From the NCBI GenBank assembly GCA_029215795.1, contig JARDYH010000003.1:89436609-89500608 (forward strand): a DNA stretch of 64,000 bases, read 5' to 3'. Below, piece after piece: positions 1-64,000 of the stretch (positions are counted from its first letter, which is position 1; each line of letters begins with the position of its first letter). Position numbers and translations under genes: made by a program. The notes beneath the pieces were generated by a model that saw only the letters and a list, made by a program, of their open reading frames with translations, made no database searches and was not told the DNA's origin. The stretch is from Anniella stebbinsi (taxonomy: Eukaryota; Chordata; Lepidosauria; Squamata; Anniellidae).

Positions 1-73
1 ATGACTCTGAATACTGGTTGTTCCAAATAACATTGAAAAGGAGCTATGCCCTCATGTTGTGCTTGTGATATTC

Positions 74-170
74 CTAGAGGCATCTCAAAGGCCCCTGTGG
101 AAAACAGGATGCCGGGACTAGACAGGTCTTTGGCCTGATCCAGCAGGTCGCTTCTTGTGTTCTTATGTTG
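74..170 (+). repeat. CR1-clade LINE 3' end fragment
   Basis: The stretch resembles the terminal part of the CR1-type repeat at 20525-20945 and 43110-43515, with the shared wording GGACTAGA...CTGATCCAGCAG...CTTCTTGTGTTCTTATG. It is short, non-coding and degraded. The clade call rests on similarity to those longer copies, which still show a CR1-like ORF2 carboxyl end. Confidence 0.55.
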
Positions 171-399
171 TGTTTGGGGCCATATTTAGGCGCAGGCCTC
201 AGATCACTGACTGGGGCTCTAGGTTAGAGGCGAATGCTAAGGTAATCTACTCAACTATTCAGTCAACCACTGAAACAAATAATACAGAGTTCATCTTCAC
301 TTATGGTGCTGGCAGCTCTGACCTACAGTGGTCGTATGTTGGGCATATAAGTGACTGCAATGCCAGCAAATTTATCATCTTCTTTGTCAAGGGATAAAT

Positions 400-2224
400 C
401 CGGCGCATCACTTGTGCATCAAAGTCATGAAATGGATTACTAATGCCATAAGAAACAAGGGGCTCAAATGTTGGAAGGGGAGACTAACATTACTCGGTAT
501 TACTGTTTTTACTCTGTTTTTGTGCTGTTGCTAGTTTCATTCTGTTCTGGATTTTGTGTTTGGATCTTATTGTTTTTCATAGTTTTATTTTTGTTACTGT
601 AAACTTGCCAGAGAAATATTGTTATCGGATGTAGATGAATATTTTAATTATTTATTTTCTTTCTTTATTTAAAAAGATTTTTAGGTTGCCTTTAGAATCC
701 TCTTAAGGGGGCATACAGGATTTAAAAAACAACAACAATGAAGACAAAATAGGTAATAAAAATTCAATAAAACATTGCACATTAGTGACCCTACTACATA
801 CAATTAGGCAGTTTATTCCCAAGGGAGTGAACAAGACAGACTGGAAGAGAAACATTTGCTGAAATCACAAACTCTTTTCTTCCAAAGGAAGTGACACATT
901 TGATGTTTTTGGACATCACCAAGGGGGTGGTGGTGAATCTGTCACAGGGATTATGAAAGAGAGGAATACATGGGGAGCCAAGTACTTTGCCCCATTTTTT
1001 TGTTTCTCAAACAGATTTAAAGGAAATTTTTCCTTTTTTAAAAAATGCAGCTAGTAAGAAATCTAAAACGTTACTCAATCTAGAATAAATATTGTGCTAA
1101 TGATAAAGTGCTAGATTGATTGACCAACTGGCATTTGCAGTGACAGGAGTAAAGTTTTCTGTGTCCGTATTACCAATGCAGATTAAATGTGAAACTAAGG
1201 AAGCCCAATCGTCATATTTGCGAGACCATTCAATCCATCTTTATTGCGAACTATCATCTTTTAATAATTGGGATTAAAAAATATAGACGCCATACATTGA
1301 TCAGTTTCTTCCTTTCTTTCACAACCCCAGTGGACAGATTCACTGCCACACCTTGATGCCAGAAAAAACAATTTGTCATTTCCTTTGGAAGGAGAAAGAA
1401 TAAAGTTCACAGTGTTTCAGCAAATAACCAATCATGCCCCAGTCCGCTTCCTCGGTAGGAAATCAATTTGGATTTCTGTGACGGTTGTCCTGAGATTACT
1501 AACATAAATGTCACAGGAAACAAGGCACTGACAGGTGCAAACTGGATTTCAAATACTTCTTGGAGCATGAAGGATTTCAGTTGTTTAGCTTTGGAAAGAC
1601 ATCTCTTCTAGGCCTGATCCAGTGAGCTGCTACACCTGAAATAATTGGTAATGAAAAACTGTTATACTTGAACAATATGGATTGATGCTACGGTGCATTA
1701 ATCAACACTTAGCAACAGCGAACATAGTATTTCCAGGGAAAAACTATTAGGCAGTTGAGAAACTGGAGGAGTGGAAGGTGGGATTGAGTTAAATCTAGAA
1801 GATATGGAGGAACAAAAGAATGGAAAAGTTTGTTTCATAAGTTAGAGAGAAGGTTGTGAATATGCAAGAAAGTGTGGCAGTAGAATATCTGAAGCTACAA
1901 ACCTCCATCCTGCCTTCTGCAGCAATCCAGTTGCCAGGCATCAGGTCTATTTTTAAGCTGCCACTGGCAACTGGGCACTTGGAGCAGCCTTCCTCACCCC
2001 CGGCCTGGATAATATGCACACAATAGGACCTCAGCTTATTGATTGATTGTTTTAAAATATTTCTGAATGAGTAAAGGTGATTTACAATACAACCACAGAA
2101 ACAATAAAATACAACGATTGTCACACACACAAAAAGTCCTCTCCCATGTTTACCTACCCAACATTAAGATAATCACCTGAGACTATCCTCCGCTTGCCCC
2201 GCCAAATGAAGTGTGGTGAATTCA
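400..2224. other. No gene recognised; faint LINE tails
   Basis: This is AT-rich sequence without a convincing reading frame. Around 640-770 and 2037-2110 there are minus-strand stretches resembling L2/CR1 3' untranslated ends (TTTATTTA start, then a degraded tail), too decayed to assign firmly. Nothing else was seen. Confidence 0.4.
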
Positions 2225-2350
2225 CTGAATTGGTGTGACAGAGAAGGCCTTTTCAGTGGTGGCACCCCATCTGTGGAACACTCTCCCCAGACAGGCTCAT
2301 CTAGCACCTATGTTATGATCTTTCCGGTGACAGGTGAAGACCTTTTGAAC
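2225..2350 (+). repeat. L2-clade LINE ORF2 C-terminal fragment
   Basis: The sequence matches in kind the last part of the L2 ORF2 copies at 8150-8280 and 60745-60880: a GAGAAGGCCTTTTCAGTGGT block, then an apparent LWN-like segment, then GTGAAGACCTTT. It is a short fragment with no intact frame and no tail. Confidence 0.5.
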
Positions 2351-2640
2351 CGTGGGTTGTTTGTTGAACCGTGGGTTAGCGAATTGCCTGAATACAACAT
2401 GTTTTCAGCAGGGTGAGTTATTGTGTTGTCTGAACACAGCCAGAGTGGCTTCTTAACCATCCTGAACAACCCAACAACCAACCCTGGGTTCTCAAGGTGG
2501 TTTGTTCGAGAAAATAAGATACACAGCATAGTTAACAAGTCACGCTGGCTGTATTCAGACAACATGCTAACTCACGATTCAACAAACAAACAACAGTTCA
2601 AAACAACCTACTCTCAAACACTGAGTGTGGGTTAGCAAGT
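2341..2640. mobile_element. Foldback MITE-like repeat
   Basis: Two arms are inverted relative to each other. The left arm contains GAACCGTGGGTTAGC and then GTTGTCTGAACACAGCCAG. The right arm reads on the minus strand as GAATCGTGAGTTAGC followed by GTTGTCTGAATACAGCCAG. The arms also share a TTCTTAACCA/TTGTTAACTA block. No coding capacity is present and I could not resolve a target duplication. Confidence 0.5.
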
Positions 2641-2786
2641 TGTGTAAACAGCCCCATAGTTTTACCAGCCGTCTAAAGGCCAATAACAAGTGAGCCAACC
2701 TAACCTCCTTGAAATGGAGTTTGATAACCTTGGGTGCTGCTACAAGCAAGGCCCTATCTAGGGTTTTTACCAACTCATGTATAAAT

Positions 2787-2915
2787 AGGAACATAGAGAT
2801 CTTCCTTATACCAGGTCAGACTATCTGTATTGTCTACTGTCCACCGTCTCAGACAGAGGTCATTACCATCACTTACTCCCTGATGCCTTTAGCTGGAGGT
2901 GCAACCTGGGACCTT
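2787..2915 (-). repeat. tRNA-derived SINE fragment
   Basis: Read on the plus strand it opens AGGAACATAGAGATCTTCCTTATACCAGGTCAGAC-like and closes near GGTGCAACCTGGGACC. This is the usual order, in reverse, of a reptilian tRNA-derived SINE: a B-box-like CCCAGGTTGCACC start and a tail ending in a CTATGTTCC-type block. It is degraded and partial, and the family call comes from general recall of such SINEs. Confidence 0.45.
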
Positions 2916-3149
2916 CCTCCTCATCCCTTCATTTAATTTAATTCATCTGCTGGTTTCCCACAAAATGTGCCCAAAGAATGCTCAGGACACAAGAGCGATA
3001 CAAAAACAAGAATGCACACCAATGCTGCATTAATTGGAATTGTACATCCTTACAAGGATAAACAAGCCATACCATTCATTTCACCAGTACCAAGGTCATA
3101 ACGTTTCAAATTAATTATACTCAAATTTATTATCGACCCTTACAACACA

Positions 3150-3380
3150 ATGGCTGAATTCGGACAACACGATAGTCAATGGTGGGGTAATAATCAGTTT
3201 TACAGTTGTTCATCTAGGGGGTACTCCCCACACAACATGGTAATAAATAATCAACTGTGATGTGGATTAGGATCAGCACTGAGTTGACTATGGCAGCATT
3301 CGGATAACACGATAGTCAAAACAACTGACGATTGTTTTCCCCACACCAGTTGTTTATTGTGTCATCCGAATTGAGCCAAT
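3150..3380. mobile_element. MITE-like element with imperfect TIRs
   Basis: The left end reads TGGCTGAATTCGGACAACAC. The right end, on the minus strand, reads TGGCTCAATTCGGATGACAC. The block TTCGGA(C/T)AACACGATAGTCAA also occurs twice inside in direct order, at about 3159 and 3299. It has no coding capacity. Superfamily and target duplication are unresolved. Confidence 0.5.
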
Positions 3381-4260
3381 ATCAATTATTATTTCTCAGT
3401 AAAGCGTAAGCCAGAGCCAAATAAACCAAACCTGTCCAATGCGTTGAGGTATTTGCAGGCAACACAACCTGCGAACAGCTGCCCCAAAAGTACCAAGGCC
3501 AGGAAATAGCAGCCAGAGTTCTTACAGCCTGTGGCGCCAGCTGTTCTCCCCCAAGCCCTACTTCCTCACTGCGATGCAGTTCTCAAGGCTCCAACAAAGA
3601 CGGAGGTGGTGGTATTCCCCCCCCACACACACACACACCCTCTTTCCCTGTGCTGCAGATGTTTCTGCTGCTTTGCATGCAAGGCAGAAACACTTCCACT
3701 AAGGCCCAGTCCCTCTCCTACAATTTAAATTGTTTTGTGAAAACATCTAAAGAAAGAAAAGAGATTTGCTGATTATTGCCTCTATAAAGGAAATTGAAAG
3801 CTATTTATTTCATTCCAATAGTAAATAAACACTTCCCAACTTCTTGGGACAGGCACATGAATGCACGCTTCCCCTTGTCAGCAACACGCCCCCCCCCCCA
3901 CAAAACCCTTAACTATTGCAAAGAGTGCTGAGGCATTGTTCATCAGTGATCCTTATTCAATTGGCCAGCACATAATTCTATATTTATTATATTAAAAATC
4001 TACGGTTTACAAAACAACGTTAAGGCTCTGCAGTTTTCAACCAAGCACCATAAAGTAGGGAAATTGGGAGTTAAGACTCACGAGTCTTAACGCCACATCC
4101 TCCCTAAGTAGACAGAAAGTGCAAGTGAAATTTTCATTCTCCCAAAGCAGATAAACCATGAGGACAGGGTGGAGAATATGATATGCAGAGGTGACTGTGG
4201 GGTTGTGGAAAACTGATCACGAACAACTTAGGGCCACCTACTTCTCTTTTTTTGTTTAGA
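3381..4260. other. No gene recognised
   Basis: This stretch has unassigned sequence with short C-rich and CA-rich runs near 3620-3645 and 3888-3900. I saw no reading frame with family resemblance and no clear repeat. Confidence 0.35.
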
Positions 4261-4385
4261 GCAGCCCTTCCACAACTTGGTGCCCTCCAAAGGTGTTGGA
4301 CTACAACTCCCATCATTGCAAGTCAGTATGTCCCATGGTCAGGAATGCTGGAACTTGTAATCTCAAACATCTGGAGGGCAGCAGG
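4261..4385. mobile_element. Palindromic MITE (CTTGGTGCCCTCCA ends)
   Basis: This is a near-palindrome. It opens CAACTTGGTGCCCTCCAA, has a centre with GGACTACAACTCCCATC and its inverted partner AACTTGTAATCT, and ends ACATCTGGAGGGCAGCAGG. The same family recurs at 52202-52336 and 54437-54515 and as halves at 13947-13985 and 58731-58763. It is non-coding. Confidence 0.6.
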
Positions 4386-4530
4386 ATGTTAGATGAGCCC
4401 CCCCCCCATTATTTATTTAGAATAGTAGAACGTGTATTTCCAGTCCGAGCTTAACTAAAGAGGCATTGCTGTGCCACTTTAAATGTAGTCAAGTTATTGT
4501 CCTTCTAGCCCCATTCTATGAAATGGGTTT

Positions 4531-5018
4531 AGGCCCTTTCCACACCAGGCGTTTCGCCTGCGATGGACCCCGGCTGGTCCCTGTGAGTCCAAATGATGCA
4601 CAGGGACTCCCGGGGGTGGGGAGGTTTGGCCAGGGAATTTTCCAGGGATAAGGGAAACCTGGAAAATCCCGGATCTTCCACAATCCCGGGAAGTTCCCAG
4701 GGCCACAGAAGATGGGGCTGCCTGGCAAAATGGGCCCAGAGCTGCTCCGCACAGTTCCGTGCCCAGCAGAGGAGGGTGGGAAAGGAAGACTGCCATCCCT
4801 AGGATGGCGGGGGGGAGGGGCATTTTCACAGTGTTTTTTTTTTAAAATCTTACCTTGTGTTGGAGCCCAGGAGTGCTCTTATCCTCTCTCTTTTTTTAAA
4901 AAAAAACAGTGGGCGTGACACACTCATGACATGAATTGAGAGCACCTATCCTGGAAGTGGCTACTTCCGGAATCAACTGCTCTCCGCCCTCTACACCCCT
5001 ATGGTGTAGAAAGGGCCT
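4531..5018. mobile_element. MITE with GGCCCTTTCCACACC-type ends
   Basis: The ends are inverted repeats: AGGCCCTTTCCACACCAG on the left and, read on the minus strand, AGGCCCTTTCTACACCATAG on the right. Inside is a conserved AGTCCAAATGATGCACAGG block also found at 58115 and 41980. There is also a TTTTTAAAATCTTACCTT block that contains a splice-donor-like AAGGTAAG on the minus strand. No clear target duplication was found for this copy. Confidence 0.65.
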
Positions 5019-5184
5019 CTATTAGCAATATCTTGAAAAAGTAAGCACTTCGCACCACTATCCTCTTTTTTTTGGTGGATGCTCAATAGCGATTTGAAAA
5101 TGTTCTTTGGGGCACTTTTATGCTACTGAAAATTGTGATTTATTTTTTTTACTTCGGAACACGAAAATCGCCAATGTTTAATCT

Positions 5185-5815
5185 GCAGTGGCCCCACACC
5201 TTTGGAGCAAACTCCCATCAGAGGTCCTCCATGCACCATCCTTGCAAGTTTTTAAGAAGGCCTTGAAAACATTTTATTTTATTTCGCACCTTTATCCTGC
5301 CAAAAATGGCTGTCAAAGTGGCTTACAAAAATAGCTCTTAAGACATTCTTAGTCGCAAAGCACAGCAGGTCATGGACACCGTGGAACGGCTGTTGCTTCC
5401 TCTTCCTCACCTTCTAATAGCCTCATGCAGATCCAGGCACGATGGAGAGATGCCTGGCTGCTGCTTCCCTTCCCTCTGATGGCCTCAGCAGCAACAGTTG
5501 GTAGCAGGAGGGATGGGAGCTCTCAGCTGGATCTGGATCCAGGCATGATGGAGAAGTGCCAGGCTGCTGCTTCCTTACCTATTTTACCACGGCCTTCTCA
5601 TGATAGGAGTACTGTTGTTGCTGTGATTGCCATCATTGTTCTTGCTGGGTTGTATTGTTGGTTTATATTGTTTTTAATTGCTATTTTATTGTGTTTTTAT
5701 GTTTTGCATTATTTTTAATATTTTAACTGTTTTCATTTATTTTATTGTTGTAAGCCGCCTTGCGAGGGCTTCTGCCCTGAAAGGCGGTCAGGAAATGTTT
5801 TAAATAAATAAAATG
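5185..5815 (+). repeat. L2-clade LINE 3' remnant
   Basis: It begins with an ORF2-end-like stretch near 5200-5280 (TTTTTAAGAAGGCCTTGAAAAC). It ends with a typical L2 tail at about 5745-5815: GTAAGCCGCCTTG, then AAAGGCGG, then an AAATAAATAAA run. The middle is divergent or carries unrelated sequence. It has no intact frame. Confidence 0.55.
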
Positions 5816-6148
5816 AAACAAATGAACACAAAATTGCATCCCTAAAAATAAGTTTACAATATAAAAGGACAGTAAATGTTGGAACTTTATGCTTCCCCCT
5901 CAATTTATACATGTAGATAAACTAGCGCATGCCAAGTTTCATCTTTGGAGATTGTAGATTATCAGAAATAAAGTAGAAACACCTGCGTATATATGATACA
6001 GTACCCCAAAACAGACCTGAAAACTGTGATACACCTGTTTGTCCAAAGTTATAGCAAGCTGAGTCAAACATGTTTGGACATAAGCATTTGGTTTATAGAT
6101 TTTAGAAAAGCAGGCTTATTGTTTTGTTTTGTTTTAAATTGTGTATAG
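5816..6148. other. No feature recognised
   Basis: AT-rich sequence without a gene or repeat that I recognise. Confidence 0.35.
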
Positions 6149-6720
6149 GAGCCGATCTACACTCTATCTTGGTAACGTTTTATAAGGGTTATGAAAACTC
6201 CTTGGGCCACATGACGCACTCCCTTGAACGAGGTTTTTTTAAACTCACTTCAGCTATATACAACGGTTTTTTACTTTTAATAAATCATTTTAAGTAAAAT
6301 AATGTGTCCTTCCTTATCATTTGTGATTTGTGGGGGCAGTGCTTTGTTTATCAGCACCCAAATGCTTAGCCATTGATTGGTGGGGAAGAGGGGCTAAGGA
6401 GGAAGTGGGCGAGTGAACTACAACACCCACAATGCTTAGCCGTATACTCATTGAAAGCTAGGGAATGAAAGGGGAACTAAGGAGGAAGTGGGCGAGTAAA
6501 CTACAGTGCCCACAATGCCTTGCCCTAAACTCATTGTAAAAATGAAACAGAAAGAGACAGACAGAAGGGTGTGAGACTGCACACACTGCTTTGAAGACTG
6601 AAGAATTTTTCTCCTGTAACATGAATGCTCCTTAATGTGGCCTAAGACATTTTGGAACGCATCTATTTGGAACGTTTTAAAATACTATTTAAAATGTTAC
6701 AAGGTACTGTGTAGATAGAC
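6149..6720. mobile_element. MITE, GATCTACAC-end family, copy 1
   Basis: The left end GAGCCGATCTACAC and the right end GTGTAGATAGAC are inverted, with further imperfect inversion inward (TTGGTAACGTTTTATAAGG against CCTTGTAACATTTTAAATAG on the minus strand). The 5-bp direct repeat TATAG flanks it at 6144-6148 and 6721-6725. Related copies are 21889-22798 and 59069-61150. The internal GGAGGAAGTGGGCGAGT block occurs twice in direct order. It is non-coding. Confidence 0.65.
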
Positions 6721-6721
6721 T

Positions 6722-8510
6722 ATAGGTTATTATGGTACAGCTCGATGACGTGGACAAGGTGCTTGGACAGGTTCGTGCAGCCACCTCTGGATTGGATCCT
6801 TGCCCCTCTTGGCTTATAAAAGCTAGCAGGGATGGAACAGCTGGCTGGGCCAGGGAAGTGATTAATGCCTCTCTACGAGAGAGAGTGATCCCAGACCTCC
6901 TGAAAGAGGCAGTAGTGAGACCACTCCTGAAGAAAGCTTCCCTGGACCCAGAAAATCTTAATAACTTTAGGCCGGTGGCAAACGTTCCATTCCTGGACAA
7001 GGTCCTTGAGCGGGTGGTTGCTGGCCAGCTCCAGACACTCTTGGATGAGACTGATTATTTGGATCCATTTCAGTCGGGTTTCAGGCCTGCTTTTGGCACA
7101 GAAACAGCCTTGGTCGCCCTGTATGATGACCTATGTCGGGACAGGGACAGGGGGAGTGTGACTCTGTTGATTCTCCTTGATCTCTCAGCAGCTTTCGATA
7201 CCATCGACCATGGTATCCTTCTGGCACGACTGGCTGAGTTGGGAGTGGGAGGCACTGCATTGCAGTGGTTCCGTTCCTACTTGACAGGTCGGCTCCAGAA
7301 GGTGGTGCTGGGGAGACATTGCTCGGCCCCGTGGATTCTCCAGTATGGGGTTCCGCAGGGATCTGTTTTGTCCCCCATGCTGTTCAACATCTACATGAAA
7401 CCGTTGGGTGTGGTCATCCGGAGTGCGTTGTCATCAGTATGCTGATGACACGCAACTCTATTTCTCCTTTACATCTTCATCAGGTGAGGCTGTGGATGTG
7501 TTGAACCAATGCTTGGCTGCGACAATGGACTGGATGAGAGCTAATAAACTGAAACTTAATCCAGACAAGACAGAGATGCTGTTGGTGGGGGGTTCCTCTG
7601 ACCGGATGGAGGGTGTTCAACCTGTTCTGGATGGGGTTGCACTCCCCCTGAAAGAGCAGGTTTGTAGCTTGGGGGTTCTCCTAGAACCATCTCTGTCACT
7701 TGAGACTCAGGTAGCCTCAGTGGCACGGAGTGCCTTCTACCAACTTTGGCTGGTGGCCCAGCTATGCCCCTATCTGGACAGGGATAACCTGGCTTCAGTT
7801 GTCTATGCTCTGGTAATCTCCAAGTTAGATTACTGCAATGTGCTCTACGTGGGGCTGCCTTTGAAGACGGTTCGGAAGCTGCAGCTTGTGCAGAATGCAG
7901 CGGCCAGATTGGTAACAGGAACCAGAAGGTTCGAACATATAAGACCTATTCTGGCTCGCTTGCATTGGCTGCCTGTAGGTTTCCGAGCCCAATTCAAGGT
8001 GCTGGTTTTAACCTATAAAGCCTTACACGGTTTGGGACCACAATACCTGATGGACTGTCTTTCCCAACATGAACCTACCCATTCACTACGTTCAACATCA
8101 AAGGTCCTCCTCCGGGTGCCTACTCCGAGGGAAACTCAGAGGACGGCAACAAGGGAGAGGGCCTTCTCTGTGGTGGTCCCTCAATTATGGAATGATCTTC
8201 CCGATGAGGCCCGCCTGGCGCCAACACTGTTATCTTTTCGGCGCCAGGTCAAAACTTTTCTTTTCTCCCAGGCATTTTAACAGCTCAAGTTCAGGTTTGA
8301 TTTACATTATGGCCTGGCTTAACCGTTAAAATGTTTTAAAGTGTTTTAATGATAGCTGTTTTATGTTTATGGTTTTAAATTTTGTATATTGTCTTTTTAA
8401 TGCTCTATCTTTTTAATTTTTGTAAACCGCCCAGACAGCTTCGGCTATGGGACGGTATATAAGTGTAATTAATAATAATAATAATAATAAATGTTACTGT
8501 TAGATTTTGC
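6722..8510 (+). mobile_element. 5'-truncated L2-clade LINE, copy 1
   Basis: The element spans the reverse transcriptase part of ORF2, the carboxyl end, and a 3' untranslated region. The tail is CCGCCCAGACAGCTTCGGC, then GGGACGGTATATAAGTG, then an AAT microsatellite (about 8470-8510). The endonuclease part is missing, as expected of incomplete reverse transcription. It starts immediately after the MITE at 6149-6720. Confidence 0.85.
6732..8280 (+). pseudogene. L2-clade ORF2 reverse transcriptase, frameshifted
   Basis: This is the reverse transcriptase and carboxyl-terminal part of a non-LTR retrotransposon protein. Visible motifs in order are FRPVANVPFLDKVLERV (finger region), LLDLSAAFDTIDH (motif A aspartate), GVPQGSVLSPMLFNIYM (motif B), YADDTQLYF (motif C catalytic aspartates), and NAAARLVTG...LHWLPV near the carboxyl end. 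The frame changes at about 7425: the copy at 60025 reads GGAGTTTTGGAGTGCG where this one reads GGAGTGCG. This is an 8-nt deletion between two GGAGT repeats, so motif C lies in another frame from motifs A and B. The endonuclease is absent. It is a dead copy. Confidence 0.85.
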
Positions 8511-8538
8511 ATTTAAAGGTCCTGTACAGTGTTTTTAT

Positions 8539-10070
8539 TAGGGGTGTGCACGGACCCCCCGGATCGGATCGGGACCCGGATCGGGACCTCCAATTTTGTC
8601 ACGGACCGGTTCGGACAAAATCGGAGGCCCCCCGGACCGGATCGAGTCCGATCCCGACCCAAAAATCGTAAATTTTTGGATCGGCCGCCATTTTTTTCCC
8701 CATAGACTTGCATTGCAATGCAAGTCTATGAGGAAAAAATGGCGGCGGGTGGGTGAGGGGGGGCCTAACTCCCTCCCCCCCCGGGGCCGTCCGCTGTGGA
8801 CGGCCCCGGCAGGTAAGCCCCCTCCCCCGCGCTCCCTACCCCCCCTGGGGCCGTCCGCGGGCGCCAGCGGATAGAAGCGGACGGCTCTGGGGGGGGTAAG
8901 CCCCTTCCCCGCCACTGCTTACCTTCTCGGCCCGTCCGCTCCCGTCCGGCGCCGGCGGCTACTACCAGCGGGCTCCGCGGCCTACTCTCGAGTAGCGCGC
9001 CGGGTGATGACATCACCCGGCGCGCCACCCTGGAGTAGGCCGCGGAGCCTGCTGGTAGTAGTCGCCAGCGCCGGACGGGAGCGGCCGGGCTGGCAAGGTA
9101 AGGGCCCACTCCCCCCCTCCGTGCGCCCCCTCCTCCCCTCCACGTACCCCCTGCTTACCTTCTCGGCCCATCCGCTCCCGTCCGGGGCCGGCGGCTACTA
9201 CCAGCGGGCTCCGCGGCCTGCTCTAGAGTAGCGCGCCGGGTGATGACATCACCCAGCGCGCCACCCTAGAGCAGGCCGCGGAGCCTGCTGGTAGTAGTAG
9301 TCGCCGGCGCCGGACGGGAGCGGCCGGGCCGGCAAAATAAGGGCCCCCTCCCCCCCTCCACGCGCCCCCTCCTCCCCTCCACGCACCCCCTGCTTACCTT
9401 CTCGGCCTGTCCGCTCCCGTCCGGGGCCGGCGGCTACTACCAGCGGGCTCCGCGGCCTGCTCTAGAGTAGCGCGCCGGGTGATGACATCACCCGGCGCGC
9501 CACCCTAGAGCAGGCCACGGAGCCTGCTGGTAGTAGTAGTCGCCGGCGTCGGACGGGAGTGGCCGGGCCGGGAAGGTAAGGGCCCCCCTCCCCCCTCCGC
9601 GCGCCCCCTCCTCCCCTCCACGCACCCCCTGCTTACCTTCTCGGCCCGTCCGCTCCCGTCCGGCGCCGGCGGCTACTACCAGCGGGCTCCACGGCCTGCT
9701 CTAGAGTAGTGCGCCGGGTGATGACATCATCCGGCGCGCCACCCTGGAGCAGGCCACGGAGCCCGCTGGTAGTAGCTGCTAGTGCCGGACGGGAGCGGAC
9801 GAGCCGAGAAGGTAAGCGCCCCCCTCCTCCCCCCCCCGCTGTCCACTTTCATTGGCGGGCGCCCGCTGGCGCCCGCCAATGGAAGCGGCGGTGGGCGCCA
9901 GTGGGCGCCCGCCGATCCGCCGATCCGCCGAACCGGTTCGGAGCCTTTTCGGACCGGTTCGGATTGGATCGGCCGATCCAGCTGCGGGATCGGAAATCGG
10001 ATAATTTATCCGATTTCCCACTGGACCGGACTCGGATCGTGGATCGGGTCCGATCCAGTGCACATCCCTA
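8539..10070. mobile_element. Non-autonomous hAT element with 8-bp TSD
   Basis: The element begins TAGGGGTGTGCAC and ends GTGCACATCCCTA. It is flanked by a perfect 8-bp duplication, GTTTTTAT, at 8531-8538 and 10071-10078, the hallmark of hAT transposition. Both ends are rich in GGATC and GATCC pentamers. The left end matches the right end of 53698-54422 read on the minus strand, and the reverse, so the two copies are siblings in opposite orientation. The end types are also those of the 12.2-kb element at 26470-38670. There is no transposase. The interior contains a perfect palindrome around TGCATTGCAATGCA (8708-8730) and a GC-rich palindromic tandem array. Confidence 0.93.
8912..9812. repeat. 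Tandem array of about 238-bp palindromic units
   Basis: Units begin with the block ACCTTCTCGG at 8921, 9158, 9396 and 9635, giving spacings of 237, 238 and 239 bp. Each unit is itself an inverted repeat of about 180 bp around TGATGACATCACCCGG, with arms containing GGCGGCTACTACCAGCGGGC and its inverse. Arm borders carry AAGGTAAG pointing outward on both strands. A single such palindrome sits in the sibling element at 53865-54030. Very high GC sets it apart from the flanks. Confidence 0.85.
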
Positions 10071-10444
10071 GTTTTTATCCATCTTCTTCCTTGACTCTGT
10101 TTTTGGATGCATGATTTTTCTTAATATTCTGTGCCTTTTGAAGGACAGTATAGAAATACACCTACACACATTCCTGATTAGAGATGGATCTGGGCAAAAT
10201 CTATGCAAATGCTTTCTTACTTCAGTGATGCAACACAACATCTTTAAAAGAGAAGAATGGCCAACTGTCTTCACCTCCCTTCTAAATTCAAGCATCCCTG
10301 GGCCATTTTCCTCTTTTCATTAGCCTGAACTGAAAGGTGGAAATAAACTTCATCAACATTTTCATTCTTTCAACAACAAGAACAACAACACCAAATCTCT
10401 CATATTATAATCCATTCACCGTACAGTAAATAATGTATTATATT

Positions 10445-10764
10445 TAGGCTGACCATATGAAAAGGAGAACAGGGCTGATGTAACTTTAACAGTTGTAGAG
10501 AAAAGGGAATTTCAGCCAGTGTCATTTGTATGCAATTAGTTTCTGGTGAAATTCCCTCTTCATCACAACAGTTTAAGTTGCAGGGGCCCTGCCTTCTTTT
10601 GTATAAGGTCACTCTAGTATAGTGCCTGCACCTTTAACTGTTGTGATGAAGAGGGAATTTCACCAGGAATTAATTGCATAGAAATGACACTGGCTGAAAT
10701 TCCCTTTTCTCTACCACTGTTAAAGTTACATTAGCCCTGTCCTCCTTTTCATATGGTCAGCCTA
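10445..10764. mobile_element. hAT MITE, inverted dimer, copy 1
   Basis: Ends are TAGGCTGACCATATGA and TCATATGGTCAGCCTA-like inverted repeats. A perfect 8-bp target duplication, ATTATATT, flanks it at 10437-10444 and 10765-10772. The whole element folds back: the first half (TTTAACAGTTGTAGAGAAAA, GCAATTAGTTTCTGG, CCCTCTTCATCACAACAG) is repeated inverted in the second half. Near the centre (10606-10615) is a relic of an internal end, GGTCACTCTA. It is non-coding. Confidence 0.9.
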
Positions 10765-10772
10765 ATTATATT

Positions 10773-11252
10773 ATAACCATAGATAGTACAGAGGATAAAA
10801 CAAAATTTCTGTGTTATGACAGCATTATTTTGCTCTGCTTACTTGATTCATCCCAGATGTCAGATTAGAAAAAAATGAATTATGTGGCTCAGAAATTGTC
10901 AGATATTGAGGTGTGTGTGTGTATGCATGTGAGCAATATTGCTGTTTTATGGACTATCAAGCAGTTACACCATTTTAAAAAATCACTTAGACACCAATCC
11001 AAGATACTGTCTCCATGAAAGTAAGGGCTAAATTCAATCATGGAAGGTGTTTATTTCTTCCTTTGTGGTTTTTGAGGTGCCATTTCAATAAGAAATATGC
11101 TCCATACTCTGTTGTACCCTTTCCTCCTCAGTCCAGCCCTAGCTGAGCATAGTTACATGGGGCTTTATGGACCACAATGTGGATGAATGTTGAAAGACAA
11201 TTCAAATGTGCACACAATGAATGCCTGTGATCCCACATCCAGTACATTATAT
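10773..11252. other. No feature recognised
   Basis: Single-copy-looking AT-rich sequence with a short GT run near 10912-10922. No gene seen. Confidence 0.35.
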
Positions 11253-11260
11253 GCATGTGG

Positions 11261-11580
11261 TAGGGTGACCAGATAAAATCCAGGTCAGGGCTCATGTAAC
11301 TTTAACAGTTGTAGAGAAAAGGGAATTTCAGCCGGTGCCATTTGTATGCAATTAGTTCCTGGCGAAATTCCCTCTTCATCACAACAGTTAAAGTTGCAGG
11401 GGCCCTGCCTTCTTCTGTATGTGGTCACTGTAGTATAGTGCCTGCAACTTTAACTGTTGCGATGAAGAGGGAATATCACCAGGAACTACTTGCATAGAAA
11501 TGACACTGGCTGAAATTCCCTTTTCTCTACAACTGTTAAAGTTACGTGAGCCTTGACCTGGATTTTATCTGGTCACCCTA
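11261..11580. mobile_element. hAT MITE, inverted dimer, copy 2
   Basis: It begins TAGGGTGACCAGATAAAATC and ends with the inverse, GGTCACCCTA. The 8-bp duplication GCATGTGG is perfect, at 11253-11260 and 11581-11588. This copy carries the AGATAAAATCCAGGTCAGG terminal variant also seen at 45927 and 30492, unlike the CATATGAAAAGGAGGACAGG variant of other copies. It is non-coding and palindromic. Confidence 0.9.
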
Positions 11581-11661
11581 GCATGTGGAAGCTTGGATGT
11601 TCACCCATATCTTCTTATCTGAATTGCAATATTTGTGCCAAAATACCAATGAGTGGATAAC

Positions 11662-11663
11662 CG

Positions 11664-11700
<37 letters not shown>
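11662..11700 (+). repeat. (AAT)n microsatellite
   Basis: An uninterrupted run of about 13 AAT units. Similar runs in this window terminate LINE copies, but no clear LINE tail precedes this one. Confidence 0.9.
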
Positions 11701-11702
<2 letters not shown>

Positions 11703-11819
11703 CAACTTTGTTACAAAATGCTGTACGTGAAGTAAAACAGGCCAGCAGTATACAAAATACAATCAATACAATAGTTCTAATAAAAGACCTTAACTGGATT
11801 TAAAAGAATATAACAATAA

Positions 11820-12765
11820 AGCCTTTTTTTCTGAGTGGAGATTAATATTAACCATTTTATTCACAGTAAATGGCATGGCACTCACAAATCTGAAAGCCTG
11901 TGTTCAGCAGCAGCAGCAGCAGCAGCTTCCAAAATGGCAGGATTGATTGCTCCTTTTGCTCTCCCATCCATAGCAATCAGATAGTGCCTGACATATCCTA
12001 CATGCCACATATTCAAAACAAGAGTCTTTGAGGGGTAGAGATGCCTCATCATTTCTGGACAAAAGAGATTTTCATGTAAGACTACAGCATGCATATGCTG
12101 TGAGCAAAAACCAATTCCCAGATTGCTTTTAGGAATGCATAAACATACCATATTTAATCCAAACTTACCTTCCCCAGTGACAAGATGTAGGACCTGTTCC
12201 AAAGCCCATTGGAATCAGTGGAAACACACCCTTGGAAGTCAGCCACAGACCTCAACCTAAACTCATGCACTCTCTAAAGCTAATTTCCTCTGGGAAAGCT
12301 TTTGCTCCCTCTTATGACCTATTTACAGCTAATATGATGCATCTGCCATTTAACTCTACAGCAAGGTTCTGACACCTGTACGTAAGAGTTGTCCAATGGC
12401 CCATCCCTGCAGCCTTATGGGTAGTCCATGAACCAGCTACATTCCAGAGTTTGGGATCAAGCATAAGCAATTGTAGCCAATGTTTCACAAGTATAAACGT
12501 TTACCCCTCCACACCATTGGACTACACAAGTCTGCAGCCTCATGAATGCATTTTGCTGTATTTTTACCCAGAAAACATCTTTTTCTAAAGAAATTTAAGT
12601 TAGAGCCAAAGCACATGGTAAGAGTTACCACAGGGATATCACCTAAAACAGCTCATTGTGAAGAGTGTCAGGCCCTTAATGTTTAATTTCAAGAGGAAAA
12701 TCCATCTTGTTCGCTCTTCCATGTTTATCTGCAAGACCATCCACCTTTTACAGCAACAAATGCTA
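11820..12765. other. No gene recognised; short (CAG)n
   Basis: A CAG run of about six units lies at 11908-11926. An open minus-strand frame through it has no recognisable domain. No other feature was seen. Confidence 0.35.
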
Positions 12766-12769
12766 CCTC

Positions 12770-13747
12770 TTGAGCATGTTCCAGATGGTGATGCTTGGGG
12801 ATAGTTGCTCCTCAAAGAAGGAGCTGTTGTATGGCATACCACAAGGCGCCATCCTATCCCCAATGCTGTTTAACATCTACATGAAACCGCTGGGACAGAT
12901 CATCTGGAGGCATGGGGCGAGGTGCTATCAGTACGCTGATGACACCCAAATATATTTCTCTATGCTTTTGACAACAGCATCAGCTAAGGATAGTGTGTCT
13001 TCTCTGAATGAATGTGTGAAGGTGGTAATGGGCTGGGTGAGGAAAAACAAACTGAAGCTGAATCCATATAAGATGGAGGTGCTTGCTGTCAAAGGCCCCA
13101 ACCTGGGTTTGGAGGTGTGTCAACCAGTTCTGGATGAGGCTACACTCCCCCTGAAAGGCTGTGTTCGCAGCTTGGGGGTGTTCCTGGATCCGTCGCTCCA
13201 AATGACGGCTCAGATAGATGCGACAGCCAAGAGTGCCTACTATCAGCTTCGGCTGATACGCCAGCTGTGCCCCTTCCTAGAGTTGTAAGACCTAAAGACG
13301 GTAGTGCACACATTGGTTACTTCGAGGCTCGACTTATGCAATGTACTGTACATAGGGATACCTCTGTGTCTAGTCTGGAAATGTCAACTAGTTCAAAATA
13401 TGGCAGCCAGGTTGGTCACTGGTACACCTAGGGGTGACCATATTATACCAGCTTTAAAATCACTCCACTGGCTGCCAATTACTTTCCGTCTGAAGTACAA
13501 AATGTTGTTCATTATTACCTTTAAAGCCCTACATGGTTTGGGTCCAGGTTACCTGCGGGATCGCCTTCTCCCATACAATCCGCCCCGCACGCTCAGGTCC
13601 TCTGGGAAGAATTTACTACAGTCAGCCAAAACTAGGCTGACAACTATTACCAGAGGACCTTCTCTTCTGCTGCTCCCAAACTGTGGAATGGCCTGCTGGG
13701 AGAGATTCACCAATTTAACAGTCTTTCGGGATTTAAGAAAGCTATAA
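12770..13747 (+). pseudogene. L2-clade ORF2 remnant, diverged copy
   Basis: The reading frame shows GIPQGAILSPMLFNIYMKPL (motif B region) followed by YADDTQIYF (motif C), then a thumb region and a stop at about 13286. A second frame from about 13300 continues with LVQNMAARLVTG and LHWLPITFRLKYK. It is the same clade as 6732-8280 but clearly more diverged, so an older subfamily or insertion. Motif A and everything upstream are missing. The 3' end runs to about 13925 with an AATAAATAAAT tail. Confidence 0.8.
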
Positions 13748-13925
13748 AGACTGATCTCTTCCAGCAGGCCTACCCAGTCGAATTTTAAGAGTTTTACTGG
13801 TATTTTAACAATGTATTAGTTTTATATATATATATTAACCAGTTTTATGTATTTTATATCATTCATTTTTAATGTTGTTCCCCACCTTGATCTAGAGGAA
13901 GAGGCAGGTAATAAATAAATAAATA
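13748..13925 (+). repeat. 3' end and tail of the diverged L2 copy
   Basis: The stretch holds CCCACCTTGATCTAGAGG, then GAGGCAGGTAATAAATAAAT, the usual L2 hairpin-plus-tail arrangement in degraded form. Confidence 0.6.
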
Positions 13926-13946
13926 TATTATTGTTATTATTATAAT

Positions 13947-13985
13947 CCAAAACATCTGGAGGGTACCAGGTTGGGGAAGGCTGAG
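13947..13985. mobile_element. Half of a palindromic MITE
   Basis: The stretch AATCCAAAACATCTGGAGGG plus ACCAGGTTGGGGAAGGCTG is one arm of the family seen whole at 52202-52336. Confidence 0.5.
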
Positions 13986-14129
13986 CAAGACTAATACTCC
14001 TTGGTTTCCAAGGCTCCTTAGGGAAGGAAGAAATATATAGTTATTCATACTTATAGGGCATTTTACCATGCTATTGCATTCTTCAGGCATATACCATGTT
14101 ATTGCATTCTTAAAGTTAAGCAAGTTCAA

Positions 14130-14386
14130 GCTGATAAATGTTTGAAGGTAGATCCAACATTGGGTTGGATCCAGATTTAGTCATAAATCATTGTGAAATA
14201 ACTGGATTTACTTTAAGTATGACCTAGTCTGGCTGAAGTCTTACTCCAAGTATGACCAAGTCTTTCCTTTCCTTTCTTTTTTCTTTTTTTTACAAACCAA
14301 TAAAATGTGAAAGGATCTAGTTCATACATATGTACATTCATACAGAACAAAAGGAGCATCACATCAAAACTCCAGATAACTGGGAA

Positions 14387-14426
<40 letters not shown>

Positions 14427-14747
14427 CAGGTTATTCCATCATATCAACAAAGTGTGTTCTGATTTTCTTTGCTGATAATGCAAAGTACTCTATAGTTGCC
14501 ACATCCAGATCTGACAGTGAATGGCAGACTCTTTTTACATCTGAAGCAAACTCACGAGATCCTAGGAGGCCAGCTATAAATTTAACTATAATACTACTGA
14601 GTGAGGGACATTTCAAGAGGGAAGCCACCAAATCCTAAATTGGACATGGACATTTCAGACACAATCTCTGCTTCCAGGGCACTTTCCTATAACATCTTTC
14701 CAGTTCAAGCATGGCAGAGATGTCAAATAGATGGTCCGGGGGCATAG
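14130..14747. other. No gene; (GA)n microsatellite
   Basis: A GA run occupies about 14388-14424. The flanks show no recognised family. Confidence 0.4.
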
Positions 14748-15450
14748 CAAATCCTTTTTGAGCTCCATCAAACCAGTGTTTTATTGCACCTTAGTCCTGT
14801 CTTGTTTACCGTTTTGCCCTGCGACACTCACACAACATCATCCTTGTCCTGCAGTCGTCTCACCTCTTCCCCTCCATTTTCCGTGTTTTTCTAGGGTGGG
14901 GAAAGTGTGGCATTTTTTCTCCACATGGGATAGAACCGCTGTTCCATCCCTGTGCATTGCCGTCCTTGCCCTATGTCATAAAGAACCGCCTTTGTGGAGA
15001 CGTGTTCATTGAAGGGTGGTCTTGCTAATAAAAGAGGAGGGCGTGCCAAGTTGCTCAAATGAACGGGCTTGTGCTGAGTCACTCGAACGGACTTCTGTTG
15101 CCCCAAAAGGCAGAAACAGTGCCTAATCAATCAAACGCTAAATTGTTAAAACAGTAGACAACGAAACCAGAGCGAGGGGTGGAAGGCACCCATGTCCATC
15201 GCAATGACCTTCATCCACAAGAACCAATGAACTGGAGGGGGAAGCAAAAGGGGCGAGGTGGGGGCAAGCACAGTATTGATACCAGGAAGCACGAGCCGGC
15301 ACAGGTCAAAAAGTAAACAAGGCGAATTAATGCAACAATGTGTGCATGTGAAAGTGACAAGCACTTGACACACTAATGAAACAGAGGTGGAAATCACGGG
15401 TGCATACCAGGAAAAAAAAATAGGTGTGATGGAGCTCTTTGAATCCTTCC
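14748..15450. mobile_element. Possible DNA transposon remnant with TIRs
   Basis: The left boundary reads TTGAGCTCCATCAAACCAGT. The right boundary, on the minus strand, reads AAGAGCTCCATCACACCTAT. Both are followed inward by a T-rich tract and then a CACC block. The inverted match is short and imperfect, and no target duplication was found. It could also be chance similarity. Confidence 0.35.
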
Positions 15451-17741
15451 TGCAGTCCAACTACACTTCTCTCAGAGTAAAGAACTTCCTTAGGAGTGCA
15501 AAAGCCCCATTCAGAAATTAGCCCCTATATGTGCAAAGCAGCAGCAGCAGCAGCACAGAGCCAAAACACCACTGCCCAGTTCCACCCTAGGACATGGAAA
15601 ATCTGAAGGGGAGGCTTGTGCAATGCCAGCCCCAAGTTTGGGAGGACCCTTGGACAAGACACCCACCATGGACCCCCTCCCGCAGTGAGTCTACCTACTC
15701 ACTGCCATTTTCACCAGGGACTATTGCTCCTCATCCACTTTCGCATTATTGCTGCCACTTGAGGCAGAGTCATCGATCGCTCCTCATCCTTCCCACCACC
15801 ATTCTCTGGGCCAGGCTGAGAGGCAGCTTGCAATGCTGAAGAGGAGGAGCAAGTCCAGGGGGCTCTTGTCAAGGGTAGGCATGCCCAACCATGCCTTTCC
15901 TTGACACCAGCTCTAAACCCATGTGCATTGAGATGCAGGAGTCCAGATTGTGAGGAGCCTACTGGGGTTCAGCTGAACATCCATAGGTTCCCCCTTCAGA
16001 CTGTCCAGGTAATGTACAAAGGTCTGTGTCAGAACGGTGATGTTAAGGTGGGGGGGGCAGTGCCCCTCTGCATAAGAAGGCTCTTTCCTGAAGGGGGCTA
16101 AAGAAAAAAGAAAAAAAGGGGGGGAAAGCATTGTGTCTGACCAATTGCTAAAGCATGCTACAGAAACTATTATAATCATTGAAAAATTATGGGTGTGGCT
16201 CCTGAGCATCAGTTGAATGGGAAATTTGATCCTCCAACTCATCTAAATTTGACACTCCAGGACCCCCATATCTAGAGTAGCAACAATTGGTTGATTCTTG
16301 CATTTCAAGCTGATCATAAAGCATAGAAGAAACATTAAAAACAGAAAGAAAAACTACCCTTTAAAAGCAGGGAAATTATAGTATAAAACACAGAGAGCAT
16401 CCTGAAATGATTATACTACAGACCTAGACTCATCAATGCAACCTTCCCAATCACATCTTCACCTGATCATGTGCTGTACATGTGTGGTCTCCGTAAAGGC
16501 CATATGTTGGTGATGGTGTGGGAGAATCCAAGGTTCAAAGCAAACTTGGTTCTCCTTGGTATGAATTTAGCTGCTGTTCTTGTTCTCATTGGCAGGGCTG
16601 TTATTTAATCAGCATCTAATGGTGCCCAAATTGAACCCTTTTAAGCTTAAAATGTGACCTCCAGTGGATCTTAAATTTTACATGCTTTTTAAAGCATTTC
16701 TGACATGATGTCAACTGAAACATCAAGTCTCTCACCAATTCTAACAAAAAAAAATTCAGTCAGGTCTGGAAATCAGATCTGAATTCCACAGATATTGTTC
16801 TTTTCTTCATAGATAAGTGGACATAATCCCTTTTGGCAACAACAAGCACTTTGTCATATGTCAATGTTTCAGTGGATTGAAGAGTGCAGGGAAATACATC
16901 AAATTCTAATCCTCCCATCCTATACTTTGGTTCTAAAATAGGCTTGAACAACTTGTGACTAACTAGCCAGGTCAGGTGGTCAATCAGGGACACAACCAAC
17001 CAGCCAGGTCAGGTGACCAATCAGGAACACAACCAACCAGCCAAGTCAGGTGGCCAATCAGGGATGCAAACTCATCTTTTCCCACGGTTGTTGCCTATTT
17101 GAGAATATAAAAATAGAGGGTTGCATTCAGTTAAGTGGGTCATAGATAGGTATGTATGAGGATTTGGTTAAATCTGTTCCATCTGTGTTTCATGTATCAT
17201 GAGGCACCTTTTGTTCTGTTGTCTGCTCATTGATGGAATCAGATTTTTTTTCGGGATGCATGAGAATTTTGCTCCACTCATGCAAATGTGCATTAGCGCT
17301 AATGTGCACTTGTACTAAAGCACATTTGCACTAAAGCATATTAATGTGAGTGCAAATTAGCACAAATCCCTCCCCCAAATGTAAAAAGTCTGCAAGTGAA
17401 AAGTTTGCATGTCTGTAGAATCTGTATGACTTGAAAAAATCTGGTTGTTGCAGAATCCACAGACTGGATTCCTAGAAATCTGAACTCATTTGAATCCATT
17501 GCAGAGTTCTTCAACATCCCCCATCATAAATTGTGCAGGATTACTCTAGAAGCTAATCCCTTCATCATGTTCGGTGCATGTGTTGAGTCTCATCATGGTT
17601 AAGGCCAGGTGCTTTGGCCACCTATGCACAATGTGGCAGCCCAATCTCCCTCCAGTTAGAGCCAAGTAGGATATTTTTGTTCCCTGAGATTGAGGAGGGA
17701 GTTTATTTATCTATTCCACACTCTAGCTTTTGCATTTCACA
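15451..17741. other. No gene recognised
   Basis: A long stretch without identifiable genes. It contains a short CAG run at 15540-15556 and a small tandem repeat at 16961-17070. Everything else is unassigned. Confidence 0.35.
16961..17070 (+). repeat. Short tandem repeat, three units of about 41 bp
   Basis: Three imperfect units each contain AGCCAGGTCAGGTG(G/A) CCAATCAGG then ACACAACCAACC. The third has drifted (AAGTCAGG, ATGCAA). Confidence 0.7.
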
Positions 17742-17800
17742 GCCAAACACTGATAGGTGCAAGATATCGCTTTGAGTCCCAGCCCTGGGAAAAAGGCAGG

Positions 17801-17832
<32 letters not shown>
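17742..17832 (+). repeat. LINE 3' tail with (ATA)n
   Basis: TATCGCTTTGAGTCCCAGCC and AAAAAGGCAGGATAATAAT form an L2-like 3' hairpin end with a trinucleotide tail. It directly precedes the R4 remnant, suggesting that the latter landed in or beside this tail. Confidence 0.55.
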
Positions 17833-17833
<1 letters not shown>

Positions 17834-17839
17834 TAACAG

Positions 17840-18431
17840 TGTAACAACAGACCTATGCAGGAAATGCCATCAGTTCCAAGAAACAATAGAGCATATAACA
17901 GGAGGATGTAAAATTCTGGCAGGAATGGACTATACGGACAGACACAATACAGCTGCAAAAATAATTCACCAACAACTGGCCATCAAATTCAACCTTATCA
18001 AACAACCTACACCATACTATACATATTCACCCAAAACAATCCTGGAAAATGCAGATCATAAAATATACTGGGACAGAACAATTCATATGGACAAGACAAT
18101 GCCTCGCAACTGACCAGACATAACGTTCATAGACAAAAAAGAAAAACATGCATACTTCATTGACATAGCAATACCGAATGACAAAAATATTGTTAAAAAG
18201 GAAGAAGAAAAAAGAGACAAATATACACCACTGCCCATGGAAGTCAAAGAACTATGGCAACAGGAAAAGGTCACAGTTATTCCATTAGTCACATCAGTCA
18301 CCGGAATCACATCAAAAAAATATACAGTAAACCTCCAGAAACTGGGCCTACCAGAATACATCCACACCAACATCCAGAAAGCAGTCATAATTAAAACATG
18401 CTCAATCGTCAGGAAATTCCTGAATCAATAA
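17840..18431 (+). pseudogene. R4/Dong-clade LINE C-terminal endonuclease remnant
   Basis: The frame encodes a CCHC-type zinc knuckle (CRKC, then H, then GGC) followed by a domain with PDITFID...YFIDIAIPND. This has the PD-X(about 14)-D arrangement of the restriction-like endonuclease of R2/R4-type LINEs. The rest reads openly to a TAA at 18429-18431. One internal TGA at 18111-18113 sits exactly where an arginine precedes PD in relatives, consistent with a CGA-to-TGA CpG decay. The reverse transcriptase is missing (5' truncation). An AAT tail follows at 18497. R4/Dong elements are known from lizards, which supports the squamate call. Confidence 0.8.
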
Positions 18432-18495
18432 AAGACAGTATGACTTGGCAAAGCCGGTCATGTCCGTCTAGAAAAACCACCACGCGCGAGAAAGA

Positions 18496-18496
<1 letters not shown>

Positions 18497-18532
<36 letters not shown>
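18497..18532 (+). repeat. (AAT)n tail of the R4 remnant
   Basis: An uninterrupted AAT run about 65 bp after the R4 stop codon, probably the 3' end of that element. Confidence 0.8.
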
Positions 18533-18533
<1 letters not shown>

Positions 18534-18893
18534 TGTCATTCCATTTGGCAAGTATCAGAGACAGTAAAGATATTCTGCTGCCTGAGGCAGACCAGCAAAT
18601 ATCTCCCACCTCCTCCTCCCAACTCAATTTGCAAAGAATCCAAAGCCACTCAAGTTATTTTGCCAGAAAATCCCACAAGTACCTTTCTCTCTCCTTTGCA
18701 GTAATACAATACTGATAAATTAAATGGCAAACAATTTGCTGCCCTTTCATGACACACTTAAAATCAGCTGCCTGTGATGGCCGCTTCACTCTGCCTAATG
18801 ATAGGGCCAGACAGTGGCAAGGTTCATGCAACACACTAACCCACCATGGGCTATCATGTTGTCAGATGAACAACTGGGCCATGTTCAAGAGAT
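18533..18893. other. No feature recognised
   Basis: Unassigned sequence between the R4 tail and a CR1 fragment. Confidence 0.35.
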
Positions 18894-18970
18894 TACATAA
18901 GAACACAAGAAGAGCCATGCTGGATCAGACCAAGGATCATTCTCATTCTGTACTCATGAGTCATGACCAA
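18894..18970 (-). repeat. CR1-clade 3' end fragment, minus strand
   Basis: The stretch ATAAGAACACAAGAAGAGCC followed by ATGCTGGATCAGACC is the inverse of the CR1 end seen at 20900-20940 and 43470-43510. Confidence 0.55.
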
Positions 18971-19158
18971 GACCCATTAGGCCTATGGCAGATTCACTGT
19001 AGCTTCCATGATGTTAGGGCTCTAGTTTGTGGCCCAATATTGCTGCTGCAGCAAAAAAAAAAAAAAAGTCTCCCAGAAGTTGTCCATCCCTGGTCAAGGC
19101 ATTCCAGAGCTCTACAAGCCAGCAAGGAAGCTTGTTTTGTACAGCAGAAGCAGTTGTC

Positions 19159-19476
19159 TAGGGTGACCATATGGAAAGGAGGACAGGGCTCCTGTATCTT
19201 TAACAGTTGCATAACAAAGGGAATTTCAACAGATGTCATTTGTAGGCATGTAGCACCTGGTGGAATTCCTTCTTCATCACAACAGTTAAAGCTGCAGGAG
19301 CCCTGCCCTCTTGTATCTGGTCACTCTAATGTAGCTCCTGAAGCTTTAGTTGTTGTGATGAAGAGGGAATTTTACCAGGTGCTGCATGCCTACAAATGAC
19401 TCCTGCTGAAATTCCCTTTTCTATGCAACTGTTGAAGATACAGGAGCCCTGTCCTCCTTTTCATATGGTCCCTCTA
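19159..19476. mobile_element. hAT MITE, inverted dimer, copy 3
   Basis: Ends are TAGGGTGACCATATGG and CATATGGTCCCTCTA. The interior belongs to the subfamily with GTATCTTTAACAGTTGCATA and CATGTAGCACCTGG, as at 23690 and 56375. I found no matching 8-bp flank, so the duplication has decayed or an end was altered. It is non-coding. Confidence 0.8.
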
Positions 19477-20524
19477 GTGGGTAGAGCCCAAGCTTTCTAA
19501 TTGGATCCTGATGTTACAGTGGCTCTTAGTAAGGGCTTTTGGGGTCAACTGAGTACACTTCAAGGATTGTGGAGACCATAATGGGATGCAGGAAAACAGA
19601 TAAATGTGTGGCTGTGGTAGGACACACCTTGACAGCCATGATTTAGGGATTGGCAAATTCATATTTTCTGATGGTAACTGCATTGATGCTCTTTTCTTTT
19701 TCTTCTTTTTTTTTCTTTTCCAAAGAATGGTATAAAGCTAGCCAGTTGCATGGGCAGGATGCCAGATTTGCAGCCTTTGAAAATAATGCTAAAAAGTATT
19801 ACACTTCTCAAGATAATCTTGTGATGAAGGGAAGTGTTTTCTGGCTTTTCTTTTTGTTCTCTATTATGAATAGAGGTCTCTCTACGCCCTTCCAACCTAG
19901 TGCCATATTGGGGTGAAAAGCAGCCTACATAAGACCAAAGTATTGAGCTCATCTGTCAACTGGATGTGTTTGGTATTCAGCGGGCTGCTCCGCATCTTAA
20001 CAGTAAATGACTATGGACCACACAAATACAACTGCACCATGTCACTAAAGTATCAATAAACAATGGCTGTGCTGAAAATCCTAATATCCTAACTTTTGTA
20101 AATAAAACAACAGAGTAAAGTGCAGTGCAAGCAGTCCATTTAGCATTGTCCAGAGTCGGTAGTTGGAAGTGGTTATGTGGCAGGGAGGATGATGAAGTCT
20201 CATTAGTCACATTTGTGTACACAAGAGAAAAGCTTTTCTTCTGCTACTTTGAGTCAAACAGATTAATCTTGTAATCATCTGCATATTTTGTGCATTCCAA
20301 ATGCTGGACAAACATGGAAAGCTTTCTCTGTTTGCTTATCACTTGGGGAAATATTCAACAGCGTTAGGCAATTCTGACCATATAGCCCAGCTTTTTGATT
20401 CTGAAAAGGGCTAAAAGCCACGTAGCTCTGACAAAGACTGATAGCCAAATGGTTCTGTGATGCTCACAAGAAGGGTATAGGGGCAACAGTGTGTGGAATA
20501 AAGAAAGTGGACAGGGAGTCATTT
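19477..20524. other. No gene recognised
   Basis: There is a pyrimidine-rich run at 19690-19722. No reading frame with family resemblance was seen. Confidence 0.35.
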
Positions 20525-20945
20525 TTCTCCCTCTCTCATAATACTAGAACTCAGGGTCATCCCATGAAGCTGATTGGTGGGCAATTCAGGAGATATATAA
20601 GGAAGTACTTCTTCACACAGCTCATAGTTGAACTATGGAATTCACTTCCATAAGATGTAGTGACCACCACCAACTTGGATGGCTTTAAAAGGGCATTGGA
20701 CAAATTCCTGGAGGAGAAGGCTATCAGTGGCTACTAGTCCTGATGGCTATATGCTTCTTCCAGTATCAGGGATGTATGTCTATGTACACCAGTTGCTGGG
20801 GAACATGACTGGGAGGGTGCTATTTCACTCAGGACCTGCTTCTGGGTTCCCCGTGGGCAGTTGGATGGCCACTGTATGAACAGAATACTGGATGAGATGG
20901 ACCCTTAGCCTGAACCAGTAGGGCTCTTCTTGTGTTCCTATATTC
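20525..20945 (+). repeat. CR1-clade LINE ORF2 end and 3' UTR
   Basis: A decayed frame reads like the CR1 carboxyl end: FFTQLIVELWNSLP, a stop, then NLDGFKRALDKFLEEKA. It is followed by the non-coding end closing CAGTAGGGCTCTTCTTGTG. The same unit occurs at 43110-43515 and, much decayed, at 61396-61630. No intact ORF. Confidence 0.7.
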
Positions 20946-20998
20946 TTAACAATCCTCTCCTGTCTTGTGTTCCTATATTCTTAACAATCCTCTCCTGT
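20928..20998 (+). repeat. Direct duplication of about 36 bp
   Basis: The block CTTGTGTTCCTATATTC then TTAACAATCCTCTCCTGT is present twice in tandem, duplicating the junction of the CR1 end with its flank. Confidence 0.75.
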
Positions 20999-20999
20999 T

Positions 21000-21716
21000 T
21001 GTCCCAGGAATTGGCCTTTAGAGGTATGCATGTTGAGGTTCCCTATCATTCCCACTAGCCATCAGTAGGACTGTTCCGTGGTGCACTTTGGTGATCCTTG
21101 CTTCTGGCTGGTACATGTTGGGAATTTTAGGAGTTTTTTCAGTCTAAACATGCATATGATTTCACCTTAAGTTAATTATGCATTCTATGAAGAAATAATT
21201 CCTTGTTCTGCCTTCAAACCTGCTGCTGACTTATTTCGTTAGGTGAGCAGGAGTTCGTATTTTGAGCAAAGGGAACTGCATAACTGTGGAGTGCTCGACT
21301 GATCAAAATTCCGTAAAGTCTCACTTCCTGTCATAGCGTTAATGATTCATTCTCATATGACCTTGGTTCTAATTTGCCCCCATTAACACCAGAGAGAATT
21401 GTAATCTGTAATCTGAGAATATTTTATCACACCATTTCCTTCTACTGCACAGTCAGATTTTTCCTGGTAATTCAGTGCTGCAACGCAGTCACTTGCCTGA
21501 ATTATCCCAAGACACCCTAATTAGCCTCAACACATGTGAGAAATGGAGGAGTCTGGGTAAGTGCAGATTGAGTTTGGGTAATTTACTTTTTCTCTTTTAG
21601 GAGCTGAAGTTCACATAAGCTGCCTCCCCACTTCAGTCTGAGCATGCTGTAGGCTTGGCTTGTGACTGACAAATTGACAACTCACATAATTTTGCCTTAA
21701 CTTTCTGATCATTGCT
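21000..21716. other. No feature recognised
   Basis: Unassigned sequence without a convincing frame. Confidence 0.35.
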
Positions 21717-21835
21717 ACCATTTATTTATGTATTTATTTACTAAAACATTTATATCCCACCCTATATCGCTGGGATCTCAGGTTGGCGTACAGATAAAAT
21801 CAAAGGAACAGTATAAAGCAATAAATATGCACAGC
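21717..21835 (-). repeat. LINE 3' end fragment, minus strand
   Basis: It opens with a TTTATTTATGTATTTATTTA run, then TATCCCACCCTATATCGCTGG, then a GGCGTACAGATAAAA block: the inverse of an L2-type tail and hairpin. Confidence 0.5.
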
Positions 21836-21888
21836 TAAAAACAAATTAAACAATTAATCATGCTTGCTTGACAGACAGAGAGCCAGAG

Positions 21889-22798
21889 CCGATCTACACA
21901 CTAGCTTTGTAACATTTTATAAGGGTTACAAAAACTCTTTGGGCCACATGACTAGGCTGACTATATGAAAAGGAGGACAAATCTCATGTAACTTTAACAG
22001 TTGTAGAGAAAACGGAATTTCAGCCAGTGTCATTTGTATGCAATTAGTTCCTGGTGAAATTCCCCCTTCATCACCACAGTTAAAGGTGCAGACATTATAC
22101 TAGAGTGACCATATACAAAAAAAGGCAGGGCACCTGCAACTTTAACTGTGGTGATGAAGAGGGAATTTCACCAGGAACTAGTTGCATCCAAATGACACTG
22201 GCTGAAATTCCCTTTTCTCTACAACTGTTAAAGTTACATGAGCCCTGTTCTCCTTTTCATATGGTCAACCTACACATGATGCACTCCCTTGAACGTTGTA
22301 TACTCGAGGTTTTTTAAAACTCACTTCAGCTATATACAACATTTTTTACTTTTAATAAATTGTTTTAAGTAAAATAATATGTCCTTCCTTACCGTTTGTG
22401 ATTTGTGGGGGCAGTGCTTCGTTTACCAGCATCCAAATGCTTAGCCATTGATTGGTGGGGAAGAAAGAGGGGCTAAGGAAGAAGTGAGCGAGTGAACTAC
22501 AACACCCACAATGCTTTGCCCTATACTCATTGAAAGCTAGGGAATGAAAGGGGAACTAAGGAGGAAGTGGGCGAGTGAACTACCATGCCCACAATGCCGT
22601 AAACTCATTGTAAAAATGAAACAAAGAGACGGGCAGAAGGGTGTGAGACTGCACACACTGCTTTGAAGAGTGAAGAATTTTTCTACTGTAACATGAGTAC
22701 TCCTTAATGTGGCCTAAGACGTTTTGGAACGCACCTATTTGGAACGTTTTAAAATACTATGTAAAACATTACAAGGTACTGTAATGTTCCCAGTAGAT
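21889..22798. mobile_element. MITE, GATCTACAC-end family, copy 2
   Basis: It starts CCGATCTACACACTAGC and continues with TTTTATAAGGGTTAC, as in 6149-6720. It is interrupted at 21953-22272 by a hAT MITE, then resumes with TGCACTCCCTTGAACG and ends AAAACATTACAAGGTACTG. The outermost right end is rearranged (GTTCCCAGTAGATAGGTTCCCAG). It is non-coding. Confidence 0.65.
21953..22272. mobile_element. hAT MITE, inverted dimer, copy 4 (nested)
   Basis: Ends are TAGGCTGACTATATGA and TCATATGGTCAACCTA. Flanks are CACATGAC (21945-21952) and CACATGAT (22273-22280), an 8-bp duplication with one mismatch. The host sequence at this point in the sibling MITEs is CACATGACGCA or CACATGATGCA, confirming the insertion site. 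The centre again holds an internal-end relic, TAGAGTGACCATATAC. Confidence 0.88.
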
Positions 22799-23689
22799 AG
22801 GTTCCCAGTAAACAAGTAGGCAGAGGTAGCTACTGTTCCTCCTTCTCACCACCATTGTTGTCTGGACCAGAGCAAGCGAACAAGCAGATTACAATGGCGA
22901 AGAGAAGAAGCAAGTATTCAACCTACTTCAAAAAAGGAGTAACAGAGACAGAGGTGGGCAGTTTTCATTTGATCAAGCAGCCCACTGGAAATGCCTTGTG
23001 CTTAAATGTTTTCTGAATGGGCTTTATTTTGCTATGGCACATCAAAATAGCAACAACACCGATTTACAGCTTTAATAATTCCTCCATTCTGCACTCATTA
23101 TAAAGACATGCAATTAAAAAAGAAACAACAATCCCTACCTGCAAGGTTTGACCCCACCCCACCAGAATTATAGAATTGGAGCTTCCTGGGTAAAGGCCTT
23201 TAAAAACATAAAAGATTGCAAACACATATCAAGGCATCATAAAAATGCAATAAAATAAACTTTGGACTTTTTATGTTTTATATGTCAGTTTCTGTAACAC
23301 ATGGCCCTAAAATTTGATCTCAAATGATAAGCTCAGGCCTTAAACAATATGTGTTGTTGTTGTTGTTTTCAATTTAAGGTAGTCTAAACTCTGATTAGGT
23401 TGGCAATAGTTCTGATGGCATCTGGAAGGCATTTTACTTACAGAAGAACAGCCAAGGTAGCACAGGAACGAAACATGTGGAACTAGTGTGTTAACTTCAG
23501 CTACATGACAAAGGAAAGAAACTACCCTGTTGCATTAAGCCCTCAAACTTCCCTTTGATGTACAACACTCAGATCTGGAAGGGGAATGGGCTCATGCAGT
23601 ATGGATTTCTTGTAAAAATATTATTATAGCCCCAGAAATTAGTTACCCGTTAAAGATGGGTGTGCCTGTGATTTAGTATTCAACATGAT
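22799..23689. other. No gene recognised
   Basis: Unassigned sequence; a short GTT run lies near 23352-23366. Confidence 0.35.
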
Positions 23690-23989
23690 TAGGGTGACAT
23701 ACAGAAAGGAGGACAGGACTCCTGTATCTTTAAACAGTTGCATAGGAAAGGGAATTTGAGCAGGTGTCATTTGTATGCATGCAGCACCTGGTGAAATTCC
23801 CTCATCATCACAACAGTTAAAGCTGCAAGAGCCCTGCCCTCTTTTGTCTCTGGCCACACTTGTATAGCTCCTGCAGCTTTAACTGTTGTGATGAAGAGGG
23901 AATTACAAATGACACCTGCTAAAATTCCATTGTCGAAGCCACTGTTAAAGACACAGAAGCCCTGTCCTCCTTTTCATATGGTCACCCTA
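23690..23989. mobile_element. hAT MITE, inverted dimer, copy 5
   Basis: Ends are TAGGGTGACATACAGA and CATATGGTCACCCTA. Flanks are AACATGAT (23682-23689) and CACATGAT (23990-23997), 7 of 8 matching. The second half is shortened by a small internal deletion around 23906-23912. It is non-coding. Confidence 0.85.
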
Positions 23990-23997
23990 CACATGAT

Positions 23998-25499
23998 GGC
24001 TTACAATCCAAGAGATGTGATACAAAAGTACTAGGGAAAGGGAAAAGAAGAGGAAAATAAATACATGCAGGTAGCCACTCTGTCATGTATTACATAGTAT
24101 CGTTCCATAGGGGAATTGGGGTGAGAGGAACCAAGGCAGCTTCTGGTCCCAGCCACACCATTGGAAGAGGCTTCACTGTCTCACTTCTCCCTCTGATGTG
24201 ACTAGCTGCTGATAGAGACAGTTCTGGGAGGGATGGCAGGGGGTCCAGAGGGCAGGACCGTGCTTCTTGACCCCATCACGTCCTCATCACACAGGTTCTA
24301 AATCTTGATGGGAATCGCCCCATATAGAGCAGCCTCCTTGCTTCTGAAATCCGCCCCCCACAGTTCAGGAATACTTTTAATAGGAACAACCAAGCTTATT
24401 TGGACCAACTAGAAGTGTGCAGGCTTCGCTTTGTCAGGCTAGGTAGTACAAAAGCAGGGGATGGGAGACGAAACAGCACAGTCGAGAAATTCGACCAGCT
24501 GTTGCGGCCATGAGGTCCACAGCAGATGGACCCAGTCTCAAAATGGAGATTTGCAGTCTGCATGAATTAGTCAAGGTGGTGCAATGCATGTTGGGATACC
24601 AAAGCAACGGCTGATCTCCATTTCTGAAAACACAAAGGCCAGCATTACAATGGACACATGAATCTAGGGAGTTGCATTTACTAACTGTAGATTTTTCAAA
24701 ATATATCCTTTTATTTTCTGACCAGAATTCCTCTCTGTTTTAGAGGGATTTCGCCCCCTGAATATCTTCAATCAAAAGCAGAGTCAACTAACAGATAGCA
24801 GCTTCTTTCCTCAATATCAAACTTGAAAAAAGGTTCGGGAATAATAACAGTATTTTATTTAGTGGTGGTGGTGGTAATGAACTATAGTTTTAAAATACAG
24901 AATCTGATGGTGGACTTGCAGGTCAGCCTTATGGTAGAACCAGTGGTACCACTGCAATCTGCTGGGGTTCTGCCACAATGTGAGGAGAAGCAGCTCCTGT
25001 CCTCAGCTGACACCCAGCTCTGGGCTGACAAGATATACTCATGGCTTGTCTGCAGCCAACTCTGTCAGGAAATGATATCAACAGGTGCAGTACCAGGTGT
25101 CAGGCCTATTTGGAGGTCCCTGGGCCTCAGTGCAAGAAGGAAGAGGGAAGAAGGGGAACAGCAGATGTCAGTCTCTGGCTAGAGAGAGAGGAACTAGGAA
25201 GCCACCATCCGGATGAAGGAGCCAGCAGATCTGGTAAGGATGTATAGGGCTAGCAGAGCTTCTCCAGGGAGAAAGGCCAGGCGTGTGGCCAAATGCTGAC
25301 TTAGGCCTGGATGTCTGGAATAGCGAGAATATGAGAGTCCTGCATGAGAAGAAATTGGTGGAAAGGAAGGGGTTTCTGACATGCTGAAGAACGAGCCCCA
25401 GAGAAGTAATGCAGCACTGCACAGGGGCTAGACGGTCTCCAAGGCAGGTGTCTTAAGGCGTTGGGTCTGGAAATGGGGAATAGCTATAAAGACTCAAAG
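23998..25499. other. No gene recognised
   Basis: A long stretch with only short spurious frames. Nothing assignable was seen. Confidence 0.35.
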
Positions 25500-25870
25500 A
25501 GCCTATCCACATTGCCCTTAAACTGACTTATATTCTGTTTAAAAATGTGTTTTTTTAAAGTTGTTTCATTGGTGTATCAGGTGGTGTATTAGGGTTAATT
25601 TCTTGACTCTTCTTCTTTAGTTTTTGTTTTGCAAGCTGCTTGAGTTACGGAGACAGAAGTGGGCAGGTCAAGCAGCCTGCAAAACAAAAACGAAAGAAGA
25701 AGAGTCAAGGAATTAACCCTGTAATACACCAATGAACACTTTGAGGACGGAGGAAGCAGTCATTATGAAATGTAAGTACTGCTCAGTGTGTCCTACCATG
25801 TAATGAAACGACTTAAAAACCACATTTTTAAACAAAATATAAGTCATTTTAAGGGCAATGTGGATAAGCT
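25500..25870. mobile_element. Foldback element with long TIRs
   Basis: The two halves are nearly complete inverted repeats. The left starts AGCCTATCCACATTGCCC and the right, on the minus strand, AGCTTATCCACATTGCCC. Inner arms contain GACTCTTCTTCTTTAG and its inverse. The 5-bp repeat CAAAG flanks both sides (25495-25499 and 25871-25875). Only a short spacer near 25645-25670 separates the arms. It is non-coding. Confidence 0.75.
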
Positions 25871-25884
25871 CAAAGGCTGAATAA

Positions 25885-25955
25885 ACCCGAAAGTGCTCAC
25901 TTCCAGGTTCCTCCACTTCCAGCCCTCTCTGCCAGTATGGTGCAGAAAGGGCCAT
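25885..25955. mobile_element. End fragment of a GGCCCTTTCCACACC-type MITE
   Basis: TCCACTTCCAGCCCTCTC then TATGGTGCAGAAAGGGCC resembles the right end of 4531-5018. The left part is not evident. Confidence 0.45.
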
Positions 25956-25959
25956 ACTA

Positions 25960-26461
25960 TGCCCCATCAGGAACATGACAAGGTATCTAGAATCTAACAT
26001 AGTTTCTGAAGTACACCACAAATATTTGATAGAATCAAGATCAACAATTTGGTTCTGCCAAACTATTCCTCAGAAGAAGCGAGTATATTGTAAATGTTCA
26101 CCTGTGGTTTCAAACAAAGGTTGCAGGATTGTTTACATCAGGCACAAATACATAATGGTTTCAGTTATTTTTCTCCATGCATTTGCCCTACATTTCCTAA
26201 CACTAAAGATTTACTGGGGGTCTTCAATTTTTAGAAATATATTATGGTGCTTTGGTGGTAGTTGGGACAGCAAGAGAAAGCCATGGTCATTTTGGTTCCA
26301 TCTTGTTATATCGTTTTTCATAATTTTCCATGAAACTTTATAGGAGAATTCATGAAAGTAAGCTAGTAGCATTTGGTTGATAAAACATATGACCTTTTAG
26401 ATAACTCACAGTCTAATGGCAAATGCAAGACATGACGTTCCATGATGAACAACAGAAGTTG
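25960..26461. other. No feature recognised
   Basis: AT-rich flank of the 12.2-kb element, presumably the pre-insertion host sequence. No gene seen. Confidence 0.35.
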
Positions 26462-26469
26462 CTGAAAAT

Positions 26470-27731
26470 TAGGGATGTGCACTGACCCCCCGGATCGGAT
26501 CGGATAGCGGATCGGAATCGGACCTGGGGGGTCGGATCGGATCGGATCGGATCGTGTGTCGGATCGGATCGGATCCGATTCCGATCCGCGGATCGGATTT
26601 TCCGATCCGGATCGGACGCCATTTTGAATGCTTTTTCCTATAGCAAATTATTGTTTTACAAAAACGCCTATAACTTTTTCATTTTTAACGACAGAAGGAT
26701 GAAACTTGGGCACATTGTACACTGGTTAGGGATAGGTATCTGTGAGAAATTTCAGAAAGATTGGTGCATGCAGTTTGTGGCAATTAATTTTTTAATAAAT
26801 AACATGGAATGCCTATAACTCGGTCATTTTTAAAGTTACACACATGAAACTTTGCCACATTGTAGGTGGAACCTTGGGACCCACGTGTGTGAAATCCCAG
26901 AACCGTGGGTGCTTGCCTGGTGTGGCAATGAATTTTTGAAAAATGGGTAGTAGTGGGGTAAATGCAGTTATGCCTCCCATGTTTTTATTTTTAAAGATAC
27001 AAACAGGACACTTCGGCACATTACAGGGAACACTTCCCTTGATATGTGTGTAAAATTTCAGACAGCTAGCTCCAGGCATGTGTTGGCAATGAATTGTTGA
27101 AAATTGGGTAGCAGTGGGGTAAAATACAGTTTTGCCTCCCATTTTTTTATTTTCAAAGATACAAACGGGAAACTTTGGCACATTGCAGGGAACACTTCAC
27201 TTCAAATGTGTGTGAAATTTCCGGAAGCTAGGTGCAACATTTTAGTGGGAAACGAACGTTTATTCATGGCATTTCACATGGGATTTATGGGTTGGTTTTA
27301 AGAGCTACAAACCTCTAACTCGCTCACATGGCACAGGACCTATGCCCGCTCAAACGCTGGAAATTTAACAAACTTTGGTGCAATGCTTTAGTGGGAAAAC
27401 AAAGGTTTATGCATGGCATTTCACATGGGATTTATGGGTTGGTTTTAAGAGCTACAAACCTCTAACTCGCTCACATGGCACAGGACCTATGCCCGCTCAA
27501 ACGCTGGAAATTTAACAAACTTTGGTGCAATGCTTTAGTGGGAAAACAAAGGTTTATGCATGGCATTTCACATGGGATTTATGGGTTGGTTTTAAGAGCT
27601 ACAAACCTCTAACTCGCTCACATGGCACAGGACCTATGCCCGCTCAAACGCTGGAAATTTAACAAACTTTGGTGCAATGCTTTAGTGGGAAAACAAAGGT
27701 TAAACTTTATTATTTTAAACCTTCAGGAAGG
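26470..27731 (+). repeat. Left long terminal inverted repeat
   Basis: It matches 37397-38670 inverted, down to the block TTTAAACCTTCAGGAA where the two arms diverge. The outermost 160 bp or so is not a good match between arms: this arm has GACCCCCCGGATCGGATCGG and many GGATC pentamers, while the other has a GATCCACGATCCGAATCC block. From GACGCCATTTT (about 26616) inward the arms are almost identical. Confidence 0.93.
26681..27715 (+). repeat. Seven diverged subterminal tandem units
   Basis: Each unit starts with an ATTTTTAAAG-like core followed by ACAAAC...CACATTGCAGG-like sequence. Core starts are at about 26681, 26826, 26987, 27149, 27294, 27441 and 27588, giving spacings of 145, 161, 162, 145, 147 and 147 bp. 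The last three units are nearly identical; the first four are diverged. Repeated motifs near transposon ends commonly serve as transposase-binding sites; that role here is inference. Confidence 0.8.
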
Positions 27732-28110
27732 GGACATTGCCTGCCTGGTGTGGATTGGTAATGAGGGAAGAAAGTTTCACTTATTCATTTGTAAAATGTA
27801 AAGTGATTGTAAATTGCTTTAGGGACCCATACATTTACATGACAAGACAGGTGTTGGTTGCAGGAATGCTACCAAATGCACTAGTAGCTAATCCCAGGTA
27901 ATAGCTATTCAGATCCTAGCTAATAGCTATTATTCAGATCCTAGCCTGGGAAGGGATCTTGCAGGATAAGTGATTGTTCTTTTCTTGTGTACTATGTAAT
28001 TCTAAACCAGAAGGCTGCTTTGATGTAGAGCCAATCCACATGGTCTCTTGCAGCACCTAGTATTATTTATTTCTCCTTCCACAGCAGAATCTGGAAGGCG
28101 GGCAGGCAGG
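27732..28110. other. Unique segment between left arm and repeats
   Basis: No reading frame of note. A short duplicated phrase, TAGCTATTCAGATCCTAGC, occurs twice around 27900-27945. Confidence 0.4.
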
Positions 28111-29100
28111 CTGGCATTTAATGGGCAAAGTCCAACAGCGGCATTGGGGACTGGGTGACATTCTCCTTGAGGGCGAATGCCAAGTCCCATGGCTTGTGCG
28201 AGGAGGGCGGCTTGCTCTCTTTGCAGGAAGGATCTGGAAGGCGGCAGGCGGCATCAGCAGCGGGCGGGCAGGCTGGCATTTAATGGGCAAAGTCCAACAG
28301 CGGCTTTGGGGACTGGGTGACATTCTCCTTGAGGGCGAATGCCAAGTCCCATGGCTTGTGCGAGGAGGGCGGCTTGCTCTCTTTGCAGGAAGGATCTGGA
28401 AGGCGGCAGGCGGCATCAGCAGCGGGCGGGCAGGCTGGCATTTAATGGGCAAAGTCCAACAGCGGCTTTGGGGACTGGGTGACATTCTCCTTGAGGGTGA
28501 ATGCCAAGTCCCATGGCTTGTGCGAGGAGGGCGGCTTGCTCTCTTTGCAGGAAGGATCTGGGAGGCGGCAGGCGGCATCAGCAGCGGGCGGGCAGGCTGG
28601 CATTTAATGGGCAAAGTCCAACAGCGGCTTTGGGGACTGGGTGACATTCTCCTTGAGGGCGAATGCCAAGTCCCATGGCTTGTGCGAGGAGGGCGGCTTG
28701 CTCTCTTTGCAGGAAGGATCTGGAAGGCGGCAGGCGGCATCAGCAGCGGGCGGGCAGGCTGGCATTTAATGGGCAAAGTCCAACAGCGGCTTTGGGGACT
28801 GGGTGACATTCTCCTTGAGGGTGAATGCCAAGTCCCATGGCTTGTGCGAGGAGGGCGGCTTGCTCTCTTTGCAGGAAGGATCTGGGAGGCGGCAGGCGGC
28901 ATCAGCAGCGGGCGGGCAGGCTGGCATTTAATGGGCAAAGTCCAACAGCGGCTTTGGGGACTGGGTGACATTCTCCTTGAGGGCGAATGCCAAGTCCCAT
29001 GGCTTGTGCGAGGAGGGCGGCTTGCTCTCTTTGCAGGAAGGATCTGGAAGGCGGCAGGCGGCATCAGCAGCGGGCGGGCAGGCTGGCATTTAATGGGCAA
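28083..29100. repeat. 162-bp tandem array, six units plus partial
   Basis: The block ATGGGCAAAGTCCAACAGCG starts at 28121, 28283, 28445, 28607 and so on at exact 162-bp steps to 29093. Two unit variants alternate: one with GAGGGCGAATG and CTGGAAGGCGG, one with GAGGGTGAATG and CTGGGAGGCGG, so units 2-3 and 4-5 look like duplicated pairs. Because 162 is a multiple of 3 and the unit has no stop in certain frames, frames of 340 codons (plus) and 352 codons (minus) stay open. I do not call them genes. Confidence 0.9.
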
Positions 29101-31010
29101 AGTCTCTCCTTTCCCGGGCACTGTGGCAGTGAGAGTGCCATAGGCTGCAAAAGAAGAAGGGGGGGGGAAAAAGAATGAATATTAGTTGACCACTTCAACA
29201 CAACCAGCTCCCTTCCACCCAGGATTGCCCTTCCTGAGTGCCCACGCCAAAGCAGGCACACGGGGCTGCCTGCTCACTCGGAAGTTAGCAGGCAGACAGC
29301 CAACCTTCAGTTAGGTGGAAGGTGCCCCCCCCCATTCACAGAACACTTACCGTAGTCCTCCTGAGGGCGTTGTTGATAAGATGCCACTTCCAGGCGGGCA
29401 GTGACGGGCAGGTGGGCAGTCTGCATTACCGTCTCTCCTGGGCACTGTGGCAAAGAGTTCCATAGGCTGCAAAAGAAGAAGGGGGGGGGGGAAGAATATG
29501 AGGAAAATGATACTTTTCCACCACTGGCTCCCTCCCACCCAAGACTGGCATGTGCCCGTCCTGAGTGCCCACGCCCCAGCAGGCACACGGGGCTGCCTGC
29601 TTGCTTACTCGTGGGTAAGCTCTCTGACAGGCTCTTACCAGAGTCGTGCGGGCGACGTGAATCGATGGGCCACCTCCATGCGGCCGTGGCTGGGGCAGAT
29701 GGGCAGTCTGGATTCACGGGTACGCTTTGCGCAGTGGCGAAGAGTTCCATAGGCTGCAAAAGAAGGAGGGGGGGGGAAAGAATTAACATGAGATAAATCA
29801 TACTTTTCCACCATTGGCTCCCTCTCACCCAGGACTGGCATCTGCCCGGTCCTGAGTGCCCACGCCCCAGTAGGCACACGGGGCTGCCTGCTCACTCGGA
29901 AGTTAGCAGGCAGACAGCCAACCTTCAGTTAGGTGGAAGGTGCCCCCCCCCATTCACAGAACACTTACCATAGTCCTGAGGGCGTTGAGGACTCGGTGAG
30001 ATTCTCCTGGAGGACCCCTAGTCCCATGGCTTGTGCAAGAAAGGCGGCTGGCCCGCCTCGCAGGAACGATCTGGAAGGCGGCAGGCGGCATCAGCAGCGG
30101 GCGGGCAGGCTGGCATGTAATGGGCAAAGTCTCTCCTTTCCCGGGCACTGTGGCAGTGAGAGTGCCATAGGCTGCAAAAGAAGAGGAGGGGGATAATGAA
30201 TATTACATAAATACTTTTATACTGCAAAAGAAGAAAGGAAAATAAATAAAGATTTGTATTAATTATACATGCAAGTCCTAGTAACTAGTCTCCCACCGGC
30301 ACACTTCTCTGGTTTGTGATGCAATCCTCTTTCTCCTGCACCCCTCCCTTTCTAAATCACTCTTCTGAGCCCATTGTTAGAGGGATTGGCTATCCTTTTG
30401 TGTCTGGCAGGACACAGCTTACCGGATCATTAGAGAATCACCATTTCTTTTGTCCTTGGGTTATTCATTCACTCCTAATAGCACCCTACGTTAGGCTGAC
30501 CAGATCAAATCCAGGTCAGGGTTCCTAACTTCAGCAGTTGTAGAGAAAAGGGAATTTCTGCCAGTGTCATTTGTATGGAATTAGTTCCTGCTGAGATTCC
30601 CTCTTCATCACAACAGTTAAAGGTGCAGGGGCCCTGCCTTCTTTTCTATATGGCCACTCTGCCTGCACTCTTACCTGAGTCGTAGGGGCGACGTGAATCG
30701 AGGGGCCACCTCCATGCGGCCGTGGCTGGGGCAGATGGGCAGTCTGGATTCACGGGTGCGCTTTGCGCAGTGGCGAAGAGTTCCATAGGCTGCAAAAGAA
30801 GGAGGGGGGGGGAAAAGAATTAACATGAGATAAATCATACTTTTCCACCATTGGCTCCCTCTCACCCAGGACTGGCATCTGCCCGGTCCTGAGTGCCCAC
30901 GCCCCAGTAGGCACACGGGGCTGCCTGCTTGCTTACTCGGAAGTAAGATCTCACACTGCCCCACTTCTGGACACTCTCAGGTGTCCCTGCGTTGACTGCA
31001 CACACTTACC
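29101..31010 (-). repeat. Repeated exon-like cassettes with splice-site borders
   Basis: On the minus strand a pattern recurs: a pyrimidine tract with CTTCTTTTGCAG, a segment starting CCTATGG(A/C)ACTC, then a GTAAG border. Segments lie at 30675-30789, 29639-29753 (115 bp each), 29351-29466 (116 bp) and 29969-30171 (203 bp). One starts at 29144 and runs into the 162-bp array. One ends at 31010 (GAATAAG then GTAAGTG) after the minisatellite. Spacers repeat too (AGCCAACCTTCAGTTAGG at 29300 and 29918). The 115-bp lengths are not multiples of three and phases do not join, so coding exons are doubtful. Non-coding exons or simple duplication are alternatives. Confidence 0.65.
30492..30661. mobile_element. 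hAT MITE, single half (nested in the giant element)
   Basis: It begins TAGGCTGACCAGATCAAATC and ends at the internal relic TATGGCCACTCT that marks the centre of the dimers. Only one monomer-length half is present and no 8-bp duplication was found, so it is probably a truncated dimer copied along with the cassette region. Confidence 0.7.
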
Positions 31011-31039
31011 TTATTCGTGCGGCCGATGTGGATCGGAGG

Positions 31040-32090
31040 ACTCCAGTGGCACATAGGCTCCTCCAGGCAAAGTCACATTGGCACAGGGTCCTCCAGGCAA
31101 AGTCACAGTTTGGCACAGCTCCCTCCAGGCAAAGTCACATTGGCACAGGGTCCTCCAGGCAAAGTCACAGTTTGGCACAGCTCCCTCCAGGCAAAGTCCC
31201 AGTGGCACAGGCTCCTCCAGGCAAAGTCACATTGGCACAGGGTCCTCCAGGCAAAGTCACAGTTTGGCACAGCTCCCTCCAGGCAAAGTCCCAGTTTGGC
31301 ACAGCTCCCTCCAGGCAAAGTCACAGTTTGGCACAGCTCCCTCCAGGCAAAGTCACATTGGCACAGGGTCCTCCAGGCAAAGTCACAGTTTGGCACAGCT
31401 CCCTCCAGGCAAAGTCACATTGGCACAGGGTCCTCCAGGCAAAGTCACAGTTTGGCACAGCTCCCTCCAGGCAAAGTCCCAGTTTGGCACAGCTCCCGCC
31501 AGGCAAAGTCCCAGTTTGGCACAGCTCCCTCCAGGCAAAGTCCCAGTGGCACAGGCTCCTCCAGGCAAAGTCACAGTTTGGCACAGCTCCCTCCAGGCAA
31601 AGTCACATTGGCACAGGGTCCTCCAGGCAAAGTCACAGTTTGGCACAGCTCCCTCCAGGCAAAGTCCCAGTTTGGCACAGCTCCCTCCAGGCAAAGTCCC
31701 AGTTTGGCACAGCTCCCTCCAGGCAAAGTCCCAGTTTGGCACAGCTCCCTCCAGGCAAAGTCCCAGTGGCACAGGCTCCTCCAGGCAAAGTCCCAGTTTG
31801 GCACAGCTCCCTCCAGGCAAAGTCCCAGTGGCACAGGCTCCTCCAGGCAAAGTCACAGTTTGGCACAGCTCCCTCCAGGCAAAGTCACATTGGCACAGGG
31901 TCCTCCAGGCAAAGTCACAGTTTGGCACAGCTCCCTCCAGGCAAAGTCCCAGTTTGGCACAGCTCCCTCCAGGCAAAGTCACAGTTTGGCACAGCTCCCT
32001 CCAGGCAAAGTCCCAGTGGCAGAGGCAAAGTCCCAGTGGCAGAGGCAAAGTCCCACTGGCAGAGGCAAAGTCACAGCTGCATGGGCACCT
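31040..32090. repeat. 30-32-bp minisatellite
   Basis: About 33 units of the form TCCAGGCAAAGTC(A/C)CA followed by GTTTGGCACAGCTCCC (32 bp), TTGGCACAGGGTCC (30 bp) or GTGGCACAGGCTCC (30 bp). Variants follow one another in blocks, indicating repeated expansion. The end degenerates to a short AGAGGCAAAGTCCCAGTGGC series. All three plus frames and a minus frame are open only because the unit lacks stops there. Confidence 0.9.
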
Positions 32091-32094
32091 CCAG

Positions 32095-32219
32095 GCAGGC
32101 AGGCGGGCGGGCAGGCAGAGGCGGGCATGATGCCAGGCGCTTGCACATTGCACAAGTAAGCAATAGAACCGTGAGACCAGCCCACGCATTCCGGCTACTT
32201 CACAATGGCGGCAACCTAG

Positions 32220-32250
<31 letters not shown>

Positions 32251-32363
32251 AGGCAGAGGCAGAGGCGGGCATGATGCCAGGCGCTTGCACATTGCACAAG
32301 TAAGCAATAGAACCGTGAGACCAGCCCACGCATTCCGGCTACTTCACAATGGCGGCAACCTAG

Positions 32364-32394
<31 letters not shown>

Positions 32395-33675
32395 AGGCAG
32401 AGGCAGAGGCGGGCATGATGCCAGGCGCTTGCACATTGCACAAGTAAGCAATAGAACCGTGAGACCAGCCCACGCATTCCGGCTACTTCACAATGGCGGC
32501 AACCTAGCAGGCGGGCAGGCGGGCAGGCAGGCAGGCAGGCAGAGGCAGAGGCAGAGGCGGGCATGATGCCAGGCGCTTGCACATTGCACAAGTAAGCAAT
32601 AGAACCGTGAGACCAGCCCACGCATTCCGGCTACTTCACAATGGCGGCAACCTAGCAGGCGGGCAGGCAGGCAGGCAGGCAGGCAGAGGCAGAGGCAGAG
32701 GCGGGCATGATGCCAGGCGCTTGCACATTGCACAAGTAAGCAATAGAACCGTGAGACCAGCCCACGCATTCCGGCTACTTCACAATGGCGGCAACCTAGC
32801 AGGCGGGCAGGCGGGCAGGCAGGCAGGCAGGCAGAGGCAGAGGCAGAGGCGGGCATGATGCCAGGCGCTTGCACATTGCACAAGTAAGCAATAGAACCGT
32901 GAGACCAGCCCACGCATTCCGGCTACTTCACAATGGCGGCAACCTAGCAGGCGGGCAGGCGGGCAGGCAGGCAGGCAGGCAGAGGCAGAGGCAGAGGCGG
33001 GCATGATGCCAGGCGCTTGCACATTGCACAAGTAAGCAATAGAACCGTGAGACCAGCCCACGCATTCCGGCTACTTCACAATGGCGGCAACCTAGCAGGC
33101 GGGCAGGCGGGCAGGCAGAGGCAGAGGCAGAGGCAGAGGCAGAGGCGGGCATGATGCCAGGCGCTTGCGCATTGCACAAGTAAGCAATAGAACCGTGAGA
33201 CCAGCCCACGCATTCCGGCTACTTCACAATGGCGGCAACCTAGCAGGCGGGCAGGCAGGCAGGCAGAGGCAGAGGCAGAGGCGGGCATGATGCCAGGCGC
33301 TTGCGCATTGCACAAGTAAGCAATAGAACCGTGAGACCAGCCCACGCATTCCGGCTACTTCACAATGGCGGCAACCTAGCAGGCGGGCAGGCAGGCAGGC
33401 AGAGGCAGAGGCAGAGGCGGGCATGATGCCAGGCGCTTGCGCATTGCACAAGTAAGCAATAGAACCGTGAGACCAGCCCACGCATTCCGGCTACTTCACA
33501 ATGGCGGCAACCTAGCAGGCGGGCAGGCAGGCAGGCAGAGGCAGAGGCAGAGGCGGGCATGATGCCAGGCGCTTGCGCATTGCACAAGTAAGCAATAGAA
33601 CCGTGAGACCAGCCCACGCATTCCGGCTACTTCACAATGGCGGCAACCTAGCAGGCGGGCAGGCGGGCAGGCAGT
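32095..33675. repeat. 136-148-bp minisatellite, 11 units
   Basis: The marker GGGCATGATGCC occurs at 32123, 32267, 32411, 32559, 32703, 32851, 32999, 33147, 33283, 33419 and 33555. Spacings are 144, 144, 148, 144, 148, 148, 148, 136, 136 and 136 bp. Length differences come from a nested AGGC/GGGC and AGAGGC microsatellite; the remaining 100 bp or so is nearly invariant. Four units at the right differ by GCGCATTGC for GCACATTGC. Confidence 0.92.
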
Positions 33676-34254
33676 TTTTTAAATCATATAGCCAAAATAA
33701 ACACAACACACAGTGACAGCCCTGCAAGGCTGCCACATAAGTCCAAAAGACACAGTCAGAAACAGTGTGGGATGCTGCTTGTCATCCACTCAATGTAGGA
33801 GCCTGGAAGAGGAATCCTATCGCGTCCTTCGTTCATAGTCAGAGAGGTGCATGCGTTCCTTGGCGATAAAATTAAGCCTTCTTCTTATCCAAAGTTCTCA
33901 TGAGCCTCTGACGTGGTCTTACAAGAAGAAACGCCCATGGAAGTGTGGGACCTTACAGAAGGCCTGGAGGGAGCCATCGGAGTCCAATTTCAGAGGCACA
34001 CGTGCAAGCACATTGGTTCAAGTCAAACAACATAGAATGTGTGAGATGCTTGTGCATCCCCTCAATGTAAGAGGCTAGGAGAAGAAACTAGATCCCTTCG
34101 GGATCCATCGTTCAGAGTTGAGTTACTGAGCTGTAAACAACACAGCCAGTAAATTAAAGTAAAGAAAATTAATTAACCGAAAATAAGAATTAAAAAATCA
34201 AGGGCCTGCCGGTGCCTGCCCAAAGGTGTGGGATGGATGGGGGGTGCCTGCCAA
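33676..34254 (-). other. Transposase downstream segment
   Basis: This lies between the minisatellite and the transposase stop. It contains an imperfect 80-bp direct duplication (about 33760-33845 and 34030-34120, sharing CATCC then CTCAATGTA and a CGTTCA-AGT block). I found no clear AATAAA signal on the minus strand, so the 3' end of the transcript is unknown. Confidence 0.4.
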
Positions 34255-36786
34255 TTACTCCCCCGCGGGCATGAGGGTGGGGTATCCCAGCAGGGGCAGA
34301 TTGACCTTGAGGAAGACCAGCTGCTCCACAATCTCAGCGTCCAAGCGAGAGCGGTGGGGTGTGACCACGTCGCCCGCCATGGAAAACACCCGCTCGCTTG
34401 GAACGCTGGACGGTGGGCAGCTGATTCTGTCCATGGCCACCCGCGCCAGATCAGGCCACATCTGGCGCCGAGATGACCAGTAGGCCAGGGGTTCGATGGA
34501 GCCGTCCTCCATCTGCTCCGCCAGGTAACGCTGCACTGCTGCTGCAGCGTCATCCTGGCGGCGGCTGGGTTGAGTGCCTCTATGCCCAACCGCAGCCTGC
34601 AAAGCCTTGTCCCAAAACCCCTGGCCTGTCCCCCTGCTGGGTGTGGTGGTGCTGGTGCCGCCGCTGCTGGTGGTGCTCAGCGGACTTAGCGCCTGGGCTT
34701 CGGTGGGCTCCTCCTCTGCCTGCCCAATCCTGGCATCCCGGGCCGCCCGAACGTCCGTCACCAGCATTTCCACCCAACCTGCCCGGGAAGTCTGCCCACA
34801 TAACCCATCCTTGATGCGCGGGTCGCACATGGTGGCCAACATGTACTGCCTCTCGTTGTAGAGAGGCTGGACCCGGCGGGATAAGCTTTCCCTCAGCCTC
34901 GTCACCACTTCCCGCACCTCTGGCAGGAAGCGCCTGCCGGTGACGGCATCCCCGGCCTCCAGAAACTCGCCCATCTGATTCTGGAGATGCCTGGCCACGG
35001 GGAGCACCTGGCTGAGAAGGGCAGTGCTGCTGCTCAGGGTCTCGGTGGCCTCAAGGAACGGCTTGAGGACCACCAGAAGCTGGGACATGGCCTCCCACTG
35101 CTGCCTGGACAGTGGGGCCTGGATGCCAATGTCCCCGACCCTGAACATCTCGTGGACAACACGCTGTTGCTCCACCATACGCTCGAGCATGTGGTAGGTG
35201 GAGTTCCAACGTGTTGCCACGTCCTGCACTAGCCGGTGCTGCGGAAGTCCCAGCTCCTGCTGCTTCTCCCGCAGCAACCGACTGCCCTTCACGCTGTGGT
35301 GGAAATGCCCAGCCACCTTCCTGCAGCTCTCTAGGAGATTACGGATTTGGGGAGGGAGAGGGGCCTTGCTGCCTCCAAGGCCATCCCTGACGACCAGGTT
35401 GAAGACGTGCGCGATGCAGCGGATGCCCTCAAATCCGCCATCGCGCACCGCCTTCAGCATATTGGCTCCCCCGTCCGTGACCATGTAACCGCGGGTGTGC
35501 TGGTGCCCGCCCAGCCACCCTGCCACCATGCGGTTCATGGCCTCCGTAATCTCCTCCGCCGTGTGGGACTGGTCCATGACTGCGGTATGAAGGAGGGCCC
35601 AGCGGCAGCCCTCCTTCCCAGTCCCAGAAGTCCTGGGTGCTTCCTGCCCTGAGGCTCCCCACCAGTGAGCCGTCAGGGACAGGTAAGCGTGCACTCCTCC
35701 TTCGCTGGACCAGATGTCCGAAGTGAAGTGCACCTTCTGTGCCTCTGCCTGGCACAGACGACCCAGAACTAACTCCCTGCATGCCTGGTACAGGGAGGGC
35801 ACCACACGCCTGCTCAGGGTGGTGCGACACGGCGGCTTGTAGTATGGAACCACAAGAGCCATCAGCCTCTTGAAGCCTGCGTTCTCGACGAGGCTGAATG
35901 GCTGGTCATCCAACGCCACCATCTCACCGATGCAATTGGTGATCTGGTTGGGCGCTGGAAAACGCCACCTTGTGGCTCCATACTTCCCCCACCCCATCTC
36001 TTCCATGGTGGCCTGGCGAAGCCTCTTGGGGATGGGAGGTCGAGAGCTGGCAGAAGTTGCAGGAGCCTTCTGCTTGCCCTTGCCGCTAGCACCAGTCTGC
36101 TGCGAGGTGCCCGCCTCGGTCCCAAGCAAAACAGACTGGTGGTGCCTCTGCATGTGGCGGGTGAGGTTCGTGGTGGTGAAGTGGCCTGGCATTTTTCCCC
36201 TGCTCACTGACATCTTGCAGTGGCGACAGACAGCAAAGCGGGAATCCACTGCCACCTCAAAGTGGTCCCACACCTTGCTTGCCTGTCGCTTCTGGGGTGA
36301 CACAGACGGCCTGCCGGCGCCTTCGCTCTGTGGTGTCACCTCAGGAGCAAGGGAATGAGTGGAAGAGAGGACGGATTGTGGAGAGTAAGTCTCTGGTGCT
36401 GCCTGCTCTTCCTCTTGCCCCACATCAGAGTCCTCCTTCTCACTCTGAACCTCGCTGACTTCCACAAGATCTGGGAAAAGATCAGTCAGCGGGTTCACAG
36501 GCTCACCCACCAAAGAAGGAGCTGGATAATATAGTGCTCCTTCTTCATGCCCACTGCTGCTCCCAGCACCTGCCTCATGTTGCTGAAAGAGTGCCCTGCA
36601 GGCACTACTTTGAGTTGCCTCTGCCTGCTTCTGCTGCCCCAGTGGAGAACGCCTCAGTTTAACTGGGGGTGTGGAAGTAGGCTGCCTGCTGCTGGTCCCA
36701 GCAGCAGCAGCAGCAGCGCCATGCCCAGAGCGGCCTCTCCCAAATGCTGCCTTGGGAGCACCCCCCCTTTGAGTGCCACGCTTCAT
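34255..36786 (-). CDS. hAT transposase with BED zinc finger, intact
   Basis: This is the cut-and-paste transposase of the surrounding element, acting in the nucleus on its TIRs. The 843-codon frame has no break. A low-complexity amino-terminal region (about 1-165, acidic near 105-130) precedes a BED finger at about 170-216 (KVWDHF, C187, C190, H211, H215/H216). The RNase H-like core follows: TSDIWS (D357, first catalytic aspartate), LTAHWW, VTDGGANMLKAV (D438, second), CIAHVFNLVV (about 457-466) and ATRWNSTYHMLERM (about 523-536). The hAT dimerisation end is at about 785-832, with SERVFSMAGDVV (third acid probably E798) and FLKVN. The ATG is the first in frame after an upstream A/T-rich stretch. 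Resemblance is to ZBED-type hAT proteins. Expression is not shown by sequence. Confidence 0.93.
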   Translation of the reverse strand: MKRGTQRGGAPKAAFGRGRSGHGAAAAAAGTSSRQPTSTPPVKLRRSPLGQQKQAEATQSSACRALFQQHEAGAGSSSGHEEGALYYPAPSLVGEPVNPLTDLFPDLVEVSEVQSEKEDSDVGQEEEQAAPETYSPQSVLSSTHSLAPEVTPQSEGAGRPSVSPQKRQASKVWDHFEVAVDSRFAVCRHCKMSVSRGKMPGHFTTTNLTRHMQRHHQSVLLGTEAGTSQQTGASGKGKQKAPATSASSRPPIPKRLRQATMEEMGWGKYGATRWRFPAPNQITNCIGEMVALDDQPFSLVENAGFKRLMALVVPYYKPPCRTTLSRRVVPSLYQACRELVLGRLCQAEAQKVHFTSDIWSSEGGVHAYLSLTAHWWGASGQEAPRTSGTGKEGCRWALLHTAVMDQSHTAEEITEAMNRMVAGWLGGHQHTRGYMVTDGGANMLKAVRDGGFEGIRCIAHVFNLVVRDGLGGSKAPLPPQIRNLLESCRKVAGHFHHSVKGSRLLREKQQELGLPQHRLVQDVATRWNSTYHMLERMVEQQRVVHEMFRVGDIGIQAPLSRQQWEAMSQLLVVLKPFLEATETLSSSTALLSQVLPVARHLQNQMGEFLEAGDAVTGRRFLPEVREVVTRLRESLSRRVQPLYNERQYMLATMCDPRIKDGLCGQTSRAGWVEMLVTDVRAARDARIGQAEEEPTEAQALSPLSTTSSGGTSTTTPSRGTGQGFWDKALQAAVGHRGTQPSRRQDDAAAAVQRYLAEQMEDGSIEPLAYWSSRRQMWPDLARVAMDRISCPPSSVPSERVFSMAGDVVTPHRSRLDAEIVEQLVFLKVNLPLLGYPTLMPAGE

Positions 36787-36895
36787 TTTATTTTTATTAT
36801 TATTTATTTTTGTGTAAGTGTGTGCTTTGCTGACTTTTTTTGTGTTTGTAGCAGCAGGCTACACAGCCCAGCAACACACACTCACTCACAAGCGC

Positions 36896-36942
36896 GCACA
36901 CACACACACACACACAGAGAAAGAGAGAGAGAGAGAGAGAGG
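36896..36942. repeat. (CA)n then (GA)n microsatellite
   Basis: A CA run followed directly by a GA run in the presumed 5' untranslated region of the transposase gene. Confidence 0.9.
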
Positions 36943-37250
36943 ATAGAAATATTTTTTTATTATTTTTTTGGGTTTTTTTCAGAAAGCGAAAGTAGAACAA
37001 ACAAACACACTCACTGCAAAGACAAACTGAACTCACAGACAAACAAACGTGCTATCTAAGAAAGGAAAGGCAAGAGAGAAAGGAAAGCCAAGAGAGAGAA
37101 CAAGAAAAGCTGAAGTAAAAGATCAGAAACTCCTCAAAACCACCTCCAAATACAATCAAATCAATACAGTCTCTCCAACACAGCTCCAAAACACTCCCTA
37201 ATCTCCTCCACGTTCAACCCACAAAGAGCCAGAAGGGCAGGGCTGAGAGA

Positions 37251-37314
37251 ATATATACTGGTGCCCTCCTCCAGCATTGCGATTGGAGGCTGAAGAAAGT
37301 CTTCACAGGATTGG
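37251..37314 (-). promoter_or_regulatory. Candidate transposase promoter
   Basis: On the minus strand, CCAAT boxes at 37310-37314 and 37282-37286 precede a TATATAT box at about 37251-37257 with ordinary RNA polymerase II spacing. The transposase ATG is about 460 bp downstream. The segment lies just inside the right inverted arm. No direct evidence of initiation exists. Confidence 0.5.
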
Positions 37315-37396
37315 GTGATTCAGTCATGTATTCTAAAGCACAATTGGTGGATCAAGCTGTCAAACACACACACACAAACACAGCCTCCCCCTCCCT

Positions 37397-38670
37397 TTCC
37401 TGAAGGTTTAAAATAATAAAGTTTAACCTTTGTTTTCCCACTAAAGCATTGCACCAAAGTTTGTTAAATTTCCAGCGTTTGAGCGGGCATAGGTCCTGTG
37501 CCATGTGAGCGAGTTAGAGGTTTGTAGCTCTTAAAACCAACCCATAAATCCCATGTGAAATGCCATGCATAAACCTTTGTTTTCCCACTAAAGCATTGCA
37601 CCAAAGTTTGTTAAATTTCCAGCGTTTGAGCGGGCATAGGTCCTGTGCCATGTGAGCGAGTTAGAGGTTTGTAGCTCTTAAAACCAACCCATAAATCCCA
37701 TGTGAAATGCCATGCATAAACCTTTGTTTTCCCACTAAAGCATTGCACCAAAGTTTGTTAAATTTCCAGCGTTTGAGCGGGCATAGGTCCTGTGCCATGT
37801 GAGCGAGTTAGAGGTTTGTAGCTCTTAAAACCAACCCATAAATCCCATGTGAAATGCCACGAATAAACGTTCGTTTCCCACTAAAATGTTGCACCTAGCT
37901 TCCGGAAATTTCACACACATTTGAAGTGAAGTGTTCCCTGCAATGTGCCAAAGTTTCCCGTTTGTATCTTTGAAAATAAAAAAATGGGAGGCAAAACTGT
38001 ATTTTACCCCACTGCTACCCAATTTTCAACAATTCATTGCCAACACATGCCTGGAGCTAGCTGTCTGAAATTTTACACACATATCAAGGGAAGTGTTCCC
38101 TGTAATGTGCCGAAGTGTCCTGTTTGTATCTTTAAAAATAAAAACATGGGAGGCATAACTGCATTTACCCCACTACTACCCATTTTTCAAAAATTCATTG
38201 CCACACCAGGCAAGCACCCACGGTTCTGGGATTTCACACACGTGGGTCCCAAGGTTCCACCTACAATGTGGCAAAGTTTCATGTGTGTAACTTTAAAAAT
38301 GACCGAGTTATAGGCATTCCATGTTATTTATTAAAAAATTAATTGCCACAAACTGCATGCACCAATCTTTCTGAAATTTCTCACAGATACCTATCCCTAA
38401 CCAGTGTACAATGTGCCCAAGTTTCATCCTTCTGTCGTTAAAAATGAAAAAGTTATAGGCGTTTTTGTAAAACAACAATACTTTGCTATGGGAAAAACGC
38501 ATTTAAAATGGCGTCCGATCCGCCGATCCGATCCGATCCGGATCGGACCTCGCCGGATCGGATCGGATCGGATGGTGTATCGGATCGGATCGGATCGGAT
38601 CGGATTTTCCGATTTTTGGGGCGGATCGGATTCGGATCGTGGATCGGATCCGATCCGATGCACACCCCTA
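37397..38670 (-). repeat. Right long terminal inverted repeat
   Basis: This is the inverse of 26470-27731 with the same seven-unit structure. Its outermost part carries runs of GGATC/GATCC and the block ACGATCCGAATCCGATCC (minus strand), the second end type also found at 53698 and, inverted, at 10070. Small differences from the left arm include AATAAACG for ATTCATGG-type changes near 37860 and an extra TTG near 38470. Confidence 0.93.
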
Positions 38671-38678
38671 CTGAAAAT

Positions 38679-39025
38679 AATAATCAAGGAATACAAGACC
38701 TACAATTAAAAATCGTTCTAATTTCATGGGGGGAAAGGTAACATATATATTTTGCCATGGTCCTCTAATTCTTTAAGGGCACAATACTATGGCTGGCTGG
38801 CTGGGCCATGCTGGAAATTGTAGGACTTCTTTTCTGTCTAAAAATGTATGCGATTGCAACCTAAACCTCTTAAATATTCCGATTTGGTGCTCCATGATGC
38901 CCGAAGGGCCACAAATGTGAAGGACTTTAATAAACTTGGGTGTGCTTTTTTAAATGGGATGGCACAATGTTGACAAAATCAAGGTCATTTACATCAAACT
39001 GAAGAATAATATACTGAGGTACCTG
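38679..39025. other. No feature recognised
   Basis: Flank of the giant element; unassigned. Confidence 0.35.
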
Positions 39026-39569
39026 TGACGTTATCTTCGACTATTTGCTGCTGCTGCCCCTGTCTCGCCTTTACTATTTAGGCCCCACAGCATTACAGCC
39101 CAGCAGCCTGGCTTCCAGATAACTTCTTTGTTCTGCTGCCACTAGTACCTTCTTAGGTGCACTCACAGACCACACTGGTAGATAGAATTAACAGGAATTT
39201 ATTAATAAGAAATTGCATGTCAACAAGCTTAATGGTTACTTCAGTTCAATTGTGTATCGGTTACAAGGTTTCAATGCTTATTGGTTTTAGTCAGAATTCT
39301 TACACATTTATAAACTGTTCCTTATTTAATCTATGCTCTAAATCTTATCTCAATCTCTCAATCAAACACTCTTCTCATCTCATAATCTTACTTCAGATTA
39401 TCTCTCAATTCTCTCTAATCACCCCCCAATCAACCCTGTCAGATCTCTCTGTCATATATATACACTCCACTTGCTCTCTAGCTCCTCCCACTCTCACATA
39501 GCCAGCTAATCCAGGCACTCCAATCAACCAGCCAATCACTCTATACTGACCAAGACCTATAACCACAAA
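39026..39569 (-). mobile_element. Possible solo LTR
   Basis: Read on the minus strand, the segment begins TGTTTGTGGTTATAGG and ends CGTCACA, fitting TG...CA ends. It has a TATATATA box near 39452-39462 and an AATAAA near 39198-39203, followed by a GTGTGGTCTGTGAGTGC stretch. This order of promoter, polyadenylation signal and downstream segment is that of an LTR. Flanking duplications are not clear (GTACC against GTAAG). No internal coding region is beside it. Confidence 0.35.
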
Positions 39570-40494
39570 CAGTAAGTACATTTCAGCCTAGTTATCTACT
39601 TTACCTGTTGCTGTTCTTAACCCTTTTTAAAGATATAAACAAATGCATATCACAAATAATAAACTTTGCAATATATTTACAACCACAAACAGTAGAACAT
39701 CACAGTACCAAACAAATTGAGCCACAAACGAGCACTTTGAAAGGGATCCTTGTAAAGTACATGTATTTTTACTGGCCTGTTAAAAAACAAGTTCTCCCCT
39801 CAGTTGGAAAAGCAATTAAAAGAGTAACTTGCCATATATCATATTCCTTTGTTGTGAGCTGTGATTTTCAATTCACTGCTCAAAATTGTTTGAATTTCTG
39901 GCATATTATTAGTTCTGCCGTGGCATCTGTTTGAACAAGCAATTTTATCCCTTTAAAATATAGTTTAACAATGATTTATTGTTGTCATAAAGATGACAGG
40001 AAAAACAGACCAATCCAGGATGGGTAAGAAAAAATCTGGTACATCATTCGAAGTTACGTGTCTATCGCAAGCCAAGATAAACATTCATGGAAGCATTGCT
40101 AGACATGTTGAATTAAAACTCCCATACAATAGAGTTCTGGAGAAGCAAAAAGCACTCCTGTACATATCCTAAGCACATTTTAATATACTATTATTATTTT
40201 TATTTCCTTTCATTATCATATGGTAACACTTCACACATGTGCTACCTTGGCGCTCTCCTTATAAATCAACCAGGCTGTCAGCTCATAGGAGTGTGCTTTG
40301 CTCTCTGGGGCATGCTTCATTTCAATTTGTGAATCATTTCTGGTAGAAAAATAGTTGCACCATTCAACATATGGTATCATGGCTGTCACACAGAGGAACC
40401 TGCATTTGGTCAAAATCTTCTCCTACGACTTGGAGATTGTGTGACAAAAATTGTCCACTGATGGTCTGTCCAAAATGTTATAATATTCCTTTTG
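39570..40494. other. No gene recognised
   Basis: AT-rich unassigned sequence. The phrase AACCACAAACAGTA recurs at 39558 and 39678. Confidence 0.35.
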
Positions 40495-40849
40495 TAGGGT
40501 GGCCAATTTTGAATCACCAAAAAAGAGGACAAAAGAGGATACTTATTTGCATAAAATGTGCATATATGAGATAGATGGATAGATAGATAAATTTAATAAT
40601 TATTATTGCAATTTCAATAGGAATACAGTAGACCGGATGACTTGTGTGCCTTGCTCAGTCTGCTATCCAGGTGACCACTGTGGATGGGCAGCTTCAAGGC
40701 CCCTGCTCTCCTTCTTACATTTCCTTAGCTTCAGATTGGACTTGTGCTGGACTGCCCTTCAAATAGAGGATGACTTTTAATAGACCGCCATCTGACAGCT
40801 CTTCAAACAGAGTCCTGTCCTCTGTAAAAGAGGACACCTAGCCACCTTA
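40495..40849. mobile_element. Possible hAT-type MITE
   Basis: It starts TAGGGTGGCCAATTTTGA and ends AGGACACCTAGCCACCTTA, imperfectly inverted. Both ends carry an AGAGGACA-type block just inside (AAAAGAGGACAAAAG and CCTCTGTAAAAGAGGACACC). No matching 8-bp flanks were found. Confidence 0.45.
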
Positions 40850-41408
40850 GCTCATAACACTTTGCACTGTAGTCAGGACCAGCTGCTGTTTTGATAGGGC
40901 TTTCAGCAAAATGCCCTTCTCCTCCTACGTTGGTCGGTCCTAGCCATGGTCTTATGTTGCAACAGTGGTGGGTACTGAGTAGGTACTGTTGGGAATATTG
41001 TAACTTCATTTGCAAGTTACACAAAAGGGGTTGCTTTGCAGTTAGCTAGTTAATGCTTGGAAATCATGGGCATAGCTAGCTTTAGGGCCTCTATAGCCTA
41101 CAGTGTGGTTTTCTGCTCCTCCCCCTTCCTTCCCCCTTCCCCCCCCCCTCTGGCTTCCTCTATTGCTGGGAGCACCTGTGCTTACTTTCCTGCCAGGGTT
41201 ATAGAACACAAAAAAATGAAGTGAACAAACTTTGTCTGAAACTCTACTAGGGACGGACAGAATCAACTCCATCTGCAACCCTCACTGCTTGCCAAACGCC
41301 CACTGACCACCTGCCCCTGCTCGGCTCTTTGGAGCCACTGTGTGGTCTGCAGGTGCCCAGCAAGAGGTGCCTGGCCATCCGATACCTTGCCAAGACATCA
41401 TTTTGCAA

Positions 41409-41451
<43 letters not shown>

Positions 41452-41924
41452 GCAGCTCGTTGTTTTTTGTAAATGCCCATTTATGCAACTGGTGTCCATA
41501 AAGTGGCTTGGAGTGACGCTATTTTGGGGGCTTTGAGGAAAACATCCAATGGCAGTTTGTAGAGCCAACTGAAAGCAGGGCCAGTGGGGTCTGCTGCCCT
41601 ACTTTGACCTCAGCACCTGCCCGAGGGTGCTGGCGTTGGGCCTGACTTGAAAGTGACTCACACAATTTGTTATTTGGAACTCACTCTACAGCTCGGCTTG
41701 AAAGGCTGAATTTAGAAATAGACAACAGCTTTTTCAGCTATGAATAACAGACACTCCTCCCTCATACCGTATCACAAGCTGCTTTTAAAGCTGCCCTTAG
41801 CTTTAAAAGAAATTGATTTTGCAACATGGGAGGATGCAGATAGAAGAGTTCATGTCCAAATTAAGGTTGGGGCAAATATTTGATGAATCATTAATTGGCC
41901 CCTTTTTGGGGGTGGGAGTCCTTG
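40850..41924. other. No gene; (AAT)n microsatellite
   Basis: An AAT run occupies about 41410-41450. A C-rich run lies near 41139-41149. No family was recognised. Confidence 0.4.
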
Positions 41925-42475
41925 GGCATGTCTACACCAGCCATTTATCCCGGGGTCAGCTCAAGGTCATCCCTGTGTGTCCAAATGATGCACAGCTGAT
42001 CCCAGGGTCAACCAGGGATGACGTCTCAGTTGTCCCGGGATACCTGGGACTCCACTTCTCCTGATTTTCCCTCAGTCCCAGGACAACCCCAGGGACCGCA
42101 GGTGGTGTGGCATGGGTTCCCGGGTCTTCTCTCCTCCCTATGAGTAGTGGGGCTCTTCAAACAGGCACGGAGCTGTGCGGGGGGCTCTGTGCTCATCGTA
42201 GGTGGGGGGCAGCACTTTCCCCATCCATGGGATGGCTCTTGGTGTGTTGAGGTTCCCTCCCCCCCCCCAAAAAAACTTACCTTTGGCACCTGACCACAGG
42301 CACACAATTGCACAAACCTCTCCCTTCTTAGAAGAAGAAAAAATGCCACACCAGGAACATTCCTCTTGACTTCCGGGATGTCGTGCTGGTGTGTGCACCC
42401 TGGGAGACAATCCCGGAAGCTGTAAAGCCCGAGATCCTCCCCCCAACTCGGAAGGCCTGCAGGTATAAATGAGCC
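41925..42475. mobile_element. MITE related to the GGCCCTTTCCACACC group
   Basis: The left end is GGCATGTCTACACCAGCC and the right end, on the minus strand, GGCTCATTTATACCTGCAGG. Flanks CCTTG (41920-41924) and CCTTC (42476-42480) form a near 5-bp duplication. Inside are TCCAAATGATGCACAG and an AAAAACTTACCTTTGG block placed as in the 4531 and 58052 elements. Open frames in it are fortuitous. Confidence 0.6.
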
Positions 42476-42599
42476 CCTTCTTCCCACCCAAAGCAGTGGT
42501 CTGAATTGTGAGCATATTGACAAAGCAGTTCACCTCATACTGGAAGTGGAAGGGGTGTATAAGGGTGCAGTGGCAGGACCTTTTTTGATTTTGTACTGA

Positions 42600-42727
42600 T
42601 TGCTTACTCTGGTGTTGATTTTAGGGTTTATTTTGTATTTCTATTGCTTGTATACTTATTTATTGTAAGCCACCCAGAGAGGTTTGTGTTATAGGATAGC
42701 ATACAAATGGTGTGAATAAAAAATAAA
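42600..42727 (+). repeat. L2-type LINE 3' tail
   Basis: TATTGTAAGCCACCCAGAGAG, then a degraded ATAGGATAGCATACAAATGG, then an AATAAAAAATAAA end. Confidence 0.55.
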
Positions 42728-43109
42728 GGCAAGAGGACATTTTACAGTGTTTTGTTTTTAATCTCTTAGATCATACCTTGGTCAAATTATGGTCTCTTTT
42801 TAATATAATAAAATCAGACTTAACATAATATACCTAGCTGCTTAAGTTCAATACATAAATGAATAAATGAGTCGTTGATTAAATACAGCCAGCTCCAATC
42901 ATTACATACATGAAACCTTCAGAATATCATTAGTGCTAAGTCATTTGGCCTGTATTGTTTCCAAAACTATATAAAGTCCTGTTTCTCTGTTGAAGGTATC
43001 TGTGGATTTATTTTCCTTCCCAGAGTTGTTTCTAAGCTCTGCCCTTATTCATCAACAACATATTCCAATTTTTCAAAATTATGCATGGTGCGGAGAATGT
43101 GGAAAATAA
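42728..43109. other. No feature recognised
   Basis: AT-rich unassigned sequence. Confidence 0.35.
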
Positions 43110-43515
43110 GTCATTTTTCTCCCTCTCCCATAATACTAGAACCTGGGGTCATCCCATAAAGCAGATTGGATAAACGGAAGTACTGCTTCACACAGTGCAT
43201 AGTTAAACTTGGGAATTCACTACCACAAGATGTGGTGACGGCCACCAATCTGGATGGCTTTAATAGAGGGTTGGGTAAATTCCTGAAGAGAAGGCTATCA
43301 ATGGCTACTTGTCCTGATGGCTAAGTGCAACCTCCAGTATCAGAGGCAGTAAGCCTGTATACACTAGTTGTTGGGGAACATGGGTGGGAAGGTGTTGTTT
43401 TACCATGTCCTGCTTGTGGTTTCCTGGTTGACAGCTGGTTGGCCAATGTATGAACAGAGTGCTGGACTAGATGAACCCTTTGTCTGATCCAGTATGTCTC
43501 TTCTTATAACGCTCC
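43110..43515 (+). repeat. CR1-clade LINE ORF2 end and 3' UTR
   Basis: The same unit as 20525-20945: CTCCCATAATACTAGAACC, GGGAATTCACTACCACAAGA, GGATGGCTTTAATAGAGGG, ending GTCTGATCCAGTATGTCTC. The coding part is interrupted and no frame survives. Confidence 0.7.
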
Positions 43516-43720
43516 ATGTTCCTTTCTAACCTGCCCAATTATTGCTCCTAATCCTAGCAGCGCTGTTTAGGAATTAAATGTATCTCATAACCATTAGTAT
43601 CTTTAATACATTGAACAACCTCCAAGCAGCATTTTCTCACCTCAGTACATTTATACCAAATATGTGCAAGTATACCAATGGCTCTTCTGCATCTCCAGCA
43701 TAAATCAGACTCATCTGAAT

Positions 43721-44567
43721 TAGTGCTGTGCCAAAAATTTCTCCCACAATTTTTTTGACCATTCTCATCCAATTTGATAAAAAAAAAAAAAAAAGAAGTT
43801 GCTTTTGAAAAGAAATTCAAAGGAGAATAAATTTTGGAGAAATTCTCATGGGCTTGGTTCAGGGTTCTTGTGCTTACTTATGAAATGGCTGAGGAGTGTG
43901 CATGGTTGTCCTGACTTTCATTGTACAGTAATTTCTCTGACAGCCTGTAGCCTCCTTGGCTTCCCGGACTTCTCGCTTAGGGGACAACATCATGAATTTT
44001 CAGATCAAGCAATGCAGGCAGCCTAGGAGACTGCAGAGTGAGGTATGTAATACAAAGAAAAATATAGACAGTGCTCTCAACCACCTCACAGTGATTAGGT
44101 AAGGTCAAAAACACCACCAACTCATATTCAAAATAAACTAGAAATGAGAATAAGAAAGAAACATGGAAGCCCCTTTCATGGGGAAAGAAAACTTTCAGGA
44201 AATTCCTGAGATTTTTCTTTTCTAACCCCTTAGTAATAAAAGGACACTTTTCAGAATTTTCTCCATAATTTCTTCACCATTTTTTTTTTGTGCATTCCCC
44301 CAGCTCAATGCCCTGGAGTGATGTTAGGTATATGGGGCATTGTGGAGGATGCAAAATGGGGATCCAGGCTGCCAACACAAAAACCCTTCAGAAAAAAACA
44401 CACAGAAAGAAACTGTTCTACAACCCTTGCGAATGGTGATGCCTGCCTGTGAGAAATTGTTGGAGAATTTCTCCTCCCCCTGGAGAAATTTGGTGAAATT
44501 GTCCACCCAATTTATCAACCCGCAAATAGGGTGGAGAGTTTTGAGAGGCCACTTGCGCACAGCTCTA
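43721..44567. mobile_element. Non-autonomous hAT-like element
   Basis: Ends are TAGTGCTGTGCC and GCGCACAGCTCTA, inverted repeats of the T-A-G...C-T-A type. Flanks ATCTGAAT (43713-43720) and AATTGAAT (44568-44575) match at 6 of 8 bases. Recurrent GAGAAATT/AATTTCTCC blocks in both orientations occupy the subterminal parts. It is non-coding and older than the elements with perfect duplications. Confidence 0.55.
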
Positions 44568-44575
44568 AATTGAAT

Positions 44576-45710
44576 GCATTTTTGCAATGGTTATGCATGT
44601 GTAAATTCTCCTTTGAGACTACATTCCCCCAAGAAGTGCTTTGGCTTCTCCATTCTGCTTCTGTCATTCTGTCATTAAGTTCCCTCTCCCAATTTTGCTT
44701 TTGCAAGATTACACGTATCGGTTGTTTCCAATATTATTGTATATACTAGCCAATGAACCCAGCTTCGCATGAGTTAGACTAATCCTTGGTTTGATGCAGA
44801 GAAGCTTCAAGTAAACTTACACAGCTGTCTGTGCTGGACACATTGTTTTCACCATGTCTGAGTAAAGCCGTGCTCACTGGCACTTGTAGTTATGGCCCTT
44901 GCTATAGTGCCCCCCTAAAGCCCCCTGAGGGAAGGGTCTGTCCACTCTATTCTCTTGTATTTTAAAAACAAAATAAGAGGTGCATAACCCTAGGGTTCCT
45001 TCAGTATGCATGCTGAGCTTCCAGTGCCCAACTTCCATGGTCTTGGTGCTATGGTACTAACAGACACACATTTTATTACCAAAGATTACTGTGGCCCCTT
45101 CTGCTTTCCCTCAGCCATTATCTTTTCAAAAGGTGTCAATGTCCAATTCATATTTGTACCTCTTCTTGTATTTTGCATATAACTTCCTATTTGCAGATAC
45201 TGAAAAAAATGGAAGCTGAGTATTTGGGTTTAATCTGAACATTTGATAAAATTCAACAGTTATTAAGACTGAAGTAATATACACACTTATCTGAGCATAA
45301 ACCCCATTGAATACAGTGGAACATATTTCCCAGTAGACATGTATAGGGTTGTGCTGTAAAGCTAATTATACTAGTTCTTACCCATTTACAAAAAAATCTC
45401 ATGTTTCTCTTGGCCGTTGAAATCTTGCCCCATTTATTACCAGTGCTAAAGGTGAGATATCTGGAGTTAGAAATGATCTGTATTGTTATGTTTATTATTG
45501 TATCGCTGATTCCATTAGATTGAGCTCTTTTTCTTTCTTGGGGACTACTCTATATCCATTCAGATAAAGGCCTTTCCACTTCTATTTGCTCTACCACCCA
45601 GGGTGTAATGAGCAGCCCTGCATTGATTTTGTAACTGGATGTGTCCTCCCAGCATGTGTCCAATACATTCAGCAAAAGATACCTGCCATAACCACAGCAT
45701 CTGCCTGACA
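44576..45710. other. No gene recognised
   Basis: Unassigned, largely AT-rich sequence with no convincing reading frame. Confidence 0.35.
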
Positions 45711-45727
45711 TATATTAACTTTATATT

Positions 45728-45868
45728 TTATTATTACATTTATATGCTACCTTTGCTCCATCATGGAACTCAAGGTGACTACATGGGATTCCCAGGTGGT
45801 CTCCCCTCCAAGCACAAACTAGATCCAAACCTGCTTAGCTTCAGCAAAGTGGCCATCTCATGTGCCTT
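45728..45868 (-). repeat. 5S rRNA-derived SINE fragment
   Basis: On the minus strand the stretch GAAGCTAAGCAGGTTTGGAT followed by AGTTTGTGCTTGGAGGGGAGACC and CACCTGGGAAT corresponds closely to the 3' half of 5S rRNA (GAAGCTAAGCAGGGTCGGGC, GTACTTGGATGGGAGACC, CGCCTGGGAAT). It is followed by an L2-like tail toward 45728. This is the SINE3-type arrangement, and the copy is degraded. Confidence 0.7.
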
Positions 45869-45876
45869 CAGATGGT

Positions 45877-46436
45877 GGCCTGATCTACACTACTGCTTTG
45901 TAGCAGTATGGAAGTGCACTGATAACTAGGCTGACCAGATAAAATCCAGGTCAGGTCTCATGTAACTTTAACAGTTGTAGAGAAAAGGGAATTTCAGCCA
46001 GTGTCATTTGTATGCAATTAGTTCCTGGTGAAATTCCCTCTTCATCACAACTGTTAAAGTTGCAAGCACTATACTAGAGTGACCTTATACAAAAGAAGCA
46101 GGGCCCCTGCAACTTAAACTGTTGTGATGAAAAGGGAATTTCACCAGGAACTAATTGCATACAAATGACCCTGGCTGAAATTCCCTTTTCTCTACAACTG
46201 TTAAAGGTACATGAGCCCTGACCTGGATTTTATCTGGTCAGCCTACCGATAACTGTTGGGGCACATTACACATTCCATATACTGCTTTCATAGTGTTATT
46301 CCTGCTTTGTATTCAACATTACCCCAAATACTGCAGTAAATGTCATTGTGTGTCCTACGAGGTATAAATGTGCAAGAGCGATATAGTGTTACTATGATGG
46401 GATCGTAATGATTTGACACAAGGTGTAGATCTGGCC
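45877..46436. mobile_element. MITE, GATCTACAC-end family member (interrupted)
   Basis: The left end GGCCTGATCTACAC and the right end GTGTAGATCTGGCC are inverted. A hAT MITE interrupts it at 45927-46245. Without that insert it would be about 240 bp, close in size class to 62165-62293. No target duplication was resolved. Confidence 0.65.
45927..46245. mobile_element. hAT MITE, inverted dimer, copy 6 (nested)
   Basis: Ends are TAGGCTGACCAGATAAAATC and the inverse, GGTCAGCCTA. Flanks CTGATAAC (45919-45926) and CCGATAAC (46246-46253) match at 7 of 8 bases. The central relic TAGAGTGACCTTATAC is present. It is non-coding. Confidence 0.88.
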
Positions 46437-48331
46437 AAAGTCACAAAAATTACAAAAACGGTGGTAAATTGCTATGCTTAATTGGTTGGTGATCTTCTTC
46501 CCCATTAAACCCTCTTCTTGGAAAAGCTCTGCAGCTTTTTCCAGAAAGCAGGGGCAATTCCAATTCTGGGTGTAGCATATTTTCCATTTGTATGGGATCA
46601 TCCCAAATCTCTCATAATCTGGCCTGGAATGTTTTATGGCTGTCATATGGTACAAATAGCATTAGTCAACATGATGCATCTTGTAGTAACCATTCCAAAG
46701 TGGGGATGGTACCACTAAGAGAGGCTACGGCTTTCGTAGGCCAACTTTGTTTAAACAAACAAAAAGTGGAATTGATTCATGTCTTTATGAATCCCCACTG
46801 GGCTTGGCTGTTTTCATGACTAATTTCTTTCACTAACCACAGCGTCACAGCCTCTGACCTTACAACAGCGAGCAGGCTGTAGGAAAACATGGGCTTGATG
46901 CGAGAGGGCATGCTTTAGCTCATGCGCCAAGTCCCCCGTGGCTTGTTAACTCTCTGCACAAATAGCCCTAGTCAAATGAAGTTGTTAAATTGCTAAGGAT
47001 GGCAAGCAGCATAACCTGACTTCCATGAAGATTGGTGTGCCAAAACAAAATGCAATCAAATGAAATGAAAATGTACAAGAGAGAGGCATGCTTAGGGTAA
47101 GCCCAAGGTTTGCAAAAGTACAAAAAGAAAATTAGGAAGGAAAGATTAAAGCAGGGAGGGAAGTAAAGTTAGAAGAGCATATTGTGCTCTGTGCTTGCCC
47201 CCCCATGCATGAAAATAGAAGTGCTCTCATGCCCCTGATTGTATTCACCATTCACCACATGGACTATGAGAAAATTGTCCACCAGCTGTTTTCTTTGGAG
47301 GCTTTGCACAGATCTACGCAATGACTAATTGGTACACATTACCGGAATAGGACACAGTTTGTCCATCAATAATACCCTATTCATTTTCACCTTAGAAAAC
47401 GGCTGCACACGCTAGATAACAGCATTGAACTTTGTTTAAATGAGCGCAAGTAAAGTTCCAGAGAATAAAGCTACCGTTTTAGGAATAAATACCTCCTTAT
47501 GGGAGGAAGGTTGTAGGACTTTGAATTATGCTGTGTTCTTCTCCCATCAGGATATATCCTGTCAAAGAATTAATTTATTTGTGTGGAGGAGAGAACCACA
47601 CTGAGATAATCAAAGATCTACTTTCATGTCCTCTCTGTTCCTCAATCTCTCTCTCTCTTTCTCTCTCTCTGCGTCTCTCTCTCTGTCTGTCTTTTTGGAA
47701 TCAAAAGACGGCTGAAATTTTATAGTGTTCACTGGGGAAATTTATATGTTGTCTGTCAAAAGCCAAAGCAACAACTTAAAGCTTTGAACAAGGTGTTTTT
47801 TCCACATCTGGATTTGTGGCTAGTGAATATGAACAAACTGGCCAAGGTAGCAAAGAACTGTCTTATAAAATGGAACTCTACAGCAAACATCTCATGTACA
47901 TATATGTAGTTTAGGGTTCTAAGAGATGACACTTAACGTTATGAATTTTATCATCCCCTATTGTAAGATGTTTCTTGGGAGCCTGTGGTTACACTTGGTC
48001 ATTTGCATCATCAAATGCACAGAGGGCACAAATCCACAAGGATCCATCCAGAATGACATTTTCAAATATGTGAACAAAGAACTATGTCTGTTGTTGTTGT
48101 TGTTGTTGTTACTATTTTATTTTTATTGTGAATTTAACAAAACAAAACAGAAAACAAATCATGAAAAGAAAACAAAAAAGAACAGAACATTACATGCATA
48201 AAATTATCATTATTCTGTAAAGTATAACATTATTTTTAAAAGGAGGGGATTATGCATAAATTCCAAGAAAAGCTGAGCAAATATCCATATATTTATCCAC
48301 TCAGGAGTTGTGCCTATATACCACCTGTTCA
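46437..48331. other. No gene; two microsatellites
   Basis: A TC-rich run lies at 47641-47692 and a TTG run at 48088-48110. The rest has no assignable repeat or frame. Confidence 0.4.
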
Positions 48332-49350
48332 AATCATAGAATCATAGAATAGTAGAATTGGAAGGGGCCTATAAGGCCATCAAGTCCAACCCCCAGCTCA
48401 ATGCAAGAAACTACCTTAAAAAATACCTGAAAGATGGCTGTCCAGCTGCATCTTGAGGGCCTCTAGTATAGAAGAGCCCACAACCTCCCTAGGTAATTGG
48501 TTCCATTGTCGTACTGCTCTAACAGTTAGGAAGTTTTTCCTGGTGTCCAGCTGGAATCTGGCTTCCTGTAACTTGAGCCCATTATTCCGTGTTCTGCATT
48601 CTGGGTTGATCGAGAAGAGATCCTGGCCCTCCTCTGTGTAACAACCTTTCAAGTATTTGAAGAGTGCTATCATGTCTCCCCTCAGTCTTCTCTTCTCCAG
48701 GCTAAGCATGCCCAGTTCTTTCAGTCTCTCCTCATAGGGCTTTGTTTCCAGACCCCTGATCATCCTCGTTGCACTCCTCTGAACATGCTCCAGCTTGTCT
48801 GCATCCTTCTTGAAGTGTGGTGCTCAGAACTGGATGCAATATTCAAGGTGGGGCCTAACCAGTGCCAAATAGAGGGGAACCAATACCTCGCACGATTTGG
48901 AAGCTATATTTCTATTAATGCAGCCCAAAATAGCATTTGCTTTTTTTCCAGCCACATCACACTGTCGGCTCATATTAGTGATCCCACCCAATTTTGTGTC
49001 ATCTGCAAATTTGATAAGCATTCCCTGCACCTCCTCGTCCAAATCATTAATAAAAATGTTGAGGAGCATTGGGCCCAGAACTGAGCCCTGTGGAATCCTG
49101 CTCGTTACCTCTCCCCAGTGTGAGAAGGTACCATTGATAAGCACTCTTTGAGTCTGACTCTGTAGCCAACTGTGGATCCACCTAATAGTTGTTCCATCTA
49201 GCCCACTTTTCACTAGTTTGTCAATCAGAATGTCATGGGGCACTTTGTCAAAAGCTTTGCTGACATCAAGATATACTTTGTCCACAGCATTCCCATGGTC
49301 CACAAGGGAGGTTACCTGATTAAAAAATGAGATCAGATTTGTCTGGCAGG
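48332..49350 (-). pseudogene. CR1-clade LINE ORF2 remnant
   Basis: On the minus strand the frame shows VYLDVSKAFDKVPHDIL (motif A), IPQGSVLGPMLLNIFINDL (motif B) and KFADDTKLGG (motif C). Without the usual following segment it then passes to GKKANAILGCINRN...LVRPHLEYC, implying an internal deletion of the thumb region. A second frame continues [20 protein letters not shown] to the carboxyl end. The 3' end has the ATTCTATGATTCTATGA repeat characteristic of CR1. The 5' part, including the endonuclease, is absent. Confidence 0.85.
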
Positions 49351-49369
49351 ATTTGTTCTTGAGCTGCCC

Positions 49370-49604
49370 ATTGGGGTGGGGGGGAGTAGTTTGAAGTGTT
49401 TTTTTTTAACTTACTTGTGGTGGAGCATAATTGCGCTCCCATCTCTATTTGACAAAAAAAAAAATGGCACCCGCAACATCCCTCATGACTTACGGGATGA
49501 AGCGTGGGTGTGTGCATGCAGGGGGATGATCCTGGAAGCAGGTAAGCCCAGGATCCTCCCCCTCCCTCCCGGAAGGCTCATAGGTGTAGATGAGCCCAAA
49601 GTCC
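49370..49604. mobile_element. 3' half of a MITE like 41925-42475
   Basis: It shares AACTTACTTGTGG, GGCACCCGCAACATCCCTCATGACTT-type spacing and the end CGGAAGGCTCATAGGTGTAGATGAGCCC with the right half of 41925-42475. The left half is missing where it abuts the CR1 remnant. Confidence 0.55.
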
Positions 49605-50624
49605 ATACATCCCAACCTACACTCCACCATACTGGAAATGAATTCTGACTGAATTCTAACACATCATTTGGCTGCCATCAGGTCTAGTCTGCCGCTGCAC
49701 TGGGGTATGTGCAGATGGGTATCTTTATAATACAAGTGTAGGCAGGGAAAGGGCTCTATTTCAATGTTGCACTTACAATAGGACACACAGCTCAGCCTTA
49801 AGGATGTTTGAAGCATAGAGAGATGCAAACATCGGAAAAGCATTTAAAATGTCTACTTGGGTATTTTTCTTCTATATGTTTATGATCTGGCATTGGACCG
49901 TGGTGCAATTCCTTGTCATGCAGGAATCCAAGTCTACTTGGGGAATATACTGTTGGCAGTGGAAATTTCTCGCATGCAAAAAAAAGAAAAACAGAGCACT
50001 TATTTTATTGTAAACGATGGATGAGTATGAAGTACAATAATCAGCTAATAAAAGAGACAATGAGAGTGCACTTCAAAAGATGTTTATTACTATAAGCTGA
50101 ATGCAGAGAGGACCGATATGACAGAAGATCCAAATTTGGCCCTAATTTGCATCAAAGGCAAGGATGCTCATGAATTTGCCTTTTCTGAAATTCTGCCTAG
50201 ATTTTGAAGTTATGAATTATTTGATCTTGCTTTCAAAGTGGAGACGATGCATTAGGAATCTCCCGTGGTTCCATGGTTCAGTTTTCACATTATATCCAGA
50301 GCACTGTGCATGCACAATTTGCCAAAGTTTCCACTTCTTTCACTTGATTTGTGCCTCCCCCACCCCACATTACCACTGAGCATATGCGCATTGGCAAAAT
50401 GCTGTAAAAAGATGTACGTTTGCATCAAGAAATGTATGGGTAGTGTTTTATTGATGCACAGGTGCATACTTATGCATTGATAAAGTTCAGCAAAAAGTGA
50501 ACTTGGGGTGAACAAATATATGACTGTATCAAGATCCATTTATTGTGATGTTTTAATAATGTGCAAGAGTGCATGTATGTACTCATAAAGCTCCACACAA
50601 AAAATCTCAATGGAGCATCTCTGC
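49605..50624. other. No gene recognised
   Basis: Unassigned AT-rich sequence. Confidence 0.35.
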
Positions 50625-50745
50625 TAATCTGTTGCAGCCACACACAAAAAACCAAAAACAAGGAGTCTTGTAGCACCTTAAAGTCTAAGGTATTTGCTAT
50701 GGGAAGAGCTTTTGTGGACTTGAATCCACTTTATCAGATGTCATC
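50625..50745. repeat. Dispersed repeat fragment
   Basis: The stretch CTAATCTGTTGCAGCCACAC, then GTCTTGTAGCACCTTAAAGT, then GACTTGAATCCACTTTATCAGATG resembles a dispersed repeat I recall from reptile genomes. A piece in the same style occurs at 57027-57060 (TTAGCTGCATCAGTCTGTTTC). I cannot name its class with confidence. Confidence 0.4.
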
Positions 50746-51734
50746 TAGAATTAGGGATGTCTGTCACTGGAAAATCCAGTTCTCTTTTGACTTGATGGAG
50801 TTCTGTGGCATGTATAACTCAATTTGCATTTGTGAGCCAAGCTGCAGGCTTTTCTTCAAACTCCAGTAACATTTTTGCACATTTTATTTTGCAATTCTGC
50901 AATTTGCACAAATGCCCAAGCGATGTGCTCAAATCATGGTCAAATTTACACAAATTCGACCATAATTTGTGCAAATAGCTCAGAAATTTGTGCAAATTGA
51001 AGAACCTGTGGGGAAAATGCGTAAAATGCTCGGGAAATCTTCAAACAGGCCCAATTCTGTGCAAAGCAAGTTGGATGCCACAACAAGAACCAGGGGGCAA
51101 ACCTAGGAAAACTCATCAAACTCTACCCATAAACTTATTTCTCTGACACCACAATCTAGTTTTGGCAGGTATAGATGAAGGGGTGGAGAAGAAAAACGTT
51201 AGTAATAAGATCAGAGGGAAATGAAATGACAGAAATACTATTACATTGAAGCTTAGATGTATGTATTATAATATGTAATATCTATGTAATATAATTACAG
51301 TGACTACTCACAAACTAGTGATGGCAAACATCCTGCTATTACAAGTTAATTACACTGATAATTATCTTATTAATGCCAGAATGTCACTGCACTTATTCTA
51401 CATACATCTAAGTTCTAATGTGATCAGCATTGTCTGTATTATTTTGCATTTCTTGATCTCTGGTCTCACTGCTAACATTTTTTCCTACCTCCTACATTTT
51501 TTTCCCACCTCCAAAGCATTCTTGGAAAAAGAGCTGGCCGTTAAAATTAGCTGCTGCTACCATAGAAAGGTAAGCCGCACACACCCTGCAATAAGTGATG
51601 AATGAGTATAGGTGGGAAAACAAAGTAACCTTTTTCATAAGTATCTGTTACTCCAGGCATTGTTTTGCAACAAATGAAAAATGAACCAAGCGGGGGCTAT
51701 TGAGCTCAATTTTTCATTTCTGCTAAAACAAAGA
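50746..51734. other. No gene recognised
   Basis: There are runs rich in TTTGCACAAAT-type palindromic words at 50900-51000. No frame of interest. Confidence 0.35.
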
Positions 51735-52190
51735 CGTTTATTTATTTATTACATTTCTATATCACCCAATAGCCAAAGCTGTCTGGGTGGTTTAACTCTA
51801 AATTTTTACCTCTACAATTTATTTAATTCTTTTCTCGTTCCAGATTCAAGATCTCTGAGTATTTTGTGTTGCTTCTTCTTCTTCTTCTTCTTCTTCTTCT
51901 TCTTCTTCTTCTTCTTTATTACATTTATATACTGCCCCATAGCCGAAGCTCTCTGGGCAGTTTACAAAAATTAAAACTTTGGACGTTAAAAATCAATATA
52001 CAAAATTTAAACGCATAAAAGTAGACAACATATAAAAACAGTATACATTTAAAACAACTGCGAACTCTCAGCTAGGCCTAAATATAGTTCTGGGTTCAAT
52101 TAAAAACTCAGTACATGCTGTTAAATGGTAAGTGCCTGAGAGAGGAGGAAAGTCTTGACCTGGCGCCGAAAAGACTCTTAGTGGAGACTA
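51735..52190 (-). repeat. L2-clade LINE 3' end, minus strand
   Basis: Two tail-like blocks (51737-51800 and 51918-51965, CCCCATAGCCGAAGCTCTCT) are the inverse of the L2 3' hairpin at 8430 and 61030. A stretch to 52180 ends with the inverse of the ORF2 end (AAGTCTTGACCTGGCGCCGAAAAG). A CTT microsatellite at 51871-51916 lies between them. The two tails suggest two insertions or a duplication. Confidence 0.65.
51871..51916 (+). repeat. (CTT)n microsatellite
   Basis: An uninterrupted CTT run of about 15 units between two L2 tail blocks. Confidence 0.9.
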
Positions 52191-52201
52191 ATATTTAAAA
52201 T

Positions 52202-52336
52202 AGCCTTCCCCAACCTGGTGCCCTCCAGATCTTTTGGCCTACAACTCCTAGCATCCCTGACCATTTGCCATAATAGCTGGGGCTGATGGAAATTGAACAC
52301 CAAAAATATGGAGGCCACCAGGTTTAAGGAAGGCTG
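52202..52336. mobile_element. Palindromic MITE (full copy)
   Basis: It begins AGCCTTCCCCAACCTGGTGC and ends CACCAGGTTTAAGGAAGGCT, an inverted pair, with CCTACAACTCCTAGCATCCC and a partner inside. It is the full-length reference for the family halves elsewhere in the window. Confidence 0.7.
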
Positions 52337-52339
52337 GGG

Positions 52340-53689
52340 TAGAACAACAACAAATATTAAAACCGAAATTAGTCTTTATACACATTATGAAGAGATATTC
52401 TATTTTTCAGCCAGAGTTTCCTCCTTCATGAGTTCTTCGGTTTTCTGTGATCGGCTGTGCCAATAACATACCACAAATGCTTAACTGCTCACATCTGTGA
52501 GCAGAAGATAAATGTCTCCCCATTCACTCTTGGTTCAGAAGCATACTTCTGCTTGGCCAAGAGCTTTAATGACCAGCTGAGTGTGAAAGTGTGTGTGCCA
52601 TAAGTTCATGATCGACCTACAGGGTCAGACTCAAGCTTTCTTTTAAAATGCCTGTGTGCATTGCTTACCTAACACCCCCATGAAGTTAAGCTCCCTTTTC
52701 AGAAGTCTGGCCAGCTGTCCCCTAGGCATAATGTGTGCATTGAGACAGATGGCCTGAGTATTTGGCAAGCATATGTAGGCTGACCTGTGAGGTGTTCCAG
52801 GTCACCTGCATCACCGTAGCATGGAATGGCTTGCAATTCATGCACGTGCGGCTCGTGCCCATGAGAAAAACCAATTTCATCGAGTACGTTGGGCAGTCAA
52901 CTGATAGGAAAGCATTCCAGTGCACCTCTAATCATTGGCGAGCAATGTGCTGGGGAAATGGATACAGCAAGCAAAAGGACTGAGCAAACAGTGAGCCAGG
53001 TGTCAGGTGACATGAGCTGGATATATCGTCTTGGCCTCTGAACTATTCCTGTGGCACAGAAACCTGGGACATAAAAATCCTCTTTGATGGATCTCATAAG
53101 TGACTCACATGTCTAACCTTGAGTCTTCGGGAGGTTGGGATTTCTTGAATGGCCCCTTTGTCCACTGTACATCTGAGAAGACACGGAACTAAATTCAAGC
53201 TCTGTGCATTAGGCAGGAAGAAAGTCGCATGTGTTATACTGATTTTGGCAAGAGCTTCTTAGACATAGCTATATGGCCCTTATATACAATTGTTAATCCT
53301 ATACGAGCAAGCTCTTTTTCGTTCTGCTTGAGGAATTAGTTGCATTCCAAGAAGGGTGGTTAAAAGGGATTCTTGCTATATCTGAGGAAAGATCACTGCT
53401 CCCCAAATATACTAGACTAGGAAGATCAGTTCTGTATTTTGGCTACATATGAAAAGATATTTTACAGTAGGGCAGAAATCTGGTAAAAGATGCTCCCCTT
53501 TCATAGAACTTCTTTCACTGCAAGTAAATGTGTTCCTTTGATGTATTGTTTTACTCTTTCTTTTGCTGTCTCCTGCTAAAGCAGCCTTCATCTGTAAAGA
53601 TTCAGATCGTTACCTCAGACAAAGGCAAACAGTTTTATTTAGAATAACTGAAAGCATTATGTAATTCATGAATTATCATTTTGAAAGAC
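52340..53689. other. No gene recognised
   Basis: A plus frame of about 73 codons at 52762-52983 has no domain I recognise and no gene context. The rest is unassigned. Confidence 0.35.
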
Positions 53690-53697
53690 CTTAATAG

Positions 53698-54422
53698 TAG
53701 GGATGTGCACTGGATCGGATCCAATCCACGATCCGAATCCGATCCAGGGGGAAATCGGATAAATTATCCGATTTCCGATCACACCGCTGGATCGGCCGAT
53801 CCAATCCAAACCGATCCGAAAAGGTTCCAATCCAGTTCGGATGGATCGGCAGGGCTGTCCACGGCGCGCTTACCTTCCAGGGACGTCCGCTCCCATCCAG
53901 CGCCGGCTGCTACTGTGAGCGGGCTTCACGGCCTGCTCCAGGGTGGCACGCACCCTGGAGCAGGCCGCGAAGCCCGCTTGCAGTAGCAGCCGGCGCCGGA
54001 CGGGAGTGGACGTCCCTGTAAGGTAAGCAGTGGCAGGGGGAGGGGGTTACCCCCCCGGGATGTCCGCTTCCATCCGCTGGCACTCGCGGGCACCAGCAGA
54101 TGGAAGCGGACGGCCCCGAGGGGGGTAGGGAGCGAGGGGGAGGGGGCTTACCTGCCGGGGCCATCCACAGCAGACAGCCCTGGGGGGAGGGAGTTAGGCC
54201 CCCCCTCACCCACCCGCCGCCATTTTTCCTCATAGACTTGCATTGCAATGCAAGTCTATGGGGGGGGAAATGGCGGCCGATCCAAAAATTTCCAATTTTT
54301 GGATCGGGATCGGACTCGATCTGGTCCGGGGGGCCTCCGATTTTGTCCAATCCGATCCGTGACAAAATTGGAGGTCCCGATCCGGGTCCCGATCCGATCC
54401 GGGGGGTCCGTGTACACCCCTA
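53698..54422. mobile_element. Non-autonomous hAT element with 8-bp TSD
   Basis: It begins TAGGGATGTGCACTGGATCG and ends GTGTACACCCCTA. The perfect duplication CTTAATAG lies at 53690-53697 and 54423-54430. It is the shorter sibling, in opposite orientation, of 8539-10070: the left end equals the inverse of that element's right end, and the right end the inverse of its left end. It has one GC-rich palindrome (about 53865-54030) instead of an array, and the shared TGCATTGCAATGCA palindrome at 54239-54255. It has no coding capacity. Confidence 0.93.
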
Positions 54423-54436
54423 CTTAATAGGATGTG

Positions 54437-54515
54437 GCAGTCTTCCCCAACTGATGCCCTCCAGATGGGAGTTGAAGTCTAATACATCTGCAGGGCACCA
54501 GTTTGGGGAAGGGTG
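54437..54515. mobile_element. Palindromic MITE, internally shortened
   Basis: Ends CAGTCTTCCCCAACTGATGCCC-like and GGGCACCAGTTTGGGGAAGG are inverted. The central ACTACAACTCCC part is mostly deleted. Confidence 0.55.
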
Positions 54516-54519
54516 GAAT

Positions 54520-56274
54520 ATGAGATGGGGATGGGTAGTGTAAAAATGTACAACACAATCCATTCTTCCCAAGGCTGGAGATCCTAGGCATGGGCAAACT
54601 ACCCTATCCCAACTCATTGGTTGCTCATGAAACCTCACGCTCCTGCTCACAAAACTGTGTGAGCTTCTTGTCAGCTCGGCCAGCATCTGATGAGGGGGCC
54701 ATCCACCATCTTCACAAGCTGTCACCATTTTGTGCAAAAACACAGGGTGGCCTCTTCCAGGAAGGGAATGTTGTGTCAAGGAGTCCCCTCGAAGAGGCCA
54801 AGCCAACAATGATAGCCTATGGTGTCCCCATCACTGCATGCCAAACAATTGCTCTTTCCTTCTTGTAAGGAGGAAAGGACAAGCATTTCCCATGCTGCAG
54901 GAGCAGCGACTCCCACCAGCTGTCAAGGCCTCATTGTGGTCTCCTTCCTTGCAATGACAGAGATCTCTTGCTTGACAGCATTGAGGGCAGATGGCTCCTG
55001 GGTGCTTGCCGAGCCCCAGAGGGCTCGATAACTGGGTTTGTCAGCACCCTGTGGCTTGGTAAACAGGGTCAGGGGGCAGATGCATGGGAGTCCACCAGGC
55101 TCCCAGACCCTAGCAGGCACTCACAACATCCCTAAGATCCACCACAGCAGCCCAAAACCTTGCACAGCTTGATGGAATTCTCCAAATGCCATTTCAAAGC
55201 TTGTTCGGACTTGAGTCCATATCAGATTGTGAGCTTTTTTTTTCTTTTTGCACAAACATCCATACATATTTTTGTGCCAAATGTATGCATCAGTTGTGCA
55301 CATCTTTGAAACGTATGCATTCTTCTTCCATTGTTTAAAGCATATTTCTGTGCATTTTCAAAAGTATTCATTTTTTCATCCGCATGTTTCAAATGTATGT
55401 TTGCTGTTGAGGGCGAGGTTGTAGGGACACAAATCACTTTGCAAACTTGGAAATGTACAGCATTCCCTCAGGTGGAATAAACTGAGCTGTACGTGTTGAA
55501 TCCTTGCCTCAGTTTTTGATTGAAGTCTTCACAAAGAATAAGACCAAAAGTGCCCCACTGGTCTCAGCTAAATTTAAAATAACCATTCCTTCTATTTTAT
55601 CAAGGCAGAAAACATAATGGCACTCAACAATAAGCGATGAAAACAGTTCACATCCAAAATCGGAATAACCCCCCCCCCCCTTGAAATGCAGCGGCCCAGT
55701 AAAATGCAACACATCTTCAAGGAACTGGAAGCGTGGGTGAGTTCTCCACCTCTGGGGGGGGGGGGAGAGAGAGTGAGCCCAACTCTGCACTTGAAACCTC
55801 TATTCATTACACCTCAGTCCCTGAATCTAGCATTTCAATAATCCTATTCACACAATCAGTCAAATGTGTGAAGGCACATACTGCATAGAGACCATGGGGA
55901 TGCATGGGCTGGGCCCTCCCAAAGTTGTCATGCCCACTAACCCTGCCACCTCCACTCCTGACAGTTGCAAATGGAGCTTCTCATGATCGGGGACACAGGC
56001 CCCCAATACTCTTTGTGCCTTTTGTGCTCAGCAAATCTCAGGACCGGAGCTATTATGCACCCCCATTTCAGCGAAGATGTTTGGTTGTTGCCAGTGGCAG
56101 GTAGCAGATGTGGGCATGAGTTGAAAAGTTGTCACTTGAGCCCATGGCAAAGTGACCACAGTGACTACTTCTTTAGTCAAGCAAGCTTGAGCTTAAATAC
56201 ATTGGATTCTCATCAGCATGAGCCAAAGATGGTGTGAGATAACCATGCAATCCTATACATGTCTACTCAGAGAT
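54520..56274. other. No gene recognised
   Basis: Contains C and G runs near 55670-55681 and 55754-55766. Short frames here have no domain resemblance. Confidence 0.35.
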
Positions 56275-56860
56275 GTGGCTAGCCTGGCCTCCATTGGCAG
56301 GGAGTTCCAGAGCCAAGGAGCAGGTATTGAGACGGCCCTGTCTTCATTCCCACCAAATGTGCCTCCATTGTGGCTAGGGTGACCATATGAAAAGAAGGAC
56401 AGGGCTCCTGTATCTTTAACAGTTGCATAGAAAAGGGAATTTCAGCAGGTGTCATTTGTAGGCATGCAGCACCTGCTGAAATTCCCTCTTCATCATAACA
56501 GTTAAATCTGTATGAGCCCTGTCCTCTTTTGTATCTGGTTACTCTAAAGAGGGCTGGGCTCGTGCAGCTTTAACTGTTGTGATGAAGAGGGAATTTCAGC
56601 AGGTGCTGCATGCATACAAATGACACCTGCTGAAATTCCCTTTTCTATACAACTGTTAAAGATACAGGAGCCCTGTCCTCCTTTCCATATGGTCTCCCTA
56701 ATGGTGGAAGGATGGAGAGAAGGGTCTCACCTGAGAATCTTAAAACCCTGTTGGGCTCTTATGGGAAAATGCACTCTGTTAAATAGCCAGGTCCCAAGTT
56801 GTTTAGGTCTTCATAAGTCATAGCCTATTTAGAATTGCAAGTATTATTCCTTTCCTATTG
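56275..56860 (+). repeat. Dispersed retroelement-like fragment, interrupted
   Basis: The outer parts (GGCAGGGAGTTCCAGAGCC, GAGACGGCCCTGTCTTC and, after the insert, GTTTAGGTCTTCATAAGTCA) resemble one continuous dispersed reptile repeat, split by the hAT MITE at 56375-56700. I cannot assign its class. Confidence 0.4.
56375..56700. mobile_element. hAT MITE, inverted dimer, copy 7 (nested)
   Basis: Ends are TAGGGTGACCATATGA and CATATGGTCTCCCTA. Flanks ATTGTGGC (56367-56374) and ATGGTGGA (56701-56708) match at 6 of 8 bases. It is the GTATCTTTAACAGTTGCATA subfamily. It is non-coding. Confidence 0.82.
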
Positions 56861-57270
56861 AAAAGTCTATCATTTCCTGAACAGATTTAATAAAGCATTT
56901 TTGCATCAGCTGGGAAGTGTGCTTATTCAGTTCTGGCACCTAAAGAAGTGTGAAGAGAGCCAAAGCAAAGGAAGGAAGCAGACAGCAATAGATGAGCATT
57001 TACAGAGAGTGATTAACTCCAGAGGGTTAGCTGCATCAGTCTGTTTCAGCAAACACACAGCTCTTTTTTAATGGGATGATTACTAGAATTTAATGTCAAT
57101 TCTGGCTCATCAGGAAATATTTTCCTTCTACAAACATAAAACCCTTGGAGTGCATTGCTGAAAAATATTAAAATTGAATTGTGATTGATGTGTTCATGAT
57201 GGATTAGTCTCAAACTGCTTGGAGCAATAAGGACAAATTACACATTCCACAGAATTCTATTTAACTCCCT
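56861..57270. other. Mostly unassigned; one repeat piece
   Basis: A fragment at 57027-57060 resembles the dispersed repeat at 50625. Otherwise nothing was seen. Confidence 0.35.
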
Positions 57271-57279
57271 CCCCTGGAC

Positions 57280-58037
57280 ATTTCTTCAAATGATCAGGGG
57301 TCTGGAAACAAAGCCCTATGAGGAGAGACTGAAAGAACTGGGCATGTTTAGCCTTGAGAAGAGAAGGCTTGGGTGGGACATGATAGCACTCTTTGAGTAC
57401 TTCAAAGTTCACACAGAGAAGGGCCAGGATCTCGATCATCCCAGAGTGCAGGACATGGAATAATGGGCTCAAGTTACATAGGCTGACCATATGAAAAGGA
57501 GGACAGGGCTCATGTAACTTTAACAGTTATAGAGAAAAAGGAATTTCAGCCAGTGTAATTGGTATGCAATTAGTTCCTGGTGAAATTCCCTCTTCATCAC
57601 AACAGTTAAAGGTGCAGACACTATACTAGAAAGACCATATACAAAAGAAGGCAGGGCCCCTGCAACTTTAACTGTTGTGATGAAGAGGCAACTTCACCAG
57701 GAACTAACTGAATACAAATGACACTGGCTGAAATTCCCCTTTCTCTACAACTGTTAAAGTTACAGGAGCCCTGTCCTCCTTTTCATATGGTCAGCCTAAA
57801 GTTACAGGAATCCAGATTCTGGATGGACATCAGGAAACTTCCTGACTGTTAGAGCAGTACGACAATGGAAACAATGACCTAGGGAAGTCATGGGCTCTCC
57901 CACACTAGAGCCCTTCAAGAGGCAGCTGGACTGCCGTCCATCAGGTATGCTTTAAGATGGATTCCTGCATTGAGCAGGGGGTTGGACTTGCTGGCCTTAA
58001 TAGGCACCTCCCAACTCTACTATTCTATGATTCTATG
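57280..58037 (+). repeat. CR1-clade LINE 3' end, interrupted
   Basis: The first part reads like the CR1 ORF2 end ([17 protein letters not shown], then LEKRR). It is split by a hAT MITE at 57479-57798 and resumes with GACTGTTAGAGCAGTACGAC, closing with ATTCTATGATTCTATGA. Compared with 48332-49350 it has extra substitutions and a deletion around 57420-57440. Confidence 0.8.
57479..57798. mobile_element. hAT MITE, inverted dimer, copy 8 (nested in CR1)
   Basis: Ends are TAGGCTGACCATATGA and TCATATGGTCAGCCTA. The 8-bp duplication AAGTTACA is perfect (57471-57478 and 57799-57806) and duplicates the CR1 sequence CAAGTTACAGGA. It is non-coding. Confidence 0.93.
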
Positions 58038-58051
58038 AAATGCAGCCATGG

Positions 58052-58579
58052 AGGCCCTTTCCACACCTGGCTTGTTGCCTGGGATGCCCCCCAACTGTTC
58101 CCTGTGAGTCCAAATGATGCACAGGGAGTCCCGAGGGTGAGGTGGGGGGATGGGCACAGGATTTTTTGGGAAAACACCAACCAGAAAAATCCTGAATCTT
58201 CTGCAGTCCAGGGAAGTTCCAGGGACTGCGGAAGATGTGCCCGCCCATCCTGAGCACAGCCACGCTTACTCGTGAGTAAATGCAGCTGCAAAATGGGCGC
58301 AGAGCCACACTGCATGGCTCCGTGCCCATCAGGGGAGTTATGGCACCTGTTTTGCCACCCCCCCCCGGGAAGGCAGGGAGGAGCTGGGGGGCATGCGTGC
58401 AAGCATTTTTTTTTTAAAAAAAGAAACTTACCTTTTCGGAGGAGCGCTCATGCGCTCTCTGTGGATGAAAAAACAAAAACACCCGTGTGATGTAGATTGA
58501 GAGTGACGATTCCGGAAGTGGCTACTTCCGGGATTGCCCACTGCCCACCCTCTACACCTGTATGGTGCAAAGAAAGTTA
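58052..58579. mobile_element. MITE with GGCCCTTTCCACACC-type ends
   Basis: It begins AGGCCCTTTCCACACCTGG, and the right end on the minus strand reads TAACTTTCTTTGCACCATAC. The 5-bp repeat CATGG flanks it (58047-58051 and 58580-58584). Internal AGTCCAAATGATGCACAGGG and AAACTTACCTTTTCGG match 4531-5018. It is non-coding. Confidence 0.7.
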
Positions 58580-58584
58580 CATGG

Positions 58585-59068
58585 AGTGGGGTAGCATCAG
58601 ATCAAAATGTGTTGAGCTCCATAAATCCCCTAACTTATGAATGTCAATGGAACCTCTTTTTTTTCATACAGCATTACCATTTGCGTTGTTTGTAATCTGA
58701 CACATCAGCATTTCTCAATCACTTATGTCAATCTTTTCCAACCTGGTGCCCTCCTGTTCTTCTGTGGCCCACTAAAACATGAAATTTTCAAACCTTAGTG
58801 GGGGTGTCATTGCTCTAACTACATCATTGCTTGAATTGCAGGGGCAGAGGGTTCCCAGTCTTCTTCCATTTATCTTCTTTAGAAGGCCATGGGGAGTCAG
58901 GGAGATGATTTGGGTACATTAAGGAAGGATCAGGCTTGCAGTTTTCATTAAGTCCCCCTAGATTTTCCTCCATAATGTGAACACAGCCTCTGACCCAATG
59001 ACACTGGCCCCACCGACAACAGTGAGGTCTGAGCTTAAAGGAGTCCAGAGAGTTAAGCTACACTCAAA
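58585..59068. other. Unassigned; one MITE arm
   Basis: A single arm of the palindromic MITE family lies at 58731-58763 (TTCCAACCTGGTGCCCTCC). Otherwise nothing was seen. Confidence 0.4.
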
Positions 59069-59594
59069 GCCGATCTACATGCTAGGTTTTTAACATTTTA
59101 TAAGGGTTACGAAAACTCTGTAGGCCACATGATGCACTCCCTTGAATGATGTATACCCGAGGTTTTTTAAAACTCACTTCAGCTATATACAACGGTTTTA
59201 CTTTTAATAAATCGTTTTAAGTAAAATAATGTGTCCTTCCTTACTGTTTGTGATTCATGGGGTCAGTGCTTCGTTTACCGGTGCCCAAATGCTTAGCAGT
59301 TGATCGGTGGGGAAGAAAGAGGGGCTAAGGAGGAAGTGGGCGAGTGAACTACAACACCCACAATCCATAGCCCTATACTCATTGGAAGGTAGGGATTGAA
59401 AGAGGAACTAAGGAGGAAGTGGGCGACTGAACTACAATGCCCACAATGCTTTGCCCTAAACTCATTGTAAAAATGAAACAGAAAGAGACGGGGCAGAAGA
59501 GTGTGTGACTGCACACACCGCTTTGAAGACTGAAGAAGTTTTCTCCTGTAACGTGAGTACTCCTTAATGTGGCCTAAGACATTTGAGAACGCAA

Positions 59595-61095
59595 ACTGGG
59601 CAAGGTCCTGGAGCGGGTGGTTGCAAGCCAGCTCCAGGCACTCTTGGATGAGACTGATTATCTGGATCCATTTCAGTCGGGTTTCAGGCCTGGTTTTGGT
59701 ACGCAAACAGCCTTGGTCGCCCTGTATGATGACCTATGTCGGGAGAAAGACAGGGGGAGTGTGACTTGTTGATTCTCCTTGATCTCTCAGCGGCTTTCAA
59801 TACCATCGACCATGGTATCCTTCTGGGATGACTGGCTGAGTTGGGAGTGGGAGGCACTGCATTGCAGTGGTTCCGCTCCTACTTGGTGGGTCGGCTCCAG
59901 AAGGTGGTGCTTGGGGAACATTGCTCGGTCCCGTGGATTCTCCAGTATGGGGTTCCTCAGGGGTCAGTTTTGTCCCCCATGCTGTTCAACATCTACATGA
60001 AACCGTTGAGTGCAGTCATCCGGAGTTTTGGAGTGCGTTGTCATCAGTACGCTGATGACACGCAGCTCTATTTCTCCTTTACATCTTCATCAGGTGAGGC
60101 TGTGGATGTGCTGAACCAGTGCCTGGCTGCAACAATGGACTGGATGACGGCTAATAAACTGAAACTCAATCCAGACAAGATTGAGACGCTGTTAGTGGGT
60201 GGTTCCGCTGACGGGATGGAGGGTGTTCAACCTGTTCTGGATGGGGTTGCACTCCCCTTGAAGGAGCGGGTTCGTAGCTTGGGGGTTCTCCTAGAACCAT
60301 CTCTGTCACTTGAGGCGCAGGTGGCCTCAGAGGCACGGATTGCCTTCTACCAACTTCGGTTGGTGGCCCAGCTACGTCCCTATCTGGACAGGGATAATCT
60401 GGCTTCAGTTGTCCATGCTCTGGTAACCTCCAAGTTAGATTACTGCAATGCACTCTACATGGGGCTGCCTTTGAAAGTGGTTCGGAAGCTGCAACTTGTG
60501 CAAAATGCAGCGGCCAGATTGATAACTGGAACCAGTAGGTTCGAACATATAAGACCTACTCTGGCCCGCTTGCATTGGCTGCCTGTATGTTTCCGAGCCC
60601 GGTTCAAGGTGCTGGTTTTAACCTATAAAGCCTTACACGGCTTGGGATCACAATACCTTTCCCGACATGAACCTACTCGAACACTACGTTCAACATCTAA
60701 GGCCCTCCTCCGAGTGCCTCCTCTGAGGGAAGCTCGGAGGTCGGCAACAAGAGAGAGGGCCTTCTCTGTGGTGGCTCCCCAATTGTTGAATGATCTCCCC
60801 GATGAGGCCCGCCTGATGCCAACATTGTTATCTTTTCGGCGTCAGGTCAAGACTTTCCTCTTCTCTCAGGCATTTGGCAATATCTGAGGGTTTGTTTTGT
60901 TTTGTTTTGTTTTTGTAGTCTTTTGAAGTGTTGAAGTGGTTTTTAAATGTACAGATTGTGTGTATGTTGTATGTTTTTGCTGTTTTAATTTTCGTATATT
61001 GTTTTTAATTGTTTTTAATCCTATGTACACCGCCCAGAGAGCTTCGGCTATGGGGCGGTATAGAAATGTAATAAATAAATAAATAAATAAATAAA
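59595..61095 (+). mobile_element. 5'-truncated L2-clade LINE, copy 3
   Basis: It starts within the reverse transcriptase finger region and runs to a tail with CCGCCCAGAGAGCTTCGGC, GGGGCGGTATAGAAATG and an AATA microsatellite (61068-61095). It is the same subfamily as 6722-8510, truncated further downstream. Confidence 0.88.
59600..60887 (+). pseudogene. L2-clade ORF2 reverse transcriptase, disrupted
   Basis: The finger region (GKVLERVVASQLQALL, FQSGFRPGFGTQTALVALYD) is followed at about 59766 by a 1-nt deletion relative to the 6732 copy. An in-frame TGA near 59827 then stands where the sibling has CGA. From 59841 a frame of 348 codons is open to the natural stop, with GVPQGSVLSPMLFNIYM, YADDTQLYFSF, and LQLVQNAAARLITG with LHWLPV. 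Motif A lies in the disrupted part (AAFNTIDH, the catalytic-region aspartate changed to N by the reading). It is inactive. Confidence 0.85.
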
Positions 61096-61395
61096 TATTT
61101 GGAACATTTTAAAATACTATTTAAAACATTCCAAGGGACTGTGTTGATAGGCTCTTATTCACCTGGCAGCTTGTATATAGATAATGTGGTTATAGATTCT
61201 GCAGATGGTCATTTGGAATATTGGGCATTTTATCTATGGTGTTAAGATGTGACTTCAACATATAGGGATGAAACCAGGGTTGTGTGTATGCCACCCTTAA
61301 GCTGGAATACAGAAAGCATTTAGTGCTGAGCTCAGAATGAAGGTTCAGAGAATATCAAGCTTCTTGAAAAGAAACAAAAAAACCTTTTAGACCCT

Positions 61396-61630
61396 ATACC
61401 TTATAATACTAGAACCCCAGTTCATCTAATGAAACTGATTGGTGGGAGATTTGGGCAAGACAAAAAGGAATTTGCTACCTGCAAGGTATGATGATGGATA
61501 CTAATTCAGAAAGCTTTAAAGCGGATAAGGCTATCGATGGCTACTAGTCATGAGTCCCTGGGAAACAACATTGAGCTCATGTCCTGCTTGTGAGCTTCGC
61601 ATAGAGAACTGCTTGATCATCATGAGAAGC
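61396..61630 (+). repeat. Decayed CR1-clade 3' fragment
   Basis: AATACTAGAACCCCAGTTCATC, GAAACTGATTGGTGGGAG, GGCTATCGATGGCTACTAGTC and CATGTCCTGCTTGTGAG line up in order with 20525-20945, with several deletions. Confidence 0.55.
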
Positions 61631-61639
61631 AGGAGCTGG

Positions 61640-62164
61640 CTATGTTAGTAGGGATGTCACGAGAGTCCACAGCAGGGATGGAGTCCAACAGACTTCCCCC
61701 AACCTCCTGCAGGGCACTTGTGGGCCCACTCATTGAGCGGCCACACACCCAATGAGAAGGTCCAGCAGCTGCCCATCCCCATAGCAAGCTGCTATTTGCA
61801 TAGAAACAGTAGCTCAGGGATTTCCGGACATGTAATGTTGCAGAAACGACAGCTGAAAAGGGGCCATTTACACAACATTACAAGGGCAAGATGACTGCAT
61901 GTGTGTTTTTTTAAAGCATAAAACAAAACTGGAGAACATCCAAAATGATCCAATGGAATCAAGAGTTGAAGTCTCAGGATGCTGAAAAAATATATGTGAT
62001 CCAGTCAGATAATTTATTTTAGTCACAGAACAGCAAAAAAATATGTGTGGTTTCATTCCAAGAAACAGCTATGTGCATTTCTGTCCTGATTATGGGCCTT
62101 CTTCAGCGGTCAGCTCTAATATATATAGATGCCTGCAGAGACTATGTGACAGGATTCATCTTGG
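61640..62164. other. No feature recognised
   Basis: Unassigned sequence. Confidence 0.35.
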
Positions 62165-62293
62165 GCCGGATCTACACCAAGCAGGATATAACACTTTGAA
62201 ATTGGTTTGAAAACTGTATACGGAGTGTGTGCTGGGTCCCAACAGTTGTCACTACTGTTATAAACCATTTTAAAGCAGTAGTGTAGATCCTGG
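62165..62293. mobile_element. Short MITE, GATCTACAC ends
   Basis: The left end GCCGGATCTACACC and the right end AGTGTAGATCCTGG are inverted. The 5-bp direct repeat CTTGG flanks it (62160-62164 and 62294-62298). About 130 bp, non-coding. Confidence 0.65.
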
Positions 62294-62299
62294 CTTGGA

Positions 62300-63333
62300 G
62301 ACTGTATTTTTCAGAGATCTCTGCAGGGCTGTGGTGAAAGTGGGTGGGGTTCTGATTGTTTTATGGGTCACGCTGGCCCATAGGCTGGGTGTCATGCACC
62401 CTGATTGAAATGCTCTAACATCATGGTTTGATAGTGCCCAATCTCATGGGTCCCAATCCTGAAATTACTACTGGGAAGAAAATGACCCATGTACTCAGAC
62501 TACACAAACATTCCTGATTCGTCTAAACAAAACCCCAGCCCTGTAGCTGCTGCTGACAGAAAAATCTGGATAATGTGTCAAGAATCCCCACCTTCAGTTG
62601 GTTCTTTTTAAGTACCTAGGTTGAATGTTGTATTGATGCCATAAATGGGTCGCCATGGAAATTTGTGGTGACATCGAATGAAGGTTTGGAGCGAGTGTTG
62701 AACATCTGAACCAGTCTAAGAGGTTGTTTCATTTTTATTTTTTGCCAAATGTTTTTTTTGCCAAGTGTAAAATGTTTTCTGATTTTGCATTCCTCTGATG
62801 GTGTCAAAAACTCATGTTAGAATTCCGCTATTGGACATAACAGCTCTTTTTAATCATGTACAGCATTCAAACCTGAATCTCTCCCCCACCCCCATTATTA
62901 GAAACAGATTTGACAAGAGAAATTGCCGATGCAAAATAAGAAAGGTCCTGACCCTGATATGCAGCTGGTCGCAGGCCACGGTTTTTAGAGCGGCCCATTG
63001 GGCTTTTCCAGTGTATTAAATCAGCTGAGATTATCACAAGACTTCATTGAAACAAAATAGTTATTTTTCATTCCAATACATCTCCAGCTATGAAAACACT
63101 GTCTGTTTCTTTTGCAGCTACAACTGATAGATGAGTTTGTTCCAGGGACTCCAATTAGAATCCTTAATAAAATATCCATGATTGGAAGAGGCTGTGACAC
63201 GCAAGCCATAGCCTTACCCTTTACAGGTGGTCAGCTTAGATATGCTATTCCATATATCAGACTGTGAGATTCCATGATTTCCCTGACTGCAAGACTGAAG
63301 AAGCATCTTCCTTCCTTCCTTTTTATAAAGCTC
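62300..63333. other. No gene recognised
   Basis: Unassigned sequence with short poly-T runs near 62730-62760. Confidence 0.35.
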
Positions 63334-63338
63334 CTTGG

Positions 63339-63727
63339 GGCAGATCTACAAGTAGTCCTCAATGTGCCCTCCCTGCGCCACAAGCCGCCCTCGGAGCGCT
63401 GCACTTCGCCCAGTGAGGATCAAGCCTCGGAGGCACTGCTCGCGCTCGCGCTGCCGCTGCTTCCCTTTCATCCCAGCTGGTCCCTGGGAGGGAGGGTTGT
63501 AAACAAAAGCTAGCGATTGGGAAATCCATCTTCCAATTGCTAGCTTTTGTTTCCAACCCTCTCCCCTCCCTCCTCCCTCCCCAGGACCTGCCGGGATGAA
63601 AGGGCAGCGGTGGCGGCGAGGGCGCGAGCAGAGCCTCCGAGGCTTGGTCCACACTGGGCAGGGTGCAGTGCTCCGAAGCGGCTTGTGGCACAGGGAGGGC
63701 GGTTCCAGGACTATGTGTAGATCTGCC
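63339..63727. mobile_element. Foldback element with GCAGATCTACA ends
   Basis: It starts GGCAGATCTACAAGTAGTCC and ends GGACTATGTGTAGATCTGCC. The arms of about 190 bp include GCGCCACAAGCCGCC and its inverse and meet near CAATTGCTAGCTTTTG. The 5-bp repeat CTTGG flanks it (63334-63338 and 63728-63732). Its GC-rich arms contrast with the AT-rich flanks. It is non-coding; open frames through the arms are fortuitous. Confidence 0.75.
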
Positions 63728-63792
63728 CTTGGTCTTTTGGAGGATAATTCAACTTCACAATGTCAAATTCAGAAGAATATTGCGCTTCTGAA

Positions 63793-63981
63793 CTTGCAGG
63801 AGCTATACTAGAGTGACCAGATACAAAAGAGGGCAGGGCTCATGCAACTTTAACTGTGGTGATGAAGAGGGAATTTCACCAGGAACTAATTGCATACAAA
63901 TGACACTGGCTGAAATTCCCCCTTCCAATACAACTGTTAAAGATACAGGAGCCCTGTCCTCCTTTTCATATGGTCACCCTT
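63793..63981. mobile_element. hAT MITE, single half with central relic
   Basis: It starts in the central zone of a dimer (TGCAGGAGCTATACTAGAGTGACC) and ends CATATGGTCACCCTT. One half plus the internal relic is present and the other half is gone. No 8-bp duplication was found, consistent with truncation. Confidence 0.75.
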
Positions 63982-64000
63982 CAAGCCACAACCACTCAGA

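What the first reader, a model, noticed from the sequence alone, without database searches (positions are those of the whole stretch)
26462..38678. Giant hAT transposon with perfect TSD and 1.26-kb inverted arms
A perfect 8-bp duplication (CTGAAAAT) brackets a 12,201-bp unit with long inverted arms, an intact hAT transposase gene and several kilobases of tandem repeats. Most hAT elements are far shorter with TIRs of tens of bases, so this architecture (arms plus satellite cargo) is unusual and may be undescribed.
Basis: partly seen in the sequence, partly recalled or inferred. Interest (0 to 1): 0.92.

Follow-up and report, generated by a model that had tools for sequence, protein, structure and literature searches.

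The report
Giant long-armed hAT transposon family
This is a 12-kilobase jumping DNA element of the hAT type with unusually long mirrored arms and an intact transposase gene, found as near-identical copies across one animal genome and likely still able to move, which matters because hAT elements are described as short and active ones are reported to be rare in vertebrates.

Summary
Window 26470-38670 (12,201 bp) is flanked by CTGAAAAT on both sides. In 20 of 20 copies read at both ends (window + 19) the same boundaries carry perfect 8-bp duplications that differ between sites; the 11 read in full share one layout (11.6-13.6 kb). At least 159 places hold an end or the transposase; 109 uninterrupted transposase frames were found, 54 of them 100% identical protein. 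The 11 full copies (chosen by an identical left end) differ by 0.115% over 3.7 kb: a very young burst. One copy sits inside a MITE whose other copies give the empty site. Target bias (T at position 2, A at 7, each 35 of 40) and Hermes-like fold point to the Ac type of hAT. Each arm is a 180-205-bp CGGAT-rich tip plus about seven tandem units of 145-162 bp, like Galileo/Foldback arms but with a hAT transposase. Array lengths differ between copies. The cargo also holds a predicted spliced unit of repeated exons, apparently non-coding. Present mobility, transposase binding to CGGAT and repair-driven array change are inferred, not shown. Verdict: new variant of a known kind; species not identified.

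The parts
26462..26469 (.). left target-site duplication CTGAAAAT
   Evidence: perfect pair in 20 of 20 copies read at both ends
26470..26646 (+). left tip: TAGGGATGTGCA terminal repeat plus CGGAT-rich block (17 of the element's 42 CGGAT/ATCCG sites lie in the element's first 180 bp)
26647..27734 (+). left arm body: about seven degenerate tandem units of 145-162 bp, the innermost (147 bp) nearly identical; mirror of the right arm body
28051..29144 (-). predicted terminal exon of the cargo unit, containing the 162-bp x 6.2 array (28098-29104); AATAAA at 28071 (lower end set 20 bp past it by hand)
29351..29466 (-). predicted cargo exon (116 nt)
29639..29753 (-). predicted cargo exon (115 nt)
29969..30171 (-). 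predicted cargo exon (203 nt)
30491..30660 (.). nested MITE-like repeat, present at 100% identity in 11 of 11 copies read in full, so older than their common ancestor
30675..30789 (-). predicted cargo exon (115 nt)
31010..31060 (-). end of predicted first cargo exon with donor AATAAG|GTAAGT (its start is not determined)
31060..32076 (.). 32-bp tandem array (about 30 units) plus short 20-bp array
32092..33674 (.). 148-bp tandem array (about 11 units)
34255..36786 (-). transposase gene, 843 aa: BED finger (residues 170-217), hAT dimerisation domain (753-829), D357, D438, E798, C457/H460, R526/W527 at the Hermes-aligned places
37392..38479 (-). right arm body, tandem units, mirror of the left
38480..38670 (-). 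right tip: TAGGGGTGTGCA plus CGGAT-rich block (20 of the element's 42 CGGAT/ATCCG sites lie in the element's last 205 bp)
38671..38678 (.). right target-site duplication CTGAAAAT

Best explanation
This is a full-length hAT DNA transposon, likely of the Ac type, that carries its own uninterrupted transposase gene and is dispersed as near-identical copies through this genome, where the transposase is predicted to bind the CGGAT-rich tips and move the element by cut and paste into sites of the form nTnnnnAn. Shown: common boundaries, site-specific 8-bp duplications, one paralogous empty site, intact frames, copy number, low divergence, tandem-array make-up of the arms, and array-length differences between copies. 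Inferred: the BED finger reads the CGGAT repeats as subterminal sites; copies increase when the donor gap is repaired from a sister or homologous copy, as for other cut-and-paste elements; that re-synthesis across tandem arrays makes arms and cargo change in length; the two arms are kept alike by the same repair; the family can still move today; the exon modules downstream of the transposase give a spliced, mostly non-coding transcript.
For: Perfect 8-bp duplications in 20 of 20 copies read at both ends, all different. 40 left flanks (20 of them with the right side read too): T at position 2 in 35 of 40, A at position 7 in 35 of 40, the Ac-family consensus nTnnnnAn (PMC8961557 passage; Hermes in PMC2803484 passages). 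BED and hAT-dimer domains; Hermes is the only family with E <= 0.001 in the fold search, 12 of 12, and in the PDB sequence search, 4 of 4. 54 of 54 scored places with 100% identical uninterrupted protein, 55 of 55 further scored places without a stop, no overlap, union 109. 160 clusters from four capped lists, at least 159 places. Mean pairwise difference 0.115% over 3,684 columns in 11 copies. Same order of parts in 11 of 11. Empty site: the joined flanks of copy L025 match 40 of 40 scored copies of a MITE across the join (3,227 candidates); in 6 of 6 inspected the corresponding octamer is single (it differs from L025's at 3-4 of 8 positions) and nothing is inserted. 37 of 42 CGGAT/ATCCG sites lie in the two tips; BED fingers of Hermes bind subterminal repeats (PMC10368747 passages).
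Against: No movement was observed: no second individual, no transcript, no excision footprint. The 11 full copies were picked through a 100%-identical left end, which favours young copies. One of the 11 has a broken transposase (L025). Of the 55 frames only 8 were compared with the window's gene. The CGGAT repeats could be a by-product of slippage rather than binding sites. Ac membership rests on target pattern and Hermes similarity; no tree with reference Ac, Buster and Tip transposases was built. The element is longer and its inverted repeats far longer than the 2.5-5 kb and 10-25 bp given for hAT (PMC3942097 passage).
Confidence: 0.9

Rival explanations
1. Composite or assembly artefact: an ordinary short hAT element that happens to lie among satellite arrays and an unrelated inverted duplication.
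For: Much of the length is tandem repeats plus a nested MITE, which is what an artefact might look like.
Against: Eleven copies at different places of C2 and C3 have both ends, arms, arrays, nested MITE and gene in the same order (11 of 11), each with its own duplication.
Confidence: 0.02
2. A very young but now dead family: it amplified in one burst and is silenced or all copies lack a needed function.
For: No direct sign of present movement; one of 11 full copies has a broken frame.
Against: 109 uninterrupted transposase frames, 54 with identical protein, and divergence of about 0.1% in the 11 copies.
Confidence: 0.3
3. The cargo is a captured protein-coding gene with its own function (a transposon passenger gene), not non-coding repeats.
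For: Five donors and five acceptors delimit a first exon end, four internal exons and a last exon on the minus strand, and an AATAAA follows the last; a 519-aa frame runs through if one exon is skipped.
Against: Internal exon modules vary from 1 to 9 between 11 copies, and the predicted frame from 41 to over 500 codons; no Pfam hit above cut-off and no homologue at E <= 0.001 among 7,997 scored candidates; both strands of the 162-bp array are open; one further donor and one further acceptor that pass the same thresholds do not fit the chain.
Confidence: 0.07
4. The arms are structural hairpins that move the element by a Foldback-type mechanism independent of the transposase-recognised tips.
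For: Arms resemble Galileo/Foldback arms with tandem repeats of about 140 bp (PMC4168063 passages).
Against: The duplications are 8 bp with the nTnnnnAn bias of hAT, and short relatives of 725, 950 and 1,532 bp that match the giant element only in the tips have 8-bp duplications too.
Confidence: 0.05

Closest known systems
Ac family of the hAT superfamily (Hermes, hobo, Ac, Tol2)
   Same: 8-bp duplications of the form nTnnnnAn, BED finger, hAT dimer domain, DDE residues at Hermes-aligned places, repeated subterminal motif
   Different: 12 kb instead of 2.5-5 kb and 1.26-kb arms instead of 10-25-bp TIRs (PMC3942097 passage); cargo of three arrays and exon modules
Galileo (P superfamily) and other Foldback-like elements of Drosophila
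   Same: Kilobase inverted arms; in the longest D. willistoni copy they hold tandem repeats of about 140 bp in different numbers in the two arms, and tandem expansion of arms is reported for D. mojavensis (PMC4168063 passages); transposase sites lie in such repeats (PMC3688188 abstract)
   Different: The transposase is hAT with a BED finger, not P-type with THAP; duplications follow the hAT pattern; here tandem arms are in every full copy read (11) and the copies are nearly identical
ZBED4-like proteins of caecilians, frogs and lizards (P0003-P0010)
   Same: BED and hAT-dimer domains, 38-43% identity
   Different: In P0003, P0004 and P0010 (and in unnamed P0001) a lysine stands where the glutamate is expected; here the triad is kept and the gene lies in a mobile element
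[quoted passage not shown]
   Same: Recent vertebrate hAT with catalytic triad (PMC11008031 passages)
   Different: That paper gives 15-bp TIRs for hAT; no long arms or array cargo in the passages seen

Membership tests
hAT superfamily | 8-bp target-site duplication | tested here: met
   20 of 20 copies read at both ends
hAT superfamily | transposase with hAT C-terminal dimerisation domain and Hermes-like fold | tested here: met
   PF05699 56.9 bits against cut-off 21.4; Hermes 12 of 12 fold matches at E <= 0.001, TM by query length about 0.4 (model mean pLDDT 61.6)
hAT superfamily | N-terminal BED zinc finger | tested here: met
   PF02892 40.1 bits against cut-off 20.6
hAT superfamily | usual size 2.5-5 kb and TIR 10-25 bp (descriptive, not defining) | tested here: not met
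   12,201 bp, arms 1,265 and 1,279 bp; the terminal repeat proper is 12 bp with one mismatch
Ac family of hAT | target consensus nTnnnnAn | tested here: met
   T2 35 of 40, A7 35 of 40, both 31 of 40 left flanks; consensus from PMC8961557
Ac family of hAT | transposase groups with Ac rather than Buster or Tip in a tree | not tested
   no reference transposases of the three groups were held
Galileo / Foldback-like elements | kilobase inverted arms with internal tandem repeats | tested here: met
Galileo / Foldback-like elements | P-superfamily (Galileo) or Mutator-type (other Foldbacks, recalled) transposase | tested here: not met
   hAT domains only
active autonomous transposon | intact transposase and ends on the same copy | tested here: met
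   10 of 11 full copies have a frame of 842-843 aa
active autonomous transposon | insertion polymorphism or observed excision | not testable with these tools
   one assembly only; paralogous empty site for one copy

The most novel reading that the evidence does not exclude
A Foldback-style hAT lineage that rewrites itself as it jumps: an active giant element whose arms and cargo are tandem arrays re-made in a new length at each transposition, and whose cargo is a spliced RNA built from exon modules that are gained and lost as whole units (1 to 9 in near-identical copies), so that one young family scatters structurally different satellite seeds and splice-module arrays through a vertebrate genome.
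Probability: 0.3. Interest if true: 0.78.

Novelty: new variant of a known kind. Interest (0 to 1): 0.6.

Why it matters
hAT elements are described as 2.5-5 kb with TIRs of 10-25 bp (PMC3942097 passage) and active ones as rarely found in vertebrates (start of abstract of PMC4890040 in the listing). A 12-kb hAT family with at least 109 uninterrupted transposase frames, 54 of them identical in protein, goes against both. It suggests that Galileo-type arms can arise in a second transposase superfamily, and it gives a natural experiment: copies about 0.1% apart in unique sequence but different in their tandem arrays would let one measure array change per transposition. It may also be a source of new satellites and of a large-cargo vertebrate transposon tool.

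Tried and rejected
Composite/artefact reading: rejected by shared boundaries and part order. Protein-coding cargo: weakened by variable exon number and frame, no Pfam family above cut-off, no homologue. Concerted evolution of arms within copies: the test was uninformative, because copies had been chosen for identical left ends; left-right differences within copies averaged 0.45 in 597 bp and right-right differences between copies 0.87. Search for a diverged sister family with P0006: all 55 scored matches show 44-45% identity to P0006, and the 8 fetched belong to this same family. GGTAAG in the full element's cargo is not beyond shuffles (1+6 sites, shuffle mean 1.8, maximum 7). Species identification through cytochrome b found only a broken nuclear copy and was dropped. 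Counting copies by pattern did not complete. Literature: seven searches aimed at such an element listed, in titles and abstract starts of the 10-20 papers shown each, no hAT with kilobase arms; the other three served other points. Larger hit sets were not read through, papers such as PMC12368964 were not opened, and the library covers open-licence PMC papers only, not Repbase or Dfam; so 'undescribed' is not proven. Three of the six empty-site loci were first aligned on the wrong strand and redone.
Full report
1. Observation. The 8-bp duplication, the 12,201-bp unit, the arms, the transposase gene and the arrays are all there. The ends read TAGGG[A/G]TGTGCA. The arms align at 98.5% over 1,161 columns; the repeat finder gives 1,088 nt as 100% complementary, with one or two differences visible in that stretch.

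2. One transposon, many copies. The window lies in G000:C3:89436609-89500608 of a 1.89-Gb assembly in 91 contigs. The left 811 bp was found at 100% identity in 40 of 40 scored places (1,798 candidates), the right 660 bp at 99-100% in 40 of 40 scored places (1,924 candidates), and the transposase at 100% protein identity in 54 of 54 scored places (2,312 candidates). A second protein query (the related Anolis protein P0006) gave 55 further places without a stop, open frames 789-869 codons, none overlapping the first 54; 8 of these 55 were fetched and are 99.57-99.96% identical in DNA to the window's gene. Clustering the four lists gives 160 clusters on nine contigs. One pair on C1 lies 16.5 kb apart and might be one long copy, so I say at least 159. 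Each list was cut at its cap, so this is a lower bound. 135 of the 160 clusters come from one list only, that is, one end or the gene.

3. Boundaries. Ten other copies were read in full (10 of the 39 other places). Ten of ten have the same ends and perfect, different 8-bp duplications, lengths 11,623-13,630 bp, and 11 of 11 with the window have the same order of parts. Nine more were read at both ends by small fetches, nine of nine perfect. Twenty further left flanks were read without their right ends. Over 40 left flanks the octamer has T at position 2 in 35 and A at position 7 in 35. This is the Ac-family pattern nTnnnnAn (PMC8961557, passage; Hermes, PMC2803484, passages; Arensburger et al. 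2011 only as cited there).

4. Empty site. Copy L025 lies inside a MITE. Its joined flanks match 40 of 40 scored MITE copies across the join at 88-92% (3,227 candidates). In 6 of 6 inspected the corresponding octamer is single, differing from L025's at 3-4 positions, and nothing is inserted. This is a paralogous empty site, not an allele.

5. Transposase. 843 aa in one open frame, BED finger and hAT dimer domain. D357, D438, E798, C457/H460 and R526/W527 fall where Hermes has its conserved residues (their role in Hermes is recalled). The model has mean pLDDT 61.6, and Hermes is the only fold at E <= 0.001 (12 of 12). The nearest proteins are 46-48% identical (P0001, P0002, no organism named) and 38-43% (ZBED4-like or BED proteins of caecilians, frogs and two lizards). 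In four of ten of these a lysine stands at the glutamate. Ten of the 11 full copies keep a frame of 842-843 aa; L025 does not.

6. Age. In 11 copies, 3,684 columns of mostly unique sequence have 18 gap-free variable sites and a mean pairwise difference of 0.115%. With an assumed rate of 1-2 x 10^-9 per site and year (recalled, not measured here) that is about 0.3-0.6 million years. The sample was chosen for identical left ends and so leans young.

7. Arms. The outer 180-205 bp hold 37 of the 42 CGGAT/ATCCG sites of the element. The rest of each arm is one tandem array: shifted by one unit the arm matches itself at 77% over 926 columns, with unit lengths of about 145-162 bp in the outer part and 147 bp in the nearly identical inner part, about seven units in all. 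Inner unit counts differ between copies and between arms of a copy (left 3-5, right 2-6). Galileo has, in its longest D. willistoni copy, tandem repeats of about 140 bp in its arms (PMC4168063, passages), and transposase sites were found in such repeats (PMC3688188, abstract).

8. Cargo. Array lengths differ between the 11 copies: 162-bp units 1-7, 32-bp anchor 20-47, 148-bp units 4-14. On the minus strand, downstream of the transposase, strong donors and acceptors with unbroken pyrimidine tracts bound internal exons of 115, 203, 115 and 116 nt and a last exon that ends in AATAAA; one donor (30423) and one acceptor (30221) do not fit this chain. The modules are duplicates of each other, so their splice signals are not independent evidence. 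Between copies whole modules are gained or lost, from 1 to 9 internal exons. The frame is not kept, and no related protein was found. I therefore take it as a predicted, mostly non-coding spliced unit. No AATAAA or ATTAAA lies on the minus strand between the transposase stop and 29094, so the transposase transcript may run into it; this is inference.

9. Non-autonomous kin. In the 264 kb read (window plus ten 20-kb stretches) a search for the ends with 8-bp duplications found the 11 full copies and four shorter elements: window 8539-10070, window 53698-54422, L011/L012 16577-19106 (shares arm sequence) and L025/L026 15092-16041.

10. Mechanism. The Hermes BED finger binds subterminal repeats, and several hAT elements need 100-200 bp of each end (PMC10368747, passages). 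The CGGAT tips fit that role. Cut and paste plus gap repair would explain both amplification and array change. These steps are inferred.

11. Novelty. By transposase, duplication and target it is a hAT, likely Ac type. By architecture it is outside the range given for hAT (PMC3942097, passage) and like Galileo. I call it a new variant of a known kind. Seven literature searches listed no such element (see Tried and rejected), but Repbase and Dfam could not be searched.

Noticed in passing
window 8539-10070: 1,532-bp non-autonomous relative with the same ends, duplication GTTTTTAT on both sides and a 239-bp x 3.9 tandem array; it has four TGACATCA motifs and GGTAAG donor-like motifs (5+4 sites, shuffle mean 0.66, maximum 5; tandem copies are not independent).
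   Followed up: partly
window 53698-54422: 725-bp non-autonomous relative with duplication CTTAATAG on both sides, 81-90% like parts of the 1,532-bp element.
   Followed up: partly
L025/L026 joined 15092-16041; L011/L012 joined 16577-19106: Two more non-autonomous relatives with perfect 8-bp duplications; the 950-bp one has GGTAAG 3 times on each strand (shuffle mean 0.22), the 2,530-bp one has none and shares the arms of the giant element.
   Followed up: partly
window 28051-31060, minus strand: Repeated exon-like modules with strong splice signals, varying from 1 to 9 internal exons among copies about 0.1% apart.
   Followed up: partly
window 30491-30660 and nine other places in the window (e.g. 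10444-10765, 11261-11580, 45927-46245, 57479-57799): A MITE-like repeat of this genome, one copy of which is nested in the giant element in all 11 full copies.
   Followed up: partly
window 6394-6554 and 59314-59487: Very similar 83-bp tandem units (about two copies each) at two distant places of the window.
   Followed up: no
G000:C2:240166423-240166972: The only cytochrome b match (two adjoining pieces, 14 candidates scored): a copy within C2 with 8 TGA and 1 TAA in frame, so probably a nuclear insertion of mitochondrial DNA.
   Followed up: no
P0001, P0003, P0004, P0010: Relatives of the transposase have lysine where the catalytic glutamate is expected, so they are probably inactive or domesticated.
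   Followed up: no
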